From Asanoa ishikariensis (GTDB lineage Bacteria; Actinomycetota; Actinomycetes; Mycobacteriales; Micromonosporaceae), in NCBI RefSeq assembly GCF_900107455.1, contig NZ_FNQB01000001.1, positions 434,001 through 498,000 of the forward strand: a stretch of 64,000 bases of DNA, read 5' to 3'. A model generated the notes under the pieces. That model worked only from the letters and a program-made list of their open reading frames with translations. It did no database searches and had not been told where the DNA came from. Made by a program: the position numbers and the translations under genes. The first letter of the stretch is position 1. Each line of letters starts with the position of its first letter. This document shows, one piece after another, positions 1 through 64,000 of the stretch.

Positions 1-129
1 GTGGTCACCGACGAGCCGACCCTGGCCGCGGTCGACGAGGCCTACCGCGCCAAGTACGCGGGCCAGAGCGGGACCACCGAGATGGTCGCGGCTTCAGCGC
101 GCGAGTGCACGCTCCGAGTCGTGATCTAG
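1..129 (+). CDS. 3' end of a DUF2255-like protein (partial)
   Basis: The window opens inside this gene; 42 codons and a TAG stop remain. The visible tail (AYRAKYAG, then an end in TLRVV) resembles the C-terminus of small actinobacterial DUF2255 proteins, whose function is not established. The match is from memory and rests on few residues. The frame is open from base 1 with strong third-position GC. Its stop overlaps that of the convergent TetR gene: both use the tetranucleotide CTAG at 126-129. Confidence 0.5.
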   Translation: MVTDEPTLAAVDEAYRAKYAGQSGTTEMVAASARECTLRVVI

Positions 130-731
130 GGGCACGGAGCGCGTAGGCCCGTGACCAGCATTTCGGCGAAGAGCTCCCACTTCTCGGTCTGGGCGATCGC
201 CGCCGAGAGGCCGCCGAGGATGGCCTGGAAGTCGCTGACGCTCACGTCGGCGCGGACCGCACCGGCCTCGCGGGCGCGGGCGAGCAGCATCTCGGTGCGC
301 TCCACGAGCAGGTCCGGCATCTCGCAGTTGCCGGCGGAGTGCTCGCCGAACATGTGGCACAGCCCGGCGTCGCCGGCCATGTCCTCGGCTGTGCGGCGGA
401 CGAACCAGCCGAACGCCTCCGCCGGGTCGGGCATGGAGAGCGCCTGATCGGCGATCTCGACCCGTTCGTCCATCCAGCGCTGCGCCAGCTCGTTGATCAG
501 CGCCTGCTTGGTGGGGAAGTTGCGATAGAGCGTGCCGACGCCCACCCCGGCGCGTCTGGCGATCTGCTCCATCTGCACCTCGGCGCCGTCTTCGGCGAAG
601 GCGGCGCGGGCGGCGTCGAGCACCCGGGCGCGGTTGCGGGCGGCGTCGCCGCGCATCGGCCGAGGCGCGCCGGCCAGCACCGGGCGCAGGCTCCTGGCCG
701 CGGGCTGGCTGGGCTGAGCTGTGGTGGTCAT
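126..731 (-). CDS. TetR/AcrR family transcriptional repressor
   Basis: A 201-residue one-component regulator. The N-terminal helix-turn-helix lies at about residues 30-80, with the family signature AARAAFAEDG, then IARRAGVGVGTLYRNFPTK. The C-terminal half is the variable helical ligand-binding domain. It is divergent from the DHA2 exporter at 846, the usual arrangement for a TetR repressor of its neighbouring efflux pump, so the exporter promoter is the likely target and an exported drug or metabolite the likely inducer. The ATG at 731 is preferred; an in-frame TTG at 761 would run into the palindromic operator at 763-778. Confidence 0.88.
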   Translation of the reverse strand: MTTTAQPSQPAARSLRPVLAGAPRPMRGDAARNRARVLDAARAAFAEDGAEVQMEQIARRAGVGVGTLYRNFPTKQALINELAQRWMDERVEIADQALSMPDPAEAFGWFVRRTAEDMAGDAGLCHMFGEHSAGNCEMPDLLVERTEMLLARAREAGAVRADVSVSDFQAILGGLSAAIAQTEKWELFAEMLVTGLRAPCP

Positions 732-754
732 CACGCTGATCCTACCGAATCCGA

Positions 755-815
755 TTGACAACCGGAATCTCGATTCCGTAAGTTCGGAGCATAGCGGAAG
801 CGGAATTCGACTTCC
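755..815 (+). promoter_or_regulatory. MFS exporter promoter with embedded TetR-type operator
   Basis: A TTGACA -35 element (755-760) and a TAAGTT -10-like element (779-784) are 18 bases apart. The spacer is almost filled by the palindrome CGGAATC-TC-GATTCCG (763-778, perfect 7-base arms). A second, imperfect palindrome (796-815, outer arms GGAAG/CTTCC, centre GAATTC) follows. A repressor bound in the spacer would block polymerase. The divergent TetR gene is the obvious candidate. Confidence 0.7.
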
Positions 816-845
816 ACTTCAAACCACTCCGGGGGGATCGCGCCG

Positions 846-2312
846 ATGAGTCGCGCGGAAAGCGCCACGCCGCACAAGACCTGGGCTCTGGCCCTGCTCG
901 CGGTTACCCAATTTGTCCTGGTCCTCGACGCGTCGATCGTCAACGTCGCGCTTCCGTCGATCGGCCGTGAACTGAGCTTCTCCCAGGACTCGCTGTCCTG
1001 GGTGACCAACGCCTACACGCTGACCTTCGGCGGCTTCCTGCTGCTCGGCGGCCGGGTCAGCGACATCCTCGGCAGACGCCGGATGTTCATGGCCGGCCTC
1101 GGGCTCTTCGTCGCCGCGTCGATCGTCGGCGGGCTCGCGCAGGCCCCGGGCATGCTGGTGACCGCCCGCGCCGCCCAGGGCATCGGCGCCGCGCTGGTGG
1201 CACCGGCCGCGCTGTCCCTGCTCATGACGATCTTCGCCGCCGGCCCGGAGCGCAACCGCGCGCTGGGTGTCTGGGGCGCGGTCGCCGGCGCCGGCGGTGC
1301 TGCCGGCTCGATCCTCGGCGGCGTACTCACCGAATGGATCGGCTGGGAAGCCGTCCTCTGGGTCAACGTGCCGATCGGCATCGCGGCACTGGCACTCGCA
1401 CCGCGACTGCTGCCCGCCGCACGCGACCGGGTCACTGCCAGTGGCTTCGATGTGATGGGCGCGATCACTGTGACCGCGGGTCTGGCCCTCGGCGTGTACG
1501 CGCTGGTCGACGGCAACAACGCCGGCTGGCTGGCGGCGCAGACCCTGGCCTCCGGTGCGATCGCGATCGCCCTGCTGGTCTCGTTCGTGGTGATCGAGTC
1601 GCGGGCCAAGCACCCGTTGGTGCCGATGCACGTCTTCCGCCAGAAGACGCTGCGGAGCGCCAACCTGGTCGCCCTGCTGGTGACCGGCGCGGTGTTCCCG
1701 ATGTTCTTCGTGCTGACGCTGTTCATGCAGCAGGTCTGGGGCTACAGCCCGATCAAGGCCGGCTTCGGCCAGCTCCCGTTCGCGATCACGCTGATCGCGT
1801 TCGCCGGGCTGACCTCGCGCTGGGTCACCAAGTTCGGGTTCAAGACGCCGCTGGTGATCGGCATGGTGATCACCGCGGGTTCGCTGGTCTGGCTGTCGCT
1901 GTTGACCGCACAGGGCAGCTACTGGACCGAGCTGCTCGGGCCCTCGCTGCTGGCCGGCATCGGTGGCGCGCTGATGTTCATCCCGGTCACCCTGGCCGCC
2001 ACGGCAGGTGCCCGGCGTGACGAGTCGGGCCTCGCGTCCGGCTTGATCAACACGACTCAGCAGGTCGGCGCGTCGATCGGCCTGGCGATCACGGTCGCCA
2101 TCGCCACGGCAGCCACCACGTCGTCGCTGACCAGCGGCAACAACCCGGGAGTGGCGGCCACGGACGGCTTCCAGCTCGCTCTGCTGGCCGGCGCCGGGCT
2201 GGCCGCGCTGGGTGCGTTGCTCACCGTCTGGCTGCTGCCGGGGCTCAAGAACCAGCCGGTGGCGGTCGACGAAGAGGACGAGGTCGAGGACCGGACCGCG
2301 GTCACGGTCTGA
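846..2312 (+). CDS. DHA2-family MFS drug:H+ antiporter
   Basis: Inner-membrane exporter of 488 residues, the usual length for the 14-helix DHA2 (QacA/EmrB-like) branch of the major facilitator superfamily. The early segment carries LDASIVNVALPSI (motif D1-like), and the first cytoplasmic loop has motif A as GRVSDILGRRRMF. A Gly/Ala-rich antiporter-type helix (about residues 140-165) follows. The C-terminus is short and acidic. The ATG follows a G-rich ribosome site (GGGGGGATC). Divergent partner of the TetR gene, so probably drug-inducible; the substrate cannot be read from sequence. Confidence 0.9.
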   Translation: MSRAESATPHKTWALALLAVTQFVLVLDASIVNVALPSIGRELSFSQDSLSWVTNAYTLTFGGFLLLGGRVSDILGRRRMFMAGLGLFVAASIVGGLAQAPGMLVTARAAQGIGAALVAPAALSLLMTIFAAGPERNRALGVWGAVAGAGGAAGSILGGVLTEWIGWEAVLWVNVPIGIAALALAPRLLPAARDRVTASGFDVMGAITVTAGLALGVYALVDGNNAGWLAAQTLASGAIAIALLVSFVVIESRAKHPLVPMHVFRQKTLRSANLVALLVTGAVFPMFFVLTLFMQQVWGYSPIKAGFGQLPFAITLIAFAGLTSRWVTKFGFKTPLVIGMVITAGSLVWLSLLTAQGSYWTELLGPSLLAGIGGALMFIPVTLAATAGARRDESGLASGLINTTQQVGASIGLAITVAIATAATTSSLTSGNNPGVAATDGFQLALLAGAGLAALGALLTVWLLPGLKNQPVAVDEEDEVEDRTAVTV

Positions 2313-2323
2313 TCGGGGGGACT

Positions 2324-2358
2324 ACGAAGGCCCGCGCCGGTTCGGCGCGGGCCTTCGT
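2324..2358 (+). terminator. Rho-independent-type hairpin after the MFS gene
   Basis: A perfect 15-bp stem (ACGAAGGCCCGCGCC at 2324-2338 pairing with 2344-2358) and a 5-base loop lie 11 bases after the exporter stop. There is no U-tract, as is common for actinobacterial terminators. Confidence 0.85.
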
Positions 2359-2402
2359 GCGCGCGTAGAGGCTCAGTGCGGGCCTACGTATGCGCTAAGG
2401 CC

Positions 2403-2435
2403 CGAGGGCTCGCACCCGGTCCGGGCGAGCCCTCG
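2403..2435 (-). terminator. Hairpin after the GH55-like gene
   Basis: An 11-bp stem, CGAGGGCTCGC (2403-2413) with GCGAGCCCTCG (2425-2435), lies just past the stop of the minus-strand gene ending at 2443. It probably ends that transcript. Together with the 2324-2358 hairpin it separates the two convergent genes. Confidence 0.75.
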
Positions 2436-2442
2436 AGCCGCT

Positions 2443-4203
2443 TCAGGCGGGATACTCCGTCAGCGCGCTCGTGCTGAACGAGCCCACGCAGGGCGTACCC
2501 GCGTCATTGATCGTGCGTTCGATGCCACCGCTGCCGTCCAGGAAGACGGTGATCATGTTGTGGAACCGCACCCCGGGCCGGTCCGGCACCTCGATGCCGC
2601 GCGCGGCCCGGATGTCGACACCCTGGTTGAAGTACGAGTACACGCCCAGCCCCCACGCCTCGTGCTTACGCACCGACGGCGCGACCTTGTAGGACGCCCA
2701 GCCGTTGCCGGTCGGACTGGTCCACGCCGCCTGGCTCGGCGGGTCGTACGGCAGCTCGCTCTGATAGAAGATCGTCCGGCCACGCTCGCCGTTCCAGATG
2801 GTCTGCCACTTCTGGTAGTGCTCGACGAAGAGGCCGTACGCGGTGACGTCGTCGCCGTTGACCACAACTCCCACGTCGGCGGTGTTCTGCGTCCAGCCGA
2901 TGCCGTTGCCGTGGTCGCCACGCCACGCCCAGATGTTCTCCAGGATCGTGTCGTCGCTGTTGACCACGAGGCTGGTCTTGGCCCGGCCGACCCACGGCCC
3001 GCCGATCCGGATGAACACGTCCTGGAGCGAGGTCGGGTTACGCGAGTGGTCCTTGTGGCTGAACTTCGAGCCGACCTCGATCAGGGTGTCGGACTCGCGT
3101 GCGCCGGCGTCGACCAGCACGCCCGCCACCTTGACCCCGTCGACGTCGGCGATCTTCAACGCCGCCTCGCCGGTGTCCGGAGCCAGGCTGGGCATGCCGA
3201 GCCCGAGCACCACGGTGTTCTTGTGCAGCACCCGCAGTGGCCGGTCCAGGTGGTAGACGCCGGGGGTGAGCAACAGGTTCTTGCCCAACGCGAGGGCCAG
3301 GTTGATCCGGGCCGCGCTGTCGCCGGGCTTGGCGATGAAGAAGTCGTCGATCGAGATGGACGAGCCCGGCTCGCTGCCGTCGGACCAGGTGGTGCCGGCC
3401 GTGTCGTGCTGCAGCGAGGGCACGAAGACCCGGTACTTCCCGCGGTCGTCGACGAACAGGTAGGGCTTCTCGCGGCTGACCGGGCTGCTGGCCAGCGTCG
3501 TGTAGGGCGGGTTCGGGAAGCCGGTCGGCGGCGCGCCGGTGACGCCCGAGAACACCTGGTTCCACACGCCGTTGGTCCAGACGTCGCCGAGCTCGCTGTC
3601 GCGGGTCAGCCACTGCTGCTGGGACCCGTTGATGGTGATGCCATCCACTTTGGAGTTGGCGATGAACCCGCCGCTGGAGTAACCGCCGTTGCCGGGCTCC
3701 AACCAGAGAATCCCCTTGACGTGTACGCGTCGCATCGGTGAGGCCTGCGACACCGCCCACTGGTTGGACCAGTCGGTCGGCGTGACCGTGAAGTTCTCGG
3801 CCGAGCGCCAGAAGTTGGTCAGAGCCGAGACGCCGCCGGGAACGTTGGGGTTGACCTGACCGACCACCCGCACGGCCCCGGTGATGTCGACGTCGGCCGG
3901 GTTGCGACCGAGCCCGGAGACGCTGGTGTAGTAGCCGAGCCGGGCATTGACGTCGTAGTGGCCGGGCTTGAAGAGCACCGCGTACCGGTTGGTGCCCATC
4001 TCGTTCTTCTCTTGCTGTGCGAATAGCTCGTCGAACTTGGCCTGGATCTCGGCGGCGGGCGTGCTCGGGTCGTAGACGAAGACGTTAGGACCGAAGTCGG
4101 GCCCACCGCGATGCGCGGCGGCGCTGCTGGGTACGGCGAGTACGCCAGCAGCCGTCAACGTGACCGCCGTAGCGGCGGCTGCGAGAAGACGGACGGTTCT
4201 CAT
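2443..4203 (-). CDS. Secreted GH55-type beta-1,3-glucanase (laminarinase-like)
   Basis: 586 residues with a Sec signal peptide (MRTVRL, a hydrophobic stretch, likely cleavage after SSAAA at about residue 30). The mature part looks like a paired right-handed beta-helix of glycoside hydrolase family 55, which attacks beta-1,3-glucans such as laminarin. Family-like segments are SQQQWLTRDSE (194-204), FVEHYQKWQTIWNGERG (459-475) and YQSELPYDPP (480-489); the Glu of the last is the probable catalytic acid by recalled comparison with Streptomyces Lam55A. Relatives are sometimes annotated as adenylyl cyclase or coagulation-factor-like proteins, which this sequence does not support. Transcribed alone, with a LacI-type operator just upstream. 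Confidence 0.75.
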   Translation of the reverse strand: MRTVRLLAAAATAVTLTAAGVLAVPSSAAAHRGGPDFGPNVFVYDPSTPAAEIQAKFDELFAQQEKNEMGTNRYAVLFKPGHYDVNARLGYYTSVSGLGRNPADVDITGAVRVVGQVNPNVPGGVSALTNFWRSAENFTVTPTDWSNQWAVSQASPMRRVHVKGILWLEPGNGGYSSGGFIANSKVDGITINGSQQQWLTRDSELGDVWTNGVWNQVFSGVTGAPPTGFPNPPYTTLASSPVSREKPYLFVDDRGKYRVFVPSLQHDTAGTTWSDGSEPGSSISIDDFFIAKPGDSAARINLALALGKNLLLTPGVYHLDRPLRVLHKNTVVLGLGMPSLAPDTGEAALKIADVDGVKVAGVLVDAGARESDTLIEVGSKFSHKDHSRNPTSLQDVFIRIGGPWVGRAKTSLVVNSDDTILENIWAWRGDHGNGIGWTQNTADVGVVVNGDDVTAYGLFVEHYQKWQTIWNGERGRTIFYQSELPYDPPSQAAWTSPTGNGWASYKVAPSVRKHEAWGLGVYSYFNQGVDIRAARGIEVPDRPGVRFHNMITVFLDGSGGIERTINDAGTPCVGSFSTSALTEYPA

Positions 4204-4225
4204 CGACCTGCCTTAACGGGGACGG

Positions 4226-4249
4226 GATGTGAGAGCGCTCTCTCACATC
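4226..4249 (-). promoter_or_regulatory. LacI/GalR-type operator of the GH55-like gene
   Basis: Inverted repeat with 10-base arms (GATGTGAGAG / CTCTCACATC) around CGCT, containing the perfect palindrome GAGAGCGCTCTC (4231-4242). The core matches the CG-centred operators of LacI-family sugar regulators such as CebR of Streptomyces. It ends 22 bases upstream of the start codon at 4203, a position suited to repression relieved by an oligosaccharide. No LacI-family gene lies in the window. Confidence 0.75.
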
Positions 4250-4297
4250 GACCCGTTTCTACACGGTGACGAGGGTGTCGCGCTAGGTGTCGAGCGG

Positions 4298-5089
4298 TCA
4301 GATATCGGTGACGACCGGTGGCTGGGTGCCCTGTGCCGACGGCGGCGGGCCTTCGAAGCGCAGCGCGTGCACGTCGAAAAGGACCGCGTGCTGCACGCCC
4401 AGCGCCGGCCCGCCCATCCCCGCCATCCAGGTCAGGAACGGTCCCGGCTCCGGGCCGGAGCCGCCAAGGCCCTTGGTGTACTCGTCGTGCGCGGCGAGGG
4501 ACGCGATGCCGCGCTGCAGCGGCTCACCGGTGATGTCGACGCCGTGGCTGGGCCGCTCGGCGCCCGCGAAGCAGACGAAACGCACGCCGTTCCAGGGCTC
4601 CAGGCCCTCGTCCTCGAGCTCCGGGAAGATCCACCGGTTGCCCGCGTCGCGGGCCGCGTCGAGGGCGGCCAGGCCGACGGCCCGGTGGTCGGCCTGGTTG
4701 GTCATGCCGCCGATCATCCGGATCGAGAACGCGCCGGAGAGGATCACCTCGGGCTTGTGCCGCCGGATCGACCTGGTGATGTCGCGGCGCAGCGCGGTGC
4801 TGTATTCGACAACGCCGTCGCGGTGGTCGAGGAACTCGACGACGTCGACGCCGACCTGGGCCGCACCGGCCCGCTCCTCCTGCTCGCGCAGCGGCGCGGC
4901 CTCCTTCGGCGACATCGAGTCGATGCCGGCCTCGCCGCGGGTGGCGAGCAGGTAGGTCACCGTCTTGCCCTGGGCCGTCCACCGCGCGATGGCGGAGGCC
5001 GTGCCGTATTCGATGTCGTCCGGGTGCGCGGCCACGGCCATCGCGCGGTCCCAGTCCTCCGGCAGCGCCGGCAGCAGAACGTCAGTCAC
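4298..5089 (-). CDS. PIG-L family zinc deacetylase
   Basis: About 263 residues. Members of this LmbE/PIG-L family remove N-acetyl groups from glucosamine-type or related substrates (MshB and Mca of mycothiol metabolism are relatives). The metal-binding AHPDD motif is near the N-terminus (VAAHPDDIEYGTA), and the second metal histidine is probably in NQADHRAVG. GTG at 5089 is chosen over a TTG two codons earlier. Cytoplasmic, monocistronic. It is too divergent to be assigned to mycothiol synthesis, and nothing nearby supports that. Confidence 0.85.
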   Translation of the reverse strand: MTDVLLPALPEDWDRAMAVAAHPDDIEYGTASAIARWTAQGKTVTYLLATRGEAGIDSMSPKEAAPLREQEERAGAAQVGVDVVEFLDHRDGVVEYSTALRRDITRSIRRHKPEVILSGAFSIRMIGGMTNQADHRAVGLAALDAARDAGNRWIFPELEDEGLEPWNGVRFVCFAGAERPSHGVDITGEPLQRGIASLAAHDEYTKGLGGSGPEPGPFLTWMAGMGGPALGVQHAVLFDVHALRFEGPPPSAQGTQPPVVTDI

Positions 5090-5124
5090 CAGCAAACCCT
5101 AGCCCCGCCTGCGCGTACGCGTCG

Positions 5125-6261
5125 TCAGCGAGGTCGGTGGACATGGCTGGACGTCAGCCCCAAGTGCTGCAGGGCCGACCGCGGTTTGAGGTCTGTCGGC
5201 AACCGGTCGACGTGGTCCCGCCAGATCGTCCGGTCCGCCTCCAGCGCCCGAAGGTAGGACACGCACAAGTCCGGAGTGACGAACAGGCGCCGGCCGTGGG
5301 AAGCCTTCATCGCTTCGGCGATCCGGCGTTTCTCTTCGCCGGTGAGGTTCGCGCGACCGGGTAGCGCCGCGATGATCCGGTCCACCATGGCCCGCCGGTC
5401 TTCGAGGAACGCCGCCCAGAAGTCGTGGTTGGCGTCGTCGACCTTGCCGCCGTCGTCGAGCAGCGCGTAGATGCCCTCGGCGAGGCAGTCACCCAACTCC
5501 TCCTCCCTCGCGCGAGCAGTGGTGCGGAACGGCTCGTAGGCCTCCTGCACCATCCGCCCGGTGACGGCGACGCGGCTCAGACCGTCTTCGCTCAGGAGAA
5601 AGAACCAGTCCTCGTTGTAGATGTCGGGAAAGAACGTCGTGGTCCGGCTGGCCCGCACCGCCATCGCACCGCCGCCGACGAACATGCCCTGCTTGACTCC
5701 GACCGCGCGCAACGCATGGCAAACCACCGAGTTGTCGGGGAAGCCGGCGTTGCGCAGCCCGACCACGCTGAACCGGTCGAGCAGACCGGCGGCGGCGCGC
5801 ATGTCGTCGGGGAGCACGGAACTGATGTCGTCGTCCAGAAACGCGACCCGGTCCCAGCCCAACATCTTCGACAGGGCGAGTCCGAGGTTCCGCTTCATAC
5901 TCAGGTCGCCCCGGCGCCGGAACCTGCCGCTGGCCAGCAACGCCGATGTGGAGAGCTCCGGCAGTGCCACCCCACCGTGTACGTCGGTCGCGATGAGCTG
6001 CACGCCCAGCCGGCGAGCCGCCCGATATGCCTCGTCGGCGTTCGCGCGGAAGCTGCACAGCGCCAGCACCGGGCAACCAACTTCTTTGGCGAGCCGGAGC
6101 GCGTAGCTGAGATAGACCGTGGGCCGGGCCGTCGGCACGATGATCGCGTCGAGGTCGGCGGGCTTGACCGGGCGGTCGACGTAATGCAGCAGGCTGGCGT
6201 GCGACAGGTGATGGCGCGGCTTGGCCGCGATCTCCGGTCGTCGAGCGAGCCGCGCGGTCAC
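5125..6261 (-). CDS. GT-A-fold glycosyltransferase-like protein
   Basis: 378 residues from the GTG at 6261. The upstream extension of the frame is out-of-frame gene sequence. It has a DxD-type metal/nucleotide-sugar motif (FLDDDI, DDD at 143-145), a preceding Rossmann-like segment, and downstream GGGAMAVR and IYNEDWFFL elements typical of GT-A enzymes. I cannot name donor, acceptor or product. The start overlaps the stop of the XRE regulator gene as GTGA, so translation is probably coupled and the pair works together. No signal peptide or membrane helix is seen. Confidence 0.65.
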   Translation of the reverse strand: MTARLARRPEIAAKPRHHLSHASLLHYVDRPVKPADLDAIIVPTARPTVYLSYALRLAKEVGCPVLALCSFRANADEAYRAARRLGVQLIATDVHGGVALPELSTSALLASGRFRRRGDLSMKRNLGLALSKMLGWDRVAFLDDDISSVLPDDMRAAAGLLDRFSVVGLRNAGFPDNSVVCHALRAVGVKQGMFVGGGAMAVRASRTTTFFPDIYNEDWFFLLSEDGLSRVAVTGRMVQEAYEPFRTTARAREEELGDCLAEGIYALLDDGGKVDDANHDFWAAFLEDRRAMVDRIIAALPGRANLTGEEKRRIAEAMKASHGRRLFVTPDLCVSYLRALEADRTIWRDHVDRLPTDLKPRSALQHLGLTSSHVHRPR

Positions 6262-7331
6262 TCCGACCACTCGTGGAGGATGTTGTCGGAGATGGTCCAG
6301 TCCGGCGTGACCACTTTGCCGCCCACGACCTTGACTCGGGCCAGGATGCTGTAGGTCCGCGCCTCGGCGAAGTGGCTTTCCACGTAAGCGGCGTTCCGAT
6401 CGCGGAAGCGGGCGTCGGTCAGCGCACGGACCGCGCCGTACACCCCGCGCCCGAACATGCCGTTGCATACGGTCACGGTCCGCCGAGCGTTGTACGGGTT
6501 CTGGCCGCGGCAGAAATGGGCCACGTCCTCGACCAGGACGCGTCGCGTGCCGTCTTTGGCGATGATCGGCCGATGCTCTGCTCCGGTGGTGCGCACCTCG
6601 AACGCGCCTTCATCCTCGGGGTTGTCGGTGAGCCGCGTCTGTTGCCGGACGGGAGTGCCCAGCGAGTCCAGCACGGCGAGGGTCACCTCGTTGAAGTCGA
6701 TGCCACCGAGCAGAACCAGGTGGGTGGTGAGGTGATCCGGTCTTAACAACGACGTGAGCGTGAACGAGACTTCGCTGCGCGGATTGGCCGCCCGAACGTG
6801 TCCTTGCAGCTCGATCAGGGAGTCCACGTCGGCGAACCGGTAGAGATCCACGTAGTCAGGGCTGGCCGGATCCGAGTAGATGGCGTCCGCGCGCCGCTCG
6901 GGCGGTAGCTCGCCGCAGACGATCGTCACGGGCGCACCGTCGGCGAAATACCATGGCCCGGCCGCGGGCGGATAGTTGTACAACGCGGGCGAGACCTGGG
7001 TGGCACCGGCTGCGCCGGTCGCCGCCGAGCGCAGCGCCGTCAACTCGTCCTCGAGCGCCCGTCGCCGCGTTTGCTCGTCCGTCGACAGGTCGTCCCGCAG
7101 GGCCGCTCGGCCGTCCTCAATAGACCGCGAAGTCGCGAAGAAGTGTGCGTACGCGATGATCCGCTCGGCGGGTGGCACTGCCTCGGCCCGCTCCCAGGAG
7201 GAGACCAGCGGGACGCTGACGCCGAGTGCGCGGGCCACCTGGTGCTGCTTCACCTGCTCTGGCCACTCGCTGGACCGGAGTGCGCGCAGGCGTGCGGCGA
7301 GCGTCTGCCCGGGGTCGCTGTCGCCGGCCAT
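6258..7331 (-). CDS. XRE-family regulator with conserved C-terminal effector domain
   Basis: 357 residues. An N-terminal Cro/C1-type helix-turn-helix (about 12-65; QHQVARALGVSVPLVSSWER) is followed by a short helical linker. A well-conserved actinobacterial domain comes next (about 125-357), with GPWYFADGAPVTIVCGELP, HLVLLGGIDFNEVT, NPYNARRTVTVCNGMFGRGV and a C-terminal TPDWT...HEW. I recall this architecture from many streptomycetes, but no function is established; the second half looks like an enzyme or ligand-binding fold rather than a dimerisation tail. It is first in a two-gene operon with the glycosyltransferase-like gene. Inverted repeats upstream suggest autoregulation. Confidence 0.75.
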   Translation of the reverse strand: MAGDSDPGQTLAARLRALRSSEWPEQVKQHQVARALGVSVPLVSSWERAEAVPPAERIIAYAHFFATSRSIEDGRAALRDDLSTDEQTRRRALEDELTALRSAATGAAGATQVSPALYNYPPAAGPWYFADGAPVTIVCGELPPERRADAIYSDPASPDYVDLYRFADVDSLIELQGHVRAANPRSEVSFTLTSLLRPDHLTTHLVLLGGIDFNEVTLAVLDSLGTPVRQQTRLTDNPEDEGAFEVRTTGAEHRPIIAKDGTRRVLVEDVAHFCRGQNPYNARRTVTVCNGMFGRGVYGAVRALTDARFRDRNAAYVESHFAEARTYSILARVKVVGGKVVTPDWTISDNILHEWSE

Positions 7332-7341
7332 CGCAAGTCTC

Positions 7342-7469
7342 CTTCAGTCAACTTCAGTCAGGGCTGAAGTTGCCGTCTTCGCGTGCATGAGCGCGCATGA
7401 ATGCCACATTCACGGCTAGCGGTGCTCTAAGAAGGACAGTAACAGCCTTGCTTCAGCTCTGCGCTGAAG
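7342..7469 (-). promoter_or_regulatory. Repeated CTTCAG/CTGAAG operators of the XRE gene
   Basis: AACTTCAG-N6-CTGAAGTT (7350-7371) lies 19 bases from the start codon. CTTCAGC-N5-GCTGAAG (7451-7469) lies about 100 bases further up. CTTCAGTCA is also directly repeated at 7342-7350 and 7352-7360. Several copies of one half-site before a helix-turn-helix gene suggest cooperative autoregulation. The actual binder is inferred. Confidence 0.6.
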
Positions 7470-7578
7470 TTTAGCCTTTGGCTTAAGCGAAGTTACTGAA
7501 TCTTTACGAGAGGAGGTAAATCGCGGAGAGCCTAGCAGTTGTCGTCCCGGCAGGCGACGGCTGCGACAGGGCAAAAGG

Positions 7579-7608
7579 AGACACCCTCGGCGGCTACCGA
7601 GGGTGTCT
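7579..7608 (+). terminator. Stand-alone hairpin before a small membrane protein
   Basis: A 12-bp stem, AGACACCCTCGG (7579-7590) pairing with CCGAGGGTGTCT (7597-7608), with loop CGGCTA. It lies 40 bases before the start of the 76-residue membrane protein. No gene ends just upstream on the plus strand, so it may attenuate that gene's leader or end a short non-coding transcript. Confidence 0.6.
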
Positions 7609-7648
7609 TCGAAAACAGCTCCTGCGGGTCTAAGGCAAGGAGTCCGTC

Positions 7649-7879
7649 ATGTCCACGGTAACCGCTCTGTCCACCCTGGCCAAGGGTACGAGTGCCACCC
7701 CTGTCATCGTCGCCGTCCTCGCGTTCATGATGATCGCGGCATTCCTGTTCTTCCGGCAGTTCGGCGAGGTCATCGCGCATGCCGTGCAACTGCTCCGGAT
7801 CGCGATCACCGCGCTCTTCACGGCCACCCTGCTGGTCGGAGTGGCGGTCGTGATGGTCGTCGTGGCGGTTCGCGCATAA
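7649..7879 (+). CDS. Small membrane protein, function unknown
   Basis: 76 residues, with two hydrophobic segments (about 18-36 and 48-74) separated by a short polar stretch (FFRQFGEVIAHAVQLLR). No recognised family. ATG at 7649 is preceded by an AAGGAG ribosome site (GCAAGGAGTCCGTC). Third-position GC is high, supporting real coding. Stand-alone gene before the GNAT gene, with 43 bases between. Confidence 0.6.
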   Translation: MSTVTALSTLAKGTSATPVIVAVLAFMMIAAFLFFRQFGEVIAHAVQLLRIAITALFTATLLVGVAVVMVVVAVRA

Positions 7880-7922
7880 GCGGACCTGACGCGACTTCAC
7901 CTTCGACCGGCACCATGTCCAT

Positions 7923-8414
7923 GTGGAGATCCGGCCGGCGTCCGCTGAGGACATGCTCTATCTGGAGCGTGTCCTCGGTCCGGAGCGGACGGCCTTCTAC
8001 CGTCATCGCCTGAAACGTCAGGGCGTCGTACTCACCTCCTGGGAAGGCGAGGAGCCGACGGGGGCCGTCTACGTCACCTGGGAACCGGCCGACGAGGACA
8101 TGGTCCGGATCCTCCTGCCCGGCGTTCCGTTCGTGCATCGTCTGCATGTGGCGCCGGGGTTGCGCAACCGGGGCCGGGGCAAGGCGCTTGTCCGGGAGGC
8201 CGAGGAGTTGGACGAGGTGCGGATGGCCGGCCGGCTGGCCGCCGGCGTCGACCTCGACGAGGACCACGTGGCCCGCTGGTGGACGAGGCTGGGCTACCGC
8301 GAGTGGGAGCACGGGATCGCCGAAACCGTTCGGGAGGAGTACGCACCGGACGGCACGGTACGAACGGTGCCGGACCTTTGCCGGATCTTCGTCAAGGATC
8401 TCGATTCAGGCTGA
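7923..8414 (+). CDS. GNAT-family N-acetyltransferase
   Basis: 163 residues from the GTG at 7923. Acetyl-CoA-dependent acyltransferase fold. The acetyl-CoA pyrophosphate loop is visible as LRNRGRGKALV (about 80-90), after the strand VHRLHVAPG. The C-terminal strand has WWTRLGYREWEHG, typical of motif B. The substrate could be a small molecule or a protein amine and is unknown. It is followed 17 bases later by the flavin oxidoreductase gene and may share its transcript. Confidence 0.82.
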   Translation: MEIRPASAEDMLYLERVLGPERTAFYRHRLKRQGVVLTSWEGEEPTGAVYVTWEPADEDMVRILLPGVPFVHRLHVAPGLRNRGRGKALVREAEELDEVRMAGRLAAGVDLDEDHVARWWTRLGYREWEHGIAETVREEYAPDGTVRTVPDLCRIFVKDLDSG

Positions 8415-8431
8415 CTCGGTAGGGTCGGCGG

Positions 8432-9265
8432 GTGCGAATCGGGGTTCTACTGCTGCCGACCGATCCCTGGCGGCAAAGCTTGGCGTTGGCTCAGCGGATC
8501 GAGGAGATGGGCTACGACCATCTCTGGACATACGACCATCTCTCCTGGCGCCGCTACCGCGAACAGCCCTGGCACGCCGCTATTCCATGGCTGACCGGGA
8601 TCGCCGCCGGTACGCACCGGATTCGGCTCGGGACCATGGTGTCCTCGCCCAACTTCCGGCACCCGGTCACGCTGGCCAAGGAGGCCATGACCCTTGATCA
8701 CATCAGCGACGGCCGGCTCACGCTCGGCATCGGCGCCGGTGGGATCGGGTTCGACGCCACCGTGCTCGGTGGGGAGGTGCTCGCACCCGGGGAGCGCGCG
8801 GCCCGGCTCGACGAGTTCGTCGGCACCGTCGACGAGCTTCTGCGCGAGCCCGCGACCTCGCGCCGCGGCGACTTCTACACGGTCGACGAGGCGCGGATGA
8901 TTCCTGGCTGCGTGCAGCGGCCACGCCTGCCGCTGGCGGTCGCCGCCGGTGGGCCGAGGACCATGAAGACCGTCATCGCGTACGCGGACGCGTGGATAAC
9001 CGAGGGCGACCCCGAGAAGATCCGGGCGAACGCCGCGCGGTTGGACGAGTCCGGGCGGCGGATCGATCGGATCCTGCTCGCCGACAACGGTGCCGACCGG
9101 CCGCTGGCCAGCGTTGACGCGTTTGTCGACCTGGTGGGGCGTTATCAGGAGCTCGGGTTCACCGACCTGGTGTTCCATCACCCCCGCCCGGACGACCCGG
9201 TGTGGACCGACGACCCGGCGATGGTCGAGCGGATCGCGACCGAGGTGCTGCCCAAACTGGGCTAG
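8432..9265 (+). CDS. LLM-class (luciferase-like) flavin-dependent oxidoreductase
   Basis: 277 residues from the GTG at 8432, slightly short for the luciferase-like monooxygenase / F420-dependent reductase family, a TIM barrel that uses FMN or F420. The N-terminal strand (MRIGVLLLPTD), LWTYDHLSW, RIRLGTMVSSPNFRHPVTLAKEAMTLD (in part) and DGRLTLGIGAGG are family landmarks. Cofactor and substrate are not determinable by eye. Its TAG stop shares CTAG (9262-9265) with the convergent carbonic anhydrase. Confidence 0.85.
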   Translation: MRIGVLLLPTDPWRQSLALAQRIEEMGYDHLWTYDHLSWRRYREQPWHAAIPWLTGIAAGTHRIRLGTMVSSPNFRHPVTLAKEAMTLDHISDGRLTLGIGAGGIGFDATVLGGEVLAPGERAARLDEFVGTVDELLREPATSRRGDFYTVDEARMIPGCVQRPRLPLAVAAGGPRTMKTVIAYADAWITEGDPEKIRANAARLDESGRRIDRILLADNGADRPLASVDAFVDLVGRYQELGFTDLVFHHPRPDDPVWTDDPAMVERIATEVLPKLG

Positions 9266-9756
9266 TCGGCCGCGACCTCTTCGAGGCGGGCGGTGGCGAT
9301 GTCGAACACGAAGCCGCGTACGTCGTCGCGGTGCGGCAACCAGGCGCAGCCCCGTACCGTCGCGATCGACTTTCGTGCGGTTTGCCGGATGTCGCTGAAG
9401 CCCGGCACGTTCCAGTGGGGCTCGACGCCGGTTTCCTCGGTGAGGCGCTCGCGGAACGCGTCGTCGTCGAAGCCCTCCATGCCGCACTCGGTGTGATGGA
9501 TGATCACGATCTCGCGAGTGCCCAGGGAGCGTTGGCTGACCGCCAGTGACCGGAGCACGTCCTCGGTCGGCAGGCCGCCGGCGTTGCGGATCAGGTGGGC
9601 GTCACCGATCTCGAGACCGAGTGCGCCGAACAGGTCCAGCCGGGAGTCCATGCAGGCGACGACGGCCAGCCGCAGCTTCGGCCGCTGGGGGCGGGGCCCC
9701 GGGAACGTCTCGGCGTAGGACTCGTTGGCGTGCAAGAGGTGGTCAATGGCGGACAC
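9262..9756 (-). CDS. Beta-class carbonic anhydrase
   Basis: 164 residues. Reversible hydration of CO2 to bicarbonate, cytoplasmic. Zinc ligands are visible: Cys35 in ACMDSR (with the Asp37-Arg39 dyad), His88 and Cys91 in IIHHTECG. RNAGG (57-61) is also canonical. The length fits the short actinobacterial type (Rv1284-like). It appears monocistronic, about 100 bases from the Ohr gene on the same strand. Confidence 0.92.
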   Translation of the reverse strand: MSAIDHLLHANESYAETFPGPRPQRPKLRLAVVACMDSRLDLFGALGLEIGDAHLIRNAGGLPTEDVLRSLAVSQRSLGTREIVIIHHTECGMEGFDDDAFRERLTEETGVEPHWNVPGFSDIRQTARKSIATVRGCAWLPHRDDVRGFVFDIATARLEEVAAD

Positions 9757-9857
9757 AACGTGGAGTACAACAGACCCGCGGCCCGGCCGGCGACAACTTC
9801 CCGCGGTTTGCCGTGCATGTCACGGACGAAATCCCAGCCGGGCCCGGGTACGGGCCG

Positions 9858-10295
9858 CTAGTCGACCGGCTTGCCGTTGGCGGTCAGGTTGACGTCGATG
9901 TTGCCTCGGGTGGCGTTCGAGTACGGGCAGATGGAGTGCGCGACCCGTACCAGCTCGACTGCCTGGTCCGGGTCGGTGATCGAGGGGAGGGTGACGTCGA
10001 GGTCGACGACCAGCGTGAACCCGCCGGTGCCGGTGGGCAGCAGGCCGACCTTGGCGTCGATGGTCGCGTCGCCGGCCTCGACGTGCCCACGCCGGGCCGC
10101 GCCGGCCAGGGCGGACTCGAAGCAGGCCGCGTAGCCGACCGCGAAGAGCTGTTCGGGGTTGGTGCCGCCGCCCTCGCCACCCATCTCGACAGGAGTGCGG
10201 AGGTCGACCTCGAGCGCGCCGTCGGAGGTACGGGCGTGACCGTGCGCGCGACCGCCGGCCACGTGGGCCTCAGCGGTATAAAGAACCTTTGCCAT
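9858..10295 (-). CDS. ohr: Organic hydroperoxide resistance protein (Ohr/OsmC family)
   Basis: 145 residues. Thiol peroxidase that reduces organic hydroperoxides, usually recycled by lipoylated proteins. Catalytic Cys58 (YAACFESAL) and resolving Cys123 (SICPYSNATRGN) are both present; the catalytic Arg is probably in the N-terminal segment. The C-terminal SNATRGNIDV with Ohr-type spacing favours Ohr over OsmC. No OhrR regulator lies immediately beside it; the nearest MarR is at 11565. The 26-bp repeat array lies directly upstream of its start. Confidence 0.88.
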   Translation of the reverse strand: MAKVLYTAEAHVAGGRAHGHARTSDGALEVDLRTPVEMGGEGGGTNPEQLFAVGYAACFESALAGAARRGHVEAGDATIDAKVGLLPTGTGGFTLVVDLDVTLPSITDPDQAVELVRVAHSICPYSNATRGNIDVNLTANGKPVD

Positions 10296-10312
10296 GCAGC
10301 TAAATTAGCTCG

Positions 10313-10679
10313 CGCCTAGGCCGGGTGAAGGTGCCTGGCGCCTGGGCGGGGTGAGGGTGCCTGGAGCGCCTGGGCGGGGTGAAGGTGCCTGCCGTCGAGG
10401 GCGGGGTGAGGGTGCCTACCGCTTGGGCGGGGTGAGGGTGCCTGGCGCCTGGGCGGGGTGAGGGTGCCTACCGCTTGGGCGGGGTGAGGGTGCCTGGCGC
10501 CTGGGCGGGGTGAAGGTTCCTGGCGCCTGGGCCGGGTGAAGGTGCCTCCCGCCTAGGCGGGGTGAAGTGCCACCCGCCAAGGCGGGGTGGAAATGCCTGG
10601 CGCCCAGGCCGGGTGGAAGTGCCTGGCGCCTAGGCCGGGTGGGGGTGCCCGGCGCCTCGGTCGGATGGAGGTGTCGTGC
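10313..10679. repeat. 26-bp tandem minisatellite, about 14 copies
   Basis: Head-to-tail units close to CGCCTGGGCGGGGTGAGGGT followed by GCCTGG. Fourteen copies can be counted from 10313 to 10679. The central copies (about 10340-10510) are nearly identical and the outer ones degenerate, especially toward 10560-10680. Unit length is mostly 26 bp, with small indels, so it is not a coding repeat. There are no unique spacers. It fills most of the 441-bp gap between the Ohr start (10295) and the LapA-like gene (stop at 10737). Some units contain the palindromes GCCTAGGC or GGCGCC. Confidence 0.92.
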
Positions 10680-10736
10680 AGCCAGGCGGGCACCCCGGGC
10701 CCGTCGTGGTCCGGCCCCCGGATGCGAAACCCGGGC

Positions 10737-11033
10737 TTAGCGCCAGTTGCGTTCCTTGCGGGTTGCCCGGCGGAGCTGCAGGATCCTGGCCGCGAACGGA
10801 ATCGACGCGATCAGCGCGCCGCCGATGGCGGCCAGCAGTAGGGCCACGCCGAGCGGCATCGTGAAGTCGACGGTCAGGAAGTGGATGCGCACGCTGTCGA
10901 GGTTTTGCAGCACGAAGACCAAAAGGAAGGCCAACAGGATCAGCCCGATGATCAGCATGATCCACGACCAGCCGATCTTGGTGCGGCGCATCTCGTCGGG
11001 CAGCGTGCCCTTGCTGGAAACGGACCGACTCAT
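10737..11033 (-). CDS. LapA-domain (DUF1049) membrane protein
   Basis: 98 residues from the ATG at 11033, which has GAGGTGA upstream; a GTG three codons earlier is possible. Two membrane helices (about 23-47 and 58-80) flank a short segment with the family pattern LQNLDSVRIHFL. The C-terminus is basic (RRATRKERNWR). LapA/YciS relatives act in envelope or LPS assembly in Gram-negatives; in actinobacteria the role is unknown. Confidence 0.8.
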   Translation of the reverse strand: MSRSVSSKGTLPDEMRRTKIGWSWIMLIIGLILLAFLLVFVLQNLDSVRIHFLTVDFTMPLGVALLLAAIGGALIASIPFAARILQLRRATRKERNWR

Positions 11034-11102
11034 GCCAGTCACCTCATCCCATAACTACTCCTAACTTTAGCCCCTGAATCCGAAAAATCCGCACAGAAGG
11101 CA

Positions 11103-11471
11103 TCAGCGCAGTCGGCCCTCGTCGCCACCGGCGCAGGCCGATGCCACCGTCGCGTAGGCCGGGACCTGGCGGGTCAGGCCGACCACGCCGAGCAGCTTGT
11201 GAATGAACGGGGACGGCGCGGCGAGCGCGAGATAGCCACCCTCGGCCGCGCACCGCCGATGCGCGTCTACGAAGGTGGACAGGCCGATCGAGTCGCAGAA
11301 GCCGAGCAGTGCCAGGTCGATGACGATGCGGTTCGTCGGGCGATCGAGCAGCTCCTCGATGGCCATCGCGAGCTCCGCCGCGGTGTCGACGCCGAGCTCT
11401 CCAGCGAGCTTCACGATCGTCACGCCGCCGGCTGGCGCCTCGGCAACTGAGATGCGCACGAGAACCCCCAT
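11103..11471 (-). CDS. STAS-domain anti-sigma-factor antagonist
   Basis: 122 residues, a single STAS domain of the SpoIIAA/RsbV type. These bind anti-sigma kinases when dephosphorylated. The phosphoacceptor is probably Ser61 in GFCDSIGLSTFV. A GGAAG ribosome site lies 8 bases before the ATG. No partner kinase or sigma factor is adjacent. A second STAS protein is encoded at 45600, so the organism likely has a branched partner-switching network. Confidence 0.85.
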   Translation of the reverse strand: MGVLVRISVAEAPAGGVTIVKLAGELGVDTAAELAMAIEELLDRPTNRIVIDLALLGFCDSIGLSTFVDAHRRCAAEGGYLALAAPSPFIHKLLGVVGLTRQVPAYATVASACAGGDEGRLR

Positions 11472-11541
11472 TCTCGTCTTCCGCCAAACCGTAACTTCGC
11501 TCTAGGTCATACAACGGACAACAAGTGCGGGTGCCGGGAAT

Positions 11542-11560
11542 TACCTCTGTGTACGAGGTA
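11542..11560 (+). promoter_or_regulatory. Operator overlapping the MarR gene's ribosome site
   Basis: TACCTC-N7-GAGGTA inverted repeat. The right arm contains GAGG, the Shine-Dalgarno of the gene starting at 11565. Binding of the MarR product here would block its own expression. The same transcript likely runs into the ABC exporter. Confidence 0.55.
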
Positions 11561-11564
11561 CTTT

Positions 11565-12050
11565 ATGAAGATGACCGACGGCAGTCACAGCGCGGAGGTA
11601 GTCGGCGAGTTGATGTCCATCACCGCCGGCCTGCGCCGGCTCTCCCGGCGCCGCACGGCCGAGGCGGTCGCGGTGCCGCCGCTGCCGGAGGCCCAGCGCG
11701 AGCTCCTGTTCGTGGTCGCCAACCAGCCCGGCATCGGCATCGCCGCCGCGGCCTCGGCACTCGACCTGGCCGGCAACTCGGTCAGCACCCTGGTCAACCA
11801 GCTCGTCGAGGCGGGCCTCCTGCAACGCGAGCCGGACCCGGCCGACCGGCGCGCGGCCCGGCTCACGCTGACCGACAAGGCGCGGCAGCGGATCGCGGCC
11901 TGGCGGGCCGCCCGGGCCGCGCTGCTCGGTCAGGCCCTGGACCGCGCGGACCCCGAAGACCGCGCCGCCATCGCCGCCGCCCTGCCGGCCCTGCGCCGGC
12001 TGCTCGACCAGGTGCGCGCCGACGTCGCGGACCCGGGGAGGGACGGATGA
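11565..12050 (+). CDS. MarR-family transcriptional regulator
   Basis: 161 residues. Winged-helix repressor, with the recognition helix region at about 65-100 (AAASALDLAGNSVSTLVNQL) and the wing in REPDPADRRAARLTLTDKA. It is followed on the same strand by a drug-type ABC exporter (12201-13791), the presumed target, and probably senses the exported compound. The ATG at 11565 has GAGGT upstream; ATG 11571 is an alternative. Its 3' end is the first copy of an imperfect duplication reaching 12200. Confidence 0.87.
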   Translation: MKMTDGSHSAEVVGELMSITAGLRRLSRRRTAEAVAVPPLPEAQRELLFVVANQPGIGIAAAASALDLAGNSVSTLVNQLVEAGLLQREPDPADRRAARLTLTDKARQRIAAWRAARAALLGQALDRADPEDRAAIAAALPALRRLLDQVRADVADPGRDG

Positions 12051-12200
12051 GGGAGTTGGCCCTGGACGGGGTGGTTCGTCGCGGCCGAGGTGCGTCGGCT
12101 GGCCGACCGGAAGGCCGCCGACGTCGCGGACCCGGGAGGGACGCATGACCGAGTTGGCCCTGAACCGGGCGCCCGACGTGGTCGACCTTGGGAGGGACGC
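11998..12200 (+). repeat. Duplicated gene-junction segment before the ABC ATPase
   Basis: About 78 bases at 11998-12075 (the MarR tail, ribosome site and an ATG) recur imperfectly at 12099-12176, a period near 101 bases. A third partial copy of the ribosome-site/start part (GGGAGGGACGCATGA) is used by the ATPase gene at 12201. Start-like ATGAs at 12047 and 12146 open frames of only 33 and 18 codons. It looks like tandem duplication of the intergenic junction, or remnants of a lost gene. Confidence 0.75.
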
Positions 12201-13010
12201 ATGAGCGAGTCCGCGGTTTCCGTGCGTGGCCTGCACTATCAGTTCGGGGAGACCAAGGCGGTCGACGGCGTCGACCTGACCGTGCTGCGCGGCGAGATCT
12301 TCGGGTTGCTCGGCCCGAACGGCGCCGGCAAGACGACCACCATCCGGGCGATCACGGCGCTGTTGCCCGTACCCGCTGATGTGATCTCGGTCTTCGGTCT
12401 TGATGTCGCGAAGCGGCGGATGGCCGTGCGCAGACTGATCGGCTACGTGCCGCAGCAGCTTTCCGCGGACGGATCGCTGTCCGGTGTCGAGAACGTCGCG
12501 CTGTTCGCCCGGCTGTTCGACGTGCCGCGCAGCCAGCGCAAGGAGAAGGTCGCCGAGGCGCTGGACATGATGGGCCTGACCGACGCCGCCGGGCGACTGG
12601 CGAAGACCTATTCGGGCGGCATGATCCGCCGGCTGGAGCTCGCCCAGGCACTGGTCAGCTCGCCGCAACTGCTGATCCTCGACGAGCCGACGATCGGGCT
12701 CGACCCGATTGCCCGGGGCAGCGTGTGGGAACGGATCGCCGCCGTCCGCGCGGAGACCGGCATGACCGTGCTGCTGACCACCCACTACATGGAGGAAGCC
12801 GAACAGTCCTGCGATCGCGTCGGCCTGATGCACCAAGGGAAGCTCGGCTTGCTCGGCACTCCGCGCGAGCTGATCGACGGCCTCGGCAAGGGGCCTGAGG
12901 GGACGCTCGAGGACGTCTTCCGCGCGTACTCCGGTGGCTCGTTCGAAGACGAACAGAAGGGACTGCGCGATGTCCGTGCCACTCGCCGCACCGCTGGCCG
13001 GCTCGGTTGA
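12201..13010 (+). CDS. ABC exporter ATP-binding protein (DrrA-like)
   Basis: 269 residues from the ATG at 12201 with a GGGAGGGA ribosome site. Walker A GPNGAGKTTT, Q-loop YVPQQ, signature YSGGMIRRLELA, Walker B LLILDEPTIGLD and the switch histidine in LLTTHYMEEAEQ are all present, so it is catalytically competent. With the downstream permease it forms an ABC-2-type exporter like the daunorubicin DrrAB system. Its 3' end overlaps the permease start by 41 bases. Regulation is probably through the upstream MarR gene. Confidence 0.92.
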   Translation: MSESAVSVRGLHYQFGETKAVDGVDLTVLRGEIFGLLGPNGAGKTTTIRAITALLPVPADVISVFGLDVAKRRMAVRRLIGYVPQQLSADGSLSGVENVALFARLFDVPRSQRKEKVAEALDMMGLTDAAGRLAKTYSGGMIRRLELAQALVSSPQLLILDEPTIGLDPIARGSVWERIAAVRAETGMTVLLTTHYMEEAEQSCDRVGLMHQGKLGLLGTPRELIDGLGKGPEGTLEDVFRAYSGGSFEDEQKGLRDVRATRRTAGRLG

Positions 13011-13791
13011 CATCGACCGCCGGATGGGGCCGCGGCTGATCCTGTCGCGGGTCGTGGCGCTGTGCGTCGTCGAGCTTCAGAAGCTCTCCCACGACCGCAG
13101 CGAGCTGATCACCCGCGCCGTACAACCGGCGCTCTGGCTGGTCATCTTCGGCGTCACGTTCACCAAGCTGCACGCGATCCCGACCGGCGGGGTGCCGTAC
13201 CTCGACTTCCTCGCACCCGGCGTGCTGGCCCAGTCGGCGCTGTTCGTGTCGATCTTCTACGGCATCCAGATCATCTGGGAACGCGACGCCGGTGTGCTGG
13301 CCAAGCTGATGGTCACCCCGACCCCGCGGGCCGCGCTGGTCACCGGGAAGGCGTTCGCTGCCGGCGTTCGCGCGCTCGCCCAGGCGGTCGTCGTGTACGC
13401 GATAGCCGAACTGCTCGGCGTCCGCTTCACCGTCAACCCGCTCAAGCTGCTCGGCGTGGTCGTCGTCGTGCTGCTCGGCGCCGCGTTCTTCTGTTGCCTG
13501 TCCGTCACCATCGCCGGACTGGTGCTGTCGCGTGACCGCATGATGGGAATCGGCCAGGCGATCATGATGCCGCTGTTCTTCGCTTCCAACGCGCTTTATC
13601 CGGTGTCACTGATGCCCGGCTGGCTCCAGGTGGTCAACCACGTGAACCCGTTGAGCTATCAGGTGGAAGCCTTGCGTGGACTGCTGATCGGCACCCCGGC
13701 CCGCCTGCCGTTGGACTTCGCGGTGCTGGTCGTGGCGACCGCGGTGGGCATCGCGGCAGCCTCCGGACTTCTGGCGCGATTGGCACGATAG
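12970..13791 (+). CDS. ABC-2 type exporter permease (DrrB-like)
   Basis: 273 residues from the ATG at 12970. Six predicted membrane helices in the ABC-2 fold. Landmarks are [52 protein letters not shown] and the C-terminal [12 protein letters not shown] with [16 protein letters not shown]. The start lies inside the ATPase gene (41-base overlap), so the two are translationally linked. Likely exports a hydrophobic drug or lipid. Confidence 0.9.
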
Positions 13792-13915
13792 TCCGCTCAC
13801 ACTCCGGTCCGCCGGCCGGAAAAGCGTCATCACATCCGGGTATTCTCGACGGTCGCTCCGGTGGTCGGGATTTCCCCCGATGGGGGGCGGGTCGGCAACC
13901 GGAAGGAATGCGGCG

Positions 13916-17533
<3,618 letters not shown>

Positions 17534-17536
17534 GCG

Positions 17537-18397
17537 ATGGCCGAGCTTCTGCTGCCCGTCGGTGACGCCACGCTGTGCGCCGAGACGTTCGGTGCCGCCG
17601 GCGACCCGGCCGTCCTGCTGCTCGGCGGGGCGGCCTCGTCGATGGACTTCTGGGCTTCTGATTTCTGCGCCTCGCTGGCCGCCGCCGGCCGGTTCGTCAT
17701 CCGCTACGACAACCGCGACACCGGCCGGTCGACGAGCTATCCGGTTGGTCAGCCCGGTTACACCGGCGCGGCGCTCACCACCGACGCGCTCGGGGTGCTC
17801 GACGCGCTCGGCATCACCCGCGCCCACCTGGTCGGCGTCTCGATGGGCGGCGGGGTCGCACAGGAACTGGCGGTCACCCACCCGGACCGGGTGGCCTCGA
17901 TCACGCTGATCGCGACGGGCGCCGCGCTGTCACGACCGGCGGACTCCGAGCCGTTGCCGCCGCCCGCCGAGCGGATCCAGGCGCTGTTCACGGCCGCTGC
18001 GCCGGCGCCGGACTGGACTGACCGGACGGCCGCGATCGAGCGTGTGGTGGCCGATCTCGCGACGTTCGGCGGCTCGGTGACGCTGAGCCCGGCGGAGGCG
18101 CGGTCGGTGGCGACGACCGCCTTCGACCGCACCACCGACTTCGCGGCCAGCCAGACCAACCACTGGATCCTCGAACAGGGCCCGCCGGACCCGCATGCCC
18201 TGACGGACATCGCCGTGCCCACGCTCGTTTTGCACGGAACCGAGGACCCGTTCTTCCCGTTCCCGCACGGCGAGGCGTTGGCCCGGGAGATCCCGGGCGC
18301 CCAACTCGTGCCGATGCCGGGAGTTGGCCACGAGTACCCGCCTCCGCAGGTGTGGCCGACCGTCCTGCCAGCGATCGTCGCCCACACGGGCGGTTAG
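17537..18397 (+). CDS. Alpha/beta-fold hydrolase
   Basis: 286 residues, starting 3 bases after the metH stop and therefore probably co-transcribed. The nucleophile elbow is GVSMGGG (Ser), the acid is probably the Asp in LHGTEDPFFP, and the histidine lies in VGHEYPPP. RYDNRDTGRST is typical of the haloperoxidase/epoxide-hydrolase-like branch. Whether it has any role in methionine metabolism is unclear; the tight spacing may only mean operon membership. A strong terminator follows. Confidence 0.86.
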   Translation: MAELLLPVGDATLCAETFGAAGDPAVLLLGGAASSMDFWASDFCASLAAAGRFVIRYDNRDTGRSTSYPVGQPGYTGAALTTDALGVLDALGITRAHLVGVSMGGGVAQELAVTHPDRVASITLIATGAALSRPADSEPLPPPAERIQALFTAAAPAPDWTDRTAAIERVVADLATFGGSVTLSPAEARSVATTAFDRTTDFAASQTNHWILEQGPPDPHALTDIAVPTLVLHGTEDPFFPFPHGEALAREIPGAQLVPMPGVGHEYPPPQVWPTVLPAIVAHTGG

Positions 18398-18431
18398 TGA
18401 CGCCCGTTGACGGCGTAACGTGATCATCGCT

Positions 18432-18470
18432 CGCCAGCCGTGCCTCTGTCGGCGTGTCGCACGGCTGGCG
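18432..18470 (+). terminator. Terminator of the metH-hydrolase transcript
   Basis: A 12-bp perfect stem, CGCCAGCCGTGC (18432-18443) pairing with 18459-18470, with a 15-base loop, 35 bases after the hydrolase stop. Confidence 0.8.
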
Positions 18471-18538
18471 GGCCTGGGGCCATCGTCACGTCCGGAAGCC
18501 GCCAGCTTCGCGCTCCGCGAGGCCGAAGACTTGGTGCC

Positions 18539-18988
18539 ATGCGGATCCATGCGATTTCCTCGCGGACTCTTACCGGCGTACGCACCAGCGGGCGCGACGT
18601 CTCCGGCCACCCCGTCGAGCCGGTTGTCGCCGGCGGCGGTGAGCCGTTGCGGTGCTGCCTTCGAGATGCCCAGGAGGGCGAGGACCTGATCCTCTTCGGG
18701 TACGAGCCCGCGCTGCCGGCCAGCCCGTACCGCGAGATAGGTGCGGTCTTCGCACACGCCACTTCTTGTCCCACCGCGCCGGCGGCCGGCTATCCGGCGG
18801 ACTGGCGGGGGCGGCGGCAGGTGCTGCGGGCGTACGACGAGCGGGGTTGGATCCATCCGGCGACCCGCGAGCACGACGGCACCGACCCTGAGGCGGTCAT
18901 CGCCTCGCTTCTTGCCGATCCCTCGGTCGTCCAAGTCCACAGCCGCAACGTCGCCTACGGCTGCTACATGTTCGCGATCACGCGCTGA
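18539..18988 (+). CDS. DUF1203 family protein
   Basis: 149 residues from the ATG at 18539 (MRIHAIS); the open frame further upstream crosses the terminator and is not coding. Family features are CCLRDAQEGEDLILFGY, SPYREIGAVFAHA and the C-terminal RNVAYGCYMFAI. DUF1203 proteins are small cytoplasmic proteins of unknown function. No operon partner: it lies between a terminator and the c-di-GMP enzyme gene. Confidence 0.8.
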   Translation: MRIHAISSRTLTGVRTSGRDVSGHPVEPVVAGGGEPLRCCLRDAQEGEDLILFGYEPALPASPYREIGAVFAHATSCPTAPAAGYPADWRGRRQVLRAYDERGWIHPATREHDGTDPEAVIASLLADPSVVQVHSRNVAYGCYMFAITR

Positions 18989-19097
18989 GGCCCCGGGCGG
19001 TGTCCCGGTTCACTGTCCGCAACTCTTGAAGCCACCCTGCGTGAGGCGTTAACTGGGCAGTCGTTCGTAACGCCAGGTAATTGTAGGGAGACAATAG

Positions 19098-21236
19098 GTG
19101 TCGGAGTCCGCGTCACTTGTCTCATTCGTCCGGCACGACCGGGCGATGCGATGGGCTGCGGTCGTAGGCGCCGGGTGGCTGGTCGTCTTCCTCATCCTGC
19201 TGGTGATCGCCCAGGTGCATCCTTCGACCGCCATTGTCGACCTGCCCTACCTCGTGCCGATCGTGGTCGCCGTCGGCCTGGCCGTCTACGCCGCCGTCGT
19301 CACCACCGGCCGCACCCGCATCGCCTGGGCGCTGCTCGCCACCTCCAACACGTTGTGGCTGGTCGGCGAGTTGATCTGGGTCTACTACACCTATGTCGCC
19401 CAACGCGGGCCACCCGACGTGTCCAGCGCCGACTTCTTCTACCTGTCCTCGTACGTGTTCGCGATCCCCGCGATCCTGATCGGCATCGGCAGCACCGGTC
19501 ACCTGCGCCACATCCGCGGGCTGTTGGACGCCGGCCTGCTGGCCCTGGGGCTCGGCACGATCGGCTGGCAGTCGGCGATCGCGCCCTCGCTGCCACACGC
19601 ACCGCGCCTCGCGGACTTCGTGGCTTTCGCGTACCCACTGTTCGGTGTGGCCATCGTCACCCTGCTGGCCGCTGTCGGGCTGGCCGGGCGACATCGCGTG
19701 CCGGCCTGGGCCGTGCTGATCGGCGCGGGCTTCGCGGTGGCCGGCGTGACCGACGCGGTGTACGCGTACACGGTCGCCGCGCAGAACATCGACGGCAACT
19801 GGATCAACATCGGCTGGCAGATCGAGGCTGTGTTGTTCGCCTTGGGCGCGATCGCGGCGATCCGCCGCCCCGAGCCCGAGGTCCGCGAACGCCCGCGGTC
19901 CCGCGACCTGACCGCCGTGCCGCTGGTCATCGCCGCGGTCGCGGCCACGGGCGTGATCCTCGCCGACCGCCTCGACGACGGCCCGGTCACCGGCGGAATG
20001 CTGGCGATCCTGCTCGCCCTGTTCGCCGGGCTGCTGGCCCGGCAGTTGCTGATCATCCGGGACCGCACCCGGCTCGCCACCCAACTCCGCGCCGCACTGC
20101 GCGAACAGGAGCGCCTCGCCATCACCGACGGCCTCACCGGTGTCTACAACCGCCGCTTCTTCCAGGAGATGCTGCGCATAGAGGCGGAACGTGCCGACCG
20201 GTCCGACACTCCGCTCAGCGTCCTCCTGCTCGACCTGGACGAGTTCAAGAAGGTCAACGACGGCTACGGCCACCCCGCCGGAGACGTCGTGCTCGCCCGC
20301 ATCGCCGAACGCATCCGTGGCACGGTCCGGGCCAGCGATGTCGTGGCCCGCTACGGCGGTGAGGAGTTCGGCTGCCTGCTGCCCGGCGTGGGCGAGGAGG
20401 TCGCGATCGAGATCGCCGAGCAGATCCGCCAGTCGATCGGCCGCACCGAGGTCGCCATCGGCCAGGGTCGCAGCGTCCGCCTGTCGGTGTCGTTGGGCGT
20501 GGCGACCGCCGGAACCCGCGGCGCCCGTCCGGTGACAGACCCGGACGGCCTGGTCCACGACGCCGACGCGGCCCTGTACCGGGCGAAGGCCAACGGCCGC
20601 AACCGCGTCGTCGCGGCCGGGATGCTGACCGATCCGGTGGACGCCGACCCCGACCTGCCGATCGGTCTGGTGTGGCTGGCCGACCGCATTGACGCAGCGC
20701 TCAGCCCGCAGGAGCACAGCACCGCGGTGTCCCGCTGGTCGTTGCTGATCGCCGAACGTCTCGGCCTGGACATGGCTGTGTTGCGCCGAGCCGCGGCGGC
20801 CGGGCGGCTGCACGACATCGGCAAGGTCATGGTCGCCGATTCGGTGCTGCGCAAGGCTTTGCCGTTGACGCCAGCCGAGTGGGACGACCTGCGCCGCCAC
20901 CCGGTCGAGAGCGCGCGGCTGCTCACCGACCTCGGCCAACGCCCCGACCTCGCGGCCGTCGTGGCCGCACACCACGAGCGCTTCGACGGTACGGGCTACC
21001 CGCTCGGCCTGTCCGGCGAGGAGATCCCGATCGAGGCGCGGATAGTGGCCGTCACCGACGCCTGGGCGGCGATGCTGGCGGACCGCCCGTACGCGCCGGC
21101 GCTGGCCGCGTTGGAGGCCCGCGCGGAGGTCGAGCGGGGCCGCGGCACCCAGTTCGACCCCGTCGTCGCCGACGCGTTCCTCGACCTCGTCGGCGAGGGC
21201 CTGGTCGGCGACCTGGCCGCCCCCGTGCGGCTATAA
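19098..21236 (+). CDS. Membrane-anchored GGDEF / HD-GYP bifunctional c-di-GMP enzyme
   Basis: 712 residues from the GTG at 19098. An N-terminal block of about 8-10 membrane helices (to about residue 310) is followed by a diguanylate cyclase domain (about 340-505) with intact GGEEF (420-424) and the inhibitory RxxD site (RASD) five residues before it. An HD-GYP phosphodiesterase domain (about 530-690) follows, with HD at 572-573 (LHDIGK) and HHERFDGTGYP at 625-635. Both catalytic sets look complete, so one protein could make and degrade c-di-GMP under control of its membrane domain. An inverted repeat (GGCGTTA/TAACGCC, 19044-19074) precedes the start. The gene stands alone. Confidence 0.9.
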   Translation: MSESASLVSFVRHDRAMRWAAVVGAGWLVVFLILLVIAQVHPSTAIVDLPYLVPIVVAVGLAVYAAVVTTGRTRIAWALLATSNTLWLVGELIWVYYTYVAQRGPPDVSSADFFYLSSYVFAIPAILIGIGSTGHLRHIRGLLDAGLLALGLGTIGWQSAIAPSLPHAPRLADFVAFAYPLFGVAIVTLLAAVGLAGRHRVPAWAVLIGAGFAVAGVTDAVYAYTVAAQNIDGNWINIGWQIEAVLFALGAIAAIRRPEPEVRERPRSRDLTAVPLVIAAVAATGVILADRLDDGPVTGGMLAILLALFAGLLARQLLIIRDRTRLATQLRAALREQERLAITDGLTGVYNRRFFQEMLRIEAERADRSDTPLSVLLLDLDEFKKVNDGYGHPAGDVVLARIAERIRGTVRASDVVARYGGEEFGCLLPGVGEEVAIEIAEQIRQSIGRTEVAIGQGRSVRLSVSLGVATAGTRGARPVTDPDGLVHDADAALYRAKANGRNRVVAAGMLTDPVDADPDLPIGLVWLADRIDAALSPQEHSTAVSRWSLLIAERLGLDMAVLRRAAAAGRLHDIGKVMVADSVLRKALPLTPAEWDDLRRHPVESARLLTDLGQRPDLAAVVAAHHERFDGTGYPLGLSGEEIPIEARIVAVTDAWAAMLADRPYAPALAALEARAEVERGRGTQFDPVVADAFLDLVGEGLVGDLAAPVRL

Positions 21237-21276
21237 GCGGTTGCCCTTAGCGCTTCTGTCGGCGGACGATTTCGGC

Positions 21277-22092
21277 ATGTTGCGCCCAGAGGTGCTCGAT
21301 TACTACCAGCGTGGCGGCGAACATCATCGGCTCACCGCCGGGGCCGGACGGTTGGAGTTCCTGCGCACGTGGGACGTGCTGACCCGGGTGCTGCCGGCCG
21401 CTCCTTCGACGGTGCTCGACGTCGGAGGCGCGACCGGCGTTTATGCCGTTCCGCTGGCTGCTGCCGGCTGCGCGGTGCGGGTCGTCGATCCGGTGCCCGA
21501 GCACGTGGCGCATGCCGCGACGCTGCCGGGAGTGACCGCTGTGCTCGGCGACGCCCGTGCGTTGCCGGCCGCTTCTGGCGCCGCTGACGCGGTGCTGTTG
21601 TTCGGGCCGCTCTATCACCTGCTCTCTCGGACGGACCGGGTGCTGGCGTGGCGCGAGGCCGCCCGGGTGACTCGCCCCGGCGGGGTGGTCGTAGGCGCGA
21701 CGATCAGCCGGTTTGCCTCCTTCTTCGACGGGTTCGTCAACGACCGCTTCGGTGACGCCGCCTTTCGACCGTTGGTCGAGGGAGCTTTGTCGGATGGGAT
21801 GCACCGCCCTTCTTCGCCTGATCGCGGCTGGTTCACCAGTGCCTATTTCCACCATCCTGACGAGCCTGCTGCCGAGGCGGCGGAGGCTGGTCTGGTGGTC
21901 CAGCAGCGGCTGGCCGTGGAAAGTCCGTTGTGGATGGTGGGGTCGCGGTTGGACGAGATCCTGGCCTCGGCCGAGCGGACCGCCTTGCTGTTGGAGATGC
22001 TGCGCCAGGTCGAGGCAGAGCCGACGCTCCTCGGCGCCAGCAGCCATCAGCTCACTGTCGCTGTCGTAGCAGGTGCAGCCGCTTCCTCATGA
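21277..22092 (+). CDS. Class I SAM-dependent methyltransferase
   Basis: 271 residues from the ATG at 21277. Motif I is STVLDVGGATGVYAVPLA, followed by VRVVDPVPEHV and a motif IV-like VLLFGPLYHLL. FGPLYHLL is characteristic of a small-molecule methyltransferase group common in actinobacteria. Substrate unknown. Its 3' end overlaps the convergent kinase gene by 41 bases, so the two transcripts are mutually antisense at their ends. Confidence 0.85.
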   Translation: MLRPEVLDYYQRGGEHHRLTAGAGRLEFLRTWDVLTRVLPAAPSTVLDVGGATGVYAVPLAAAGCAVRVVDPVPEHVAHAATLPGVTAVLGDARALPAASGAADAVLLFGPLYHLLSRTDRVLAWREAARVTRPGGVVVGATISRFASFFDGFVNDRFGDAAFRPLVEGALSDGMHRPSSPDRGWFTSAYFHHPDEPAAEAAEAGLVVQQRLAVESPLWMVGSRLDEILASAERTALLLEMLRQVEAEPTLLGASSHQLTVAVVAGAAASS

Positions 22093-23014
22093 CGGCCGCG
22101 CGGGCGGGGTCGGCGTTGATCAGGAACGGCGGCCAGTCCAGGAGCAGAAGCCTTACCTCGGCGGCGTTGGCGGCCTTGCGTAGGACGTCGTCGTAGGGGA
22201 TGCCGCGCGCTTCGGCGTAGGTGGCCAGCATCGCGGCCCGGGGCGGATCGGCACCGTCGGCCTCGGCGCGCTGCCAAAGCAGAGCAAGATCCTCGGGCCC
22301 GGTGCCGATGCCAACCTCCTGCCAGTCCGCCCACACGAGCTCGCCGCCCATCTTGGCCTTGGCGCCGCTCTCGTCGTTCCCGTTGCTTTCGCTGCTCGGG
22401 TCGCTCGCGTTACTCGTGTCGCTGTTGCCGCTCCGGTCGTTCCCGTTGCTCTTGCCTGTCCCGTCGCTCTTGTCGCTCCGGTTGCTCTTGCCACCCCCGT
22501 CGTTCTTGCCGCTCTCGTCGGTTAGGAGGTTTCCGGCGTGCAGGTCGCCGTGTATCAAGCAGGGTGGTAGCCGCGGCCCGTCGACCGGGGTCGCGAGCTC
22601 GTCTTTCGTCCAGAATGCCCGAGAGGTCGCGTCGGGGCTGCGGGGTGGTGCTGGGCGTCTGAGCCAGGGCTGCTCGCCGATCGCGGTCATGACACGTGGA
22701 TGGTGCAGTTCTCCGAGCTGACGGGCGACCTCGTGCCACCGGCTGGCCGGCCAGTCCTTTGCGGGCGGCACTGGGGTGAGGGCCTCGAGCAGCAGGCAGG
22801 TGTCGTCGGCCGCCACCACGTGTGGCACTCGCACCGGCACGACGTTGCCCGCTCGGTAGAACGCCGCCTCGCGCTCGGTCGCCGTCTTGAGCACGAACTC
22901 GCTGTCGCCCAACCGGATCCGCGCGACGAAGGCTCCGGATGCCGATCCGGCCAGCATCGTGCTTGAGCGCAAGGACCGGGGGTCGTAGCCGAGCCGGTTG
23001 AGGAGGTGTTCCAT
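22052..23014 (-). CDS. APH-family kinase with a low-complexity insertion in its active site
   Basis: 320 residues. Aminoglycoside phosphotransferase / choline-kinase fold. The catalytic loop is CLIHGDLHAGNLL (His155, Asp157, Asn162), and the metal-binding segment is VWADWQEVGIG (Asp230). Between them, where relatives have only a short linker, lie about 56 residues (166-221) made almost wholly of Gly, Ser, Asn, Asp, Lys and Thr. The ATG overlaps the stop of the upstream gene (TGATG), so the two are coupled. Substrate unknown; resistance cannot be inferred. Confidence 0.82.
   Translation of the reverse strand: MEHLLNRLGYDPRSLRSSTMLAGSASGAFVARIRLGDSEFVLKTATEREAAFYRAGNVVPVRVPHVVAADDTCLLLEALTPVPPAKDWPASRWHEVARQLGELHHPRVMTAIGEQPWLRRPAPPRSPDATSRAFWTKDELATPVDGPRLPPCLIHGDLHAGNLLTDESGKNDGGGKSNRSDKSDGTGKSNGNDRSGNSDTSNASDPSSESNGNDESGAKAKMGGELVWADWQEVGIGTGPEDLALLWQRAEADGADPPRAAMLATYAEARGIPYDDVLRKAANAAEVRLLLLDWPPFLINADPARAAVMRKRLHLLRQRQ
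22352..22519 (-). repeat. Low-complexity GSND-coding insertion in the kinase gene
   Basis: About 168 bases built of short related pieces around GTCGCTCTTGTCGCTCCGG and CCGTTGCTC (plus-strand reading), polypyrimidine on the plus strand. It stays in frame and encodes a hydrophilic, Ser/Asn/Asp/Gly-rich loop. Composition differs clearly from the surrounding coding DNA. Confidence 0.8.
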
Positions 23015-23451
23015 CAGCGCCTCACCCCGACCGGCGTTGCGAGCCGGTCACGCGCCAGCCGAGCAAGGTCGCGGGCTAGCTCTCGAATCTCGTCCGGCGG
23101 CGGGGGTCGGCCGCTGATGTTCTGGCTGCTGACGTGCGGGCGTAGTAGCTCCAGCAGCCGGAACGCCTTCGTGCCGGCCTCGTCGTCGCCGAAGGCCTGG
23201 ATGCGCGCGGCGGTGCGCGCCATGGTCACGGTTAGCGGGCGTTCGTGCGGATCCGGAGCGCCGACGATGAACCAGTGCTCGACCCAGGCAGTCCAACTGA
23301 CCAGCTCGACGTAGGCGTCGGCCCGTAGGTCCCAGAGCTTGATCTGCAACTCGCGATCGAGTGTCGCCCGCTGCGCCTTGACGACACCTAGGAACGTGCC
23401 GGCGGCGCCGATGAGCGACCCGATCAATGCCCAGACGGGTGTCCATTGCAT
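23014..23451 (-). CDS. Membrane-anchored hypothetical protein
   Basis: 145 residues. One N-terminal membrane helix (about 5-24, WALIGSLIGAAGTFLGVV) is followed by a helical cytoplasmic part beginning KAQRATLDRELQIKLWDLRA, probably coiled coil. No family recognised. Coupled to the downstream APH-like kinase by a TGATG overlap. It starts 36 bases from the divergent gene at 23487, so promoters are shared. Confidence 0.7.
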   Translation of the reverse strand: MQWTPVWALIGSLIGAAGTFLGVVKAQRATLDRELQIKLWDLRADAYVELVSWTAWVEHWFIVGAPDPHERPLTVTMARTAARIQAFGDDEAGTKAFRLLELLRPHVSSQNISGRPPPPDEIRELARDLARLARDRLATPVGVRR

Positions 23452-23486
23452 GAGGAGATGGTGTCAGCGGGGTACGACATTCTTCG

Positions 23487-24158
23487 ATGCCAGCCGTACT
23501 ACAGTGGCGGATCGTGGATGTTGCCGACGAGCCGATGCCGGTCCGCGCCTGCTGGTTGTCGTGGCTCGCTGTTGCCACCTCGGATCAGGCGGCTCTGGTG
23601 CGCAGGCTCGGTTTGACGGAGGTGCGACCGAGCACCTGGCCCGAGGCCGTGAACCTCGTTGACGAGGTCGCGCACAGCCGTGAGGGCCGCTTCTCCACCG
23701 TCGTCGTCACTCCGGCCTTGAACGGATGGACACTCGTGTTCGGCGCGTGGCTGGGCCTTCCATACCTCGCGCGCATGGATCCGATCACCAAGCTGTGCGA
23801 GGACCTCAGCGCGCGGTACGGCAAGGCTCAGGCATATTTCCACAGCGAGCAGAACGACGGCGAGGCGTGGCTGATCGCCGACCACGGCACCGTCCTGCGG
23901 CGATGGATCAGCGAATTCCCGGAAGCGGCGATGGGCGAGCCATTCGGAATCGAGCGGCGCCTACTCGACGAGTTCGGCATCCCGGGCAAGCCAGAAGATC
24001 TCGACCCGGACGACGACGAGGACCTGGCATCGGAGTGGGCGGCGACCTGGGGTGACTGCTGGGCGACGACCGTCGCGGCCGAGCACAGCCTCGATCCCAC
24101 CACCATCGGGCCGTCGACGGCCTCGGTCGGAACCATCTTGGTCGCCAGTACTCCATGA
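23487..24158 (+). CDS. Conserved hypothetical protein
   Basis: 223 residues, cytoplasmic, no signal or membrane helix. Recognisable segments are NGWTLVFGAWLG, AQAYFHSEQNDGEAWLIADHG and an acidic stretch DLDPDDDEDLA. I recall similar actinobacterial proteins of unknown function, and the fold may resemble small immunity-type proteins; that is speculation. Start uncertain: ATG 23487 is used, with GTGs near 23514 possible. Followed by a bidirectional terminator. Confidence 0.65.
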   Translation: MPAVLQWRIVDVADEPMPVRACWLSWLAVATSDQAALVRRLGLTEVRPSTWPEAVNLVDEVAHSREGRFSTVVVTPALNGWTLVFGAWLGLPYLARMDPITKLCEDLSARYGKAQAYFHSEQNDGEAWLIADHGTVLRRWISEFPEAAMGEPFGIERRLLDEFGIPGKPEDLDPDDDEDLASEWAATWGDCWATTVAAEHSLDPTTIGPSTASVGTILVASTP

Positions 24159-24209
24159 TTTGAACTCGCCCGACGGAACGTGGGCCGGGCACACCGGCGG
24201 CGAGGAGTC

Positions 24210-24252
24210 GGCCAGGGCCCGGGCTGACCTAGCGGTCAGCCGGGCCCTGGCC
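24210..24252. terminator. Bidirectional terminator between convergent genes
   Basis: A near-perfect 19-bp stem with one bulged G (24210-24229 with 24234-24252), capped by a TAGC loop. It serves the plus-strand gene ending at 24158 and the minus-strand permease ending at 24259. Confidence 0.88.
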
Positions 24253-24258
24253 TGCCGG

Positions 24259-26763
24259 CTAGCCGCGCTCGGCGGTCGCCGGGATTTGGCGGCCGCGGAC
24301 GACGGCCCGGATCGGCACCGCGCCGGCGACCAGGCCGAGGGCGAGCACCGTGCCGACCAGGCCGGCATAGCGGAGCGGGTCGACGATCAGGTGCAGGCCG
24401 CCGTCCTGGGCCAGGCCGAAGGCGCCCAGCACGATCGACGTGACCAGCACGCCCCAGAACAGTGCGACCGCGATCGCGATGCCGGCCTCCATGGTGGCCA
24501 TCCGGCGGATCTGGACGACCGTGGCGCCGGTCAGGCGGAGGGTGGCGTACTCGTTGCGGCGGCCGACCGTGGCGATCGCGAAGGTGTTGACCACCGCGAC
24601 GGCGGTGAACACCAGCGCGATGGTGACCATCAGCTCCCAGGCGGCCTTCTGGGTGGACGCGTCGCCGGCCGGCGGGGTGGTCGCGGCCGGCCACGTGGCG
24701 CGGATCCGGTTGGCGACGGCCGGGTCGTCGGTGTGCAGGTAGACGGTGGACACCAGGCCACGCGGGTCGTGCGCGGCGACCAGCGCGGCGGGCAGCACGA
24801 GGTCGCCGAAGCCGCGGGCACGCTCGTACACCGCTGACAGGCGCAGCGTGGTGGGGACGCCGTCGGCCAGCCAGATCTGGACGTCGTCGCCCACCGTCCA
24901 CTGCTGCGCCTTCGTCAGGGTCGCGCTGGCCGCGAAGGTGCCGTCGCCGCTGAGCTCACCGTTGCGCACCACCAGGTCGAGGACCGGCGTGCCGGTCGTG
25001 GCGAGGCCCTGGGCCGGGTAGTCCTCGGGCTTCCCGCCGGTCACCAGGATCGCCCTGGTCGGGATCGTCGTGGCCGAACCCGTGACGCCAGGAGTCGTGG
25101 CCAGGGAGCGTGCCGCGGCGGGCGACAGGCCGGCCGGGTCGCCTACCCGCACGGTCGCCGCGGCGTTGCGGGCGGCGCTTTCCTGTGCCACCACGTTCTC
25201 GCTCAGCTTGCCGCTGAGCAGCATCGTCGCGGTGATGCCGAACAGCAGCACCAGCGGCACCGCGACCGCGGCGACCCGGCGGGCCTGGGCCCGCGAGTTG
25301 CTGCCGGCCAGCCAGGCGGACGCGCCGCCGAGCCGGGCCAGCCGGCCGGCAGCGGCGGTCAACGGGCGGACCAGGACCGGTGCGGCCGCCGCGACCGCGC
25401 AGACCAGCAGCGCACTGGCCACGAAGCTCATGCCGAGACCGAGGTTGCCGCCGAGCGGGACGAAACCGAGCACGCCGACGGCGCCGCCAGCGGTCAGCAC
25501 CGCGATCACGGTACGCAGGACGCCGCCGCCGGCCGGTGCCAGCGCCGACTCGGTCAGCGCCTGCGCCGGTGCGATCCTGGCTGCCCGCCGGGCCGCGACC
25601 CGCGCGGCGACGAAGGTCAGGACCAACCCGCCGACCGCTGCCAGGAGCAGCACCACGGGCGAGAGCACCACGACGAACTGCGCCGGCACCACACCCAGGT
25701 CCCGGAAACGGCCCGCGATCAGGTGCGCGATCAGCATGCCCAGCGGCAGGGCCGGGACCGCCGAGAGCAGCCCCAGCAGCACTGCCTCCACGCCCACCAG
25801 GCGGCGCAACTGGCCGGGCGTAGCGCCGACGGCGCGCAGCAGGGCGAGCTCCCGCAACCGTTGCCGCACCGCCAGGGCAACGGTGCCGACGAGCACGAAC
25901 ACCGCCGCGAACGCGGTGACGCCGAGCAGAATGCCGAAGACCGAGATCGCGCCGATGTAGTCAGGGAGCGCGCCGGGCAGGTCGGCACGCACCCGGTCCA
26001 CACCGGTCCACATCGCCGCGTCGCCGACCAACGGGGCTGCCTCGGCCTCGAAGGCCGCGACATCCGCGGTGCGCACTGCGACGGCGGTCGGCCCGGTTAG
26101 TCCCGACACAGCCGCAACCGCGCCGTCGGACACGAACAGCGCGCCCTGACCCGCCAGGTGCTGCGCGGCGACCCCTGCGACGGTCACCTGGTGTTCGCCG
26201 GTCTTCGTGGTCACGGTCAACGCGTCGCCGACCGACAGGCCCGCCCGGCCGGCCAGATCCGCGTCGACCACCACCGAGTCCCGCTCAGGAGCCGCACCGT
26301 CCCGCAGTGTGAACGGGGCCAGCGCCGCCGACGCCCAGCCGTGCCCGATAACCGGAGCGCCGTCAGCGCCGAGGACCAGGTGACCGTCCACAGTGACCGC
26401 TACTGGGAACGCGGCGTCCGGAACGGCCGCCGCGACCCCTGGCAGCGCGGCGAGCTTCGCTGCCAGGTCGACCGGCAGCACTCCGGCGCCGGTGAGCCGC
26501 TCCGACTTCGTCTTGGTCTTGGTCTTGCCTTCCTTCTTCGACTTGACGCTGGAGGCCTGCACGGAACGTGCGCCGGACACCACGACGTCGGCAGCGGCGA
26601 ACCGGTCGGCGGTCGGCTTCGCGGTCAGCACCGAGAAGAGCAGGGTGCCGCCGGCGGCGAGCAGGGCGATGGCGAGCACGGCGGCGACGAACGTGCCGAC
26701 GTAGACACCCTTGTGCCGACTGAGCGTGCCGACGGCGAGACGCGGGATGGGGCTGCTGATCAT
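24259..26763 (-). CDS. FtsX-type ABC transporter permease
   Basis: 834 residues, ten predicted membrane helices in two FtsX/MacB-type blocks of four (helices around 265-400 and 705-820), plus helix 1 near the N-terminus and a pair in the middle (about 420-500). Two large extracytoplasmic domains lie between. ATAVLA-like FtsX landmarks include LRELALLRAVGATPGQLRRLVG and YATLRLTGATVVQIRRM. Such permeases export peptides or lipids or act as mechanotransducers. A KTKTKSERL-rich lysine patch lies in the first extracytoplasmic loop. The cognate ATPase is divergent at 26961 rather than in the same operon. Confidence 0.9.
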   Translation of the reverse strand: MISSPIPRLAVGTLSRHKGVYVGTFVAAVLAIALLAAGGTLLFSVLTAKPTADRFAAADVVVSGARSVQASSVKSKKEGKTKTKTKSERLTGAGVLPVDLAAKLAALPGVAAAVPDAAFPVAVTVDGHLVLGADGAPVIGHGWASAALAPFTLRDGAAPERDSVVVDADLAGRAGLSVGDALTVTTKTGEHQVTVAGVAAQHLAGQGALFVSDGAVAAVSGLTGPTAVAVRTADVAAFEAEAAPLVGDAAMWTGVDRVRADLPGALPDYIGAISVFGILLGVTAFAAVFVLVGTVALAVRQRLRELALLRAVGATPGQLRRLVGVEAVLLGLLSAVPALPLGMLIAHLIAGRFRDLGVVPAQFVVVLSPVVLLLAAVGGLVLTFVAARVAARRAARIAPAQALTESALAPAGGGVLRTVIAVLTAGGAVGVLGFVPLGGNLGLGMSFVASALLVCAVAAAAPVLVRPLTAAAGRLARLGGASAWLAGSNSRAQARRVAAVAVPLVLLFGITATMLLSGKLSENVVAQESAARNAAATVRVGDPAGLSPAAARSLATTPGVTGSATTIPTRAILVTGGKPEDYPAQGLATTGTPVLDLVVRNGELSGDGTFAASATLTKAQQWTVGDDVQIWLADGVPTTLRLSAVYERARGFGDLVLPAALVAAHDPRGLVSTVYLHTDDPAVANRIRATWPAATTPPAGDASTQKAAWELMVTIALVFTAVAVVNTFAIATVGRRNEYATLRLTGATVVQIRRMATMEAGIAIAVALFWGVLVTSIVLGAFGLAQDGGLHLIVDPLRYAGLVGTVLALGLVAGAVPIRAVVRGRQIPATAERG

Positions 26764-26818
26764 GGGTCAAGCCTGGTCGAGCACGGCCGCCCCCGACACC
26801 CGGCCGTCCGGCGTCTCG

Positions 26819-26840
26819 CTGGTAGGGCCGTCCCTACCAG
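26819..26840. promoter_or_regulatory. Perfect palindrome between divergent ABC genes
   Basis: CTGGTAGGG-CCGT-CCCTACCAG, 9-base perfect arms. It lies 56 bases from the permease start (26763) and 120 from the ATPase start (26961), well placed to control both. The TAGGG-N4-CCCTA form resembles sites of NarL/LuxR-type response regulators near actinobacterial exporters. No regulator gene is adjacent. Confidence 0.7.
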
Positions 26841-26960
26841 TTTGGACACTGACGCCCGGTCCGAACGACGATCGCGGGCCACCGGTAGTGCTGGCCGTAC
26901 CCCAGCTTCGGGGGTCTTTGGGATTCAGCGCCGCGAGGGAAGATCCATAAGGTCATCCAC

Positions 26961-27731
26961 ATGATTTCGATGGATGCCGGTGAGGCGCTGCGCCTCGACT
27001 CTGTTCGCAAGGTCTACGGGACGGCCGACAACCCGGTTACCGCACTCGACGGGGTGTCGTTGCGGCTGCCGACGGGTACGTTCACCGCGATCATGGGCCC
27101 GTCCGGTTCAGGCAAGAGCACGCTGCTCCAGTGCGCCGCCGGCCTGGACCGGCCCACCGAGGGCACCGTGGCGATCGCCGGCCAGCCGATCCCCAAGGGC
27201 AGCGAAGCGGCCGTCACCCGCTTCCGGCGCGACCGGATCGGCTTCGTCTTCCAGCAGTTCAACCTGCTGCCAACACTGACCGCCCTGGAGAACGTCACGC
27301 TGCCGCTACGACTGGCCGGCCGAAAGATCGACAAGAAGCGCTGCGCCGGGCTGCTCGCCCAGGTCGGCCTCGGCGACCGCATGAACCACCGCCCGGCGCA
27401 GCTTTCCGGCGGGCAGCAGCAGCGGGTGGCGATCGCCCGAGCACTGGCCAGCTCGCCGGCGCTGATCTTCGCCGACGAGCCGACCGGCGCACTCGACACC
27501 CGCTCCGCGCGGGACGTGCTGGCGCTGCTCGCCACCGCGGTCCGGGATCACGGCCAGACGGTCGTCATGGTCACCCACGACCCGGCCGCGGCCGCGTACG
27601 CCCACTCGGTCGTCTTCCTGGCCGACGGCCGGATCGTCGGCGAACTGGCCCGGCCCACGGCAGACGCCGTCGCCGAGCAGATGACCCGCCTCACCGACGC
27701 AGCCGCCCGGCACGCCCCGGTGGGGGTGTGA
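26961..27731 (+). CDS. ABC transporter ATP-binding protein (MacB/LolD-like)
   Basis: 256 residues. Walker A GPSGSGKSTLL, Q-loop FVFQQFNLLP, signature LSGGQQQRVAIAR, Walker B LIFADEPTGALD and H-loop VMVTHDPAAAA are intact. This subfamily pairs with FtsX-type permeases, and the only one nearby is the divergent 24259-26763 gene. ATG 26961 is used; an ATG at 26970 is possible. Its 3' end is 32 bases from the convergent lipoprotein gene. Confidence 0.92.
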   Translation: MISMDAGEALRLDSVRKVYGTADNPVTALDGVSLRLPTGTFTAIMGPSGSGKSTLLQCAAGLDRPTEGTVAIAGQPIPKGSEAAVTRFRRDRIGFVFQQFNLLPTLTALENVTLPLRLAGRKIDKKRCAGLLAQVGLGDRMNHRPAQLSGGQQQRVAIARALASSPALIFADEPTGALDTRSARDVLALLATAVRDHGQTVVMVTHDPAAAAYAHSVVFLADGRIVGELARPTADAVAEQMTRLTDAAARHAPVGV

Positions 27732-27763
27732 GCGATGGCTCGGCCAAGGCAAGCTGCGGCCGG

Positions 27764-28144
27764 TTACGGCAGGCAGCGCGCCCCGTCAATGCCGATCGAA
27801 AGCTCGGCCCCCGACTTACTGCGTACGGTGACGGAATTGATGTCGCCGGTGTAGACGACCTTGCCCGCTGCCTCGCAGATCTCCTTGCCGTCGGCTGTGT
27901 TGTCGTGGTCCAGTTCGGTGTCGATAGTGACGTTGGTGCACTGGCCGTTCACCGTGACCTTGCGGATCTTTGAGCTTGCGACGAATTCCCTGACCTTGGT
28001 GGCAGCGTCGCCGCAGTCGGCCGCCGCGGCCGTGTTCTGGTCGGTCGCGGCTTCGGCCGGTGTGGTGGCAGTGTCGGTCGCGGAGCAACCGCACAACACA
28101 GCGGCGCTGGTGAGGAGTGCGAGGATCGCCTGACGAGAAGTCAC
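27764..28144 (-). CDS. Lipoprotein with DUF3060-like domain
   Basis: 126 residues from the GTG at 28144. A signal peptide ends in a lipobox (AVLCGC, lipidated Cys about residue 20), so it is anchored to the outer face of the membrane. The mature part has repeated short strands (VTVNGQCTNVTID, VVYTGDINSVTV) typical of the small DUF3060 beta-fold found in mycobacterial and actinomycete lipoproteins. Function unknown. It lies 4 bases after the methyltransferase gene (stop to start), so it is last of a three-gene minus-strand operon. Confidence 0.8.
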   Translation of the reverse strand: MTSRQAILALLTSAAVLCGCSATDTATTPAEAATDQNTAAAADCGDAATKVREFVASSKIRKVTVNGQCTNVTIDTELDHDNTADGKEICEAAGKVVYTGDINSVTVRSKSGAELSIGIDGARCLP

Positions 28145-28148
28145 TGAC

Positions 28149-29024
28149 TCAAATCCTGTCTTCGGGGGCGGGTTCGGGACTTGTCGCCGTGATCAGCCAG
28201 CATCCGGCGGGCAATCGATAGTCGGTGCCGGCCGGGCGGAACCGTTCGAGCAGCCGAACCGCGCCGGCCCGGGCGGACTTCTGGGCGGAAGGATGAGCGG
28301 CCCGGTAGGCCGCACCAGCGGGACCGATCTCGATCAGCCAAGCGGCGACCGCTTCCGGATCGTTCGGCGCTTGGAGCGTGACGTCCTGCGCGACGACGGC
28401 GACGTCGCTGAAGCCCGCCGCGGTGAGCAAGCGACTCACCCGCACCGGGTCAGCGAAGGCGAACGGCCCGGGCTCGTCGCCGATCGGCAACGGCGGCAGC
28501 GCACCCAGGAATGGTGCCGCGCCGAGCATCGCCGCCGGCAGCCAAGGGTTCACGCCGCCGTCACGAAACACGGTCGCGGCCAACCGGCCTCCTGCCCGCA
28601 GAGATCGCCGGATCGTCGTCAGCCCGGCGACCGGATCCGCGAAGAGCATCAGCGCCATCCGGGAGTGGACGGCGTCGAACGGCGCTCCGGACACGCGATC
28701 GAGGGTCTCGATGTCGCCGGTCAGGAATCGCAGACCCGGCCCGGCGAACCGGGCCTGCGCGGCCGCCACCATCGCCGCGGCGATGTCGAGGCCCACGGCG
28801 CTGCCCGACGGTGCCACCGCCCTGGCAAGCTCGGCGGTGGCGCCGCCGCACCCGCAGCCGACGTCCAGCACCCGGTCCCCGGGCTGCGGGCGCAGCCAAT
28901 CGAGCGCCGCGGCCCCCAACGGCCGGCCGAGCTCGTCCTGCCAGTCGGCATACGTGATCCAGCCGGGTGCCGCCTGCGCCCAGAAGACGGCATTGCGGGC
29001 ACGCAGAGCGGCGACATCGGTCAT
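28149..29024 (-). CDS. SAM-dependent methyltransferase (UbiE/COQ5-like)
   Basis: 291 residues from the ATG at 29024; the longer open frame upstream is shadow. Motif I is DRVLDVGCGCGGATAELA, followed by AVGLDIAAAMVAAAQ, LTGDIETL and an LFADPVAGLTTIRRSLRAGG post-I region. Its ATG overlaps the upstream stop (TGATG), coupling it to the monooxygenase-like protein. Substrate unknown. The divergent TetR gene at 29383 probably controls the operon. Confidence 0.87.
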   Translation of the reverse strand: MTDVAALRARNAVFWAQAAPGWITYADWQDELGRPLGAAALDWLRPQPGDRVLDVGCGCGGATAELARAVAPSGSAVGLDIAAAMVAAAQARFAGPGLRFLTGDIETLDRVSGAPFDAVHSRMALMLFADPVAGLTTIRRSLRAGGRLAATVFRDGGVNPWLPAAMLGAAPFLGALPPLPIGDEPGPFAFADPVRVSRLLTAAGFSDVAVVAQDVTLQAPNDPEAVAAWLIEIGPAGAAYRAAHPSAQKSARAGAVRLLERFRPAGTDYRLPAGCWLITATSPEPAPEDRI

Positions 29025-29317
29025 CAGAACGGCATCTCGGCACCGTCGACGCTGGCCGACCGGAACTTCGCGGCCTTGGTCGGGTCGAAGCCGTCCTCCT
29101 GCGCGGCCAGGCCCGCGGCGCGGACCAAGCGCTCCGACTGGAAACGACGAAACGCGGCCTCGTCCACCCAGACGTTGACGATCCGCCAGCCCTCCTCCGA
29201 CGGGCCGGCGACGTGGGCCAGCAGGCCCGGCGGACGGTCCGGGCCGAGGTGCTTCTCGACCTGCCGGTACTCCTGCTCGGTGACTCCGGGCATGTCTTGA
29301 ACGACGCCGAACGGCAT
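29024..29317 (-). CDS. Antibiotic-biosynthesis-monooxygenase-like (ABM) small protein
   Basis: 97 residues from the ATG at 29317 (AGGTGG ribosome site 4 bases before); a GTG three codons earlier is possible. The pattern GVTEQEYRQVEKHL, then GWRIVNVWVDEAAFRRFQSERL, is that of dimeric alpha/beta ferredoxin-like ABM domains. Such proteins include cofactor-free oxygenases and stress proteins; the exact activity is unknown. First gene of the operon with the methyltransferase and lipoprotein. Confidence 0.7.
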   Translation of the reverse strand: MPFGVVQDMPGVTEQEYRQVEKHLGPDRPPGLLAHVAGPSEEGWRIVNVWVDEAAFRRFQSERLVRAAGLAAQEDGFDPTKAAKFRSASVDGAEMPF

Positions 29318-29331
29318 ATCGACCACCTAAG

Positions 29332-29366
29332 ACTCTAGCCAATAGAGTGAAGCTCTATCTAATAGT
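29332..29366. promoter_or_regulatory. Alternating CTCTA/TAGAG operator array
   Basis: CTCTA (29333-29337), TAGAG (29343-29347), CTCTA (29353-29357) and a partial TAG (29363-29365) recur with strict 5-base gaps, so half-sites alternate in orientation every 10 bases. ACTCTA-N5-TAGAGT (29332-29348) is the best palindrome. It lies between the divergent TetR gene and the ABM/methyltransferase operon, the likely binding site of the TetR protein for both promoters. Confidence 0.75.
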
Positions 29367-29382
29367 GGACTACGCTGCCCCC

Positions 29383-30009
29383 GTGGCTGTCAACCGCCGG
29401 TATGTCTCGCCGAGGCGTCAGGAGCAGGCACGGCTGACCAGGCAAGCGATCCTCGAAGCCGCCGCCAAGTTGTTCGTCGACCCCGGCTATGCGGCTACTC
29501 CGCTGACCGCCATCGCCGCCGAGGCCGGCGTCGCCATCCAGACCGTGTACGCGGTGTTCGGCAACAAGCGCCAACTGCTCTCCGACCTGGTCGACGTCAC
29601 CCTGGCCGGCGACGACGAGCGGGTGGCGATGCAGAACCGGTCGTTCGTCACCGACATTCGCGGGCTGACCGGCCTGCGGCCCAGGCTCGCCCGATTCGCT
29701 CGGCACCTCGCGGAGGTCCACGCCCGGCAGGCTCGCGTGATGCTGGCACTCGCCGGAGCGGCCACCGCCGATGCCGACGCCTCAGCGATCTGGCGCAAGA
29801 ATCTCGAGGAACGCCGCCACGGCATGCTGATGTTCGCCGCGGACCTGGCCGAGACCGGCGAGGTGCGGATCGATCAAGAACAGGCCGCCGACGTGCTGTG
29901 GCTCGCCCAGGACGTCCGCAACTACGACTGGCTCGTCCTTCAGCGCGGCTGGTCAACCGAACAGTTCGAGCGATGGTTCGTGGAGAGCGTCGCCGCCGCT
30001 CTGACGTGA
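29383..30009 (+). CDS. TetR/AcrR family transcriptional regulator
   Basis: 208 residues from the GTG at 29383. The open frame extends to 29347, but that extension overlaps the operator array. TACGCT (29371-29376) sits 6 bases before this GTG like a -10 element, implying a leaderless mRNA. The helix-turn-helix is at about 15-62 (AAKLFVDPGYAATPLTAIA, then AIQTVYAVFGNKRQLL). It probably represses the divergent ABM-methyltransferase-lipoprotein operon and itself. Confidence 0.85.
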   Translation: MAVNRRYVSPRRQEQARLTRQAILEAAAKLFVDPGYAATPLTAIAAEAGVAIQTVYAVFGNKRQLLSDLVDVTLAGDDERVAMQNRSFVTDIRGLTGLRPRLARFARHLAEVHARQARVMLALAGAATADADASAIWRKNLEERRHGMLMFAADLAETGEVRIDQEQAADVLWLAQDVRNYDWLVLQRGWSTEQFERWFVESVAAALT

Positions 30010-30045
30010 GAAGGACCCACTGCTGTTGACCGCCCCTGCCAGATG

Positions 30046-30064
30046 GTGCTAATAATACTAGCAC
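30046..30064 (+). promoter_or_regulatory. Operator over the -10 region of the GntR gene
   Basis: GTGCTA-N7-TAGCAC ends one base before the ATG at 30066. TAATAC (30053-30058) within it looks like a -10 element seven bases from the start codon, and there is no ribosome site, so the mRNA is probably leaderless. A TTGACC lies at 30026. Binding of the GntR protein here would be tight self-repression. Confidence 0.7.
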
Positions 30065-30065
30065 T

Positions 30066-30413
30066 ATGAGATGGACGGTTGATCACTCTTCGCGCGAGGC
30101 CTTGCCCCTTCAGATCGTGGCTTGTGTTCGTCGGGGTGTGGCTTCCGGAGAGCTTGCTGTTGGTGAGCAACTACCGCCGGCGGCCGAGTTGGCCGGGGCG
30201 CTGTCCGTCGACCGCAACACGGTGCTGGCCGCCTACCGGCAACTCCGCGACGACGGCGTCCTGGAGTTTCGCCGGGGGCGCGGCGCACGGGTCGCGTCCG
30301 CCGTCACCGAGCCTGTCCCCGTTACCGAGGCGGCTCAGAGGCTTGTGACTGTTGCTCGCCAGCACGGCCTAGGACGACAGGACCTGCTTCGGCTCATCGA
30401 GAAGCTGACGTGA
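30066..30413 (+). CDS. GntR-family regulator, YtrA subfamily
   Basis: 115 residues, the short form without a large effector domain. The winged helix is at about 10-80: IVACVRRGVASGELAVGEQL, AAELAGALSVDRNTVLAAYRQL. YtrA-type repressors usually head operons for ABC transporters or membrane proteins. Here the next gene, 22 bases on, encodes a membrane protein with a PH-like tail, which is the likely target together with the gene itself. Confidence 0.88.
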   Translation: MRWTVDHSSREALPLQIVACVRRGVASGELAVGEQLPPAAELAGALSVDRNTVLAAYRQLRDDGVLEFRRGRGARVASAVTEPVPVTEAAQRLVTVARQHGLGRQDLLRLIEKLT

Positions 30414-30435
30414 CACATCGAAAGGACGGCGCCCG

Positions 30436-30942
30436 ATGACAGCATCCGCACTGCCCGGGCCGGGCCGGTACTCGATCTACACCGGCCGGTCGACGAACTG
30501 GCCCTTCGTGGTGGGTGGCAGCGCTGCCTTGTTGGTGCCGCTGCTCGTCCTGGGAAGCCTGTCTCGCGGCAGTTGGCTCGACCCGGCGGGACCCGCGATT
30601 CCACTGCTGGTGGCCGCCGTCGCCCTGGTCGTCACCGGACTGACCGGATTGAGCGTCCGGACGGCGGCCGGACCCAACGGGGTATCCGTCCACTGTGGGC
30701 TCCTGGGATGGCCGCGCCACACCTACCGCCTGGACGAGGTCGAGCACGTCGAGGTGATCGACCTGAAGCCCTCGCTGTGGCGCTTGTCCCTGGGCTTCTG
30801 GTGGACGCCTCGCCACACCTACTACGCGGTCCGGACCGGATCGGCCCTGCGGCTGGTGCTGCACACCGGCCGAAGCGTCACCATCACCGTGCCGGACCCG
30901 CACGCCGCCGTCGCGATCATCCGCGAGGCGAAGTCAGCCTGA
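30436..30942 (+). CDS. Two-helix membrane protein with PH-like cytoplasmic domain
   Basis: 168 residues. Two membrane helices (about 25-45 and 55-77) are followed by a beta-rich part (VSVHCGLLGWPRHTYRLDEV, then LRLVLHTGRSVTITVPDP) that resembles bacterial PH-like domains of DUF1648-associated proteins. Preceded by the GntR gene, and probably repressed by it. Its 3' end overlaps the convergent winged-helix gene by 9 bases. Function unknown. Confidence 0.72.
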   Translation: MTASALPGPGRYSIYTGRSTNWPFVVGGSAALLVPLLVLGSLSRGSWLDPAGPAIPLLVAAVALVVTGLTGLSVRTAAGPNGVSVHCGLLGWPRHTYRLDEVEHVEVIDLKPSLWRLSLGFWWTPRHTYYAVRTGSALRLVLHTGRSVTITVPDPHAAVAIIREAKSA

Positions 30943-31230
30943 CAACGCCCCGTCGATCAACGCACGCAAAGCCGCGCAGTGCGCCTCGTACGCCTGCTGG
31001 CCCGCGTTCGTCATCTTGTAGGTAGTGCTCGCGCCCTTCCCGCGCCCGCCCTTGACCGACGTGACGTAGCCAGACGACTCCAACGTGGACATCTGTTTCG
31101 ACAGGTCCGACTCGGCGATGTCCAACTGTTCCCTCAGGAACCGGAACGAGGCCGTCGGGGCGTTGGCCAGGATTGCCATCGCGGCCAGGCGTTTGGGGGC
31201 GTGGATGACCGGGTCCAGGCCGCTGATCAC
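30934..31230 (-). CDS. Winged-helix transcriptional regulator (MarR/PadR-like)
   Basis: 98 residues from the GTG at 31230. A minimal DNA-binding protein: PKRLAAMAILANAPTASFRF, DIAESDLSKQMSTLESSGYV (recognition helix) and a wing, VKGGRGKGASTTYKMT. The GTG overlaps the stop of the membrane-protein gene upstream (GTGA), so both are made together. The pair resembles regulator/membrane-protein modules in which the membrane partner modulates the regulator, but that is inferred. Confidence 0.82.
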   Translation of the reverse strand: MISGLDPVIHAPKRLAAMAILANAPTASFRFLREQLDIAESDLSKQMSTLESSGYVTSVKGGRGKGASTTYKMTNAGQQAYEAHCAALRALIDGALSG

Positions 31231-31691
31231 GACAGCCTCGACCGCACCTCGGTCGCCGCCCGCGCATAACGCCGTTCGTAAGCCGCGATTCCGCCGGTGA
31301 CCAGCACGAAGGCCACCCCGGCCGCCACCAGGGGGCCGGTCAGCCACCAGGTAAGCGCGACCGACGACACGATCGCCAAGGCGCCGATCAGATACCTCCG
31401 CCACACGGCCGCGATCTCCGACGGTGGCCGGCCCCGCCCGGGAAAGGGCAGGGCCCCGTGCCGCCGCCGCGCCCAGAAGACGAAGACGAGCTCGAGCGCG
31501 ATCAGCACACCCAGCGCGGCAAGGAACAACGCGGCGTTGACCCGCCACCACACGAACGTGGCGACGATGCCGGCCACCCAGGCGCCGACGGCAGGCGCGT
31601 ACCACCACGGGCTCGGCGGGTACTGGACGTACGGGGCCGCCGAGGCGCGCTCGACGGCCCGAAGCTGCTCCCGCGCCTCGGCGATCTCCAT
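31227..31691 (-). CDS. Four-helix membrane protein linked to a winged-helix regulator
   Basis: 154 residues from the ATG at 31691. A short N-terminal helix (EIAEAREQLRAVERA) is followed by four membrane segments (about 33-50, 55-75, 100-118 and 120-138). No family recognised with certainty; similar proteins occur next to MarR-like regulators in actinomycetes. First gene of a two-gene operon that starts just downstream of a strong palindromic operator. Confidence 0.75.
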   Translation of the reverse strand: MEIAEAREQLRAVERASAAPYVQYPPSPWWYAPAVGAWVAGIVATFVWWRVNAALFLAALGVLIALELVFVFWARRRHGALPFPGRGRPPSEIAAVWRRYLIGALAIVSSVALTWWLTGPLVAAGVAFVLVTGGIAAYERRYARAATEVRSRLS

Positions 31692-31710
31692 GGCCGAGAC
31701 ACTACGAACT

Positions 31711-31752
31711 ACTTTCCACTTTTGCAAGTGGAAAGTGTGCAAGCGGAAAGTT
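31711..31752 (-). promoter_or_regulatory. Long perfect operator with an extra direct half-site
   Basis: ACTTTCCACTT-TTGC-AAGTGGAAAGT (31711-31736) has 11-base perfect arms. A second half-site, TGCAAGCGGAAAGT (31739-31752), repeats the right half (TGCAAGTGGAAAGT, 31723-31736) at a 16-base step. The array is 20-61 bases from the start at 31691, where the promoter must lie. The coupled winged-helix protein is the likely binder. Confidence 0.78.
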
Positions 31753-32755
31753 AGCGTGACCTGGGCAGACAATCCTTCTTGTACTTCAGGCCCGAGCCGC
31801 ACCAGCAGACCTCGTTGCGCGCCGGCGGCCACGGGATGTGCGCGCCGGGCTGGGCCGCCAACTCGGTCGCGTACCGGCTGCGGATCTCCGCGTCCGTCGG
31901 CTCCCCGCCGTGCTGCCGGGCGAATCCCGCCAGCCCGTCGGCCGACGCCCGGATCACGCTCAGGCCCGCCCCGCCCGCGTCCGCCTGGCGGACCAGGTGC
32001 TTTTCCAACCGCGCCCGGTGGCCGTCCCAGTCCGGTCCGTAGACCTCCGCCAGCGCGGGCACGGACTCCAGCAGCCGGTCGAACTCCGGCTGAGCGAAGA
32101 AGACCAGATCGGCCTCCGCGGACTGCGGCTCGGCCGCCCGGCGCGACAGTTGCGCCTCCAGTCGGTCCGCCAGGTCGTCCTGCTTGTCGTGCGCCAGGTT
32201 CAGATCACGACGTACCCGGTGTCGCTGCTGCAGCAGGAAGAACAGCACCCCCGGCGCTTCGTCGGAAGCGAGGGAAGCCGGTTCCCCGCGAGCGGCGATC
32301 AGCGATTCGGCCGCCGAGCTCAGCCACTCTTCCGCCACCGCCGTGCGACCGCCGGCCTCCAGCGCCGCGCTCACGTAGGCAGGCGCGTCGGGCTGCTCGG
32401 TCAACAGCGGGCGCAACTCGGTGACCACAGCCAGAGCTTCGTCGTCGTGGCCGCCGACCCGGAACAGGATGCGGGCGCGCAGCGCGCGGGCGAAGGCAGC
32501 GCCGGGAGCGTCGTCCTCGGGATAGGCCGCAACCGCCCGGTCCGCGTACGACAGCGCGGCGTCCAGTCGGGCCCGCACCTCGGCGATTTCCGCGGCCAGG
32601 GTCAGCGCGAACCCGGCATCCTCCTGGTCCGCCAGCCGGCGTTCCTCCACGGCGAGCGCCAGGTCCGCGGCCACGCCCAGGGGATCGGCCGTCCCCAGCG
32701 CCGTGCGGCGGAGTTCTTCCAGGTCAGCACTCGTGAGCACGTCTCTTGTCAGCAC
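31751..32755 (-). CDS. SEC-C zinc-motif protein with helical repeat body
   Basis: 334 residues from the GTG at 32755 (GTG 32740 is also possible). The body is helical, with TPR-like pairs in the first half (AALSYADRAVAAYPEDD, FARALRARILFRVGGHDDEA). The C-terminus ends in a SEC-C-type zinc motif, NEVCWCGSGLKYKKDC, as found at the tail of SecA and many stand-alone proteins, where it can bind SecB-like or ribosomal partners. Role unknown. Its stop overlaps the operator of the downstream gene pair. Confidence 0.78.
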   Translation of the reverse strand: MLTRDVLTSADLEELRRTALGTADPLGVAADLALAVEERRLADQEDAGFALTLAAEIAEVRARLDAALSYADRAVAAYPEDDAPGAAFARALRARILFRVGGHDDEALAVVTELRPLLTEQPDAPAYVSAALEAGGRTAVAEEWLSSAAESLIAARGEPASLASDEAPGVLFFLLQQRHRVRRDLNLAHDKQDDLADRLEAQLSRRAAEPQSAEADLVFFAQPEFDRLLESVPALAEVYGPDWDGHRARLEKHLVRQADAGGAGLSVIRASADGLAGFARQHGGEPTDAEIRSRYATELAAQPGAHIPWPPARNEVCWCGSGLKYKKDCLPRSR

Positions 32756-32892
32756 AACTTCACGGTACGTCGGTTGCGGGCCACGAAGACGCAGGATCAC
32801 CTGTTACCCACGCCTCATAGCTCGCCCCACGTCCCAATCCGGTCAGCGCAGCTGTCGACATAGGACTGCTCGGAACCGCACGAAACCCAGTG

Positions 32893-33552
32893 CTAGAGAG
32901 CCGACGCGGGTGGTTCCGGCAGCAGGCCACGCAGGACCACGTCGGCAAGGGCATCGGCGATCCGGTCCCGGTCCTGCTCGGCGACGGGCGCCGCGGCCGG
33001 GTCGATCCGGTCGACGATCGGGTTCTGGGCCAGCGCCAGCGCGGGGCCGATGAGGGCGAAGTAGAGGACGTGCGACGGCACGTCCGGCGCCTTCCCGACC
33101 TGGGCGAGCGCCGAGACGGTGGGCTCGATGCTGTCCCAGAACGGCTTGATGAACAGCCGGTGCAGGTAGTCGAGGCGGTCCGAGTCGCGGGTCGACTCGT
33201 CGGCGATCAACCGGTTCAGGTCGGACGCCGCCGCGGCCATCCGGTAAAGCTGGCGGACCACCCACTCGAGCCGATCGGCGTCGTCGGAGTGCCGTGCGAG
33301 CAGCTCATCCCGTTCCTCCTGCACGCCGGCGAGGGCGAAATCGACCACCGCTCGCCAGAAGGCCGACTTCGACCCGTACCGGTCGTGGATGAAGTTGTGG
33401 CTCACGCCCAGCCGCCGGGCGAGCTCACGCATGGTGGTCGCCTCGTACCCGAGCTCGGCGAACGCTTCGAGGCCACGCTGAAGGATCTCGCTCTCGTCGA
33501 GTCCGACGGACGTGTTCTTGCGGCGCTGCGCGGTCAAATCCGGTGTTCCCAT
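32893..33552 (-). CDS. TetR family transcriptional regulator
   Basis: 219 residues from the ATG at 33552. Helix-turn-helix at about 20-68: ILQRGLEAFAELGYEATTM, ELARRLGVSHNFIHDRYGSK. NFIHDRYGSK is a variant of the usual YYHF/YRHF turn. It has a C-terminal TetR_C domain. The next gene upstream is the divergent DEAD-box helicase 236 bases away, so no target is evident; it may regulate only itself or a distant gene. Confidence 0.85.
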   Translation of the reverse strand: MGTPDLTAQRRKNTSVGLDESEILQRGLEAFAELGYEATTMRELARRLGVSHNFIHDRYGSKSAFWRAVVDFALAGVQEERDELLARHSDDADRLEWVVRQLYRMAAAASDLNRLIADESTRDSDRLDYLHRLFIKPFWDSIEPTVSALAQVGKAPDVPSHVLYFALIGPALALAQNPIVDRIDPAAAPVAEQDRDRIADALADVVLRGLLPEPPASAL

Positions 33553-33728
33553 CCTGGTGGCGGCGACGACCAAGTATGACGCGCGCGCTTCTGACGAGGG
33601 GTGGGTCGCGAGCGCTAGCTGGGGCTCCTGTGGCCGCTACCAGAACGCCTGAGCGGAAGATCGGGTAGATTGGGTGTAGACGGCCCCCGACGGCTCTGCC
33701 GCGGAGGCCGTGATATGCGTCCGGTCAG

Positions 33729-33755
33729 CGGCGCGCAGGCCCCCGGTCCGCGCCG
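33729..33755 (+). promoter_or_regulatory. Leader hairpin before the DEAD-box helicase gene
   Basis: CGGCGCG (33729-33735) pairs with CGCGCCG (33749-33755) around a 13-base loop, 34 bases before the helicase ATG. RNA-helicase genes often have structured, temperature-sensitive leaders that the helicase itself remodels; whether this is such a leader is not shown by sequence alone. Confidence 0.4.
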
Positions 33756-33788
33756 AACCGCACGCCCCCTTGACGTTCGGAGATCCAC

Positions 33789-35207
33789 ATGGCGGCACGC
33801 CGCCCGCAAGAACTGCCCAGCTCCACCCCCTCGTTCGCCGACCTCGGGCTTTCGGCCGCGCTCATCGCGCCGCTGGCCCGTGCCGGCGTCACCGCACCCT
33901 TCCCCATCCAGGCCGTCACGCTGCCCGACTCGCTCGCCGGCCGCGACGTGCTCGGGCGTGGTCGCACGGGTTCCGGCAAGACGTACGCCTTCGTCCTGCC
34001 GCTGCTGGACCGGCTCGCCCGCGAGAACAAGCAGCGCCGGCCCGGCCGGCCGCGCGCGCTGATCCTGGCGCCGACCCGCGAGCTCGCGACCCAGATCGAG
34101 GCGACACTCGTACCGCTGGCCAAGGCGCTTTCCCTGCGTACCGTGACCATCTTCGGCGGCGTCGGCGCGGGTCCGCAGATCACCGCCCTGCGCAACGGCG
34201 TAGACATCGTCGTCGCCTGCCCCGGGCGCCTCGACGACCACGTCCGCAACGGGCACGCGCGGCTCGACGCGATCGAGATCACAGTGCTCGACGAGGCCGA
34301 CCACATGGCCGACCTCGGCTTCCTGCCCGTGGTCAAGCGGTTGCTCGACCAGACTCCGCGGACGGGTCAGCGCATGCTGTTCTCGGCGACGCTGGACGCC
34401 GCGGTCGACGGTCTGGTTCGGCGCTTCCTGAACAACCCGATCACCCACAGCGTCGACTCGGCGAAGTCGCCGGTCGTCAAGATGGCCCACCACGTGCTGC
34501 ACGTGCGCCACGACGACCGGTTGGCGGTGCTGACCGATCTCACCTCGGCTCCCGGCCGCACCCTGGTCTTCACCCGCACGAAGCGGGGCGCGAAGGCGCT
34601 CACCCGTCGGCTCGTCGCCGGTGGCGTGCCGGCCGTCGAGCTGCACGGCGACCTCGCACAGGGCGCGCGTACCCGCAACCTCAACGCCTTCACCGAGGGC
34701 AGCGTGCAGACGCTGGTCGCCACCGACATCGCGGCCCGCGGCATCCACGTCGACGACGTCGCGCTGGTCATCCACGCGGATCCGCCGGTCGAGCACAAGG
34801 CGTACCTGCACCGTTCCGGTCGCACGGCCCGCGCCGGCGCCTCGGGCATGGTGATCACCCTGATGACCGACAGCCAGGTCGCTGACGTACGCCAACTGAC
34901 CCGCGAAGCCGGCATCCGGCCCACGACGACGCGGCTGGGCCCTGGCGACCCGTTCCTGGCGGAGCTGGCCCCGGGCGAGCGGACGTTCGTCAACCCGCCG
35001 CCGACCCCCGAGCGGGAGACCATGCCGCGGCAGCGCCGGACCCCCGGCCGCCGGGCACCGCAACCCACCCGGGACGCTGCGCCGGCCCGTGCCGCCAAGC
35101 CGGCTCGCACCGGCCAGGGTGGCCAGGGCCAAGGCCAATCAACCGCCGGCTCCCGGGGCGGCAACGCCGCGACCTTCTCCAGCCGCAGCCGGGTCGGTCG
35201 CCGCTGA
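33789..35207 (+). CDS. DEAD-box ATP-dependent RNA helicase (RhlE-like)
   Basis: 472 residues. RecA-like core (about 15-370) with Q motif FPIQAVTLP, motif I GRTGSGKTYAF, Ia APTRELATQ, II DEAD (LDEADHM), III SATLDA, IV TLVFTRTKRGAKAL, V ATDIAARGIHVDDV and VI HRSGRTARAG, all intact. The C-terminal 100 residues are basic and disordered (RRTPGRRAPQPTRD, GGQGQGQ), typical of RNA-binding tails. Probably works in cold-stress RNA unwinding or ribosome assembly. Its TGA stop abuts the TCA of the convergent TetR gene. Confidence 0.94.
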   Translation: MAARRPQELPSSTPSFADLGLSAALIAPLARAGVTAPFPIQAVTLPDSLAGRDVLGRGRTGSGKTYAFVLPLLDRLARENKQRRPGRPRALILAPTRELATQIEATLVPLAKALSLRTVTIFGGVGAGPQITALRNGVDIVVACPGRLDDHVRNGHARLDAIEITVLDEADHMADLGFLPVVKRLLDQTPRTGQRMLFSATLDAAVDGLVRRFLNNPITHSVDSAKSPVVKMAHHVLHVRHDDRLAVLTDLTSAPGRTLVFTRTKRGAKALTRRLVAGGVPAVELHGDLAQGARTRNLNAFTEGSVQTLVATDIAARGIHVDDVALVIHADPPVEHKAYLHRSGRTARAGASGMVITLMTDSQVADVRQLTREAGIRPTTTRLGPGDPFLAELAPGERTFVNPPPTPERETMPRQRRTPGRRAPQPTRDAAPARAAKPARTGQGGQGQGQSTAGSRGGNAATFSSRSRVGRR

Positions 35208-35813
35208 TCACGGCGCGCCCGTGGCCCACGGGCGCAGGGCGACATCCGTCGCCTTTTGCACCGCCGCCTGCACGGCAGCCGGGTCGTCGAGCCGATCAAC
35301 ATCGGCTAGGAGCACCTGCAAGGCGGCGGTGATCGCACCGACGAACGCGCCGGTCAGGGCGGCCGCGCCAACCTCGTCGAGCTGTTCGGGAAACGCGGCA
35401 GCGAGGTGCCGCGCGATCTCGCCCTGCGCGTCGGTCTGAATCTGGAGCGCGCGGCCGCGTACCGCCGGAATGTCCCGGATGTAGCGCAACCGCAGCGCCG
35501 CCAGCCGACCGGACAGGTCGTCGCTGTCGTCGCCGACCCGGTGCAGCGCCCGCAGCAGGACCTCGGCCGGGCTCTCGTGCGGCCTGCGATCGGCGATCGC
35601 GTCGACGGCCGCCTGCACGCGGGCGTCGCTTTCGGGGAACAGCAGCTCCTCCTTGCTGGGGAAGTAGCTGAAGAACGTGCGAGTGCCGATCTCCGCCGCG
35701 GCCGCGATGTCGGCGATCGTCGTCTCGTCGTAGCCGTCGCGCTCGAACAGGGCGGTCGCCGCCTCGACCAGCGCCTGACGGGTGCGGACACGCTTGCGGT
35801 CACGAAGAGACAT
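35208..35813 (-). CDS. TetR/AcrR repressor of the adjacent monooxygenase
   Basis: 201 residues. Helix-turn-helix at about 10-57: ALVEAATALFERDGYDETTI, DIAAAAEIGTRTFFSYFPSK, the classical AcrR form. Divergent from the FAD-monooxygenase at 35889, with 75 bases between holding a TGCA-rich inverted repeat. By arrangement it should repress the monooxygenase and respond to its substrate. The target gene is now frameshifted, so the pair may be decaying. Confidence 0.86.
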   Translation of the reverse strand: MSLRDRKRVRTRQALVEAATALFERDGYDETTIADIAAAAEIGTRTFFSYFPSKEELLFPESDARVQAAVDAIADRRPHESPAEVLLRALHRVGDDSDDLSGRLAALRLRYIRDIPAVRGRALQIQTDAQGEIARHLAAAFPEQLDEVGAAALTGAFVGAITAALQVLLADVDRLDDPAAVQAAVQKATDVALRPWATGAP

Positions 35814-35832
35814 GCGCGGAGCTTATCGCACC

Positions 35833-35876
35833 AACTGCAAAATCGCAGCCATTGCATTTCCGCACTGAGTGCAGTT
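35833..35876. promoter_or_regulatory. TGCA-rich operator region between TetR and monooxygenase genes
   Basis: AACTGCA (35833-35839) and TGCAGTT (35870-35876) are exact inverted copies. Inside them TGCAA (35836-35840) and TTGCA (35852-35856) form a second, 21-base inverted repeat. The spot covers both divergent promoters, and the TetR protein is the likely binder. Confidence 0.55.
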
Positions 35877-35888
35877 AACGTCGAGGGC

Positions 35889-36988
35889 ATGACCTCCGTG
35901 CTGATCTCGGGTGCCGGTGTCGCCGGCCCGACCCTCGCCTACTGGCTGGCCCGCCACGGCTTCGCCGTCACGCTCGTCGAGCGCGGCGCCGGCCCCCGGT
36001 CCAGCGGCAACCCCGTCGACGTGCGCGGCCCCGGATGGGCGGTCGCCAACCGGATGGGCGTCGTTCCCCAGCTCCGTGCGGCCGCGACCCAGGCCACCGC
36101 GATGCGGCTCGTCGACGCCACCGGCCGCTGCCTGGCCCGGGTGCCGATGCCCGCCACCCGCGGCGACGAGGTGGAGCTACCTCGCGGCGACCTGGCCTCG
36201 GTGCTGCTCGACGCCGTCCGCGACGACGCCGAGCTCATCTGGGACGACACCATCACGCGGCTCACGCAGGACGACGGCGGCGTCGACGTCACCTTCGAGC
36301 GCGCCGCCGCTCGCCGGTTCGACTTCGTGGTCGGCGCCGACGGTCTGCACTCGACGGTGCGGCGGTTGGCGTTCGGTCCCGAGCAGGCGTTCGTCCGCCA
36401 CCTCGGCCTGCACGTGGCGACGCTGCCGCTCGGCTCGGACGAGGGCACCGACGTCCTGCTGCACAACACTCCGGGCCGGCTCGTGTCGATCCACCCGGCC
36501 CGCGGCGCGGCCCTGGCCGCCTTCATCTTCCGGTCCGCGCCCGTGCCTGGCTTCGACCACCGCGATCTAAATCAACACAAAAAGTCATCACCATGGCGTA
36601 CGCGGACGCGGGTTGGCGGGTTCCGGAGTTGCTGGACCGGCTCGTGGCGGCCGACGACCTCTATTTCGACGCGGTCAGCGAGGTCCGGCTCGACTCCTGG
36701 TCCCGGGGCCGCGTCGCGCTGCTCGGCGATGCCGCGTCCTGCGTCTCGCTGTTCGGCGACGGCTCTTCGCTGGCCATGGCGGGCGCGTCGACGCTGGCGG
36801 CAGCGCTGGCCGCCGACCCGTCGCACGCTTTCGCCGCCTACGAGTCGACGCACCGCAAGCTGGTCGCGCCGAAACAGCGCCGCGTCGGCCGAGCCGCGGG
36901 CCTGCTGGTGCCGAAAACCCGGCTCGGCCTCGCCACCCGCGACCTGGCCGCGCGCAGCGTGTCCGCTTTTCGACAGCGGGCGGCTTGA
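35889..36988 (+). pseudogene. FAD-dependent monooxygenase, frameshifted
   Basis: PHBH/TetX-like aromatic-ring or drug hydroxylase. The first frame (35889 to about 36583) encodes the FAD-binding half (VLISGAGVAGPTLAYWLARHG; second FAD motif VVGADGLHSTVR). The second half continues in the -1 frame to the TGA at 36986-36988, with the third FAD motif RVALLGDAASCVSLFGDGSS. The switch is at five A's (36579-36583) within CACAAAAAGTC. One extra A, or -1 slippage, would restore a protein of about 367 residues. An ATG at 36592 could start the second half alone. It could be a true mutation, a sequencing error in the A-run or, less likely, programmed slippage. Confidence 0.8.
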
Positions 36989-37052
36989 TCGGTAGCCGTC
37001 ACTGTCGGCGTCGCATAGGTTGGCGACAGACGCACCGAAGGCGAGGCCAGCC

Positions 37053-39095
37053 ATGCGAGTCGCGGAAAGACCGGATTCGGCCGATCCCTTTCGCGACCTA
37101 CGCGCGCTGATCGAGACGCTTCCGGTGCCGTCGGCGCCGGCCACGTACACGCAGCGGGAGGCGGCCCTCGGTCTCGCACTGATGGACCTTTCGCTGCGCC
37201 TCGAGCACGTACCGCGGGTGGCCGAGCACCTGACGCTGATCGACCGTGGCCACATGACCCGCTCGGTCAGCGTCGACGTCGACCTCCAGGCGATCGCCGG
37301 AGCACAGCGCAGACGGATTACCACCGGCTCCTCACTGTGGATACCCGTCTCGCGATACAGCCGCAGCGACCTGGCGCCGGTGGTGGTCAAGGACTCGACC
37401 GGCGCGGTGGTGCCTCGCTTCACCCACCGCGACTCAAACCGGGTGACCGCGGCCGCGTTCGTGCGGCTGTTGTCGATGCTGATCGACGCGCACCCGGACG
37501 TCACCGCCCGCGACACGGTCGTGCACAAGCTCCGGCACACCCACCAGCGATCCCGCTGGCTGCTCGAGGCGGCGATCGCCGAGCTAGTGACCGCGGGGTC
37601 GTTGCCCGAGACGGGGATCCGCACGCCGTTGGACTACGCGCTGCTGCCGGCGCTTTCCGGCGCACCCGGGCGCGAGGTCGACGCTCGGGCCGTGCGCGAC
37701 CTCGCGCTGGCCGGGCTCGACGAGCTGTGGCCGGCCGACGCCCGGTTGCCGTTCGCGCATCTGCTCCGGTTGGCGTGCAGCCAGTACATGCTGGTCGTGC
37801 TGCTCGATGCCGCCCACCCGCGCCGGTTCCTGACCTGGGACGCGCCGCTGCTGCCAGGCCGGCGCCCGCGCGCGCCGATCCAGCGGCTCGTGCAGAGCCT
37901 GCTGCCGGTCAACCGCGAGTTCGTGGTCGAGTACGAGACCGCCATTCCCCGGTCTGTCGGCGCGTACCACCTGACGGTCGAGGTCAACGAGGAGGTCAGC
38001 GTCCGCCGGTTCGTGCTGTCCAGCGACGTCGACGACGACTTCGTGCAGACGCTGAGGCAGGACGTGGAAATGCTGGCGTCGGCGAGCGCCGGAGCCGGCG
38101 TTGGCGTTGGCGAGCAACCGCATCGCAAGTTGCTTGAGCTCGAGCTTCAGGGCATCGCTTCCCGGCTCGCGGAGGTCGGCCGCCGGCGGTTGACCGACCT
38201 GACCAACTACCGGCGCTACATGGCCGAACGGCACCGGTCGCTGGGTGTGGCCGCTCCTGCCCTTCTTGGTGCCGACGAGGTCGTCGCCGCGTTGGGTCGA
38301 GGCGACTGCTCCGTGCCGGTCCTGGCCGCGTTCGCCGCGCACTATTCCGCCGACAGCATGCGCCATCTCGCACGCGGCCCGCTCGCCGGCGAGGCGCTGC
38401 CCGCCCTGGCCGCCGGGATCCGCGACTACCAGCTCGGCCACGACATCACCACCGACAACGACCCACGCGAGAACGGCGCACACGCGCACTGGCGCCACCC
38501 TCCGCTCGACCTGAGTCCACACTCGACGGCGCCGGTGCGGGCCGTCGCCTATCTGTCGCTGGCGGACGAGGCGCCGGCCCTGATCGAGGGCATCACCCGG
38601 ATGGTGGTCGGACTCGCGCTCGTCGTCCTAGGAATCGGCACGCTGCTCACCGGCGGTCCACAGTGGCTCTACTCGGGCCGCATCGTGCCCGACTCGGTCC
38701 CGGCACAGGCCGACGCCGTCGTCGCGGTGCTGTTGCTGGTGCCGGGCCTGCTGATCGCGCGACTCGACCTGCCCAGCACCCATTCGGTGCTCGGGCAGCT
38801 ACGCCAGTTCCAGCGCACGATCGCGTTCCTCTCCGTAGCGGTGACCACGGGCCTGGCCATCGCGGCCGGCACCGTGCACACGGACCACGCGATCACTCGC
38901 GCCCTCCAGGCAGGCGTGGCGGTGCTGGGCTTCATCCTGGTGTGCTGCCTGCTGGAGTTCCTGGCGCGCCGGGCCCGGCGCCGAAACCCGGTGCCCTGGT
39001 CCGACCGCCTGCCGCACTGGCTCACGGCGACTGCCCCTCGGCCCCGCCGGGCGTACGCCCCGGACGCGGTCTTCGACGCACGTGGTGAGGTGTGA
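37053..39095 (+). CDS. Large membrane-tailed protein of unknown function
   Basis: 680 residues from the ATG at 37053. The first about 500 residues are soluble, without a recognised domain, and rich in Arg and Asp (MRVAERPDSADPFRDLRALI at the start). The C-terminal quarter has four hydrophobic segments (about 515-533, 555-577, 600-620 and 628-652), so the soluble part is held at the membrane. A Gly/Ala stretch (SASAGAGVGVGEQ) lies near residue 345. The stop is one base before the next ATG, so it forms an operon with the 39097 gene. I do not recognise either protein. Confidence 0.72.
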   Translation: MRVAERPDSADPFRDLRALIETLPVPSAPATYTQREAALGLALMDLSLRLEHVPRVAEHLTLIDRGHMTRSVSVDVDLQAIAGAQRRRITTGSSLWIPVSRYSRSDLAPVVVKDSTGAVVPRFTHRDSNRVTAAAFVRLLSMLIDAHPDVTARDTVVHKLRHTHQRSRWLLEAAIAELVTAGSLPETGIRTPLDYALLPALSGAPGREVDARAVRDLALAGLDELWPADARLPFAHLLRLACSQYMLVVLLDAAHPRRFLTWDAPLLPGRRPRAPIQRLVQSLLPVNREFVVEYETAIPRSVGAYHLTVEVNEEVSVRRFVLSSDVDDDFVQTLRQDVEMLASASAGAGVGVGEQPHRKLLELELQGIASRLAEVGRRRLTDLTNYRRYMAERHRSLGVAAPALLGADEVVAALGRGDCSVPVLAAFAAHYSADSMRHLARGPLAGEALPALAAGIRDYQLGHDITTDNDPRENGAHAHWRHPPLDLSPHSTAPVRAVAYLSLADEAPALIEGITRMVVGLALVVLGIGTLLTGGPQWLYSGRIVPDSVPAQADAVVAVLLLVPGLLIARLDLPSTHSVLGQLRQFQRTIAFLSVAVTTGLAIAAGTVHTDHAITRALQAGVAVLGFILVCCLLEFLARRARRRNPVPWSDRLPHWLTATAPRPRRAYAPDAVFDARGEV

Positions 39096-39096
39096 C

Positions 39097-40623
39097 ATGG
39101 CGCTGCGGACGTCCCGGTCAACGGAACTGGCCAGAATCGCCGCCGAAGCCGCAGCCGCGGATGCCTCCTCGGTGCGCCTCAGGCTGGTCCACGGGCCGGC
39201 CGGCGCGGGCTTTCAAGGGCTGATCAAACCGTTCCCGGACCTCGACCCACCCCTGCACGAACAGGCCCAGTGGCCGAGTGACTTCTGGACGTTCTCAGTC
39301 GCGGGCCTCGCGATGTCCGTCTGCGCCTGGCCGGCGGCGGCGACGGTGTTCAGCTCGCCGTTCGAGGTCGGCGCGCCGCGCCCGACGGACCACCCGGACA
39401 CCTTCGCCTACGACGGATTCTCGGTCCCCAACCCGGGCTTCCTGAACGAGCCGAACCGGCGGATCGACGCCCTGCTCACCCTCAACAGCACGCACTGGGC
39501 ACCGTCCTATCGCGACTGCCTGGTGACAGGCGTGGTGCTGGCGCGGACGTGCTCACTCGCGGTCTCCCGCGGCCAAAGCCCGATCGTGCACCTGCACACG
39601 CCGGTATCACCGTTCATCGACCAACAGATCTCGGCGCGGGGTGACGGCTCGTTGGAGCGGTTGCGGGACGCGGTCGGCCCGTGCGTGCGGGTGTCGGTCG
39701 CGGTGAACCCCCAGGAGCCAACGGCCCGGCTCGCCTTCGAACAGGGCCTGGTCGCCCTGGCGGAGGAGTTCGGCCTAGGTCTGAAGCTCAACGACCGCCG
39801 CTTCAACCGGGTGCCAGGCGAGTGGTTCACGATCCGGGGCTTCGACCGGGAGCGCTACCGCCAGGTGCGGGCGAGGCTCTTCCCGGACACCCCGATGCAC
39901 CTACCCAAACACGCGATGATCGCGAGCGTGATGGGCCCGGCCCGCCTAGGGATGGCGGCCGACGTGATCTCCCGGCTGAGCGCCAACGGCGTCGGCGTCC
40001 TAGCCGCTGCGGTCTCGTCGGTGCGCAAGATCGGCTTCGTCAACCTGGTCCTGCCACTGGCGGAAGGAGCCGACCTGGCCGCACCGGCGTGGTCGGGCCA
40101 ATGGGACGACGGGGTCAAGCTGATCGCGGAACGCTGCCGGACGTTTGACGCTGTCGGGGCGGACCATGGTGAGGTCGCGGCGTACAAGGTGGCGTTGAGC
40201 CCGCCTATGCCGTGCTCTTATCCACGTTCGAGCCGTCGGACCGGGGCGTCGGTGACTGGTCGGGTGCCTTATCCGTTGTGGCTGCGGTGGGACGTGCCCA
40301 ACCGGACGGTGGGCTCGCCGTTGTTGCTGTCGATGGTGGAGCAGAACCTGGCTGCCTATGCGGAGCAGACGGAGGTGGCATACGCGCAGGCCCGGGTTGG
40401 TCGCGGCGACATGGTGCGGGGCCGAGCCAAGTTGGTGGTGCTCCTGGCGGAGCCGCCACGAGATGTCGCGGACGCACAGGCGTTGCTGAACGAGGTGGCG
40501 GAGCGGGTCCAGGAGCGGACGCTGGAGCAGTTGTCGGATGCGCGATTGGTGGGGCCGGGCCAGGTGCGGCTGCGGCTTTCGCCGAGGGAGCGCTGGCTGA
40601 CGTACGCCGGCATCTCGGCGTAG
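39097..40623 (+). CDS. Conserved-looking protein of unknown function, partner of the preceding gene
   Basis: 508 residues, soluble, no signal peptide or membrane helix. Segments such as LIKPFPDLDPPLHEQAQWPS, HLHTPVSPFIDQQISARGDG and RGFDRERYRQVRARLFPD suggest an alpha/beta enzyme or nuclease-like fold, but no family is recognised. The start lies one base after the preceding stop. Codon use is typical for the window. The two genes together (3.6 kb) look like a two-component module with one membrane-tethered and one soluble partner. Confidence 0.7.
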   Translation: MALRTSRSTELARIAAEAAAADASSVRLRLVHGPAGAGFQGLIKPFPDLDPPLHEQAQWPSDFWTFSVAGLAMSVCAWPAAATVFSSPFEVGAPRPTDHPDTFAYDGFSVPNPGFLNEPNRRIDALLTLNSTHWAPSYRDCLVTGVVLARTCSLAVSRGQSPIVHLHTPVSPFIDQQISARGDGSLERLRDAVGPCVRVSVAVNPQEPTARLAFEQGLVALAEEFGLGLKLNDRRFNRVPGEWFTIRGFDRERYRQVRARLFPDTPMHLPKHAMIASVMGPARLGMAADVISRLSANGVGVLAAAVSSVRKIGFVNLVLPLAEGADLAAPAWSGQWDDGVKLIAERCRTFDAVGADHGEVAAYKVALSPPMPCSYPRSSRRTGASVTGRVPYPLWLRWDVPNRTVGSPLLLSMVEQNLAAYAEQTEVAYAQARVGRGDMVRGRAKLVVLLAEPPRDVADAQALLNEVAERVQERTLEQLSDARLVGPGQVRLRLSPRERWLTYAGISA

Positions 40624-40748
40624 ACATCGATGCGGGCGTCCCGGGCGTACCTGACCGAGCCGGAACTGCTGCCCGAGCTGCTTGGGATCGACGGTTGCCA
40701 CGACCTGCGCGAGACCCTCTCGGACCGGCTCGTCGCGCGGCGTACTTT

Positions 40749-41531
40749 TCACCGGCGTACGTATCCCTCCGGCACGACCGGTTCCAGCAGGCGGAGCGAT
40801 GCGGCGTCGCGGGGCAGCCAGTCGTAGTCGAGCTGCTCCCGGCCGTCCGACTCGCGTACCGTCCGGACCAGATGGAAGGTTTCGGCGTCGACCCAGATGT
40901 CGTCGGTGGCGCCGGGACTCTCCCGCCGGATGTGCAGGGTGTCGTTCCCGTCGATCACTTCCGCACCGACGAGGTGGAACAGCCCGCTCTCGAGCAACGA
41001 GCGAGGGTCTTGGGTCTCGGGAAGCGAGTCGCCTTCCGGGAAGCGCATGAGACGTGTCGTCCACGTGCGGTCGGTGTGGTCGACGTTGGTGTGCAGCCAG
41101 GTAATCGCGCCCGACGGTTCCTTCTCCACGTCACGCCAGGTCTCGCTGTTCCGCGCGCCGGGCTGTGGGGTCAGGGTTCGGCAGTGCCTGTCCGTGGTGA
41201 CGGGATCCCGCCAGCATTCCTGCGACATCGGCACGCCGTCGGCATACGTGGCGGTCCACACGGAATGCTCGATGTCGTCGCCGGCAAGTGCCGCGGACGC
41301 CTGCTTGGTGATCGCGGCGACGGACAGCATCTCCGGTTGGCGGGATGTCTGGCCCAGCGTGGCCGTCACCGCGATGGCCACTGCCGCAACGGCACCGACG
41401 GTGGTCAGCGAGCGACGGCGGCGACGACGGTGTTGCCGGGCGGCGTGTGCGACCAGACCGTCGGTGGGACGCAGGCCGTGCGACCACGACCGCATGCCCT
41501 CCGCGAGTTCTTCCTCCAGGCGGGTTGTCAT
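40749..41531 (-). CDS. Membrane-anchored anti-sigma-like protein (CU044_5270-type)
   Basis: 260 residues. A cytoplasmic N-terminus of about 40 residues with an RRRRRR stretch is followed by one membrane helix (about 42-60, LTTVGAVAAVAIAVTATLG). The extracytoplasmic domain of about 190 residues (SVAAITKQASAALAG onward) resembles the exported parts of actinobacterial sigma-linked proteins. The ATG overlaps the stop of the ECF sigma gene as ATGA. The arrangement predicts a sensor/anti-sigma that holds the sigma factor at the membrane until an envelope signal; no zinc anti-sigma motif is evident. Confidence 0.75.
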   Translation of the reverse strand: MTTRLEEELAEGMRSWSHGLRPTDGLVAHAARQHRRRRRRSLTTVGAVAAVAIAVTATLGQTSRQPEMLSVAAITKQASAALAGDDIEHSVWTATYADGVPMSQECWRDPVTTDRHCRTLTPQPGARNSETWRDVEKEPSGAITWLHTNVDHTDRTWTTRLMRFPEGDSLPETQDPRSLLESGLFHLVGAEVIDGNDTLHIRRESPGATDDIWVDAETFHLVRTVRESDGREQLDYDWLPRDAASLRLLEPVVPEGYVRR

Positions 41532-42031
41532 CGTGACGCTCCATTCGCTAGGTCTTCCCAGTTCGCGGTGAGTTCGCGGAGCCGTGCCAGCCCGCGTGAC
41601 GCGTTCGACTTGACGGTGCCGACGGCGCAGCCGAGCACCGTGGCCGCCTCCGCCTCGGTGAGCTGCTCGAAGTAGCGCAGGACCAGCACGGCACGCTGCT
41701 GGACCGGCAGGTCGGCCAGGGCACGCACCAGGGCGTCCCGCAAGGCGATGGTGTCGGTGCTGTCGGCGGTCGGCTCAGGTTCGACCGGGACGACGATCTC
41801 CGGCCGGCGGCGGCGTGCCCGCCATGAGTCGACCGCGAGGTGGTACATGGTGCGCCGCAGGTAGGCTTCCAGGTCGCCCTCGACCCGCCACCACGCACGC
41901 ATCGTCCGCTCCAGGGCGGCTTGCAACAGATCCTCGCCCGCGGCACGGCTGCCGGTCAGCAGCGCCGCCGTGGCAAGCAACGCCGGTCCGCGTTCGGCCA
42001 CCAAAGCCGTCAGCGCGTCGTACTCGCGCAT
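41528..42031 (-). CDS. SigE-family ECF RNA polymerase sigma factor
   Basis: 167 residues from the ATG at 42031 (GAGGGGA ribosome site; a GTG two codons upstream is less likely). Region 2: LLTGSRAAGEDLLQAALERTM, then YLRRTMYHLAVDSWR. Region 4: LADLPVQQRAVLVLRYFEQL, AATVLGCAVGTVKSNASRGL. Matches the streptomycete 'SigE family' (SIG70 subgroup) common beside CU044_5270-type proteins. First of a two-gene operon with its probable anti-sigma. Confidence 0.9.
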   Translation of the reverse strand: MREYDALTALVAERGPALLATAALLTGSRAAGEDLLQAALERTMRAWWRVEGDLEAYLRRTMYHLAVDSWRARRRRPEIVVPVEPEPTADSTDTIALRDALVRALADLPVQQRAVLVLRYFEQLTEAEAATVLGCAVGTVKSNASRGLARLRELTANWEDLANGASR

Positions 42032-42254
42032 CGGCACTCCCCTCGTCGCCCACCAAGGACGACCAGAGACGCCGAAGGGTTGCTCCGAACCCGCGACAAA
42101 TTCCGTCAGCGTTCCGGTCCGTCATGGGTGAGGCCAGGCAGCGTTCGGCGTGCGGCATCGCGACGGCGAACTCCGGGCTTCGGGTGTCACGCAGCAAAAG
42201 CACGGAGGCCCGGATCGCATGGGATCCCTGGGACGTTTTCGGCGCCGGGTGGTC

Positions 42255-42611
42255 TCAGGTGGTGGGGGTTGCTACGCAGAATTCGTTGCCCGCCGGGTCG
42301 GCGAGGACTGTCCAGCCGAAGCCCTGCGGCATCTTCTGACGGTCGACGACCGTCGCGCCCAGGTCCAGGAGGCGGTCGATCTCCGCGGCTGGGTCGCCGT
42401 CGCTGCTCCAGTCAAGGTGCACTCGGTTTTTGACCGTCTTGGGCTCCGGGACTCGTTGGAAGCCCAGGCACAGGCCCGGCGTCTCGCCCAGGATGAGGAA
42501 GTCGTTCTCGTGGCGCCAGGACTCTCTTAGGCCTGTGGCGGCCGCCCAGAAGCTGGCCAGGGTCGCCGGGTCGGCACAGTCGAAGGTCACCATGCGGGTC
42601 TGCAGCGCCAT
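42255..42611 (-). CDS. VOC-fold (glyoxalase/bleomycin-resistance-like) protein
   Basis: 118 residues, one vicinal-oxygen-chelate domain. Features are VTFDCADPATLASFWAAATG at the start, NRVHLDWSSDGDPAAEIDRL in the middle and WTVLADPAGNEFCV at the end, the last with the usual metal Glu. This glyoxalase-like subgroup is abundant in actinomycetes and its substrates are mostly unknown. It lies 31 bases downstream of the dienelactone hydrolase gene on the same strand and may be co-transcribed with it. Confidence 0.86.
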   Translation of the reverse strand: MALQTRMVTFDCADPATLASFWAAATGLRESWRHENDFLILGETPGLCLGFQRVPEPKTVKNRVHLDWSSDGDPAAEIDRLLDLGATVVDRQKMPQGFGWTVLADPAGNEFCVATPTT

Positions 42612-42642
42612 GACTTCGTACCCTAGTCCCGTTTTGTCCTGG

Positions 42643-43374
42643 TCAGGATGTCTTTTCTGCTATGAAGGCCAGCATCTGCCGCCAGGCGTCCTCGACGTCT
42701 GCCTGGTGTTGGCCGAAGGAGCGGTCGAAGAAGCTGTGGCCCGCGTTCGGATAGACCGTCATGCGCACCTCGGCGCCATGTGCGCGGACCCGGTCCGCGA
42801 ACTGCTCTACCTCCGCCACCGGGGTGAAGTCCTGGCCCGCGGCCAGGATCTGGAGCGGCGACGTGATCTCGTCCGCTACGTCCGTGACCCGCGACGGCAC
42901 GCCGTAGAAGCCGATCGAGCCCCGCAGGTCGTCGCTCGCCGCGGCCTGGCGCCAGGACATCGCGCCGCCGAAGCAGAAGCCGACCGTGAAGAGCGAGCCA
43001 ACTCCCTGGGCGCGCAGCCAGGACGACGCCGTCGACGCGTCCAGGCGGACGTCCGAGAAGGCCAGGGCGTCGACATGCTCTCGGTACGCGAAGTCCTCGC
43101 CGCGCTCACCGCGGCCCGCGGTCCGGCCGAAGTAGTCGAAGGCCAGCGCTGACAGGCCGGCCGCCGCGAAGCTTTCCGCCAGTTCCTTGTAGAAGACATG
43201 CAGGCCGCGTACGTCCGGGAAGATCACGATGCCGCGGCCGGTGGGCGACTCCGGGTGTGCGAAGTAGCCGTCGAACTCCGTGCCGTCGGGGGAGCTCAGC
43301 ACCACCGGGCCGTGTGCGCCGACCGGGCCGGGGTTTGGCGGCTGTGGCGGACGGGCCTCGTCTCCGTAACACAT
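42643..43374 (-). CDS. Dienelactone hydrolase family protein
   Basis: 243 residues. Alpha/beta hydrolase with a cysteine nucleophile, Cys134 in VGFCFGGAMS. The other triad members are probably Asp182 (AAGQDFTP) and His213 (NAGHSFFD). The N-terminal MCYGDEARPP is typical of this actinobacterial subgroup and supports the ATG at 43374. Cleaves dienelactones or related esters in aromatic degradation; the real substrate is unknown. The start is only 17 bases from the divergent dehydrogenase start. Confidence 0.9.
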   Translation of the reverse strand: MCYGDEARPPQPPNPGPVGAHGPVVLSSPDGTEFDGYFAHPESPTGRGIVIFPDVRGLHVFYKELAESFAAAGLSALAFDYFGRTAGRGERGEDFAYREHVDALAFSDVRLDASTASSWLRAQGVGSLFTVGFCFGGAMSWRQAAASDDLRGSIGFYGVPSRVTDVADEITSPLQILAAGQDFTPVAEVEQFADRVRAHGAEVRMTVYPNAGHSFFDRSFGQHQADVEDAWRQMLAFIAEKTS

Positions 43375-43391
43375 GGGATCATGGTGCCACC

Positions 43392-44303
43392 ATGCGTATC
43401 GCTGTGCTCGACGACTACCAGGACGCCGCTGCGGGCAGTGCCGACTGGGGTGCGCTCGACGTCACCTTCTTCGGTGATCACCTAGCCGGCGAGGACGAGC
43501 TCACCAACCGCCTGGCGCCGTTCGACGTTCTGGTCGCGATGCGCGAGCGCACCGCCTTTCCCGAGACTCTGCTGAGGAGACTGCCGGCCCTGCGGCTCCT
43601 GGTCACCACCGGCATGGCCAACGCCGCCATCGACCTGGCGGCCGCGGCCGTGAACGGGGTCACGGTCTGCGGCACCCGGATGTTCCAGCCGTCCACGAGC
43701 GAGCTGACCTGGGGACTGATCCTCTCGCTCGTGCGGCACATCCCGGCCGAGGACGCGGCGTTGCGCGCCGGGCGTTGGCAGACCACCGTCGGCACCGAGT
43801 TGTCCGGCCGCACGCTCGGCGTCGTCGGGCTGGGCACGATCGGGAGCCAGGTCGCCGCTGTCGGGCGGGCGTTCGGGATGCGGGTGGTCGCCTGGAGCGA
43901 GCACCTCGACCATCCGGACCGCGTCGACAAGGCCGACCTGTTCCGCCAAGCCGACATCGTGACCGTCCACTACAAACTGAGCGCCCGCAGCAGGAACATC
44001 GTGGGCGCTCCAGAGATCGCGTTGATGAAGTCCGGCGCGTTCCTCGTCAACACCTCGCGTGGGCCGCTCGTCGACACCGGTGCGCTGGTCGCCGCGCTCG
44101 AAGAGGGCCGGCTCGGCGGTGCCGCCATCGACGTCTACGACATCGAGCCGCTGCCGGCCGACGACCCGTTGCGGCGCGCGCCGAGAACGATCCTTACCCC
44201 GCACATCGGGTACGTGACCGAGGCCGGCTACCGGACGGCGTACGGCGACGCCGTCGAGGCGATTCACGCGTACGCCGCCGGCGCTCCGATCAGGCTGCTC
44301 TAG
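43392..44303 (+). CDS. D-2-hydroxyacid dehydrogenase family protein
   Basis: 303 residues. NAD(P)-dependent reduction of 2-keto acids. The nucleotide fold GVVGLGTIGSQVA and the catalytic Arg (TSRGPLVDTGALV), Glu (VYDIEPLPADDPL) and His (LTPHIGYVT) are all present. MRIAVLDDYQ is the standard start of this phosphoglycerate-dehydrogenase-like subgroup. The start codon sits in the palindrome ATGGTG-C-CACCAT (43381-43393), and the divergent hydrolase starts 17 bases away. The stop shares CTAG with the convergent MarR gene. Confidence 0.9.
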   Translation: MRIAVLDDYQDAAAGSADWGALDVTFFGDHLAGEDELTNRLAPFDVLVAMRERTAFPETLLRRLPALRLLVTTGMANAAIDLAAAAVNGVTVCGTRMFQPSTSELTWGLILSLVRHIPAEDAALRAGRWQTTVGTELSGRTLGVVGLGTIGSQVAAVGRAFGMRVVAWSEHLDHPDRVDKADLFRQADIVTVHYKLSARSRNIVGAPEIALMKSGAFLVNTSRGPLVDTGALVAALEEGRLGGAAIDVYDIEPLPADDPLRRAPRTILTPHIGYVTEAGYRTAYGDAVEAIHAYAAGAPIRLL

Positions 44304-44776
44304 ACCGGCGTCGAGCCGGGGCAGCCGACCTTGTCGAGGGCCTGGGTGAGTGTCACCAGGTCGAAGTCGGCGAAGTTGTCCGTGATGCGCTGCCGGGTCG
44401 AGCGCAGGTGGGTCGGGTACGCGGCTTCGAGTCGGGCAAGCCCTTCCGGCGTGAGCACCGCGTGCCAGCCTCGGCCGTCCGCGTCGCAGCGGATCCGCCG
44501 GACGAAGCCCTCCGACTCCAGGCGGGCCACCGCGCGGGTCATGCCGCTGAGTGAGAGGTCACAGGCTGTAGCCAGCTCGTTCATCCGTAGCCGCTTCTCC
44601 GGCGCCTCGGAAAGGTGCATGAGCGTGCTGTATTCGGTGAGCGAGATGCCGGCGTCCTGGCGCAGGTCGTGGTCGATGAGCTTGGGCAATACCGTCATCA
44701 CCCGCCCCAACGTGCGCACGAGTGCCTCCTCGTCGGCGCTCAGGGGCTCGACGGCGGGCTCTGTGACGGGACGCAT
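44300..44776 (-). CDS. MarR-family regulator of the flavin reductase gene
   Basis: 158 residues. Winged helix at about 55-115: EYSTLMHLSEAPEKRLRMNE, ELATACDLSLSGMTRAVARL, wing RIRCDADGRGWHAVLT. Divergent from the FMN reductase at 44881; two related inverted repeats in the gap are its likely operators. Probably represses the reductase in response to quinone, diamide-like or phenolic stress, as in other MarR/flavin-reductase pairs, which is inference from family. Confidence 0.87.
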   Translation of the reverse strand: MRPVTEPAVEPLSADEEALVRTLGRVMTVLPKLIDHDLRQDAGISLTEYSTLMHLSEAPEKRLRMNELATACDLSLSGMTRAVARLESEGFVRRIRCDADGRGWHAVLTPEGLARLEAAYPTHLRSTRQRITDNFADFDLVTLTQALDKVGCPGSTPV

Positions 44777-44788
44777 ACGACCAGCTTA

Positions 44789-44833
44789 CTTGCTCGCGCA
44801 AGGAACTGCTCGTATGTTTGCTTGACGAAGCAA
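44789..44833. promoter_or_regulatory. Paired MarR-type operators
   Basis: CTTGC-TCGC-GCAAG (44789-44802) and TTGCTT-GACG-AAGCAA (44818-44833) share the same half-site (TTGC/GCAA) and a 4-base centre. They lie between the divergent MarR and FMN-reductase genes, 13-57 bases from the MarR start. Confidence 0.75.
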
Positions 44834-44880
44834 GGACTTAACCCCGAGTCCTTCTCTCGACGAGCAGGGATAAGCACATC

Positions 44881-45447
44881 GTGACCAGAATCGGAATCAT
44901 CCTCGGCAGCACCCGCCCCGGCCGCAACGGCGAGGCAGTCGCCAAGTGGGTGCACGAGCACGCCAGCAAGCGCACCGACGCCGAGTTCGAGCTTGTCGAC
45001 CTGCTCGACTACAAGCTTCCGCACCTCGACGAGATCGGGCTGCCGAGCATGGGCAACTACCAGCAGCCGCACACGCTGGCGTGGGCCGAGAAGATCGCCT
45101 CGTTCGACGGCTTCGTGATGGTGACCCCGGAGTACAACCACTCCACCTCGGGCGCCCTGAAGAACGCGATCGACTTCCTGTTCGCCGAGTGGAACAACAA
45201 GGCCGTCGGCTTCGTCAGCTACGGCTCCGTCGGTGGCGCCCGCGCCGTCGAGAACCTGCGGCTCGTGGCCGGCGAGCTCAAGCTGGCCGACGTGCGTTCG
45301 CAGGTCATGCTCTCGCTCTTCCACGACTTCGAGAACTTCAGCGTGTTCAAGCCGGGCGAGCACCAGGCCGACGCACTTCACACGACCCTGGACCAGGTTG
45401 TCGAGTGGAGCCGGGCGCTCGCTCCGCTGCGTGGCAAGGCCGCCTGA
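44881..45447 (+). CDS. NADPH-dependent FMN reductase
   Basis: 188 residues from the GTG at 44881. Flavodoxin-fold quinone/azo/chromate-reductase-like enzyme. The FMN phosphate loop is LGSTRPGRNGEAVAKW, and the isoalloxazine loop is VTPEYNHSTSGALKNAIDFL (in part); both are complete. Probably protects against quinones under control of the divergent MarR repressor. A strong hairpin terminator follows. Confidence 0.92.
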   Translation: MTRIGIILGSTRPGRNGEAVAKWVHEHASKRTDAEFELVDLLDYKLPHLDEIGLPSMGNYQQPHTLAWAEKIASFDGFVMVTPEYNHSTSGALKNAIDFLFAEWNNKAVGFVSYGSVGGARAVENLRLVAGELKLADVRSQVMLSLFHDFENFSVFKPGEHQADALHTTLDQVVEWSRALAPLRGKAA

Positions 45448-45468
45448 CCGGCACCTACGCGCAGTTGG

Positions 45469-45514
45469 CCCGGGGGCCTGCCGACGGACAGCACAGCCAC
45501 GGCAGGCCTCCGGG
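45469..45514 (+). terminator. Terminator of the FMN reductase gene
   Basis: A 15-bp stem with one G-T pair (45469-45483 with 45500-45514, core GGCCTGCCG) and a 16-base loop, 22 bases after the stop. Confidence 0.82.
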
Positions 45515-45599
45515 CCTCTCGCTGTCCACGGCGCGGTGACCAACCGTGCTCTCCCACCGTCCGGTGGAGTACCGTTCCCCCGGACACAGGAGGACGAGC

Positions 45600-45959
45600 A
45601 TGTCACTGACGGTGGGCACGGAACAGCGCGGCGACGTTGTCGTGGTGTCGGTGGGCGGCGAGTTGGACATGGCCACCGCGCCCCAGCTCCAGGACCAGAT
45701 CACCGATCTGCTCGACCGCGGCCTGTCCCGCCTGGTCTTCGACCTGACAGACGTCTCGTTCTGCGACTCCACCGGGCTGTCCGTCTTCGTCCGCGCGAAG
45801 AACAGCACCGACGACGTCAACGGAGTTGTCCGGTTGGCCGCGCCGCAGCGTGGCGTACGCCGGATCCTCGAGGTCAGCGGCCTGGTCGAGGTGCTGCACA
45901 CCTACTCGACCGTCGACGAGGCCGTCGCCGCGGACGCCGCAGAGCCCGCCGCGGGTTAA
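45600..45959 (+). CDS. STAS-domain anti-sigma-factor antagonist
   Basis: 119 residues behind an ideal AGGAGG ribosome site. Single SpoIIAA/RsbV-like domain: VSVGGELDMATAPQLQD, LVFDLTDVSFCDSTGLSVFV with Ser57 the likely phosphorylation site. It is the closer of the window's two STAS proteins to the canonical form. No kinase partner is adjacent. Its TAA stop shares TTAA (45956-45959) with the convergent transporter gene. Confidence 0.9.
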   Translation: MSLTVGTEQRGDVVVVSVGGELDMATAPQLQDQITDLLDRGLSRLVFDLTDVSFCDSTGLSVFVRAKNSTDDVNGVVRLAAPQRGVRRILEVSGLVEVLHTYSTVDEAVAADAAEPAAG

Positions 45960-47266
45960 GCGGCCTCGCGCAGCGGCTCCGCCAGCGGGCCGGTCTCGGC
46001 CAGCACGGCCGCGGGCGTGGGCTCGACCGCTTCGATCGGACCGTTCGCACCGGGTGCGTGCGCCTCGTCCTCGACGAAGGCCGGCCGGCTGATCAGCACA
46101 CCAGCCGTCGCCTGCACCACCAGCGCCACCCCGAGCACGCCGAGCGGGGCTACCCAGCCGCCGGTGGCCTCGTAGAGGATGCCGACCAGCAGCGGCCCCA
46201 GCGCCGCCAGGACGTAGCCGACGCTCTGTGCGAACGCCGAGAGCGCGACCGTCCCTTCGGGCGTGCGGGCCCGCATACCGATCACGACCAGGCTCACGGG
46301 GAACACCGTCTGCCCGATGCCGAGCAGGGTGACCCAGAGCACCGCGCCACTGTGTGGAGCCACGGCCAGGCCGACGTACGCGATCGCGGACATCGAGGTC
46401 AGCGTCAGCAGCACGGGTGCCAGCCGCCGCACCCGGCCGGCCAGTGCGGGCATCAGCAGCGCGAAGGGCAGCGCGAACAAGGTGACGCCGGCGAGCAGCA
46501 GGCCGGCCGTCGACGGTGTGAAGCCGGAGTCCCGGAAGAGCTGCGCCAGCCAGCCCATGGTGGCGTACCCGGCGATGGACTGCATGCCGAAGAACACCGC
46601 CATCGACCAGCCGATCCGGGTGCGTGCCGGCCGGATCTTGGCTCCCGGGTGGTGTCCGGGTCGCCGGACCACCTGCTGACGGCGCCGCAGGGCGCCCGGC
46701 AGCCAGGGGAGGATCGCGATCGCGGCGAGCACCGCCCACACGCCGAGCCCGGCCCGCCAGGAGCCGAACGCGTGCGCGACGGGCACGGCGGTCGCGGACG
46801 CCGCGGCGGCGCCGATCGACATCGAGACCGTGTACGCACCGGTGACCAGGCCCGGACGGCCCGGGAAGTTCTGCTTGACCATCATCGGCAGCAGCACGTT
46901 GGCGACCGCGATGCCGGCCAGCGCCAGTGCGCTGAACCCGATGAACGCGGCCGGCGCGTCGGTGAGCACCCGCAGGAGCTGGCCCACGGCCAGCAACGCC
47001 ATCGCGCCGACCAGGAGCCGGGCCGGCGCTACCCGCCGGACCAGCCACGGTGTCGTGGCGCCGAAGACGGCGAACGCGAGCGTCGGGATCGTGGTCACCA
47101 CGCCGGCCAGCGCACCGGAGAGGTGCAGGCCGTCGCGGACCTCGTCGAGGAGGGCGCCGAGCGAGGTGACCACCGCGCGCAGGTTGACCGCGACAATCAC
47201 GATGCCGACGAGCACCATCACGAGTTGGCGGCGCTGGACAGGCGGGGTGGTGTCGCTGGTGCTCAC
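45956..47266 (-). CDS. MFS transporter, CynX/NimT family
   Basis: 436 residues from the GTG at 47266; upstream codons overlap the divergent regulator's promoter. Twelve membrane helices. The CynX-type start LVGIVIVAVNLRAVVTSLGA and the GTVALSAFAQSVGYVLAALG stretch in the second half are family landmarks. Relatives carry cyanate, nitroimidazoles or other small anions; the substrate here is unknown. Divergent from the GntR gene at 47308, its likely regulator. Confidence 0.87.
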   Translation of the reverse strand: MSTSDTTPPVQRRQLVMVLVGIVIVAVNLRAVVTSLGALLDEVRDGLHLSGALAGVVTTIPTLAFAVFGATTPWLVRRVAPARLLVGAMALLAVGQLLRVLTDAPAAFIGFSALALAGIAVANVLLPMMVKQNFPGRPGLVTGAYTVSMSIGAAAASATAVPVAHAFGSWRAGLGVWAVLAAIAILPWLPGALRRRQQVVRRPGHHPGAKIRPARTRIGWSMAVFFGMQSIAGYATMGWLAQLFRDSGFTPSTAGLLLAGVTLFALPFALLMPALAGRVRRLAPVLLTLTSMSAIAYVGLAVAPHSGAVLWVTLLGIGQTVFPVSLVVIGMRARTPEGTVALSAFAQSVGYVLAALGPLLVGILYEATGGWVAPLGVLGVALVVQATAGVLISRPAFVEDEAHAPGANGPIEAVEPTPAAVLAETGPLAEPLREAA

Positions 47267-47307
47267 GACGACCAGCCTAGAATCATGGGACGATTTATGG
47301 TGGGGTG

Positions 47308-47976
47308 ATGTTACGCATGACACTGTCGCGGTCGACGCTGGTGCAGCAGGTGATCTCTGCGCTCAGCGAGCAGATCCGGGTCGGCGAGTGGCCGGTCGGC
47401 ACGAAGATCCCCACAGAACCGCGGCTGGTGGAGATGCTCGGCGTCGGGCGCAACACGGTGCGCGAGGCGGTCAAGGCGTTGACCCACGCCGGCGTGCTCG
47501 AGGGCGTGCAGGGTTCAGGCACCTACGTGCGGTCGACCGACGAGCTCACCGGCGTCGTGGCCCGCAAGTTCGGCACTGCCGATCCCGAACACACCATCGA
47601 GGTGCGGCGGGCACTCGAGGTCGAGGCGGCCCGGTTGGCGGCGCTGCGGCGTACCCCCGAAGATCTTGATCGGCTCGACGCGGCGTTGGTGGCCCGCGAC
47701 GCGGCCTGGGAGACCGGGGACCTCGAGGTGTTCGTCGAGGCCGACGCCGACCTGCACGTCGCCGTGGTGGGCGCGGCGCACAACCCGATGCTGGCGGAGT
47801 TGTACGCGTCCGTCGGCGCGGCCATCCGCGCCTCGGTGGCCGTCGCGGTCGGACCGGCGATGCGAGCCGGCACACACATCGATCATGGTCGACTGGTGGC
47901 AGCTATCCGTGACCGCGATGCCGACCGTGCGGCACACGAAGCGGGCAAGTTCCTGGAGGCGCCGGTTCGGGAATAG
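47308..47976 (+). CDS. GntR-family regulator, FadR subfamily
   Basis: 222 residues from the ATG at 47308 (ATG 47317 also possible). Winged helix at about 5-75 (QIRVGEWPVGTKIPTEPRLV, GVGRNTVREAVKALTHAGVL), then an FCD all-helical domain (about 85-215) with a metal/carboxylate-binding pattern (EVRRALEVEAARLAALR; DADLHVAVVGAAHNPM). FCD regulators sense carboxylic acids. It probably controls the divergent CynX-like transporter. mscL follows 8 bases later and may share its transcript. Confidence 0.88.
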   Translation: MLRMTLSRSTLVQQVISALSEQIRVGEWPVGTKIPTEPRLVEMLGVGRNTVREAVKALTHAGVLEGVQGSGTYVRSTDELTGVVARKFGTADPEHTIEVRRALEVEAARLAALRRTPEDLDRLDAALVARDAAWETGDLEVFVEADADLHVAVVGAAHNPMLAELYASVGAAIRASVAVAVGPAMRAGTHIDHGRLVAAIRDRDADRAAHEAGKFLEAPVRE

Positions 47977-47984
47977 GGTGAGCC

Positions 47985-48434
47985 ATGCTTAAGGGCTTCA
48001 AAGACTTCATCATGCGCGGAAACGTGGTCGACCTCGCGGTCGGCATCGTGATCGGCGCCGCGTTCACCGGGGTCGTCACCCAGTTCACCAAGTCGTTCCT
48101 CGAACCGCTCATCAAGCTGATCGGCGGCGGTGGGCTCAAGGGCGGCACGGCGACGATCAACCATGTCGTCTTCGACTGGGCGGCGTTCATCAACATCGTG
48201 ATCGGCTTTGTGCTGACCGCGGCCACCCTCTACTTCCTCGTCGTCTTCCCCATGAACCGGCTGGCAGAGCGCCGCCGTCGCGGCGAGGAGCCCCCGCCCG
48301 CCGCACCCAGCGAAGAGATCAAGCTGCTCACCGAGATCCGTGACGCCCTGATCGCCGGCGGACGCGTCCCCGGCCAGTACCGCTCGGCCCTCGATGAGAC
48401 CCTCGGCCGGGAGAACCCCCCGACCTCGCGTTAA
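47985..48434 (+). CDS. mscL: Large-conductance mechanosensitive channel
   Basis: 149 residues. Homopentameric emergency-release channel that opens under hypo-osmotic shock. N-terminal MLKGFKDFIMRGNVVDLAVG with the pore-lining TM1 continuing VIGAAFTGVVTQ, a periplasmic loop, then TM2 (FINIVIGFVLTAATLYFLVV) and a C-terminal cytoplasmic helix (EIKLLTEIRDALI). Within the family's usual length range. All parts are intact. Confidence 0.96.
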   Translation: MLKGFKDFIMRGNVVDLAVGIVIGAAFTGVVTQFTKSFLEPLIKLIGGGGLKGGTATINHVVFDWAAFINIVIGFVLTAATLYFLVVFPMNRLAERRRRGEEPPPAAPSEEIKLLTEIRDALIAGGRVPGQYRSALDETLGRENPPTSR

Positions 48435-48514
48435 CCCTCGGTTACTTGGGCTTGACCTGCGCCGATTGGGCGCCCCGGCAGTGCAGTCGAACGTATGTTC
48501 GATACTCTCCCACC

Positions 48515-48745
48515 ATGGAGCAGCGAAAACACTGGTGGAACGGGAAGTGGGGTCGCGCCGCGCGGCGCGACGTCTACCTGCGGATCGACGCCGATACCTG
48601 GCACGTCGAGCAGCGGGCGGGCGGCGCCGACGGCGTGTCCCACTTCTACGAGTTCGAGAGCGAGGAGGACGCGTACGACCGCGTGCGCGCCCTTCTCGTC
48701 GGGCCGTTCGAATGGCGCGAACTTTCGGCGCGCCCCCCGCAGTAA
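48515..48745 (+). CDS. Small conserved-looking hypothetical protein
   Basis: 76 residues from the ATG at 48515. Basic-aromatic start MEQRKHWWNGKWGRAARRDV, a beta-like centre (VYLRIDADTWHVEQRAGG) and an acidic helix (YEFESEEDAYDRVRALL). No family recognised. Soluble. It stands alone between mscL and the SCO2521-like gene. Confidence 0.65.
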   Translation: MEQRKHWWNGKWGRAARRDVYLRIDADTWHVEQRAGGADGVSHFYEFESEEDAYDRVRALLVGPFEWRELSARPPQ

Positions 48746-48791
48746 CAAAGGGTCTGTCTCAGCGTGGTGACCGGGCTGCGGCGGACCCTGG

Positions 48792-49724
48792 TCAGGCAGT
48801 CGCCGATTCGAGCAGGGCGAGGGTGCCGAGCGTCATCTGGTCGCGGATCCGGCTGACCGAGGCTTCCCATTGGCGGGTGAAGCCGGGCCGGCGTTCCAGT
48901 GACTGCCAGACCGGCTGCACCGCCTCGTCGACCCGGGCCGCCGGCATCCACAGGTGCAGCAGGGTGTCGATCGCCGGGCGCAGCCGGGCGATCCGCTGCG
49001 CCCGGGTGCCCGGCCCGGTGAGGCTCGACTCCATCAGCGCCAGCAGGGTGGTGAGCAGCCAGTCGTGCAGCGCGAGATCTTCGCAGAGGTCGACGATCGC
49101 GCCGACGTGTTCGCGCGGCACCACGAGCTCGAGCACCCGCAGCGTCGGCGTCGCGACCCGGAAGGTGCCGGTCGCCTCCACGCCGGGCTCGTCGGTGGGT
49201 GTCACCACCCAGCGCATGTGCGTGCGCTGCGTGCGAAACGGCGGGTGCCGGTCGAGCCGGGTCGAGCGCTGCACCGCGTCGAGCGTCCGCCCGCTGATCG
49301 CGCCCAGGTCGAGGGTGCCCATCGGCTGGGAGGCGCCCGCGAAGCCGCGGGCGATGTCGCCACCGACGGCCTTGCCGATCGCCTCGATCGTGCCCGGCCT
49401 GGTCAGGTAGTGCGACCAGGAGAGCCGTCGGTTGGCGGTGCTCTTGACCACGACCGCGTGCCCGGAGCCCTGCGCCACATGCCCACCGGTGATCGAGGCA
49501 CGGGAGACCACCGTGCCGACCCCGCGGATGACCTTGCCGGAGGCCGCCGGTAGCCGGCAGTCCACACTGGTCAACAGGTTCGGTGAGACGGCATACGCCA
49601 TCGGCCGCTCGGAGCGGCGTACCTGCTCGCCGACCAGCAGGTTGAGCACCTCCGCCGTGGCATCCCAGGGCAGCGAGGTCGAATTCTGCAGAAGTCCGGT
49701 GTGGACCTCGCCAAACGTGAGCAT
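48792..49724 (-). CDS. SCO2521 family protein
   Basis: 310 residues from the ATG at 49724, behind a GGAG site (an ATG two codons up lies too close to it). MLTFGEVHTGLLQNSTSLPW, SERPMAYAVSPNLLTSVDC, RGVGTVVSRASITGGHV and SHYLTRPGTIEAIGKA match what I remember of the SCO2521 family, one member of an actinobacterial cluster conserved as SCO2521-SCO2525. No function is known and no catalytic motif is visible. In the usual clusters it accompanies SCO2522-2524; here a giant STAND gene lies between. Confidence 0.72.
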   Translation of the reverse strand: MLTFGEVHTGLLQNSTSLPWDATAEVLNLLVGEQVRRSERPMAYAVSPNLLTSVDCRLPAASGKVIRGVGTVVSRASITGGHVAQGSGHAVVVKSTANRRLSWSHYLTRPGTIEAIGKAVGGDIARGFAGASQPMGTLDLGAISGRTLDAVQRSTRLDRHPPFRTQRTHMRWVVTPTDEPGVEATGTFRVATPTLRVLELVVPREHVGAIVDLCEDLALHDWLLTTLLALMESSLTGPGTRAQRIARLRPAIDTLLHLWMPAARVDEAVQPVWQSLERRPGFTRQWEASVSRIRDQMTLGTLALLESATA

Positions 49725-49908
49725 GTCCATCTCCGTGCGCCGAACGATAGCGGCTGAATCACATCCCATGGTCGACCCGATAGGCAAGGGCGCCGCGCGG
49801 AATGCCACCCAGACGATACTTTGATCAGTCCCGATGCCAGGGAACCCGAAGGTTGCCAGATGTTGGTACCGTAACGGCGCGTGTCGCTCGCGTAATCGAG
49901 GAGCCGCG

Positions 49909-52900
49909 TTGACCAAGGTCTACGTCTCAGCAACGTTCCGTGATCTAGAAGAGTGCCGTTCGGCCGTCAAGCTGGCGCTCCGCAGGTTGCGGGTCGAAGA
50001 CGTGGCCATGGAGTCCTATGTGGCCGAAGATCGACGTCCGGTCGAGCGCTGCCTCGAAGACGTCGCCGAGTGCGACCTTTATGTCGGCATCTTCGCCTGG
50101 CGCTACGGCTTCGTCCCGCCCGGCTACGACCGGTCGATCACCGAGCTCGAATACCGCCAGGCCGAGGCGATGGGCAAGCCCTGCCTGATTTTCCTCCTCG
50201 ACGAGGAAGCGCCGTGGCCGCGGGTGCACATCGACCGGGGTGGTGAGGCCGAGCAGATCGAGGCGCTGCGCAGCGAGCTCGTGGTCCGGCACATGTGCAG
50301 CACGTTCACCGGGCCGGGCGACCTGGCCGCGCTGGTCACCGCCGCGGTCGCGAACTGCCTGGCCGACATCGGCCGACCGACCGGCCCCCTCCAGTCGCTG
50401 AGCGCGGAGACCCTCAAGCGCTACTACGACCGCCTCCACCAGCAGTACGGCGGCCTCGACCTGGACGCGCTGACGCCACCCCAGCGCGACGAATACCTGC
50501 AGATGCGGCTCACCTCGGTGTTCATCGAGCAGTCCGTGCGCGAGGACCCGCCGCCGGTCGAGCTGCCCCGCGAGTGGTGGCAGCGGATGCAGTACGAGGG
50601 CCACCTCGAGACCGAGGACGTGCCCGACGAGGTCGACCCCGACGAGCTGGCGCTGCTGCACAAGGCCTACCGGGCCAAGCCGTTGCGCAGGCTGTTCGAC
50701 ATCGTCGCCGCGCCCGACAACCAGGCGATCGTGCTGCTCGGCGATCCCGGGTCGGGCAAGTCGACCGCCGCCCGTTACATCGCGCTCGCGCTGTCGCAGA
50801 ACGGCACCCCCGTCGACGACCGGCTCGGCCCGCTCGACGGGCACCTGCCGCTGTTCATCGAGCTGCGCTCCTACGTCGCGCTCTACGCCGAAGGCAAGTG
50901 CAGCAACTTCGTCGACTATCTCGACCACCGCGCCGGCCTCGACGGTCTCGGCCTGGAGCGGGCGGCGTTGCTGCGCTACGTGACCGGCGGCGGCCCGGCC
51001 GTGGTCATCTTCGACGGCCTCGACGAGATCTTCGACAAGCGGCGCCGGGAGGCGGTGGCCAACCAGATCGCCGCCTTCGCCGGCGAGTTCCCGCACGTGC
51101 GGGTGATCGTCACGTCCCGCATCATCGGGTACGCCCGGCGGGTGCTCAGCGAGCTCGGCTTCGCGCACTTCACCCTGCAGGACCTCGACGACAACCAGAT
51201 CACCGAGTTCCTGGCGAGCTGGTACGACCTCGCGATGAACGACCGCCCCGGCGACTCGGCGGCCCGCCGGGCCCGGCTCCTGGCGGCGATGCGGCACTCG
51301 CCGTCGATCCGTGAGCTGGCCGGCAACCCGATGCTGCTGACCATTCTGGCGATCATCGGCAAGCACCAGGCGCTGCCCCGCGAGCGGTGGAAGCTGTTCG
51401 ACCACGCGGCCTCCGTGCTGGTCGAGCACTGGGACATCAACCGCCACCTCCAGGATCAATACGAGAGCCCGGGCTTCATCGACGCCGAGGACAAGAAGGA
51501 GCTGCTGCGCCGGCTGGCGTACAAGGTGCAGAGCGGCGAGCGCGGTCTGGCGGCCAACTACGTCAGCGCCGAGGACCTGAGCGAGGTCTTCGAGGAATAC
51601 CTGGCCGAGCGCTACCAGAAGGACCCGGCCGAGGCGCGCGCCATCGCCCGCTCGATGATCAACCAGTTCCGCGAGCGGAACTTCATCCTGAGCCGCTACG
51701 GTCCCCACCTCTACGGCTTCGTGCACCGCACGTTCCTCGAGTTCTTCTGTGCCGAGGCGGTGGTCGGCAAGTTCAAGCACGACCAGCAGTGGCCGTTCAG
51801 CCGGCTCAAGGACCTGTTCGTCGAGCACTGGGCCGACCCGTCCTGGCGCGAGGTGCTCAGGCTGGTCGCCGGCGCCCTCCACGAACGACACACCGCGCAG
51901 TTGATCTCGTTGCTGGCGACGAACGTCAACCATCCGTGGCCGGCCGGTGCCTTCGCCCAGCCGCCGTGGAACCTGGCGCTGGCCGCGCAATGCCTCGCCG
52001 AGGTGCGCAACCCGCACACCGCCGTGTCGGGCCCCGCGCAGGACCTGCTGCGCCGGATCATCCTGCTGATCGAGCACTGCGTCTCGATCGACGACCGCGA
52101 CACGATGGCGCTGATCGAGACGGAGATCCTGCCCGCGGCCCGCACGATCGGCGCCACCTGGCCCGGCGGCCAGATCTACCTCAACTGGTACAGGCGCCGC
52201 GGCGTGCGGCTGATCTGGAGCTCGGTGTCGGCCTACGCCGCCCAGCTCGCCGCGATCCTGGCACCACCGTCGGAGCACATCGAAGACCTGTTCAGCACGG
52301 TGCTCAGCGCGATCGACGACCGCTGGGCGTCGTACGCGGCGGTCGCCGGGCTGGCCGAGCTCGCGCAGGTGGCGAGCACCGCGGCCAACCGCGGCGCCTA
52401 CCAGTTGGCCCTGACCCGGGCCGGCGAGGAGCTGATCCGCCGGGCCCGCGACGACGCGTACGCCGGGGTGCGACTGGCCGCGGTCGAGGCGCTCGGCGAG
52501 CGGTTCGGCACCGATGCCCGGGTGCGTGACGTGCTGCTGGAGCGGGCCACCGTCGACGGCTACGCCGCCGTCCGGTTGGCCGCCGTGCGTGCCCTCGGTG
52601 AGCGGTTCCGCGACGAGTCGGCGGTCCGCCGCCTACTACTTGACCGCACCCGCCGCGACGGCAACGCGGGTGTGCGCCGCACCGCCGTGCAGATGATGGA
52701 GCGGCTGCCGTACGACGAGACGGTCCGCTCGGCACTGGTCGACCGGGTGCGCACCGACCGCGACGCAGAGGTGGTGGCCGTCGCCGCCCGCGCGCTCAAC
52801 GACTGGGGCCTGGGCTACGAGCACCTGCGCGAGGTCCTGATCGAGCGGATCCGGGCCGAGCCGGACGGTGTGGTCCGCCGCGCTTCGGTGCGCGTACTCG

Positions 52901-54246
52901 CCGATCGGCTCGGCTCTGGTCAGCCCGTTCAGAGCCTGCTGACCGCGCTGTTGCACGACGACCGCGACGCCGGCGTGCTCAGTAGCGCGGCCAAGACGCT
53001 GGTCGAGCGCTTCGACGCGGCCGAGACGGTGAAGAGCCTGTTGATCGAGCGCACCGGCCGGGACCCGGACGAGATCGCCCGGCGGGCCGCTGTGCAGATC
53101 CTCCGGGAGCACTTCCGCGCCGACACCGAGGTGCACACGGCGCTGGTCGAGTGCGCCCGGCGGGATCACTCGGCCGAGGTGCGGCTGGTCGCCATCCGGG
53201 CGCTGACCGCGGCGCTGCCCGGGTTCGCGCCGGCGACCACGGCCCTGGCCAAGATCGCGCACACCGACACCGACGCCGCGGTCCGGCTGGCCGCGACCGA
53301 GGCCCTGGTGAAGAAGATCGGCCTCGACGCGACCGTCTGCGCGGTGCTGTCGCGGCTGGTCGGCGAAGACCCCGACGCGACGGTACGACGCACGGCGGTC
53401 GAGGCCCTGGCCGAGCGCTGCGGCGGCGACACCCAGGTCCGGCGGGAGCTGCTCGACCGGGCCCGGCAGGACGCCCACGCCGAGGTCCGAGGTGCCGCCG
53501 TCCGGGCGCTGGCCCGGCATGCGGCCGCCGACCCCGAGGTGATCGCGCTGCTCCTGGAGCGCACCCGGGACGATCCCGACGGCCAGGTCTTCGCGGCGGC
53601 CGCCAAGGTGGCCGACGACGGCACCCGCAGCGTGATCACGGCTCGGGTGCAGTCGGACGCCAACCCTCGGGTACGCGAGGCGGCCGCGCACGCGCTCCAG
53701 CCGTACGCCGCCGAGCCGGAGGTGCGGGAGATCCTGCTCGACCGGATCCGCCGCGACCCGGACGCACTGGTGGTCACCGAGGCCGCCGTCGCCCTGGTCG
53801 CCGCCGGCATCGACGACGAGCACCGCGACCTGCTCGCGCTGCGGGCGACCGGCGACGACGAGACCGTGCGCGCCGCGGCCCTGCGGGCACTCGGTGAGTC
53901 GTTCGGCGGCGACCCGGCGATCCGCGCGCTGCTGATCGAGGCCGTCCGCCGGGACAGCGACCTACGGGTGCGCCGCGAAGCGCTGCGGGTGCTGGGCGAA
54001 CGCCTCTACGCGCACGAGGAGGTGCGCCAGATCCTGGTCGACATGGTGCGCGACGGCGACTGGTCGATCCGCGAGGCGTCGGTGCGGGCGCTGTGCGAGC
54101 GGTTCGGCGGCGACACCGAGATCCGGCGGCTGCTTGTCACACTCGCCAGCACCGACGACGACCGCAACTTCCGGCGGCTGGCCGGACAGGCGCTGAGCTG
54201 GCTGCCCGGCGCCGACCCCGAGCACCTGCCCGACATCGGAGACTAG
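49909..54246 (+). CDS. DUF4062-NACHT-HEAT STAND NTPase (NLR-like)
   Basis: 1,445 residues from a TTG at 49909, chosen for the GAGGAG site 6 bases before it and because the protein then begins exactly at the DUF4062 fold (TKVYVSATFRDLEECR). Order: DUF4062, a TIR/SLOG-like signalling domain (about 3-150; DRSITELEYRQAEAMGKP); linker; NACHT NTPase with Walker A LLGDPGSGKST (276-286), Walker B VIFDGLDE (366-373), VIVTSR (399-404) and the C-terminal FVHRTFLEFFCAEAV (604-618); helical linker; then about 18 HEAT repeats of about 34 residues to the end (846-1445). STAND proteins of this plan are known or suspected antiphage sensors. Divergent from the SCO2521-like gene, with a 3-base gap to the convergent SCO2522-like gene. 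Confidence 0.88.
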   Translation: MTKVYVSATFRDLEECRSAVKLALRRLRVEDVAMESYVAEDRRPVERCLEDVAECDLYVGIFAWRYGFVPPGYDRSITELEYRQAEAMGKPCLIFLLDEEAPWPRVHIDRGGEAEQIEALRSELVVRHMCSTFTGPGDLAALVTAAVANCLADIGRPTGPLQSLSAETLKRYYDRLHQQYGGLDLDALTPPQRDEYLQMRLTSVFIEQSVREDPPPVELPREWWQRMQYEGHLETEDVPDEVDPDELALLHKAYRAKPLRRLFDIVAAPDNQAIVLLGDPGSGKSTAARYIALALSQNGTPVDDRLGPLDGHLPLFIELRSYVALYAEGKCSNFVDYLDHRAGLDGLGLERAALLRYVTGGGPAVVIFDGLDEIFDKRRREAVANQIAAFAGEFPHVRVIVTSRIIGYARRVLSELGFAHFTLQDLDDNQITEFLASWYDLAMNDRPGDSAARRARLLAAMRHSPSIRELAGNPMLLTILAIIGKHQALPRERWKLFDHAASVLVEHWDINRHLQDQYESPGFIDAEDKKELLRRLAYKVQSGERGLAANYVSAEDLSEVFEEYLAERYQKDPAEARAIARSMINQFRERNFILSRYGPHLYGFVHRTFLEFFCAEAVVGKFKHDQQWPFSRLKDLFVEHWADPSWREVLRLVAGALHERHTAQLISLLATNVNHPWPAGAFAQPPWNLALAAQCLAEVRNPHTAVSGPAQDLLRRIILLIEHCVSIDDRDTMALIETEILPAARTIGATWPGGQIYLNWYRRRGVRLIWSSVSAYAAQLAAILAPPSEHIEDLFSTVLSAIDDRWASYAAVAGLAELAQVASTAANRGAYQLALTRAGEELIRRARDDAYAGVRLAAVEALGERFGTDARVRDVLLERATVDGYAAVRLAAVRALGERFRDESAVRRLLLDRTRRDGNAGVRRTAVQMMERLPYDETVRSALVDRVRTDRDAEVVAVAARALNDWGLGYEHLREVLIERIRAEPDGVVRRASVRVLADRLGSGQPVQSLLTALLHDDRDAGVLSSAAKTLVERFDAAETVKSLLIERTGRDPDEIARRAAVQILREHFRADTEVHTALVECARRDHSAEVRLVAIRALTAALPGFAPATTALAKIAHTDTDAAVRLAATEALVKKIGLDATVCAVLSRLVGEDPDATVRRTAVEALAERCGGDTQVRRELLDRARQDAHAEVRGAAVRALARHAAADPEVIALLLERTRDDPDGQVFAAAAKVADDGTRSVITARVQSDANPRVREAAAHALQPYAAEPEVREILLDRIRRDPDALVVTEAAVALVAAGIDDEHRDLLALRATGDDETVRAAALRALGESFGGDPAIRALLIEAVRRDSDLRVRREALRVLGERLYAHEEVRQILVDMVRDGDWSIREASVRALCERFGGDTEIRRLLVTLASTDDDRNFRRLAGQALSWLPGADPEHLPDIGD
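52444..54243 (+). repeat. HEAT-repeat-coding tandem array (unit about 102 bp)
   Basis: About 18 diverged in-frame units of about 34 codons. Consensus features are D-x-D-A-x-VRxAAVxALxERFGxD, then a VRxLLLER helix. Units vary from 30 to 34 residues; the one near 53575-53640 is shortest. The repeats arose by internal duplication but are now dissimilar at DNA level. Confidence 0.85.
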
Positions 54247-54249
54247 GAG

Positions 54250-55200
54250 TTATTCCCCGATGAAGACGTAGTCGATCCGGTCGACCAGCTCTTTCGGCAG
54301 CTCCATGTTCTCGCCGCGCATGCGGGCGAACACCTGGTCGAGCACCGTCGGGTCGATCGAGACCTGGTTGAGGATCGTGCGCACCGCTAGCTCGACCTGG
54401 AGGAACCGCGAGCCCAACACGGAGAACGTGCGGTAGGCGCTGAACGCGGCCGCGCCCGGGTTGAGCTGCACGACGGCAGGCAGCTTGTCCCAGTCGTCGG
54501 GGAGCTCTTCGACCTGCCACGGCGTCGTGACCACCTCGCCGTTGTGGCGCAGCAGGCCGAGCCGGATGAGCTGCCAGACCGCGGCGAGGAACGGGCACGA
54601 CCAGCGCCGCGAGCCGTTCTCGAGGTCCCACAGCTCGACGTCGACGAAGATCGAGTGCCGGTTGGCCGCGTTCTGCATCGGTGGCAGCCAGCCCTTGTCG
54701 GCCATCGCCGGTATCGCGATCGAGTTCGGCGAGCGCTGGCCGTTGCACAGCCAGCCGGTCTCGGTGGTCGGCGGCCGGATGCCGTTGCTGCCCGGCACCG
54801 GGTCGGTGACCAGCGCCTGCTCGACCAGCTTGGCCAGCGGCACCTCGTCGGCGACCGCGCAGCCGGACTCGCGCGCCAGGTAGTCGATCACCAGGCCGCT
54901 CTCTTCGGCGGCGGCCACCAGCATCGGGATCACCTCACGCGGCGTGCTGAACCGCGAGAAGTAGTCGTCGACGAGGAAGCAGGTGCTGACCCGCGGGCGG
55001 TTGCCGCCCGGCTTGGTCACGACGGTGCGCGCGGCGGACTGTGCCCACGGCGCGATCCGGCGAAAGTGCCGGCGCATCGAGTCGATGCCGCCGGCGAACT
55101 CTTCCATGTAGAGGTGGCCCAGCTCGATGGAAAGGTGCGAGAGCGGAACGCGTTCGACGCTCCGCTGAGCGACCGCCTCTTCGAATGCCACTCCGGTCAC
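54250..55200 (-). CDS. SCO2522 family protein
   Basis: 316 residues from the GTG at 55200, which overlaps the stop of the SCO2523-like gene (GTGA). Landmarks are VERVPLSHLSIELGHLYMEE, STCFLVDDYFSRFSTPREVI and ETGWLCNGQRSPNSIAIPAM. These match my memory of the SCO2522 family, unknown function, always with SCO2521/2523/2524. No membrane helix. Last gene of the SCO2524-2523-2522 operon; its stop is 3 bases from the stop of the convergent STAND gene. Confidence 0.72.
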   Translation of the reverse strand: MTGVAFEEAVAQRSVERVPLSHLSIELGHLYMEEFAGGIDSMRRHFRRIAPWAQSAARTVVTKPGGNRPRVSTCFLVDDYFSRFSTPREVIPMLVAAAEESGLVIDYLARESGCAVADEVPLAKLVEQALVTDPVPGSNGIRPPTTETGWLCNGQRSPNSIAIPAMADKGWLPPMQNAANRHSIFVDVELWDLENGSRRWSCPFLAAVWQLIRLGLLRHNGEVVTTPWQVEELPDDWDKLPAVVQLNPGAAAFSAYRTFSVLGSRFLQVELAVRTILNQVSIDPTVLDQVFARMRGENMELPKELVDRIDYVFIGE

Positions 55201-56114
55201 AGCGTCTCCCAGGCCGCATCGTCGACAATCTTTTTAGCCAACGAGTCGAACTGTTCCAGCGTCTCACGGTTCGCGATGCGCCGCGACCACACGTCGTTAT
55301 CCGAAATAAGCTGTTCACGCCATTGCAGGACAGGGTCGAGCGGGATCGAGCCAAGTAGCAGCGTGCGGCCGACCTTCCGGCTGCTGGCCAGTTCGGACAG
55401 ATCCCGGTCGACGTCGCGCAGCCAGGCGATCTGCGCGGGCCGCAGGCCCTCGAGCTCCGGCGAGTCGGGGTTGACCACCGCGGTGCGTACGAAGCGCAAC
55501 GAGTTGGCCAGTTCCTCGCGGTCGTGCCCGTGGTTTTCGCCGGTGTGCAGGATGCCCCGCTCGCCGTAGACCAGGCCGGACGCGGCGAGCACGTGCTGCC
55601 GGGTCCAACGGTGGAAGACCAGCCACCGCGTGCGGATGTTGCGCAGTGCCTCGTTGGCGGTCGCCGCGAGCACCATCTCGGTCGCGTAGGAGCGGCCGGC
55701 GCTCAGGTCGACCAGGCAGAGGTCGAACTCCTCCTCCAGGTGCAGGAAGAGCCGGGCGCAGCGCTCGGTGTTCTCCTTGGTGATCGGGAACTCGCCGCCG
55801 CCGCTGTCGCCGGGCAGCAGCACCAACCGGCCCGCACCCGGCGGACGGCTGCGCAGGCTGGACCGGTCGGACTCCTGCCAGATCTCCAACCGCTGCGGGT
55901 CGGCGACCATGCCGTGCAGGTAGGAGTGCAGACCACCCTGGGTCGTGCCGTGCAGCGTCGTAGGAATGTTGAAGATGGCTCCGGACGTCGGCGATCCGAA
56001 GTCGAAGTCGAGATAGCAGACGTCACTGCCCTGCAACGCACTCCGATAGAGGATGTTGCTGCTGGTGACGGAGCGACCGGTGCCGCCCTTGTCGGAGGTC
56101 GCGAAGATCAACAT
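55197..56114 (-). CDS. SCO2523 family variant P-loop ATPase
   Basis: 305 residues. A ParA/MinD-like P-loop protein: FATSDKGGTGRSVTSSNIL at the start has the signature lysine of the deviant Walker A (KGGxGK) but Arg for the second lysine (KGGTGRS). FDLCLVDLSAGRSYATE and YLDFDFGSPTSG supply Walker A' and B-like parts. The substitution gives the family its 'variant P-loop' label and may alter ATP turnover. Sits between the SCO2524- and SCO2522-like genes, coupled to the latter by GTGA and 4 bases after the former. Confidence 0.78.
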   Translation of the reverse strand: MLIFATSDKGGTGRSVTSSNILYRSALQGSDVCYLDFDFGSPTSGAIFNIPTTLHGTTQGGLHSYLHGMVADPQRLEIWQESDRSSLRSRPPGAGRLVLLPGDSGGGEFPITKENTERCARLFLHLEEEFDLCLVDLSAGRSYATEMVLAATANEALRNIRTRWLVFHRWTRQHVLAASGLVYGERGILHTGENHGHDREELANSLRFVRTAVVNPDSPELEGLRPAQIAWLRDVDRDLSELASSRKVGRTLLLGSIPLDPVLQWREQLISDNDVWSRRIANRETLEQFDSLAKKIVDDAAWETL

Positions 56115-56118
56115 TTGG

Positions 56119-57963
56119 TTAGCCCGCCTCGGTCACGTCACGCCTCGCGGCGGCCAGTTCGTCCAGCGCGATGAGCACCTGGGCCGCTAGGACGGCGGCG
56201 GTGCCTGGGCGCTCCGGCAAGATCTCGCGGGCCCGGGACAGGTGGATCGACGCGACCTTGAGTGTTTCGCGCATTCTCGGGCCGGCGTCGCCGGCGCCCG
56301 AGAGCAGTTCCATGTCGTACAGGTGCTCGGCCTCGGTGAGCAGGTCGAACGCGTAGTTGCCGAGGCGCGGACTGCGCAGTGGTGGCCGGTTGAGCATGTT
56401 GGCGGTGGTCACCAGGCCCTGCACGACGCGCTGGGTGTAGTACCAGGACGGCTTGTCGTAGCGGGTGGTGAGCTGGCCGAACACCGAGGTCGGCTGGTCC
56501 CACAGGTTGCGGCCCGGCCCCTTGTCGAGCCGGCGCTTGTTGAGGTGCTCCCAGGTGCGGTCAGCCAGGTCGAGCATCCGACTGCGGGCCTCGGCGTCGT
56601 TGATCAGGCCGCCGATCACCGTCGTGCGCTGGAAGAGCAGGGCGGCGAACTCGGAGACCGTCCACAGCAGTCGGGCGTCACCGGCGTCTTCACTGCCGAC
56701 CAGCGGCACGAGTACGCCCGGCGCGTGCAGGCTCAGCGCGGGGTCCGTGTCGAACGGGCGGCGGGTGACCCGCGCGCGGTTCGCCAGCTCCTCCAGCACG
56801 GTGCCGATCCGGCCGAGCTCGGTGTCGGTGCCGCGCTCCTGGACGAGGCCTTTGACGGCGAGCGAGGTGACCAGGAGCGTGTAGTAGTCCGACGCGTCCT
56901 CGTCAGTGGTGCGCCACGGGATGTCTTCGACCGGCCAGCGTTGGGCCTGCCCGAACGTCGCCATGGTCGACCAGTAGGCACGGGTCAGCTCCCACCGGAG
57001 CTGGAGCGCACGGGTAAGTCGCTGCTGCTCCTCGTTGAGCAGACCGAGAACCCGGGTGCGTTCGGAGAAGAGGTCTTCAATCGCGTCGACGGCGATGACC
57101 GTGAAGTAGAGGTACGGCGCGTCCTGTGCGAAGCCCTTGGGCTGTTGGCCCACCGGCTCGTTGGTCTCGATCGGCGGCGCGCCGTTGACGATGCCCCAGG
57201 ACCAGCCGACCTCGAACAGCCTGTCCGGGCTGTCGATGTCGCCGACCTGGCCGGAACCGATCAGGACCTCGCGGAAGCTGGCGATGGTTTCCCGCAGGTC
57301 CCGCCGGACCGCGCTGACCACCTGGCGCTGTGGCAGGTTCTCCTGGTTGATCATGGTGGTGAGCGCCTGGCCGTATGCCGAGTCGACGTCGAAGACGTTG
57401 ACCGTGAAGCTGCGCAGCAGCCCGACCATGGCGGCACTCAGCCGGGTGCTGGCCTGCTGCTCCAGCGACTCGATCTCCTTGCGGTTCTCTTCGCGGTTGG
57501 CGACCGACCTAAGGACCTTGAGGAAACCGAGTACGGACAGCGACAGCGTGACCGACATGGCGAACGAGTCCACGATGTCGAGCCTGAGCTGCTCTTTCGA
57601 GGGCTGCGCCGGGCCGGTCGAGCTGAAGTAGGACGAGCCGGAGAACAGCGGCGTGCCGTCGGGGTCGCTGTAGCGGTCGAAGTATTCCCGGAGGATCCCG
57701 ATCAGCGTCTTCGGAATCTCGGTCGCGTTGCCGAGCGGGCGTAGCGCCCGGATCATGTCTTCGGCTGTCTCGTCCGGACGGTCCAGTTTGAACGACTCGA
57801 CCTTGGTCGCCGGGGTCAGGATGCAGAGCAACTGCTCCGCGTCACCGATGGAGTTGGGCGCGTCGCGGCCGCCGAACTTCCATTTCTTTTCCCGTTCTGA
57901 CCAGGACGAACGCACCGTCGCGTTCCAGATCTCCAGCAGCTGTTGACGAGGCTGCATCCTCAT
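56119..57963 (-). CDS. SCO2524 family protein
   Basis: 614 residues. MRMQPRQQLLEIWNATVRSS, SIGDAEQLLCILTPATKVES, SSYFSSTGPAQPSKEQLRLD and a long helical remainder. It lacks recognisable catalytic motifs; the middle (about 165-230) has alternating charged helices. Matches from memory the SCO2524 family. First gene of the operon that runs through SCO2523 and SCO2522. Start ATG 57963 or 57957. Confidence 0.75.
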   Translation of the reverse strand: MRMQPRQQLLEIWNATVRSSWSEREKKWKFGGRDAPNSIGDAEQLLCILTPATKVESFKLDRPDETAEDMIRALRPLGNATEIPKTLIGILREYFDRYSDPDGTPLFSGSSYFSSTGPAQPSKEQLRLDIVDSFAMSVTLSLSVLGFLKVLRSVANREENRKEIESLEQQASTRLSAAMVGLLRSFTVNVFDVDSAYGQALTTMINQENLPQRQVVSAVRRDLRETIASFREVLIGSGQVGDIDSPDRLFEVGWSWGIVNGAPPIETNEPVGQQPKGFAQDAPYLYFTVIAVDAIEDLFSERTRVLGLLNEEQQRLTRALQLRWELTRAYWSTMATFGQAQRWPVEDIPWRTTDEDASDYYTLLVTSLAVKGLVQERGTDTELGRIGTVLEELANRARVTRRPFDTDPALSLHAPGVLVPLVGSEDAGDARLLWTVSEFAALLFQRTTVIGGLINDAEARSRMLDLADRTWEHLNKRRLDKGPGRNLWDQPTSVFGQLTTRYDKPSWYYTQRVVQGLVTTANMLNRPPLRSPRLGNYAFDLLTEAEHLYDMELLSGAGDAGPRMRETLKVASIHLSRAREILPERPGTAAVLAAQVLIALDELAAARRDVTEAG

Positions 57964-58500
57964 CTGTCGCGCACCACCATCCGCCGCCTGACTCCACTGA
58001 CGTTAGCTAGCAACCTGGGCGAACACTGTGGACGCGCCACGAGATGGCTCGTCAGCACCTCATTCGTCCGCTTCACTCAATGATGGACCACGGGTCAAGG
58101 CCGCCGAAAGGCCCGTGGCCTCTGTTCCAAGCTGGCGGTCTTCACCTGCGTAAACGCTGACGGATCGGCGCGGTGACGCGTCATGGGTCCAGAACGCTTG
58201 CCGCACGGGGCCTCCATGATCATCGACTGTGGCCGGTCAGGTCTCCAAGATCCACATTGGGCAGACCGGCCGGACGGCCCCGTCGGGGTAGCCGAACGTA
58301 CGGTTTGGCAACCCTCCCGACAGATGACTGACAGTTTGATCAGTTGATCACGATAAATGTCCCGGTTTCAATGGTTATCGTGACGCGTCTATGCAACTGA
58401 CATCGATTTCGATCTGTTCACGACCTTGGACGGCTGGATAGCGTCTCGATAGCCATCGATGGGCCGGGCACAGGGGCCTGGCCGCAAGGGGGAGGGCTTC
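57964..58500. other. 537-bp divergent intergenic region
   Basis: Lies between the SCO2524-like and the secreted-protease genes. It contains a hairpin, CCACGGG/CCCGTGG (58088-58118), the long-spaced inverted repeat at 58348-58383, and AT-rich DNA at 58325-58385 that probably holds the protease promoter. GC content is lower than in the flanking genes. No convincing reading frame or RNA gene is seen. Confidence 0.6.
58348..58383 (+). promoter_or_regulatory. Inverted repeat upstream of the protease gene
   Basis: TCACGATAA (58348-58356) and TTATCGTGA (58375-58383) are exact inverted copies, 18 bases apart, in the most AT-rich patch of the gap, about 120 bases before the ATG at 58501. Likely an operator or activator site; its binder is unknown. 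Confidence 0.65.
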
Positions 58501-60426
58501 ATGCGTCGAACCATCGCGCTGTTGGCCGGGACGGCGCTGGTAGCAGCGATGCTGCCAGCATCTATCGCGACGGCCGAACTGAAGAACGACTCGGGGCCGA
58601 GTGGCGCGGACCGCGCCTTGCTCGCCACGGGCGGACAGGTCGCCGACAAGGCGCCGGCCGGCAAGGCACCGACCGGCGTCAATCCGTATCTGGCACTCGT
58701 ACCCGATCCGACGACAATCGACTATGCCGCGTGGAAGCAGGTCGCCGAGAAGCAGGGCGCCGCGCGCGAGCAGAAGCGGGCACTGCGCAAGGCGGTGGCC
58801 GTGTCGCCGGTCCTGGTCGACGAGGACGAGCCGGACGGCACCCAGGGCAGCAACGACTCGCCGGCCATCGCCCAGCCGGTGAGCGGCTTCGGCACCAAGG
58901 GCAAGCAGAACCCGCGGGCCCGCATCCTCGGGTCGCTCGACAACGAGACGGTCACCCGCACGGCCCTGACCCCCAACACCGAGGACGACGGCGCGATCCC
59001 GCTGGCCCGTGACACCGGCATCCAGGGCACTCGCAACGGGATCACCACGAGCGGCACGATCGGCGACGGCCCGCACGGCTCGGCCGCCGGCGACACCGGC
59101 GACTTCGACTTCTACAAGCTCTCGATCACCCAGGTCGGCGAGACGATGACCGCCGACATGGACACCCCGGTGGGCCTGCTCGACCCGATGCTCGCGCTCT
59201 ACAACGCCGCCGGTGAGGAGATCGCGTTCAACGACGACTCGGGCGGCCTCGACAGCCTCCTGCGCTTCACGTTCACCGCGGCCGGCGACTACTACCTCGC
59301 CGTGACCGGTTACAACGTCCTGCCGGCGGACCCGTTCGACTCTGCCAGCGGCGACGGCGCCGGCAGCGAGGGCGCGTACAACCTGCTGCTCGACGTGGCC
59401 GCGGCCGACGTCGACTTCTACGCCGTGCAGTTGCGCAAGGGCGACGTGCTGGGCACCTCGGTCACCGGCTCGGCCGCACGGATCACCGTGTGGGACACCG
59501 CCGGACGCGAGGTGCACGGCTCCGACCAGGACGCCACCTTCATCTACCCGCCGAACAGCCCGCTGCCCGGCGGCGGCAACGCGGTCAGCGAGCATGTCGC
59601 CGACGAGGACGGCCTGCACTACGTGTCGGTCAGCGACGGCAGCGGCAACTACGACATCACCGTCGAGGCGTACCGGCCCAACCTGGAAGGCGACAAGATC
59701 ACCCAGACGATCTTCATCGACTTCAACGGCCAGCGCCTGAACACCGCGATCTTCGGCGGCCCTGGTGTCGTCACGCTCAGCCCGCTGCGCGCCTTCCTCG
59801 GCCGCTGGGGCCTGACCACCGCCGACGAGAACGCGCTGATCAACGGGATCGTCGCCGAGGTGACCGAGAACCTCAAGCGGGACCTCGTCGCGAGCGGACT
59901 GAACGACAAGTTCCGTCTCAAGATCCTCAACAGCCGTGACGACGCCGACCCGTTCGGTGAGGTCAACGTCAGCCGGCTGATCGTCGGCGGCACCATCGCC
60001 GAGTCCGGGGTCAACACGATCGGCATCGCCCAGTCGATCGACCCCGGCAACTTCGACACGCAGGAGTCGGCGCTCATCCTGCTCGACGTGCTGAGCGGCC
60101 CGGCCAACGACGACGCGTCGCTCAACTTCTACATCACGCCGGCGAGCGACAAGCGCGCCTTCATCTCCCAGGCGGTCGGCAACGTGGTGTCCCACGAGGC
60201 CGGTCACTTCTTCGGCAACTGGCACGTCGACCAGTTCAACGACACCCTCAACCTGATGGACCAGGGCGGCAACTTCCCGCTGCTCTACGGCGTCGGCCCG
60301 GACGGGATCGGCGGCACCGCCGACGACCCCGATGTTGACTTCGGCGAGGACGAGTTCAACCCGAGCGAAGGCTTCACCGGCACCGAGGACACCCAGGGCC
60401 GGCTAGCGACGGTTCTGACCCGCTGA
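58501..60426 (+). CDS. Secreted metzincin-like zinc metalloprotease with PPC domain
   Basis: 641 residues from the ATG at 58501 (ribosome site GGGGGAGGG). Sec signal peptide (RRTIALLAGTALVAAMLP, likely cleavage after IATA). Then a propeptide-like region and a bacterial pre-peptidase C-terminal (PPC) domain (about 190-300; DFDFYKLSITQVGETMTADM). Near the C-terminus comes the zinc site HEAGHFFGNWH (565-575), fitting HExxHxxGxxH with three zinc histidines, followed closely by NLMDQGG (Met586), a Met-turn unusually near. Extracellular. Probably digests environmental protein or matures cell-surface proteins. Confidence 0.85.
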   Translation: MRRTIALLAGTALVAAMLPASIATAELKNDSGPSGADRALLATGGQVADKAPAGKAPTGVNPYLALVPDPTTIDYAAWKQVAEKQGAAREQKRALRKAVAVSPVLVDEDEPDGTQGSNDSPAIAQPVSGFGTKGKQNPRARILGSLDNETVTRTALTPNTEDDGAIPLARDTGIQGTRNGITTSGTIGDGPHGSAAGDTGDFDFYKLSITQVGETMTADMDTPVGLLDPMLALYNAAGEEIAFNDDSGGLDSLLRFTFTAAGDYYLAVTGYNVLPADPFDSASGDGAGSEGAYNLLLDVAAADVDFYAVQLRKGDVLGTSVTGSAARITVWDTAGREVHGSDQDATFIYPPNSPLPGGGNAVSEHVADEDGLHYVSVSDGSGNYDITVEAYRPNLEGDKITQTIFIDFNGQRLNTAIFGGPGVVTLSPLRAFLGRWGLTTADENALINGIVAEVTENLKRDLVASGLNDKFRLKILNSRDDADPFGEVNVSRLIVGGTIAESGVNTIGIAQSIDPGNFDTQESALILLDVLSGPANDDASLNFYITPASDKRAFISQAVGNVVSHEAGHFFGNWHVDQFNDTLNLMDQGGNFPLLYGVGPDGIGGTADDPDVDFGEDEFNPSEGFTGTEDTQGRLATVLTR

Positions 60427-60435
60427 TCCACCGCG

Positions 60436-60466
60436 CGGAGGGGGCCGGTTCCGCCGGCCCCCTCCG
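60436..60466. terminator. Bidirectional terminator after the protease gene
   Basis: A perfect 13-bp stem, CGGAGGGGGCCGG (60436-60448) with 60454-60466, and a 5-base loop TTCCG. It lies 9 bases after the protease stop and 4 before the stop of the convergent DUF302 gene, serving both. Confidence 0.9.
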
Positions 60467-60470
60467 TCGC

Positions 60471-60998
60471 TCAATGCGACAACGCCGGCGGTACGGGCGC
60501 CTCCAGGTGCTCCAGGAGCGCGGCCAGTTTGTGGTCGAGCTCGATGCCGACCTCGGCGATGTCGTCGGCGCCGACCGCACCGAACGACGAGAAGGTCGCG
60601 CCGGGACGCTCGATGATGAAGTGGGTCTCGCCGGCCCGGCTGGCGATCATCGGGCGCAGTGGCGCGTACAACATCGCTGCCTGGTCGTAGCGGTACATCC
60701 GTTCGGCGAGGACGTGGTTGCCCATCAGGTAGACCACGCATTCCCCAGGGTCGTGGGCCAGCCGCATGAGCGGGCCGTCGTCGCTTGACCAGTAGCGCAG
60801 GAAGCCCCACGGCGCCGCGGCGTCCACCTGGGCGGTGACCTCCGACCAGTCCGCCCCACGGGCGATGAGCGCGTTGAGCGCGGCGTAGTCGAGCGCCGGC
60901 ACAGCCGTCTCGTAGCGCCGCCGGAAGTCCTCGAACGACGCCTCGACAGAGATGCGGTAGCGGTCGGCCTGGTAGCGGCTCTCGGAGATCGCCATCAT
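60471..60998 (-). CDS. DUF302-domain protein
   Basis: 175 residues. Features are ERMYRYDQAAMLYAPLRPMI and ATFSSFGAVGADDIAEVGIE in the order found in DUF302 proteins, small dimeric proteins of unknown function sometimes linked to metabolite binding or stress. Soluble. Start ATG 60998 or 60995. Divergent from nothing; it stands alone between convergent terminators. Confidence 0.8.
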   Translation of the reverse strand: MMAISESRYQADRYRISVEASFEDFRRRYETAVPALDYAALNALIARGADWSEVTAQVDAAAPWGFLRYWSSDDGPLMRLAHDPGECVVYLMGNHVLAERMYRYDQAAMLYAPLRPMIASRAGETHFIIERPGATFSSFGAVGADDIAEVGIELDHKLAALLEHLEAPVPPALSH

Positions 60999-61064
60999 TC
61001 GGACGCTAGCAGCGCGGCCCGCCGCCGTCCGGCGCTTCGTTCAAGCCTGAGCCGCCGGGGATTG

Positions 61065-61559
61065 TCAGAGGAACATCACGTTGATGGCGGCGACGGAGAG
61101 CATCGCCGAGAAGTCGGGGATCGCCGGGTCCGGCCGGAGCTCCAGTTGGAGCGTGATGCGCAACTCAGCGGCGCCGCGCAGCCGTGCGGCCACGGGATGG
61201 GTGAACTCGCCGCTGGAGTTGGCGTAGTAGAAGAAGGGCACGGTCCGCTCGTTGACCGCGACGGTGAGCTTGGCGGCGACGTCGCCCTCGCCCTCCTGCC
61301 GGCGAGACCGCGAGCCGAACGCGAAGGCATAACCACTGACCGCGACCTCGACGGCCGCGGGCATCGTGTCGCCGGTGACCGGGAGGGCGATCGAGAACTC
61401 CCGCGTCAGCGACTCCGCCGCCCCGACGCCCGCGGTCGCCGAGAGATCGTCGAAGTTGATCGTCAGGGCCTGCCCATCCTCGCTGAGCGCGAAGCTGGCA
61501 CCTTCCGGCGGAACCGCCGGCTCACCCATCGTCGTCGGTTCTTCGCCATCTGGACGCAT
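61065..61559 (-). CDS. Hypothetical beta-rich protein
   Basis: 164 residues, with an AGGAGG-type ribosome site (GAGGAGGCTCC) before the ATG at 61559. No signal peptide, despite a beta-rich, exported-protein-like pattern (SFALSEDGQALTINFDDL, PVTGDTMPAAVEVAVSGYAF, VNERTVPFFYYANSSGEF). I do not recognise the family. Alone between DUF302 and the two-component genes. Confidence 0.65.
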   Translation of the reverse strand: MRPDGEEPTTMGEPAVPPEGASFALSEDGQALTINFDDLSATAGVGAAESLTREFSIALPVTGDTMPAAVEVAVSGYAFAFGSRSRRQEGEGDVAAKLTVAVNERTVPFFYYANSSGEFTHPVAARLRGAAELRITLQLELRPDPAIPDFSAMLSVAAINVMFL

Positions 61560-61644
61560 GGAGCCTCCTCACCGAGGGAGCGGCTTCAGGTAAGGAGAGC
61601 AGACACCCCGACCCCCGGCGACCGTGTCACCCGAACGTGGAGCT

Positions 61645-62271
61645 TCAGGCCAGGCCCGCGCGGACCGCGTACAAGGCTGCCTGGGTGCGGTCCTGGACGC
61701 CGAGTTTGGCCAGGATCGCGCTGACGTGTGCCTTTACCGTTTTCTCGGCCAGGCCTAGCGCCCGGGCGATCTCGCGGTTCGATCGTCCCCGGCCGATCTC
61801 GGTGAGCACCTGGCGTTCGCGCGGGGTGAGTCGGGCCGGGTCGGCGCCCGTATCGCCCTCGCTCAGCACCCGCGCCACCTCCGGGTGCAGCAGCATGTGT
61901 CCGAGGTGGACGGATCGGATCGCGGCCGCCAGTGCCGGTGGGTCGACGTCCTTGTAGACGTAGCCCGCCGCCCCCGCGCGGACCGCCGGCAGCACCGCGG
62001 CCGGCTCGGTGAAGCTGGTGATCACCAGGACCCGGCATGGCAGACCCCGGGCGGTCATCTCGCGCAGCGCGGCTACCCCGTCGACGCCCGGCATCCGCAG
62101 ATCGAGCAGCACCACGTCCGGCAGCAGCTCGGTCGCCCGCGCTACCGCCTCGGCGCCGTCGGCCGCCTCGCCGACCACCTCCAGGTCGTCCTGCACCTCC
62201 AGGAACGAGCGCAGGCCCTGGCGCACCATCGCGTGGTCGTCGACCACGAGCACCCTGATCCGCTCAGCCAA
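61645..62271 (-). CDS. NarL/FixJ-family response regulator (DevR-like)
   Basis: 208 residues from the TTG at 62271, which has GGAGG four bases earlier. Receiver domain with phospho-acceptor Asp57 (VVLLDLRMPGVDG) and acid pocket VVDDH; LuxR-type helix-turn-helix at about 145-205 (LTPRERQVLTEIGRGRSNRE, ARALGLAEKTVKAHVSAILA). The start overlaps the histidine-kinase stop by 8 bases, so the pair is coupled. Likely target: the palindrome run upstream of the kinase and the SDR gene. Confidence 0.92.
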   Translation of the reverse strand: MAERIRVLVVDDHAMVRQGLRSFLEVQDDLEVVGEAADGAEAVARATELLPDVVLLDLRMPGVDGVAALREMTARGLPCRVLVITSFTEPAAVLPAVRAGAAGYVYKDVDPPALAAAIRSVHLGHMLLHPEVARVLSEGDTGADPARLTPRERQVLTEIGRGRSNREIARALGLAEKTVKAHVSAILAKLGVQDRTQAALYAVRAGLA

Positions 62272-63376
62272 CGGGCACCTCCAGCCGCACCCTCGTGCCC
62301 TGGCCGGGTTCCGACTCGACCGTCAGGCGCCCGCCCACCGCGCCGGCGCGGTCTCGCATCGAGGTCAGGCCCAGTGAGGCCTGGTCCGTGGGGCGCAGGC
62401 CCGACCCGTCGTCGCGGACCTCGACCACCAGTGCGGCGCCGTCAAGGAACAACCGGATCTCGACGGTACGCGCGGACGCGTGCCGCAACGCGTTGTGCAG
62501 TGCCTCCTGGGCGACCCGGTACGCGGCGTCCTCGCATTCCGGCGCCAACCGCGGCACTGGGTCGGCGCGCAGCCGGACGCGGGCCGCGTGTACCCGGTCG
62601 AGCAGCCGCGCCTGCTTGCCCAGCGCGGCGTCCAGCCCCTCGTGCTCCAGGTCGGCCGGGCGCATGCCGACCACGATCGCTCGGAGCTCGTCGGCGGCCT
62701 CCCCGGCGAGCGCGCGGACGGTGGCGATCTGGGCGGCCGCCCGCTCCGGGTCGCGGGTGACGAGGGCCGCGGCGGCGTCCGCGGTCAGCCGCAGTCCGAA
62801 CAGCTTCTGTGCCACCGAGTCGTGCAGCTCGCGGGCGATCCGGTCGCGTTCCTCGAGGACCGACAGCTCCCGGCTGCGCTCGTACAACCTGGCATTGACG
62901 AGGGCGATCGCGGCGTGACCGGCCAGGATCCGGAGCAGGTCCTCGTCGTCGCGGTCGAACTCACCGCCACGCTTGTTGGCCAGGTAGAGCGCACCGAGGA
63001 TCTCCTCGCCGTGCACGATCGGCATGCCGAGGAAGTCGCGCAGCTCGGGGTGGTGCTTCGGCCAGTACTCGAAGCGGGGGTGCGACCGGATGTCGGCCAG
63101 CCGCAGCGGCGCCGGGTCGCGCAGCAGGACCGCCAGCAGGCCGTGTTGGCGCGGCAGCGGGCCGATCGCGTTCCATTGCGCGTCGCTGATCCCGTCGACC
63201 ACGAACTCCGCGAAGGCGCCCGTGTCCTCGTCGGGCACGCCGAGGGCCGCGTACCGGGCGTCCAGCAGCCGGCGCGCGGCGGACACGATGGTCTGAAGCA
63301 CCTCGCGCACCGACTGGCGCGCGGTCACGGCGAGTACGGCGGCGCTCAGCGCTCGCAGTTCTTCGCGCGCGTCCAC
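62264..63376 (-). CDS. GAF-domain sensor histidine kinase (DevS-like)
   Basis: 370 residues from the GTG at 63376. A GAF sensor domain (about 22-163) with FLGMPIVHGEEILGALYLAN, similar to the DevS/DosS GAF of mycobacteria, where haem or redox state is sensed, is followed by a HisKA_3 dimerisation helix with phosphorylated His185 (ERDRIARELHDSVAQ) and an HATPase (GSGLRPTD, N-box YRVAQEALHNALRHA). No membrane helix: cytoplasmic. HHP at 108-110 lies where DevS-type proteins have histidines, but haem binding is not shown. Coupled to the response regulator. Confidence 0.9.
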   Translation of the reverse strand: MDAREELRALSAAVLAVTARQSVREVLQTIVSAARRLLDARYAALGVPDEDTGAFAEFVVDGISDAQWNAIGPLPRQHGLLAVLLRDPAPLRLADIRSHPRFEYWPKHHPELRDFLGMPIVHGEEILGALYLANKRGGEFDRDDEDLLRILAGHAAIALVNARLYERSRELSVLEERDRIARELHDSVAQKLFGLRLTADAAAALVTRDPERAAAQIATVRALAGEAADELRAIVVGMRPADLEHEGLDAALGKQARLLDRVHAARVRLRADPVPRLAPECEDAAYRVAQEALHNALRHASARTVEIRLFLDGAALVVEVRDDGSGLRPTDQASLGLTSMRDRAGAVGGRLTVESEPGQGTRVRLEVPVG

Positions 63377-63421
63377 CCTCGCACCGTAGCGCGTGCCGGA
63401 CCGCCGGTGATCCGGTCCGAT

Positions 63422-63459
63422 GGTCCTAGGACCAAGGTCCCGGGACAGGGTCGTCCCTG
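63422..63459. promoter_or_regulatory. Run of palindromes between the two-component genes and an SDR gene
   Basis: GGTCCTAGGACC (63422-63433) and GTCCCGGGAC (63437-63446) are perfect palindromes; CAGGG-TCGT-CCCTG (63446-63459) follows. Half-sites GGTCC/GGACC and GGGAC/GTCCC recur. Midway between starts at 63376 (minus) and 63501 (plus). The form recalls DevR/DosR-type boxes (GGGAC-N-GTCCC), so the response regulator may bind here and control both sides. Confidence 0.68.
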
Positions 63460-63500
63460 GTCCGATGGCATCGGTCGGCATCGTTCCTAGCGTCATAGGC

Positions 63501-64000
63501 ATGACAACAGCGATCATCACCGGCGCGTCCCGAGGCCTTGGGCGCGCACTCACCGGCGGCCTGGCTCGCGCCGGCTGGAACGTCGTCGTCGACGGCCGCG
63601 ACGGTGCGGCCCTGGCTGCCGTCGGTTTCGGGCGTGGGGTCACCCCCGTCGTCGGTTCGGTCGCCGACCCCGAGCACCTGGTCGCGCTGGTCGAGGCGGC
63701 CGACCGCCTCGGCGGCGCCGATCTGCTGGTCAACAACGCCGGGATTCTGGGGCCCTCGCCGCAGCCGCGGATCGCCGACTATCCGATCGAGGCGTGGCGC
63801 GAGGTGTACGAGATCAACGTGCACGCGCCGCTGGCGCTCACCCAGCTCACCCTGCCAGGACTGCGCAAGCGCGGCGGGGCCGTGCTCAACGTGACCTCGG
63901 ACGCGGCCATCGAGGCGTACGCCGGCTGGGGCGGCTACGGCTCGGCGAAGGCGGCGCTGGAGCAGGCGAGCCGGATCCTGGCGGCCGAAGAACCGGACGT
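63501..64000 (+). CDS. Short-chain dehydrogenase/reductase (partial, 5' end)
   Basis: Only the first 166 codons are in the window. Classical SDR: NAD(P)-binding TGASRGLG, LVNNAGILGP and the catalytic Tyr-Lys pair beginning YGSAKAALEQ; the Ser before it is probably in NVTSDAA. Substrate unknown. It starts 55-80 bases from the palindrome run, so it may be controlled by the DevS/DevR-like pair. Confidence 0.9.
   Translation, partial: MTTAIITGASRGLGRALTGGLARAGWNVVVDGRDGAALAAVGFGRGVTPVVGSVADPEHLVALVEAADRLGGADLLVNNAGILGPSPQPRIADYPIEAWREVYEINVHAPLALTQLTLPGLRKRGGAVLNVTSDAAIEAYAGWGGYGSAKAALEQASRILAAEEPD

Follow-up and report, generated by a model that had tools for sequence, protein, structure and literature searches.

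The locus described here lies in a 64,000-nucleotide stretch of the Asanoa ishikariensis genome, referred to below as the window. Four of its genes are on the minus strand and encode a SCO2521 family protein (312 aa, 48792..49730; NF040565, 389 bits against a cut-off of 150), a SCO2522 family protein (316 aa, 54250..55200; NF040566, 466 against 200), a MinD/ParA-like SCO2523 family variant P-loop protein (55197..56114; NF040564, 505 against 200), and a SCO2524 family protein (614 aa, 56119..57963; NF040567, 881 against 300). An earlier note on this DNA had placed the four flanking genes in these families, and the placement holds, with every score far above the NCBIfam cut-off. Between SCO2521 and SCO2522, on the plus strand, the 4.3-kb DUF4062-NACHT-HEAT gene described in that note was confirmed with the Pfam models PF13271, PF05729, and PF13646; it encodes a STAND protein of 1445 aa (49909..54246). 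The longest open reading frame for this protein starts at ATG 49834, and the start is probably best placed at TTG 49909, with GGAG upstream and DUF4062 right after it. The SCO2521 profile match begins only at residue 69 of a 374-aa open reading frame, so SCO2521 probably starts at ATG 49730 or 49724 and not at 49916. Given TTG 49909, the starts of the two divergent genes are ~180 bases apart. In AlphaFold models, SCO2521 has a mostly beta N-terminal half and a helical C-terminal half (mean pLDDT 91.6) and SCO2522 is alpha/beta (mean pLDDT 81.4). A search of PDB sequences with the SCO2521, SCO2522, and SCO2524 profiles gave no credible match.

The N-terminal domain of the STAND protein, at residues 3-85 (49915..50163, plus strand), is DUF4062 (PF13271, 77.1 bits, cut-off 24.7, E 1.2e-21), a reported TIR-like NADase (PMC13174449). 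It matches the solved domains of TEP1 (11gz, E 3e-5) and KpSwz (10wc, E 4e-4), both of which are reported as NADases (PMC13174449), and by analogy the DUF4062 head is a probable NADase. The candidate catalytic residue is Glu79. Glu79 is aligned to the glutamate of the KpSwz SFTE motif, the only nearby glutamate there, which we take as E97 on a guessed numbering offset. It is kept in 22 of 24 rows and replaced by histidine in L073 and L082, and Glu81 is invariant (24/24). The NACHT ATPase domain spans residues 273-438 (50725..51222, plus strand; PF05729, E 6e-7, 29.8 bits against a gathering cut-off of 26.7), with Walker A (GDPGSGKST, 278-286) and Walker B (VVIFDGLDE, 365-373) motifs that show small substitutions but are retained across 24 rows; by this domain score and these motifs the protein is a NACHT NTPase. 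HEAT repeats fill residues about 821-1445 (52369..54243, plus strand; PF13646, E 4.3e-57, 8 stretches). They are the most variable part of the protein, with a mean match to the window residue of 0.42-0.43 compared with 0.77 in DUF4062, and are its probable sensor. Judged by dN/dS, measured in two genera as 0.10 and 0.24 (DUF4062 alone, 0.045 and 0.098), the STAND gene is under purifying selection.

The P-loop of SCO2523 reads KGGTGRS, with an arginine, invariant in 16 aligned rows, in place of the P-loop lysine. ATP hydrolysis is therefore doubtful, and of the "uncharacterised ATPase complex" proposed earlier it is the word ATPase that has to be questioned. Against the KGGVGR variant AAA ATPase model NF047398 the protein scores 37.3 bits (E 3e-9), below the membership cut-off of 90, and profile comparison relates SCO2523 to the KGGVGR domain (84.5%, 143 columns). 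The same genome fuses a KGGVGR domain to an FxSxx_TPR protein.

The STAND gene is present at the SCO2523 locus in 6/6 genomes of the genus and 33/200 of the family, so that the idea of a strain-specific insertion was rejected and the earlier suggestion that the gene belongs with the cluster is upheld. Among the best five candidates per genome in the 200 family genomes, 34 of 40 DUF4062-NACHT matches adjoin the SCO2523 cluster and the other six are unlinked. A DUF4062-NACHT match occurs in 33/114 SCO2523-positive family genomes compared with 0/86 SCO2523-negative ones (Fisher 1.4e-9, with phylogeny ignored). The separate genome searches scored at most the best ten, five, or four candidates per genome, and absence means absence among these. 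Loci were fetched for 100 of about 144 SCO2523 places, the remainder being mostly extra species of sampled genera, and the relatives' genes are our own ORF and HMM calls, not annotations. A wider count of SCO2523 loci came to 450. For nine of the 33 genomes (G006, G066, G084, G149, G158, G167, G182, G190, and G198) linkage of STAND comes from contig coordinates alone; the copy in G066 is cut by the contig end, those in G158 and G195 are split, and in G006 SCO2523 is split and STAND is open. STAND is present at 25 of the 101 loci examined, and all 25 fall inside one 28-row clade of the core, with STAND and core distances closely correlated (Mantel r 0.975 for 24 loci, 0.947 when thinned to 14). 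A putative single recruitment of STAND, followed by co-inheritance with the core, explains this distribution, and some loci have lost the gene: inside the clade, L088 is without STAND, L081 has a DUF6879-like gene instead, and L055 (on the same contig as L125) has a broken copy.

The order of the genes in the window is probably derived. At L068 the order is 2522>2521<DAO>STAND>, and inverting a block of this type gives the order in the window. The "embedded" position emphasized in the earlier note thus probably arose by inversion and is not the primary state. The STAND stop codon ends at 54246 and the stop side of the SCO2522 reading frame is at 54250, 3 bases apart as had been noted, but in five relatives of the same genus the gap is about 4, 10, 235, 700, and 985 bases (tblastn ends less two stop codons). 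Since the gap varies this much within the genus, tight fit alone is no argument for a functional link.

Other proteins occupy the same place in other lineages. Within 1.5 kb of the core, the 101 loci comprise 60 with a DUF6879-like protein, 25 with the DUF4062-NACHT-HEAT STAND, 3 with another STAND, and 13 with neither. The survey for associated sensors that had been suggested recovers the STAND gene at a quarter of loci, but most of the others (60/76) have a membrane-anchored DUF6879-like protein. The DUF6879 match is sub-threshold (22.8 bits, cut-off 23.9); "PLD-like" is our own reading of it, and the HxKxxxxD motif is found in 1/56 rows. Two output types occur together at 0/101 loci, an exclusivity without significance because independent events are few (4 pairs, p 0.25), and mutual exclusivity as a statistical result was withdrawn. 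A different STAND is found at four loci overall, against the three counted within 1.5 kb of the core. In this second STAND, a putative phosphoesterase-NACHT-WD40 protein, the phosphoesterase part has weak NCBIfam matches in one protein, from L029.

Co-inheritance of an NLR-like gene, which resembles the immune receptors of animals and plants in its build, with the four-gene cluster across numerous soil-dwelling relatives suggests a previously unrecognized surveillance system with a swappable output part. Most likely, an NLR-type NADase is coupled to a MinD-like core and the output module is exchangeable. We give even chances to the view that the STAND gene serves as an NLR-type output module, particular to this lineage, that has been attached to the conserved SCO2521-2524 core. 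More tentatively, and at somewhat less than even chances, SCO2521-2524 could be the control core of an unrecognized actinobacterial conflict system, in which the core with its MinD-like switch stays constant and the outputs (DUF6879/PLD-like protein, DUF4062-NACHT-HEAT NADase receptor, or phosphoesterase-NACHT-WD40 receptor) are exchanged. In the output-module reading, the HEAT repeats would hold the NACHT ATPase off until a trigger arrives, which could come from a phage or from an upset in whatever the SCO2521-2524 complex monitors. At that point the NACHT domains would swap nucleotide and assemble, bringing the TIR-like DUF4062 heads together to hydrolyze NAD+, by which the cell would be stopped or killed. 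In SCO2523 the P-loop lysine is replaced by arginine, and this protein would serve as an adaptor or switch that binds nucleotide, not as a motor.

We infer a defence role for the locus; a function in development or as a guard has to be taken seriously as a rival. The core may instead be an actinobacterial developmental or house-keeping complex with STAND as its guard or as a programmed-arrest switch in development, not anti-phage, an explanation that we regard as rather unlikely. SCO2525, the next gene in many relatives' loci, is reported to have a morphogenetic role and to be needed for normal growth in S. coelicolor (PMC6344877; PMC11472566), and the HupS regulon is described as including sco2521-sco2526 as an operon (PMC11472566). 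However, a SCO2525 match at E 1e-20 is absent from the window genome (G000) and 16 others of the 27 searched, and SCO2525 was rejected as part of the system in the window since G000 has no match. Within the family the core is widespread (SCO2523 in 114/200 genomes), and 29/296 genomes of the class have it, but the 267 class genomes without a match would be odd for a house-keeping part. STAND occurs throughout the genus, whereas bacterial DUF4062 genes are called patchy in a preprint (PMC13174449). No SCO2523 relative was found on PLSDB plasmids (E 1e-30) or phages (E 1e-10), nor among 52 pattern stretches on IMG/VR contigs, and a STAND query against plasmids returned 14 records, none covering 80%, the seven best being without the DUF4062 part. 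On these searches a recent mobile defence gene was rejected. The SCO2523 contig of L158, a named relative, is titled plasmid, contrary to a non-mobile reading. A defence island around STAND was also rejected, as no defence system was recognized in the 49 proteins covered, out of 54 others called in the window. Ten PADLOC models matched one protein each among these 49 at E 1e-10, six on a helicase-like protein (33789-35204) and two on an ABC-ATPase-like protein (26961-27728), names that are our own reading; the others were mad2 and C3a156. The defence reading of the earlier note and the island association it proposed to score therefore draw no support from the neighbourhood or from mobile elements at the limits used, and its alternative of stress surveillance fits as well as defence does, as does development. 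The DUF4062-NACHT-repeat composition, which is of the immune executioner type, argues against development.

It is improbable that STAND is a positional passenger, joined beside SCO2521 once and inherited without working with the core. One acquisition can account for the whole distribution, the core persists without STAND in L088 and in the named relative L123, and similar STANDs exist without the cluster outside the family, in G448, G412 (twice), and G465. Yet divergence from SCO2521 is kept in 25/25 loci, in both block orientations and with or without DAO between, and other output-like proteins stand at the same place in other lineages. The six unlinked family copies, among the best five candidates per genome, are longer (1802-2193 aa) or split, and none has the typical length of 1.4-1.5 thousand aa. 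We think it very doubtful that DUF4062 is non-enzymatic here and serves assembly of a NACHT-HEAT scaffold or regulator, because although Glu79 is histidine at two loci and the available part of the preprint claims activity for TEP1 alone among the assayed TEP1, NWD1, NWD2, and NPHP3 (PMC13174449), DUF4062 is the most conserved domain with the strongest purifying selection and an invariant Glu81.

The SCO2521-SCO2525 cluster of Streptomycetaceae contains the same four core families as the window, and we found no assigned function for SCO2521-2524; in the Kitasatospora and Actinacidiphila loci examined, unlike the window, the genes run in one direction with a DUF6879-like membrane gene after SCO2521. 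The bNACHT class comprises bacterial NACHT anti-phage proteins, with NCBIfam models such as EruA and HyoA. These proteins share the NLR-like layout and NACHT core of the window STAND but differ in effector and partner genes, and neither model matches it up to E 0.01. Swarozyc, a DUF4062 anti-phage NADase, likewise has an N-terminal TIR-like DUF4062 with a glutamate at the aligned place, but the short winged-helix auxiliary domain of KpSwz, which is described as binding the phage portal, stands where the window protein has NACHT and HEAT (PMC13174449). Known defence genes are reported next to more than half of bacterial homologs (PMC13174449), whereas the window STAND is tied to SCO2521-2524 and not to a defence island. 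The animal proteins TEP1, NWD1, NWD2, and NPHP3 also combine DUF4062 with an adjacent NACHT ATPase, and several have a repeat region, but there WD40 takes the place of HEAT, and the window protein is bacterial, with no vault (PMC13174449). In FxsA-type systems (KGGVGR domain) and VMAP-linked AP-ATPases, an actinobacterial variant MinD/ParA-like domain is coupled to a STAND NTPase (Kaur et al, 2020; PMC7159879), as is proposed for the window. There, however, the domain forms one polypeptide with the STAND/TPR protein, and peptide-processing genes and the TIR-like FxsC lie alongside, while SCO2523 is separate and accompanied by SCO2521, 2522, and 2524. No MoxR, vWA, or VMAP Pfam match was found among 10 window proteins scanned.

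A STAND gene in one lineage and other output-like proteins elsewhere provide a concrete, testable hypothesis for the role of SCO2521-2524. If the preferred reading, which couples an NLR-type NADase with a MinD-like core, is true, animal DUF4062-NACHT proteins such as TEP1 would gain a relative in bacteria that resembles them in layout and whose partner genes are sufficiently conserved for the control of such receptors to be studied. The region between the divergent SCO2521 and STAND genes (49731..49908) was aligned in sets of 6 and 7 rows. In the 7 rows, which come from several genera, some columns adjoining the STAND start show conservation across genera. TGATCA occurs in 6/6 Asanoa-genus rows, and TTGATCAA in 4.

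The STAND gene (49909-54246, + strand) encodes a protein of 1445 residues with a DUF4062 domain, a NACHT domain, and eight HEAT_2 stretches, and it is flanked by a SCO2521 family gene on one side and by SCO2522, SCO2523, and SCO2524 family genes on the other. The four flanking proteins, which the earlier note had assigned to these families from sequence alone, are all encoded on the - strand and score far over the curated NCBIfam cut-offs. In the window, three bases lie between the stop codons of STAND and SCO2522, and ~180 bases separate the divergent starts of STAND and SCO2521. This divergent interval (49731-49908) contains TGATCA, with TTGATCAA present in four of six same-genus rows, and in all six TGATCA precedes a run of ~40 bases that is almost invariant; together, the motif and this run form a possible operator. 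The five locus genes gave only weak matches to PADLOC models (best E 5e-4), and no defence system was recognised in the surroundings among 49 of the 54 other called window proteins. At E 1e-10, ten PADLOC models each matched one of these 49 proteins, six of them on a helicase-like protein and two on an ABC-ATPase-like protein, with mad2 and C3a156 being the others.

SCO2523 is present in all six genus genomes, 114 of 200 family genomes, and 29 of 296 class genomes, the window's own genome counted, with its nearest relatives among the matches listed found in Asanoa, Plantactinospora, and Micromonospora. Linkage of STAND to this core was assessed by searching the first 680 STAND residues against the 200 family genomes, with the best candidates per genome scored and split or cut copies counted once. 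Forty loci cover both DUF4062 and NACHT, of which 34, in 33 genomes, adjoin SCO2523 and six lie elsewhere. Among these best candidates, linked STAND genes occur in 33 of the 114 SCO2523-positive genomes, versus no DUF4062-NACHT gene in the 86 SCO2523-negative genomes (Fisher 1.4e-9, a value that takes no account of shared ancestry or of the limit on candidates scored per genome). The SCO2523-negative genomes do contain NACHT relatives lacking DUF4062, and DUF4062 occurs alone in two genomes (G077 and G197). No core genes were found in the 18-19 kb stretch fetched around each of the six unlinked loci (L189-L194, from genomes G024, G061, G104, G112, G119, and G167), five of which carry longer ORFs of 1802-2193 aa and one of which is split. 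The class sample yielded four unlinked DUF4062-NACHT loci in three genomes (G448, G412 twice, and G465), two of which have no SCO2523 match, so that the DUF4062-NACHT architecture either predates its link to the core or does not depend on it. In Paractinoplanes aksuensis (L055 / L125), STAND is shortened and broken across two frames, and each of the four core genes is a single match.

We annotated 101 loci, comprising the window and 100 of the ~144 SCO2523 places in the genus, family, and class samples, with our own HMMs. Within 1.5 kb of the core, a DUF6879-like membrane gene is found in 60 loci, a DUF4062-NACHT-HEAT gene in 25, another STAND type in three, and neither output type in 13, with no locus of the 101 containing two output types. 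Inspection by eye of 80 named loci, which overlap this set, likewise revealed none with two. In a tree of SCO2523 and SCO2524, all 25 STAND loci fall inside one 28-row clade (99%), the exceptions being L054 (outermost) and L081, which have the membrane gene, and L088, which has nothing. Three changes suffice for this clade, such as a gain, a loss, and a replacement, with gain and loss indistinguishable by count. STAND and core distances are closely correlated (Mantel r 0.975 for 24 loci and 0.947 for 14 thinned loci), a level that no permutation out of 5000 reached.

STAND is head-to-head with SCO2521 in all 25 loci, with a DAO-like gene between them in six and no such gene in 19. A common order in membrane-type loci, where PLD denotes the membrane gene, is 2522> PLD< 2521< DAO>, and that in L068 is 2522> 2521< DAO> STAND>. 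From these gene orders, inversion of a 2521-DAO-STAND block would give the arrangement in L028, L034, L073, L082, and L087, and subsequent loss of DAO would give that of the window.

Over 15 pairs from the window's genus, STAND has a dN/dS of 0.10, and over 21 pairs from the Plantactinospora-type genus it has one of 0.24. In these two genera, respectively, the value is lowest for DUF4062 (0.045 and 0.098) and highest for HEAT (0.12 and 0.30). Across 18 rows from beyond the genus, residues agree with those of the window at a mean of 0.77 in DUF4062 and 0.42-0.43 in HEAT. This sequence pattern is as expected for a putative fixed effector joined to a drifting sensor. Excerpts of Osinski et al. 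(PMC13174449) describe DUF4062 as a TIR-like NADase, with KpSwz depleting NAD+ in abortive infection and with TEP1, in which DUF4062 lies beside NACHT and with WD40, also active. The window DUF4062 matches both solved chains (KpSwz and TEP1), and it is from this match and the reported activity that we propose a mechanism. In this mechanism, the HEAT repeats would sense, NACHT would mediate assembly, DUF4062 would destroy NAD+, and the SCO2521-2524 core would either license STAND or be guarded by it. Of all this, the analysis shows only which domains STAND carries and that it is linked to the core in evolution, and the remainder is a proposal. Within excerpts of the open-licence literature, SCO2521 received one passing mention (PMC11472566) and no link between SCO2521 and STAND was found.

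The membrane gene encodes one hydrophobic segment in 28 of 56 rows and two in the other 28, and in the one protein tested its C-terminal part scores just below the DUF6879 cut-off. A second STAND type is present instead in L029, L050, L061, and, among the named loci, L148, with ORFs of ~1640-1800 aa that are head-to-head with SCO2524 by gene order. Its domains, from L029 only, are an N-terminal phosphoesterase-like part, NACHT, pentapeptide, and WD40 repeats, and the L029 protein weakly matches the anti-phage DS9_1 and EruA models. In L021, the slot is occupied by another protein with two hydrophobic segments. Together, these loci resemble a single core paired with several outputs, but no more than four independent contrasts bear on this (p 0.25). 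In L104 and L108, which have neither output type, a protein that appears membrane-spanning by eye is encoded convergently with SCO2521 at its 3' side. A contig of Sphaerisporangium sp. TRM90804 titled as a plasmid (L158) carries SCO2521-2524 with a DUF6879-like gene. The full module is adjoined in L060 by an extra set of DUF6879-like, DAO, 2523, and 2524 genes without 2521 or 2522, and in L051 and L173 by a second SCO2524 and an additional SCO2525 copy.

Among the core proteins, SCO2521 and SCO2522 gave good predicted structures (pLDDT 91.6 and 81.4). In SCO2523, KGGTGRSVT is invariant across 16 rows, and the protein is related to the KGGVGR domain, which it matches at E 3e-9 but below the cut-off (hhalign 84.5%). 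Excerpts of Kaur et al. (PMC7159879) report conflict systems of actinobacteria in which AP-ATPases are coupled to MinD/ParA-like domains that are inactive, and this is the best external clue to the role of SCO2523. Outside the window, the same genome contains an FxsA-type system (L196, G000:C2:596000-608000, at 415-7808), in which a KGGVGR domain is fused to an FxSxx_TPR protein, with an FxsB radical SAM protein and two FxsC-like proteins (126.7 and 127.3 bits, just below the cut-off of 130) encoded nearby.
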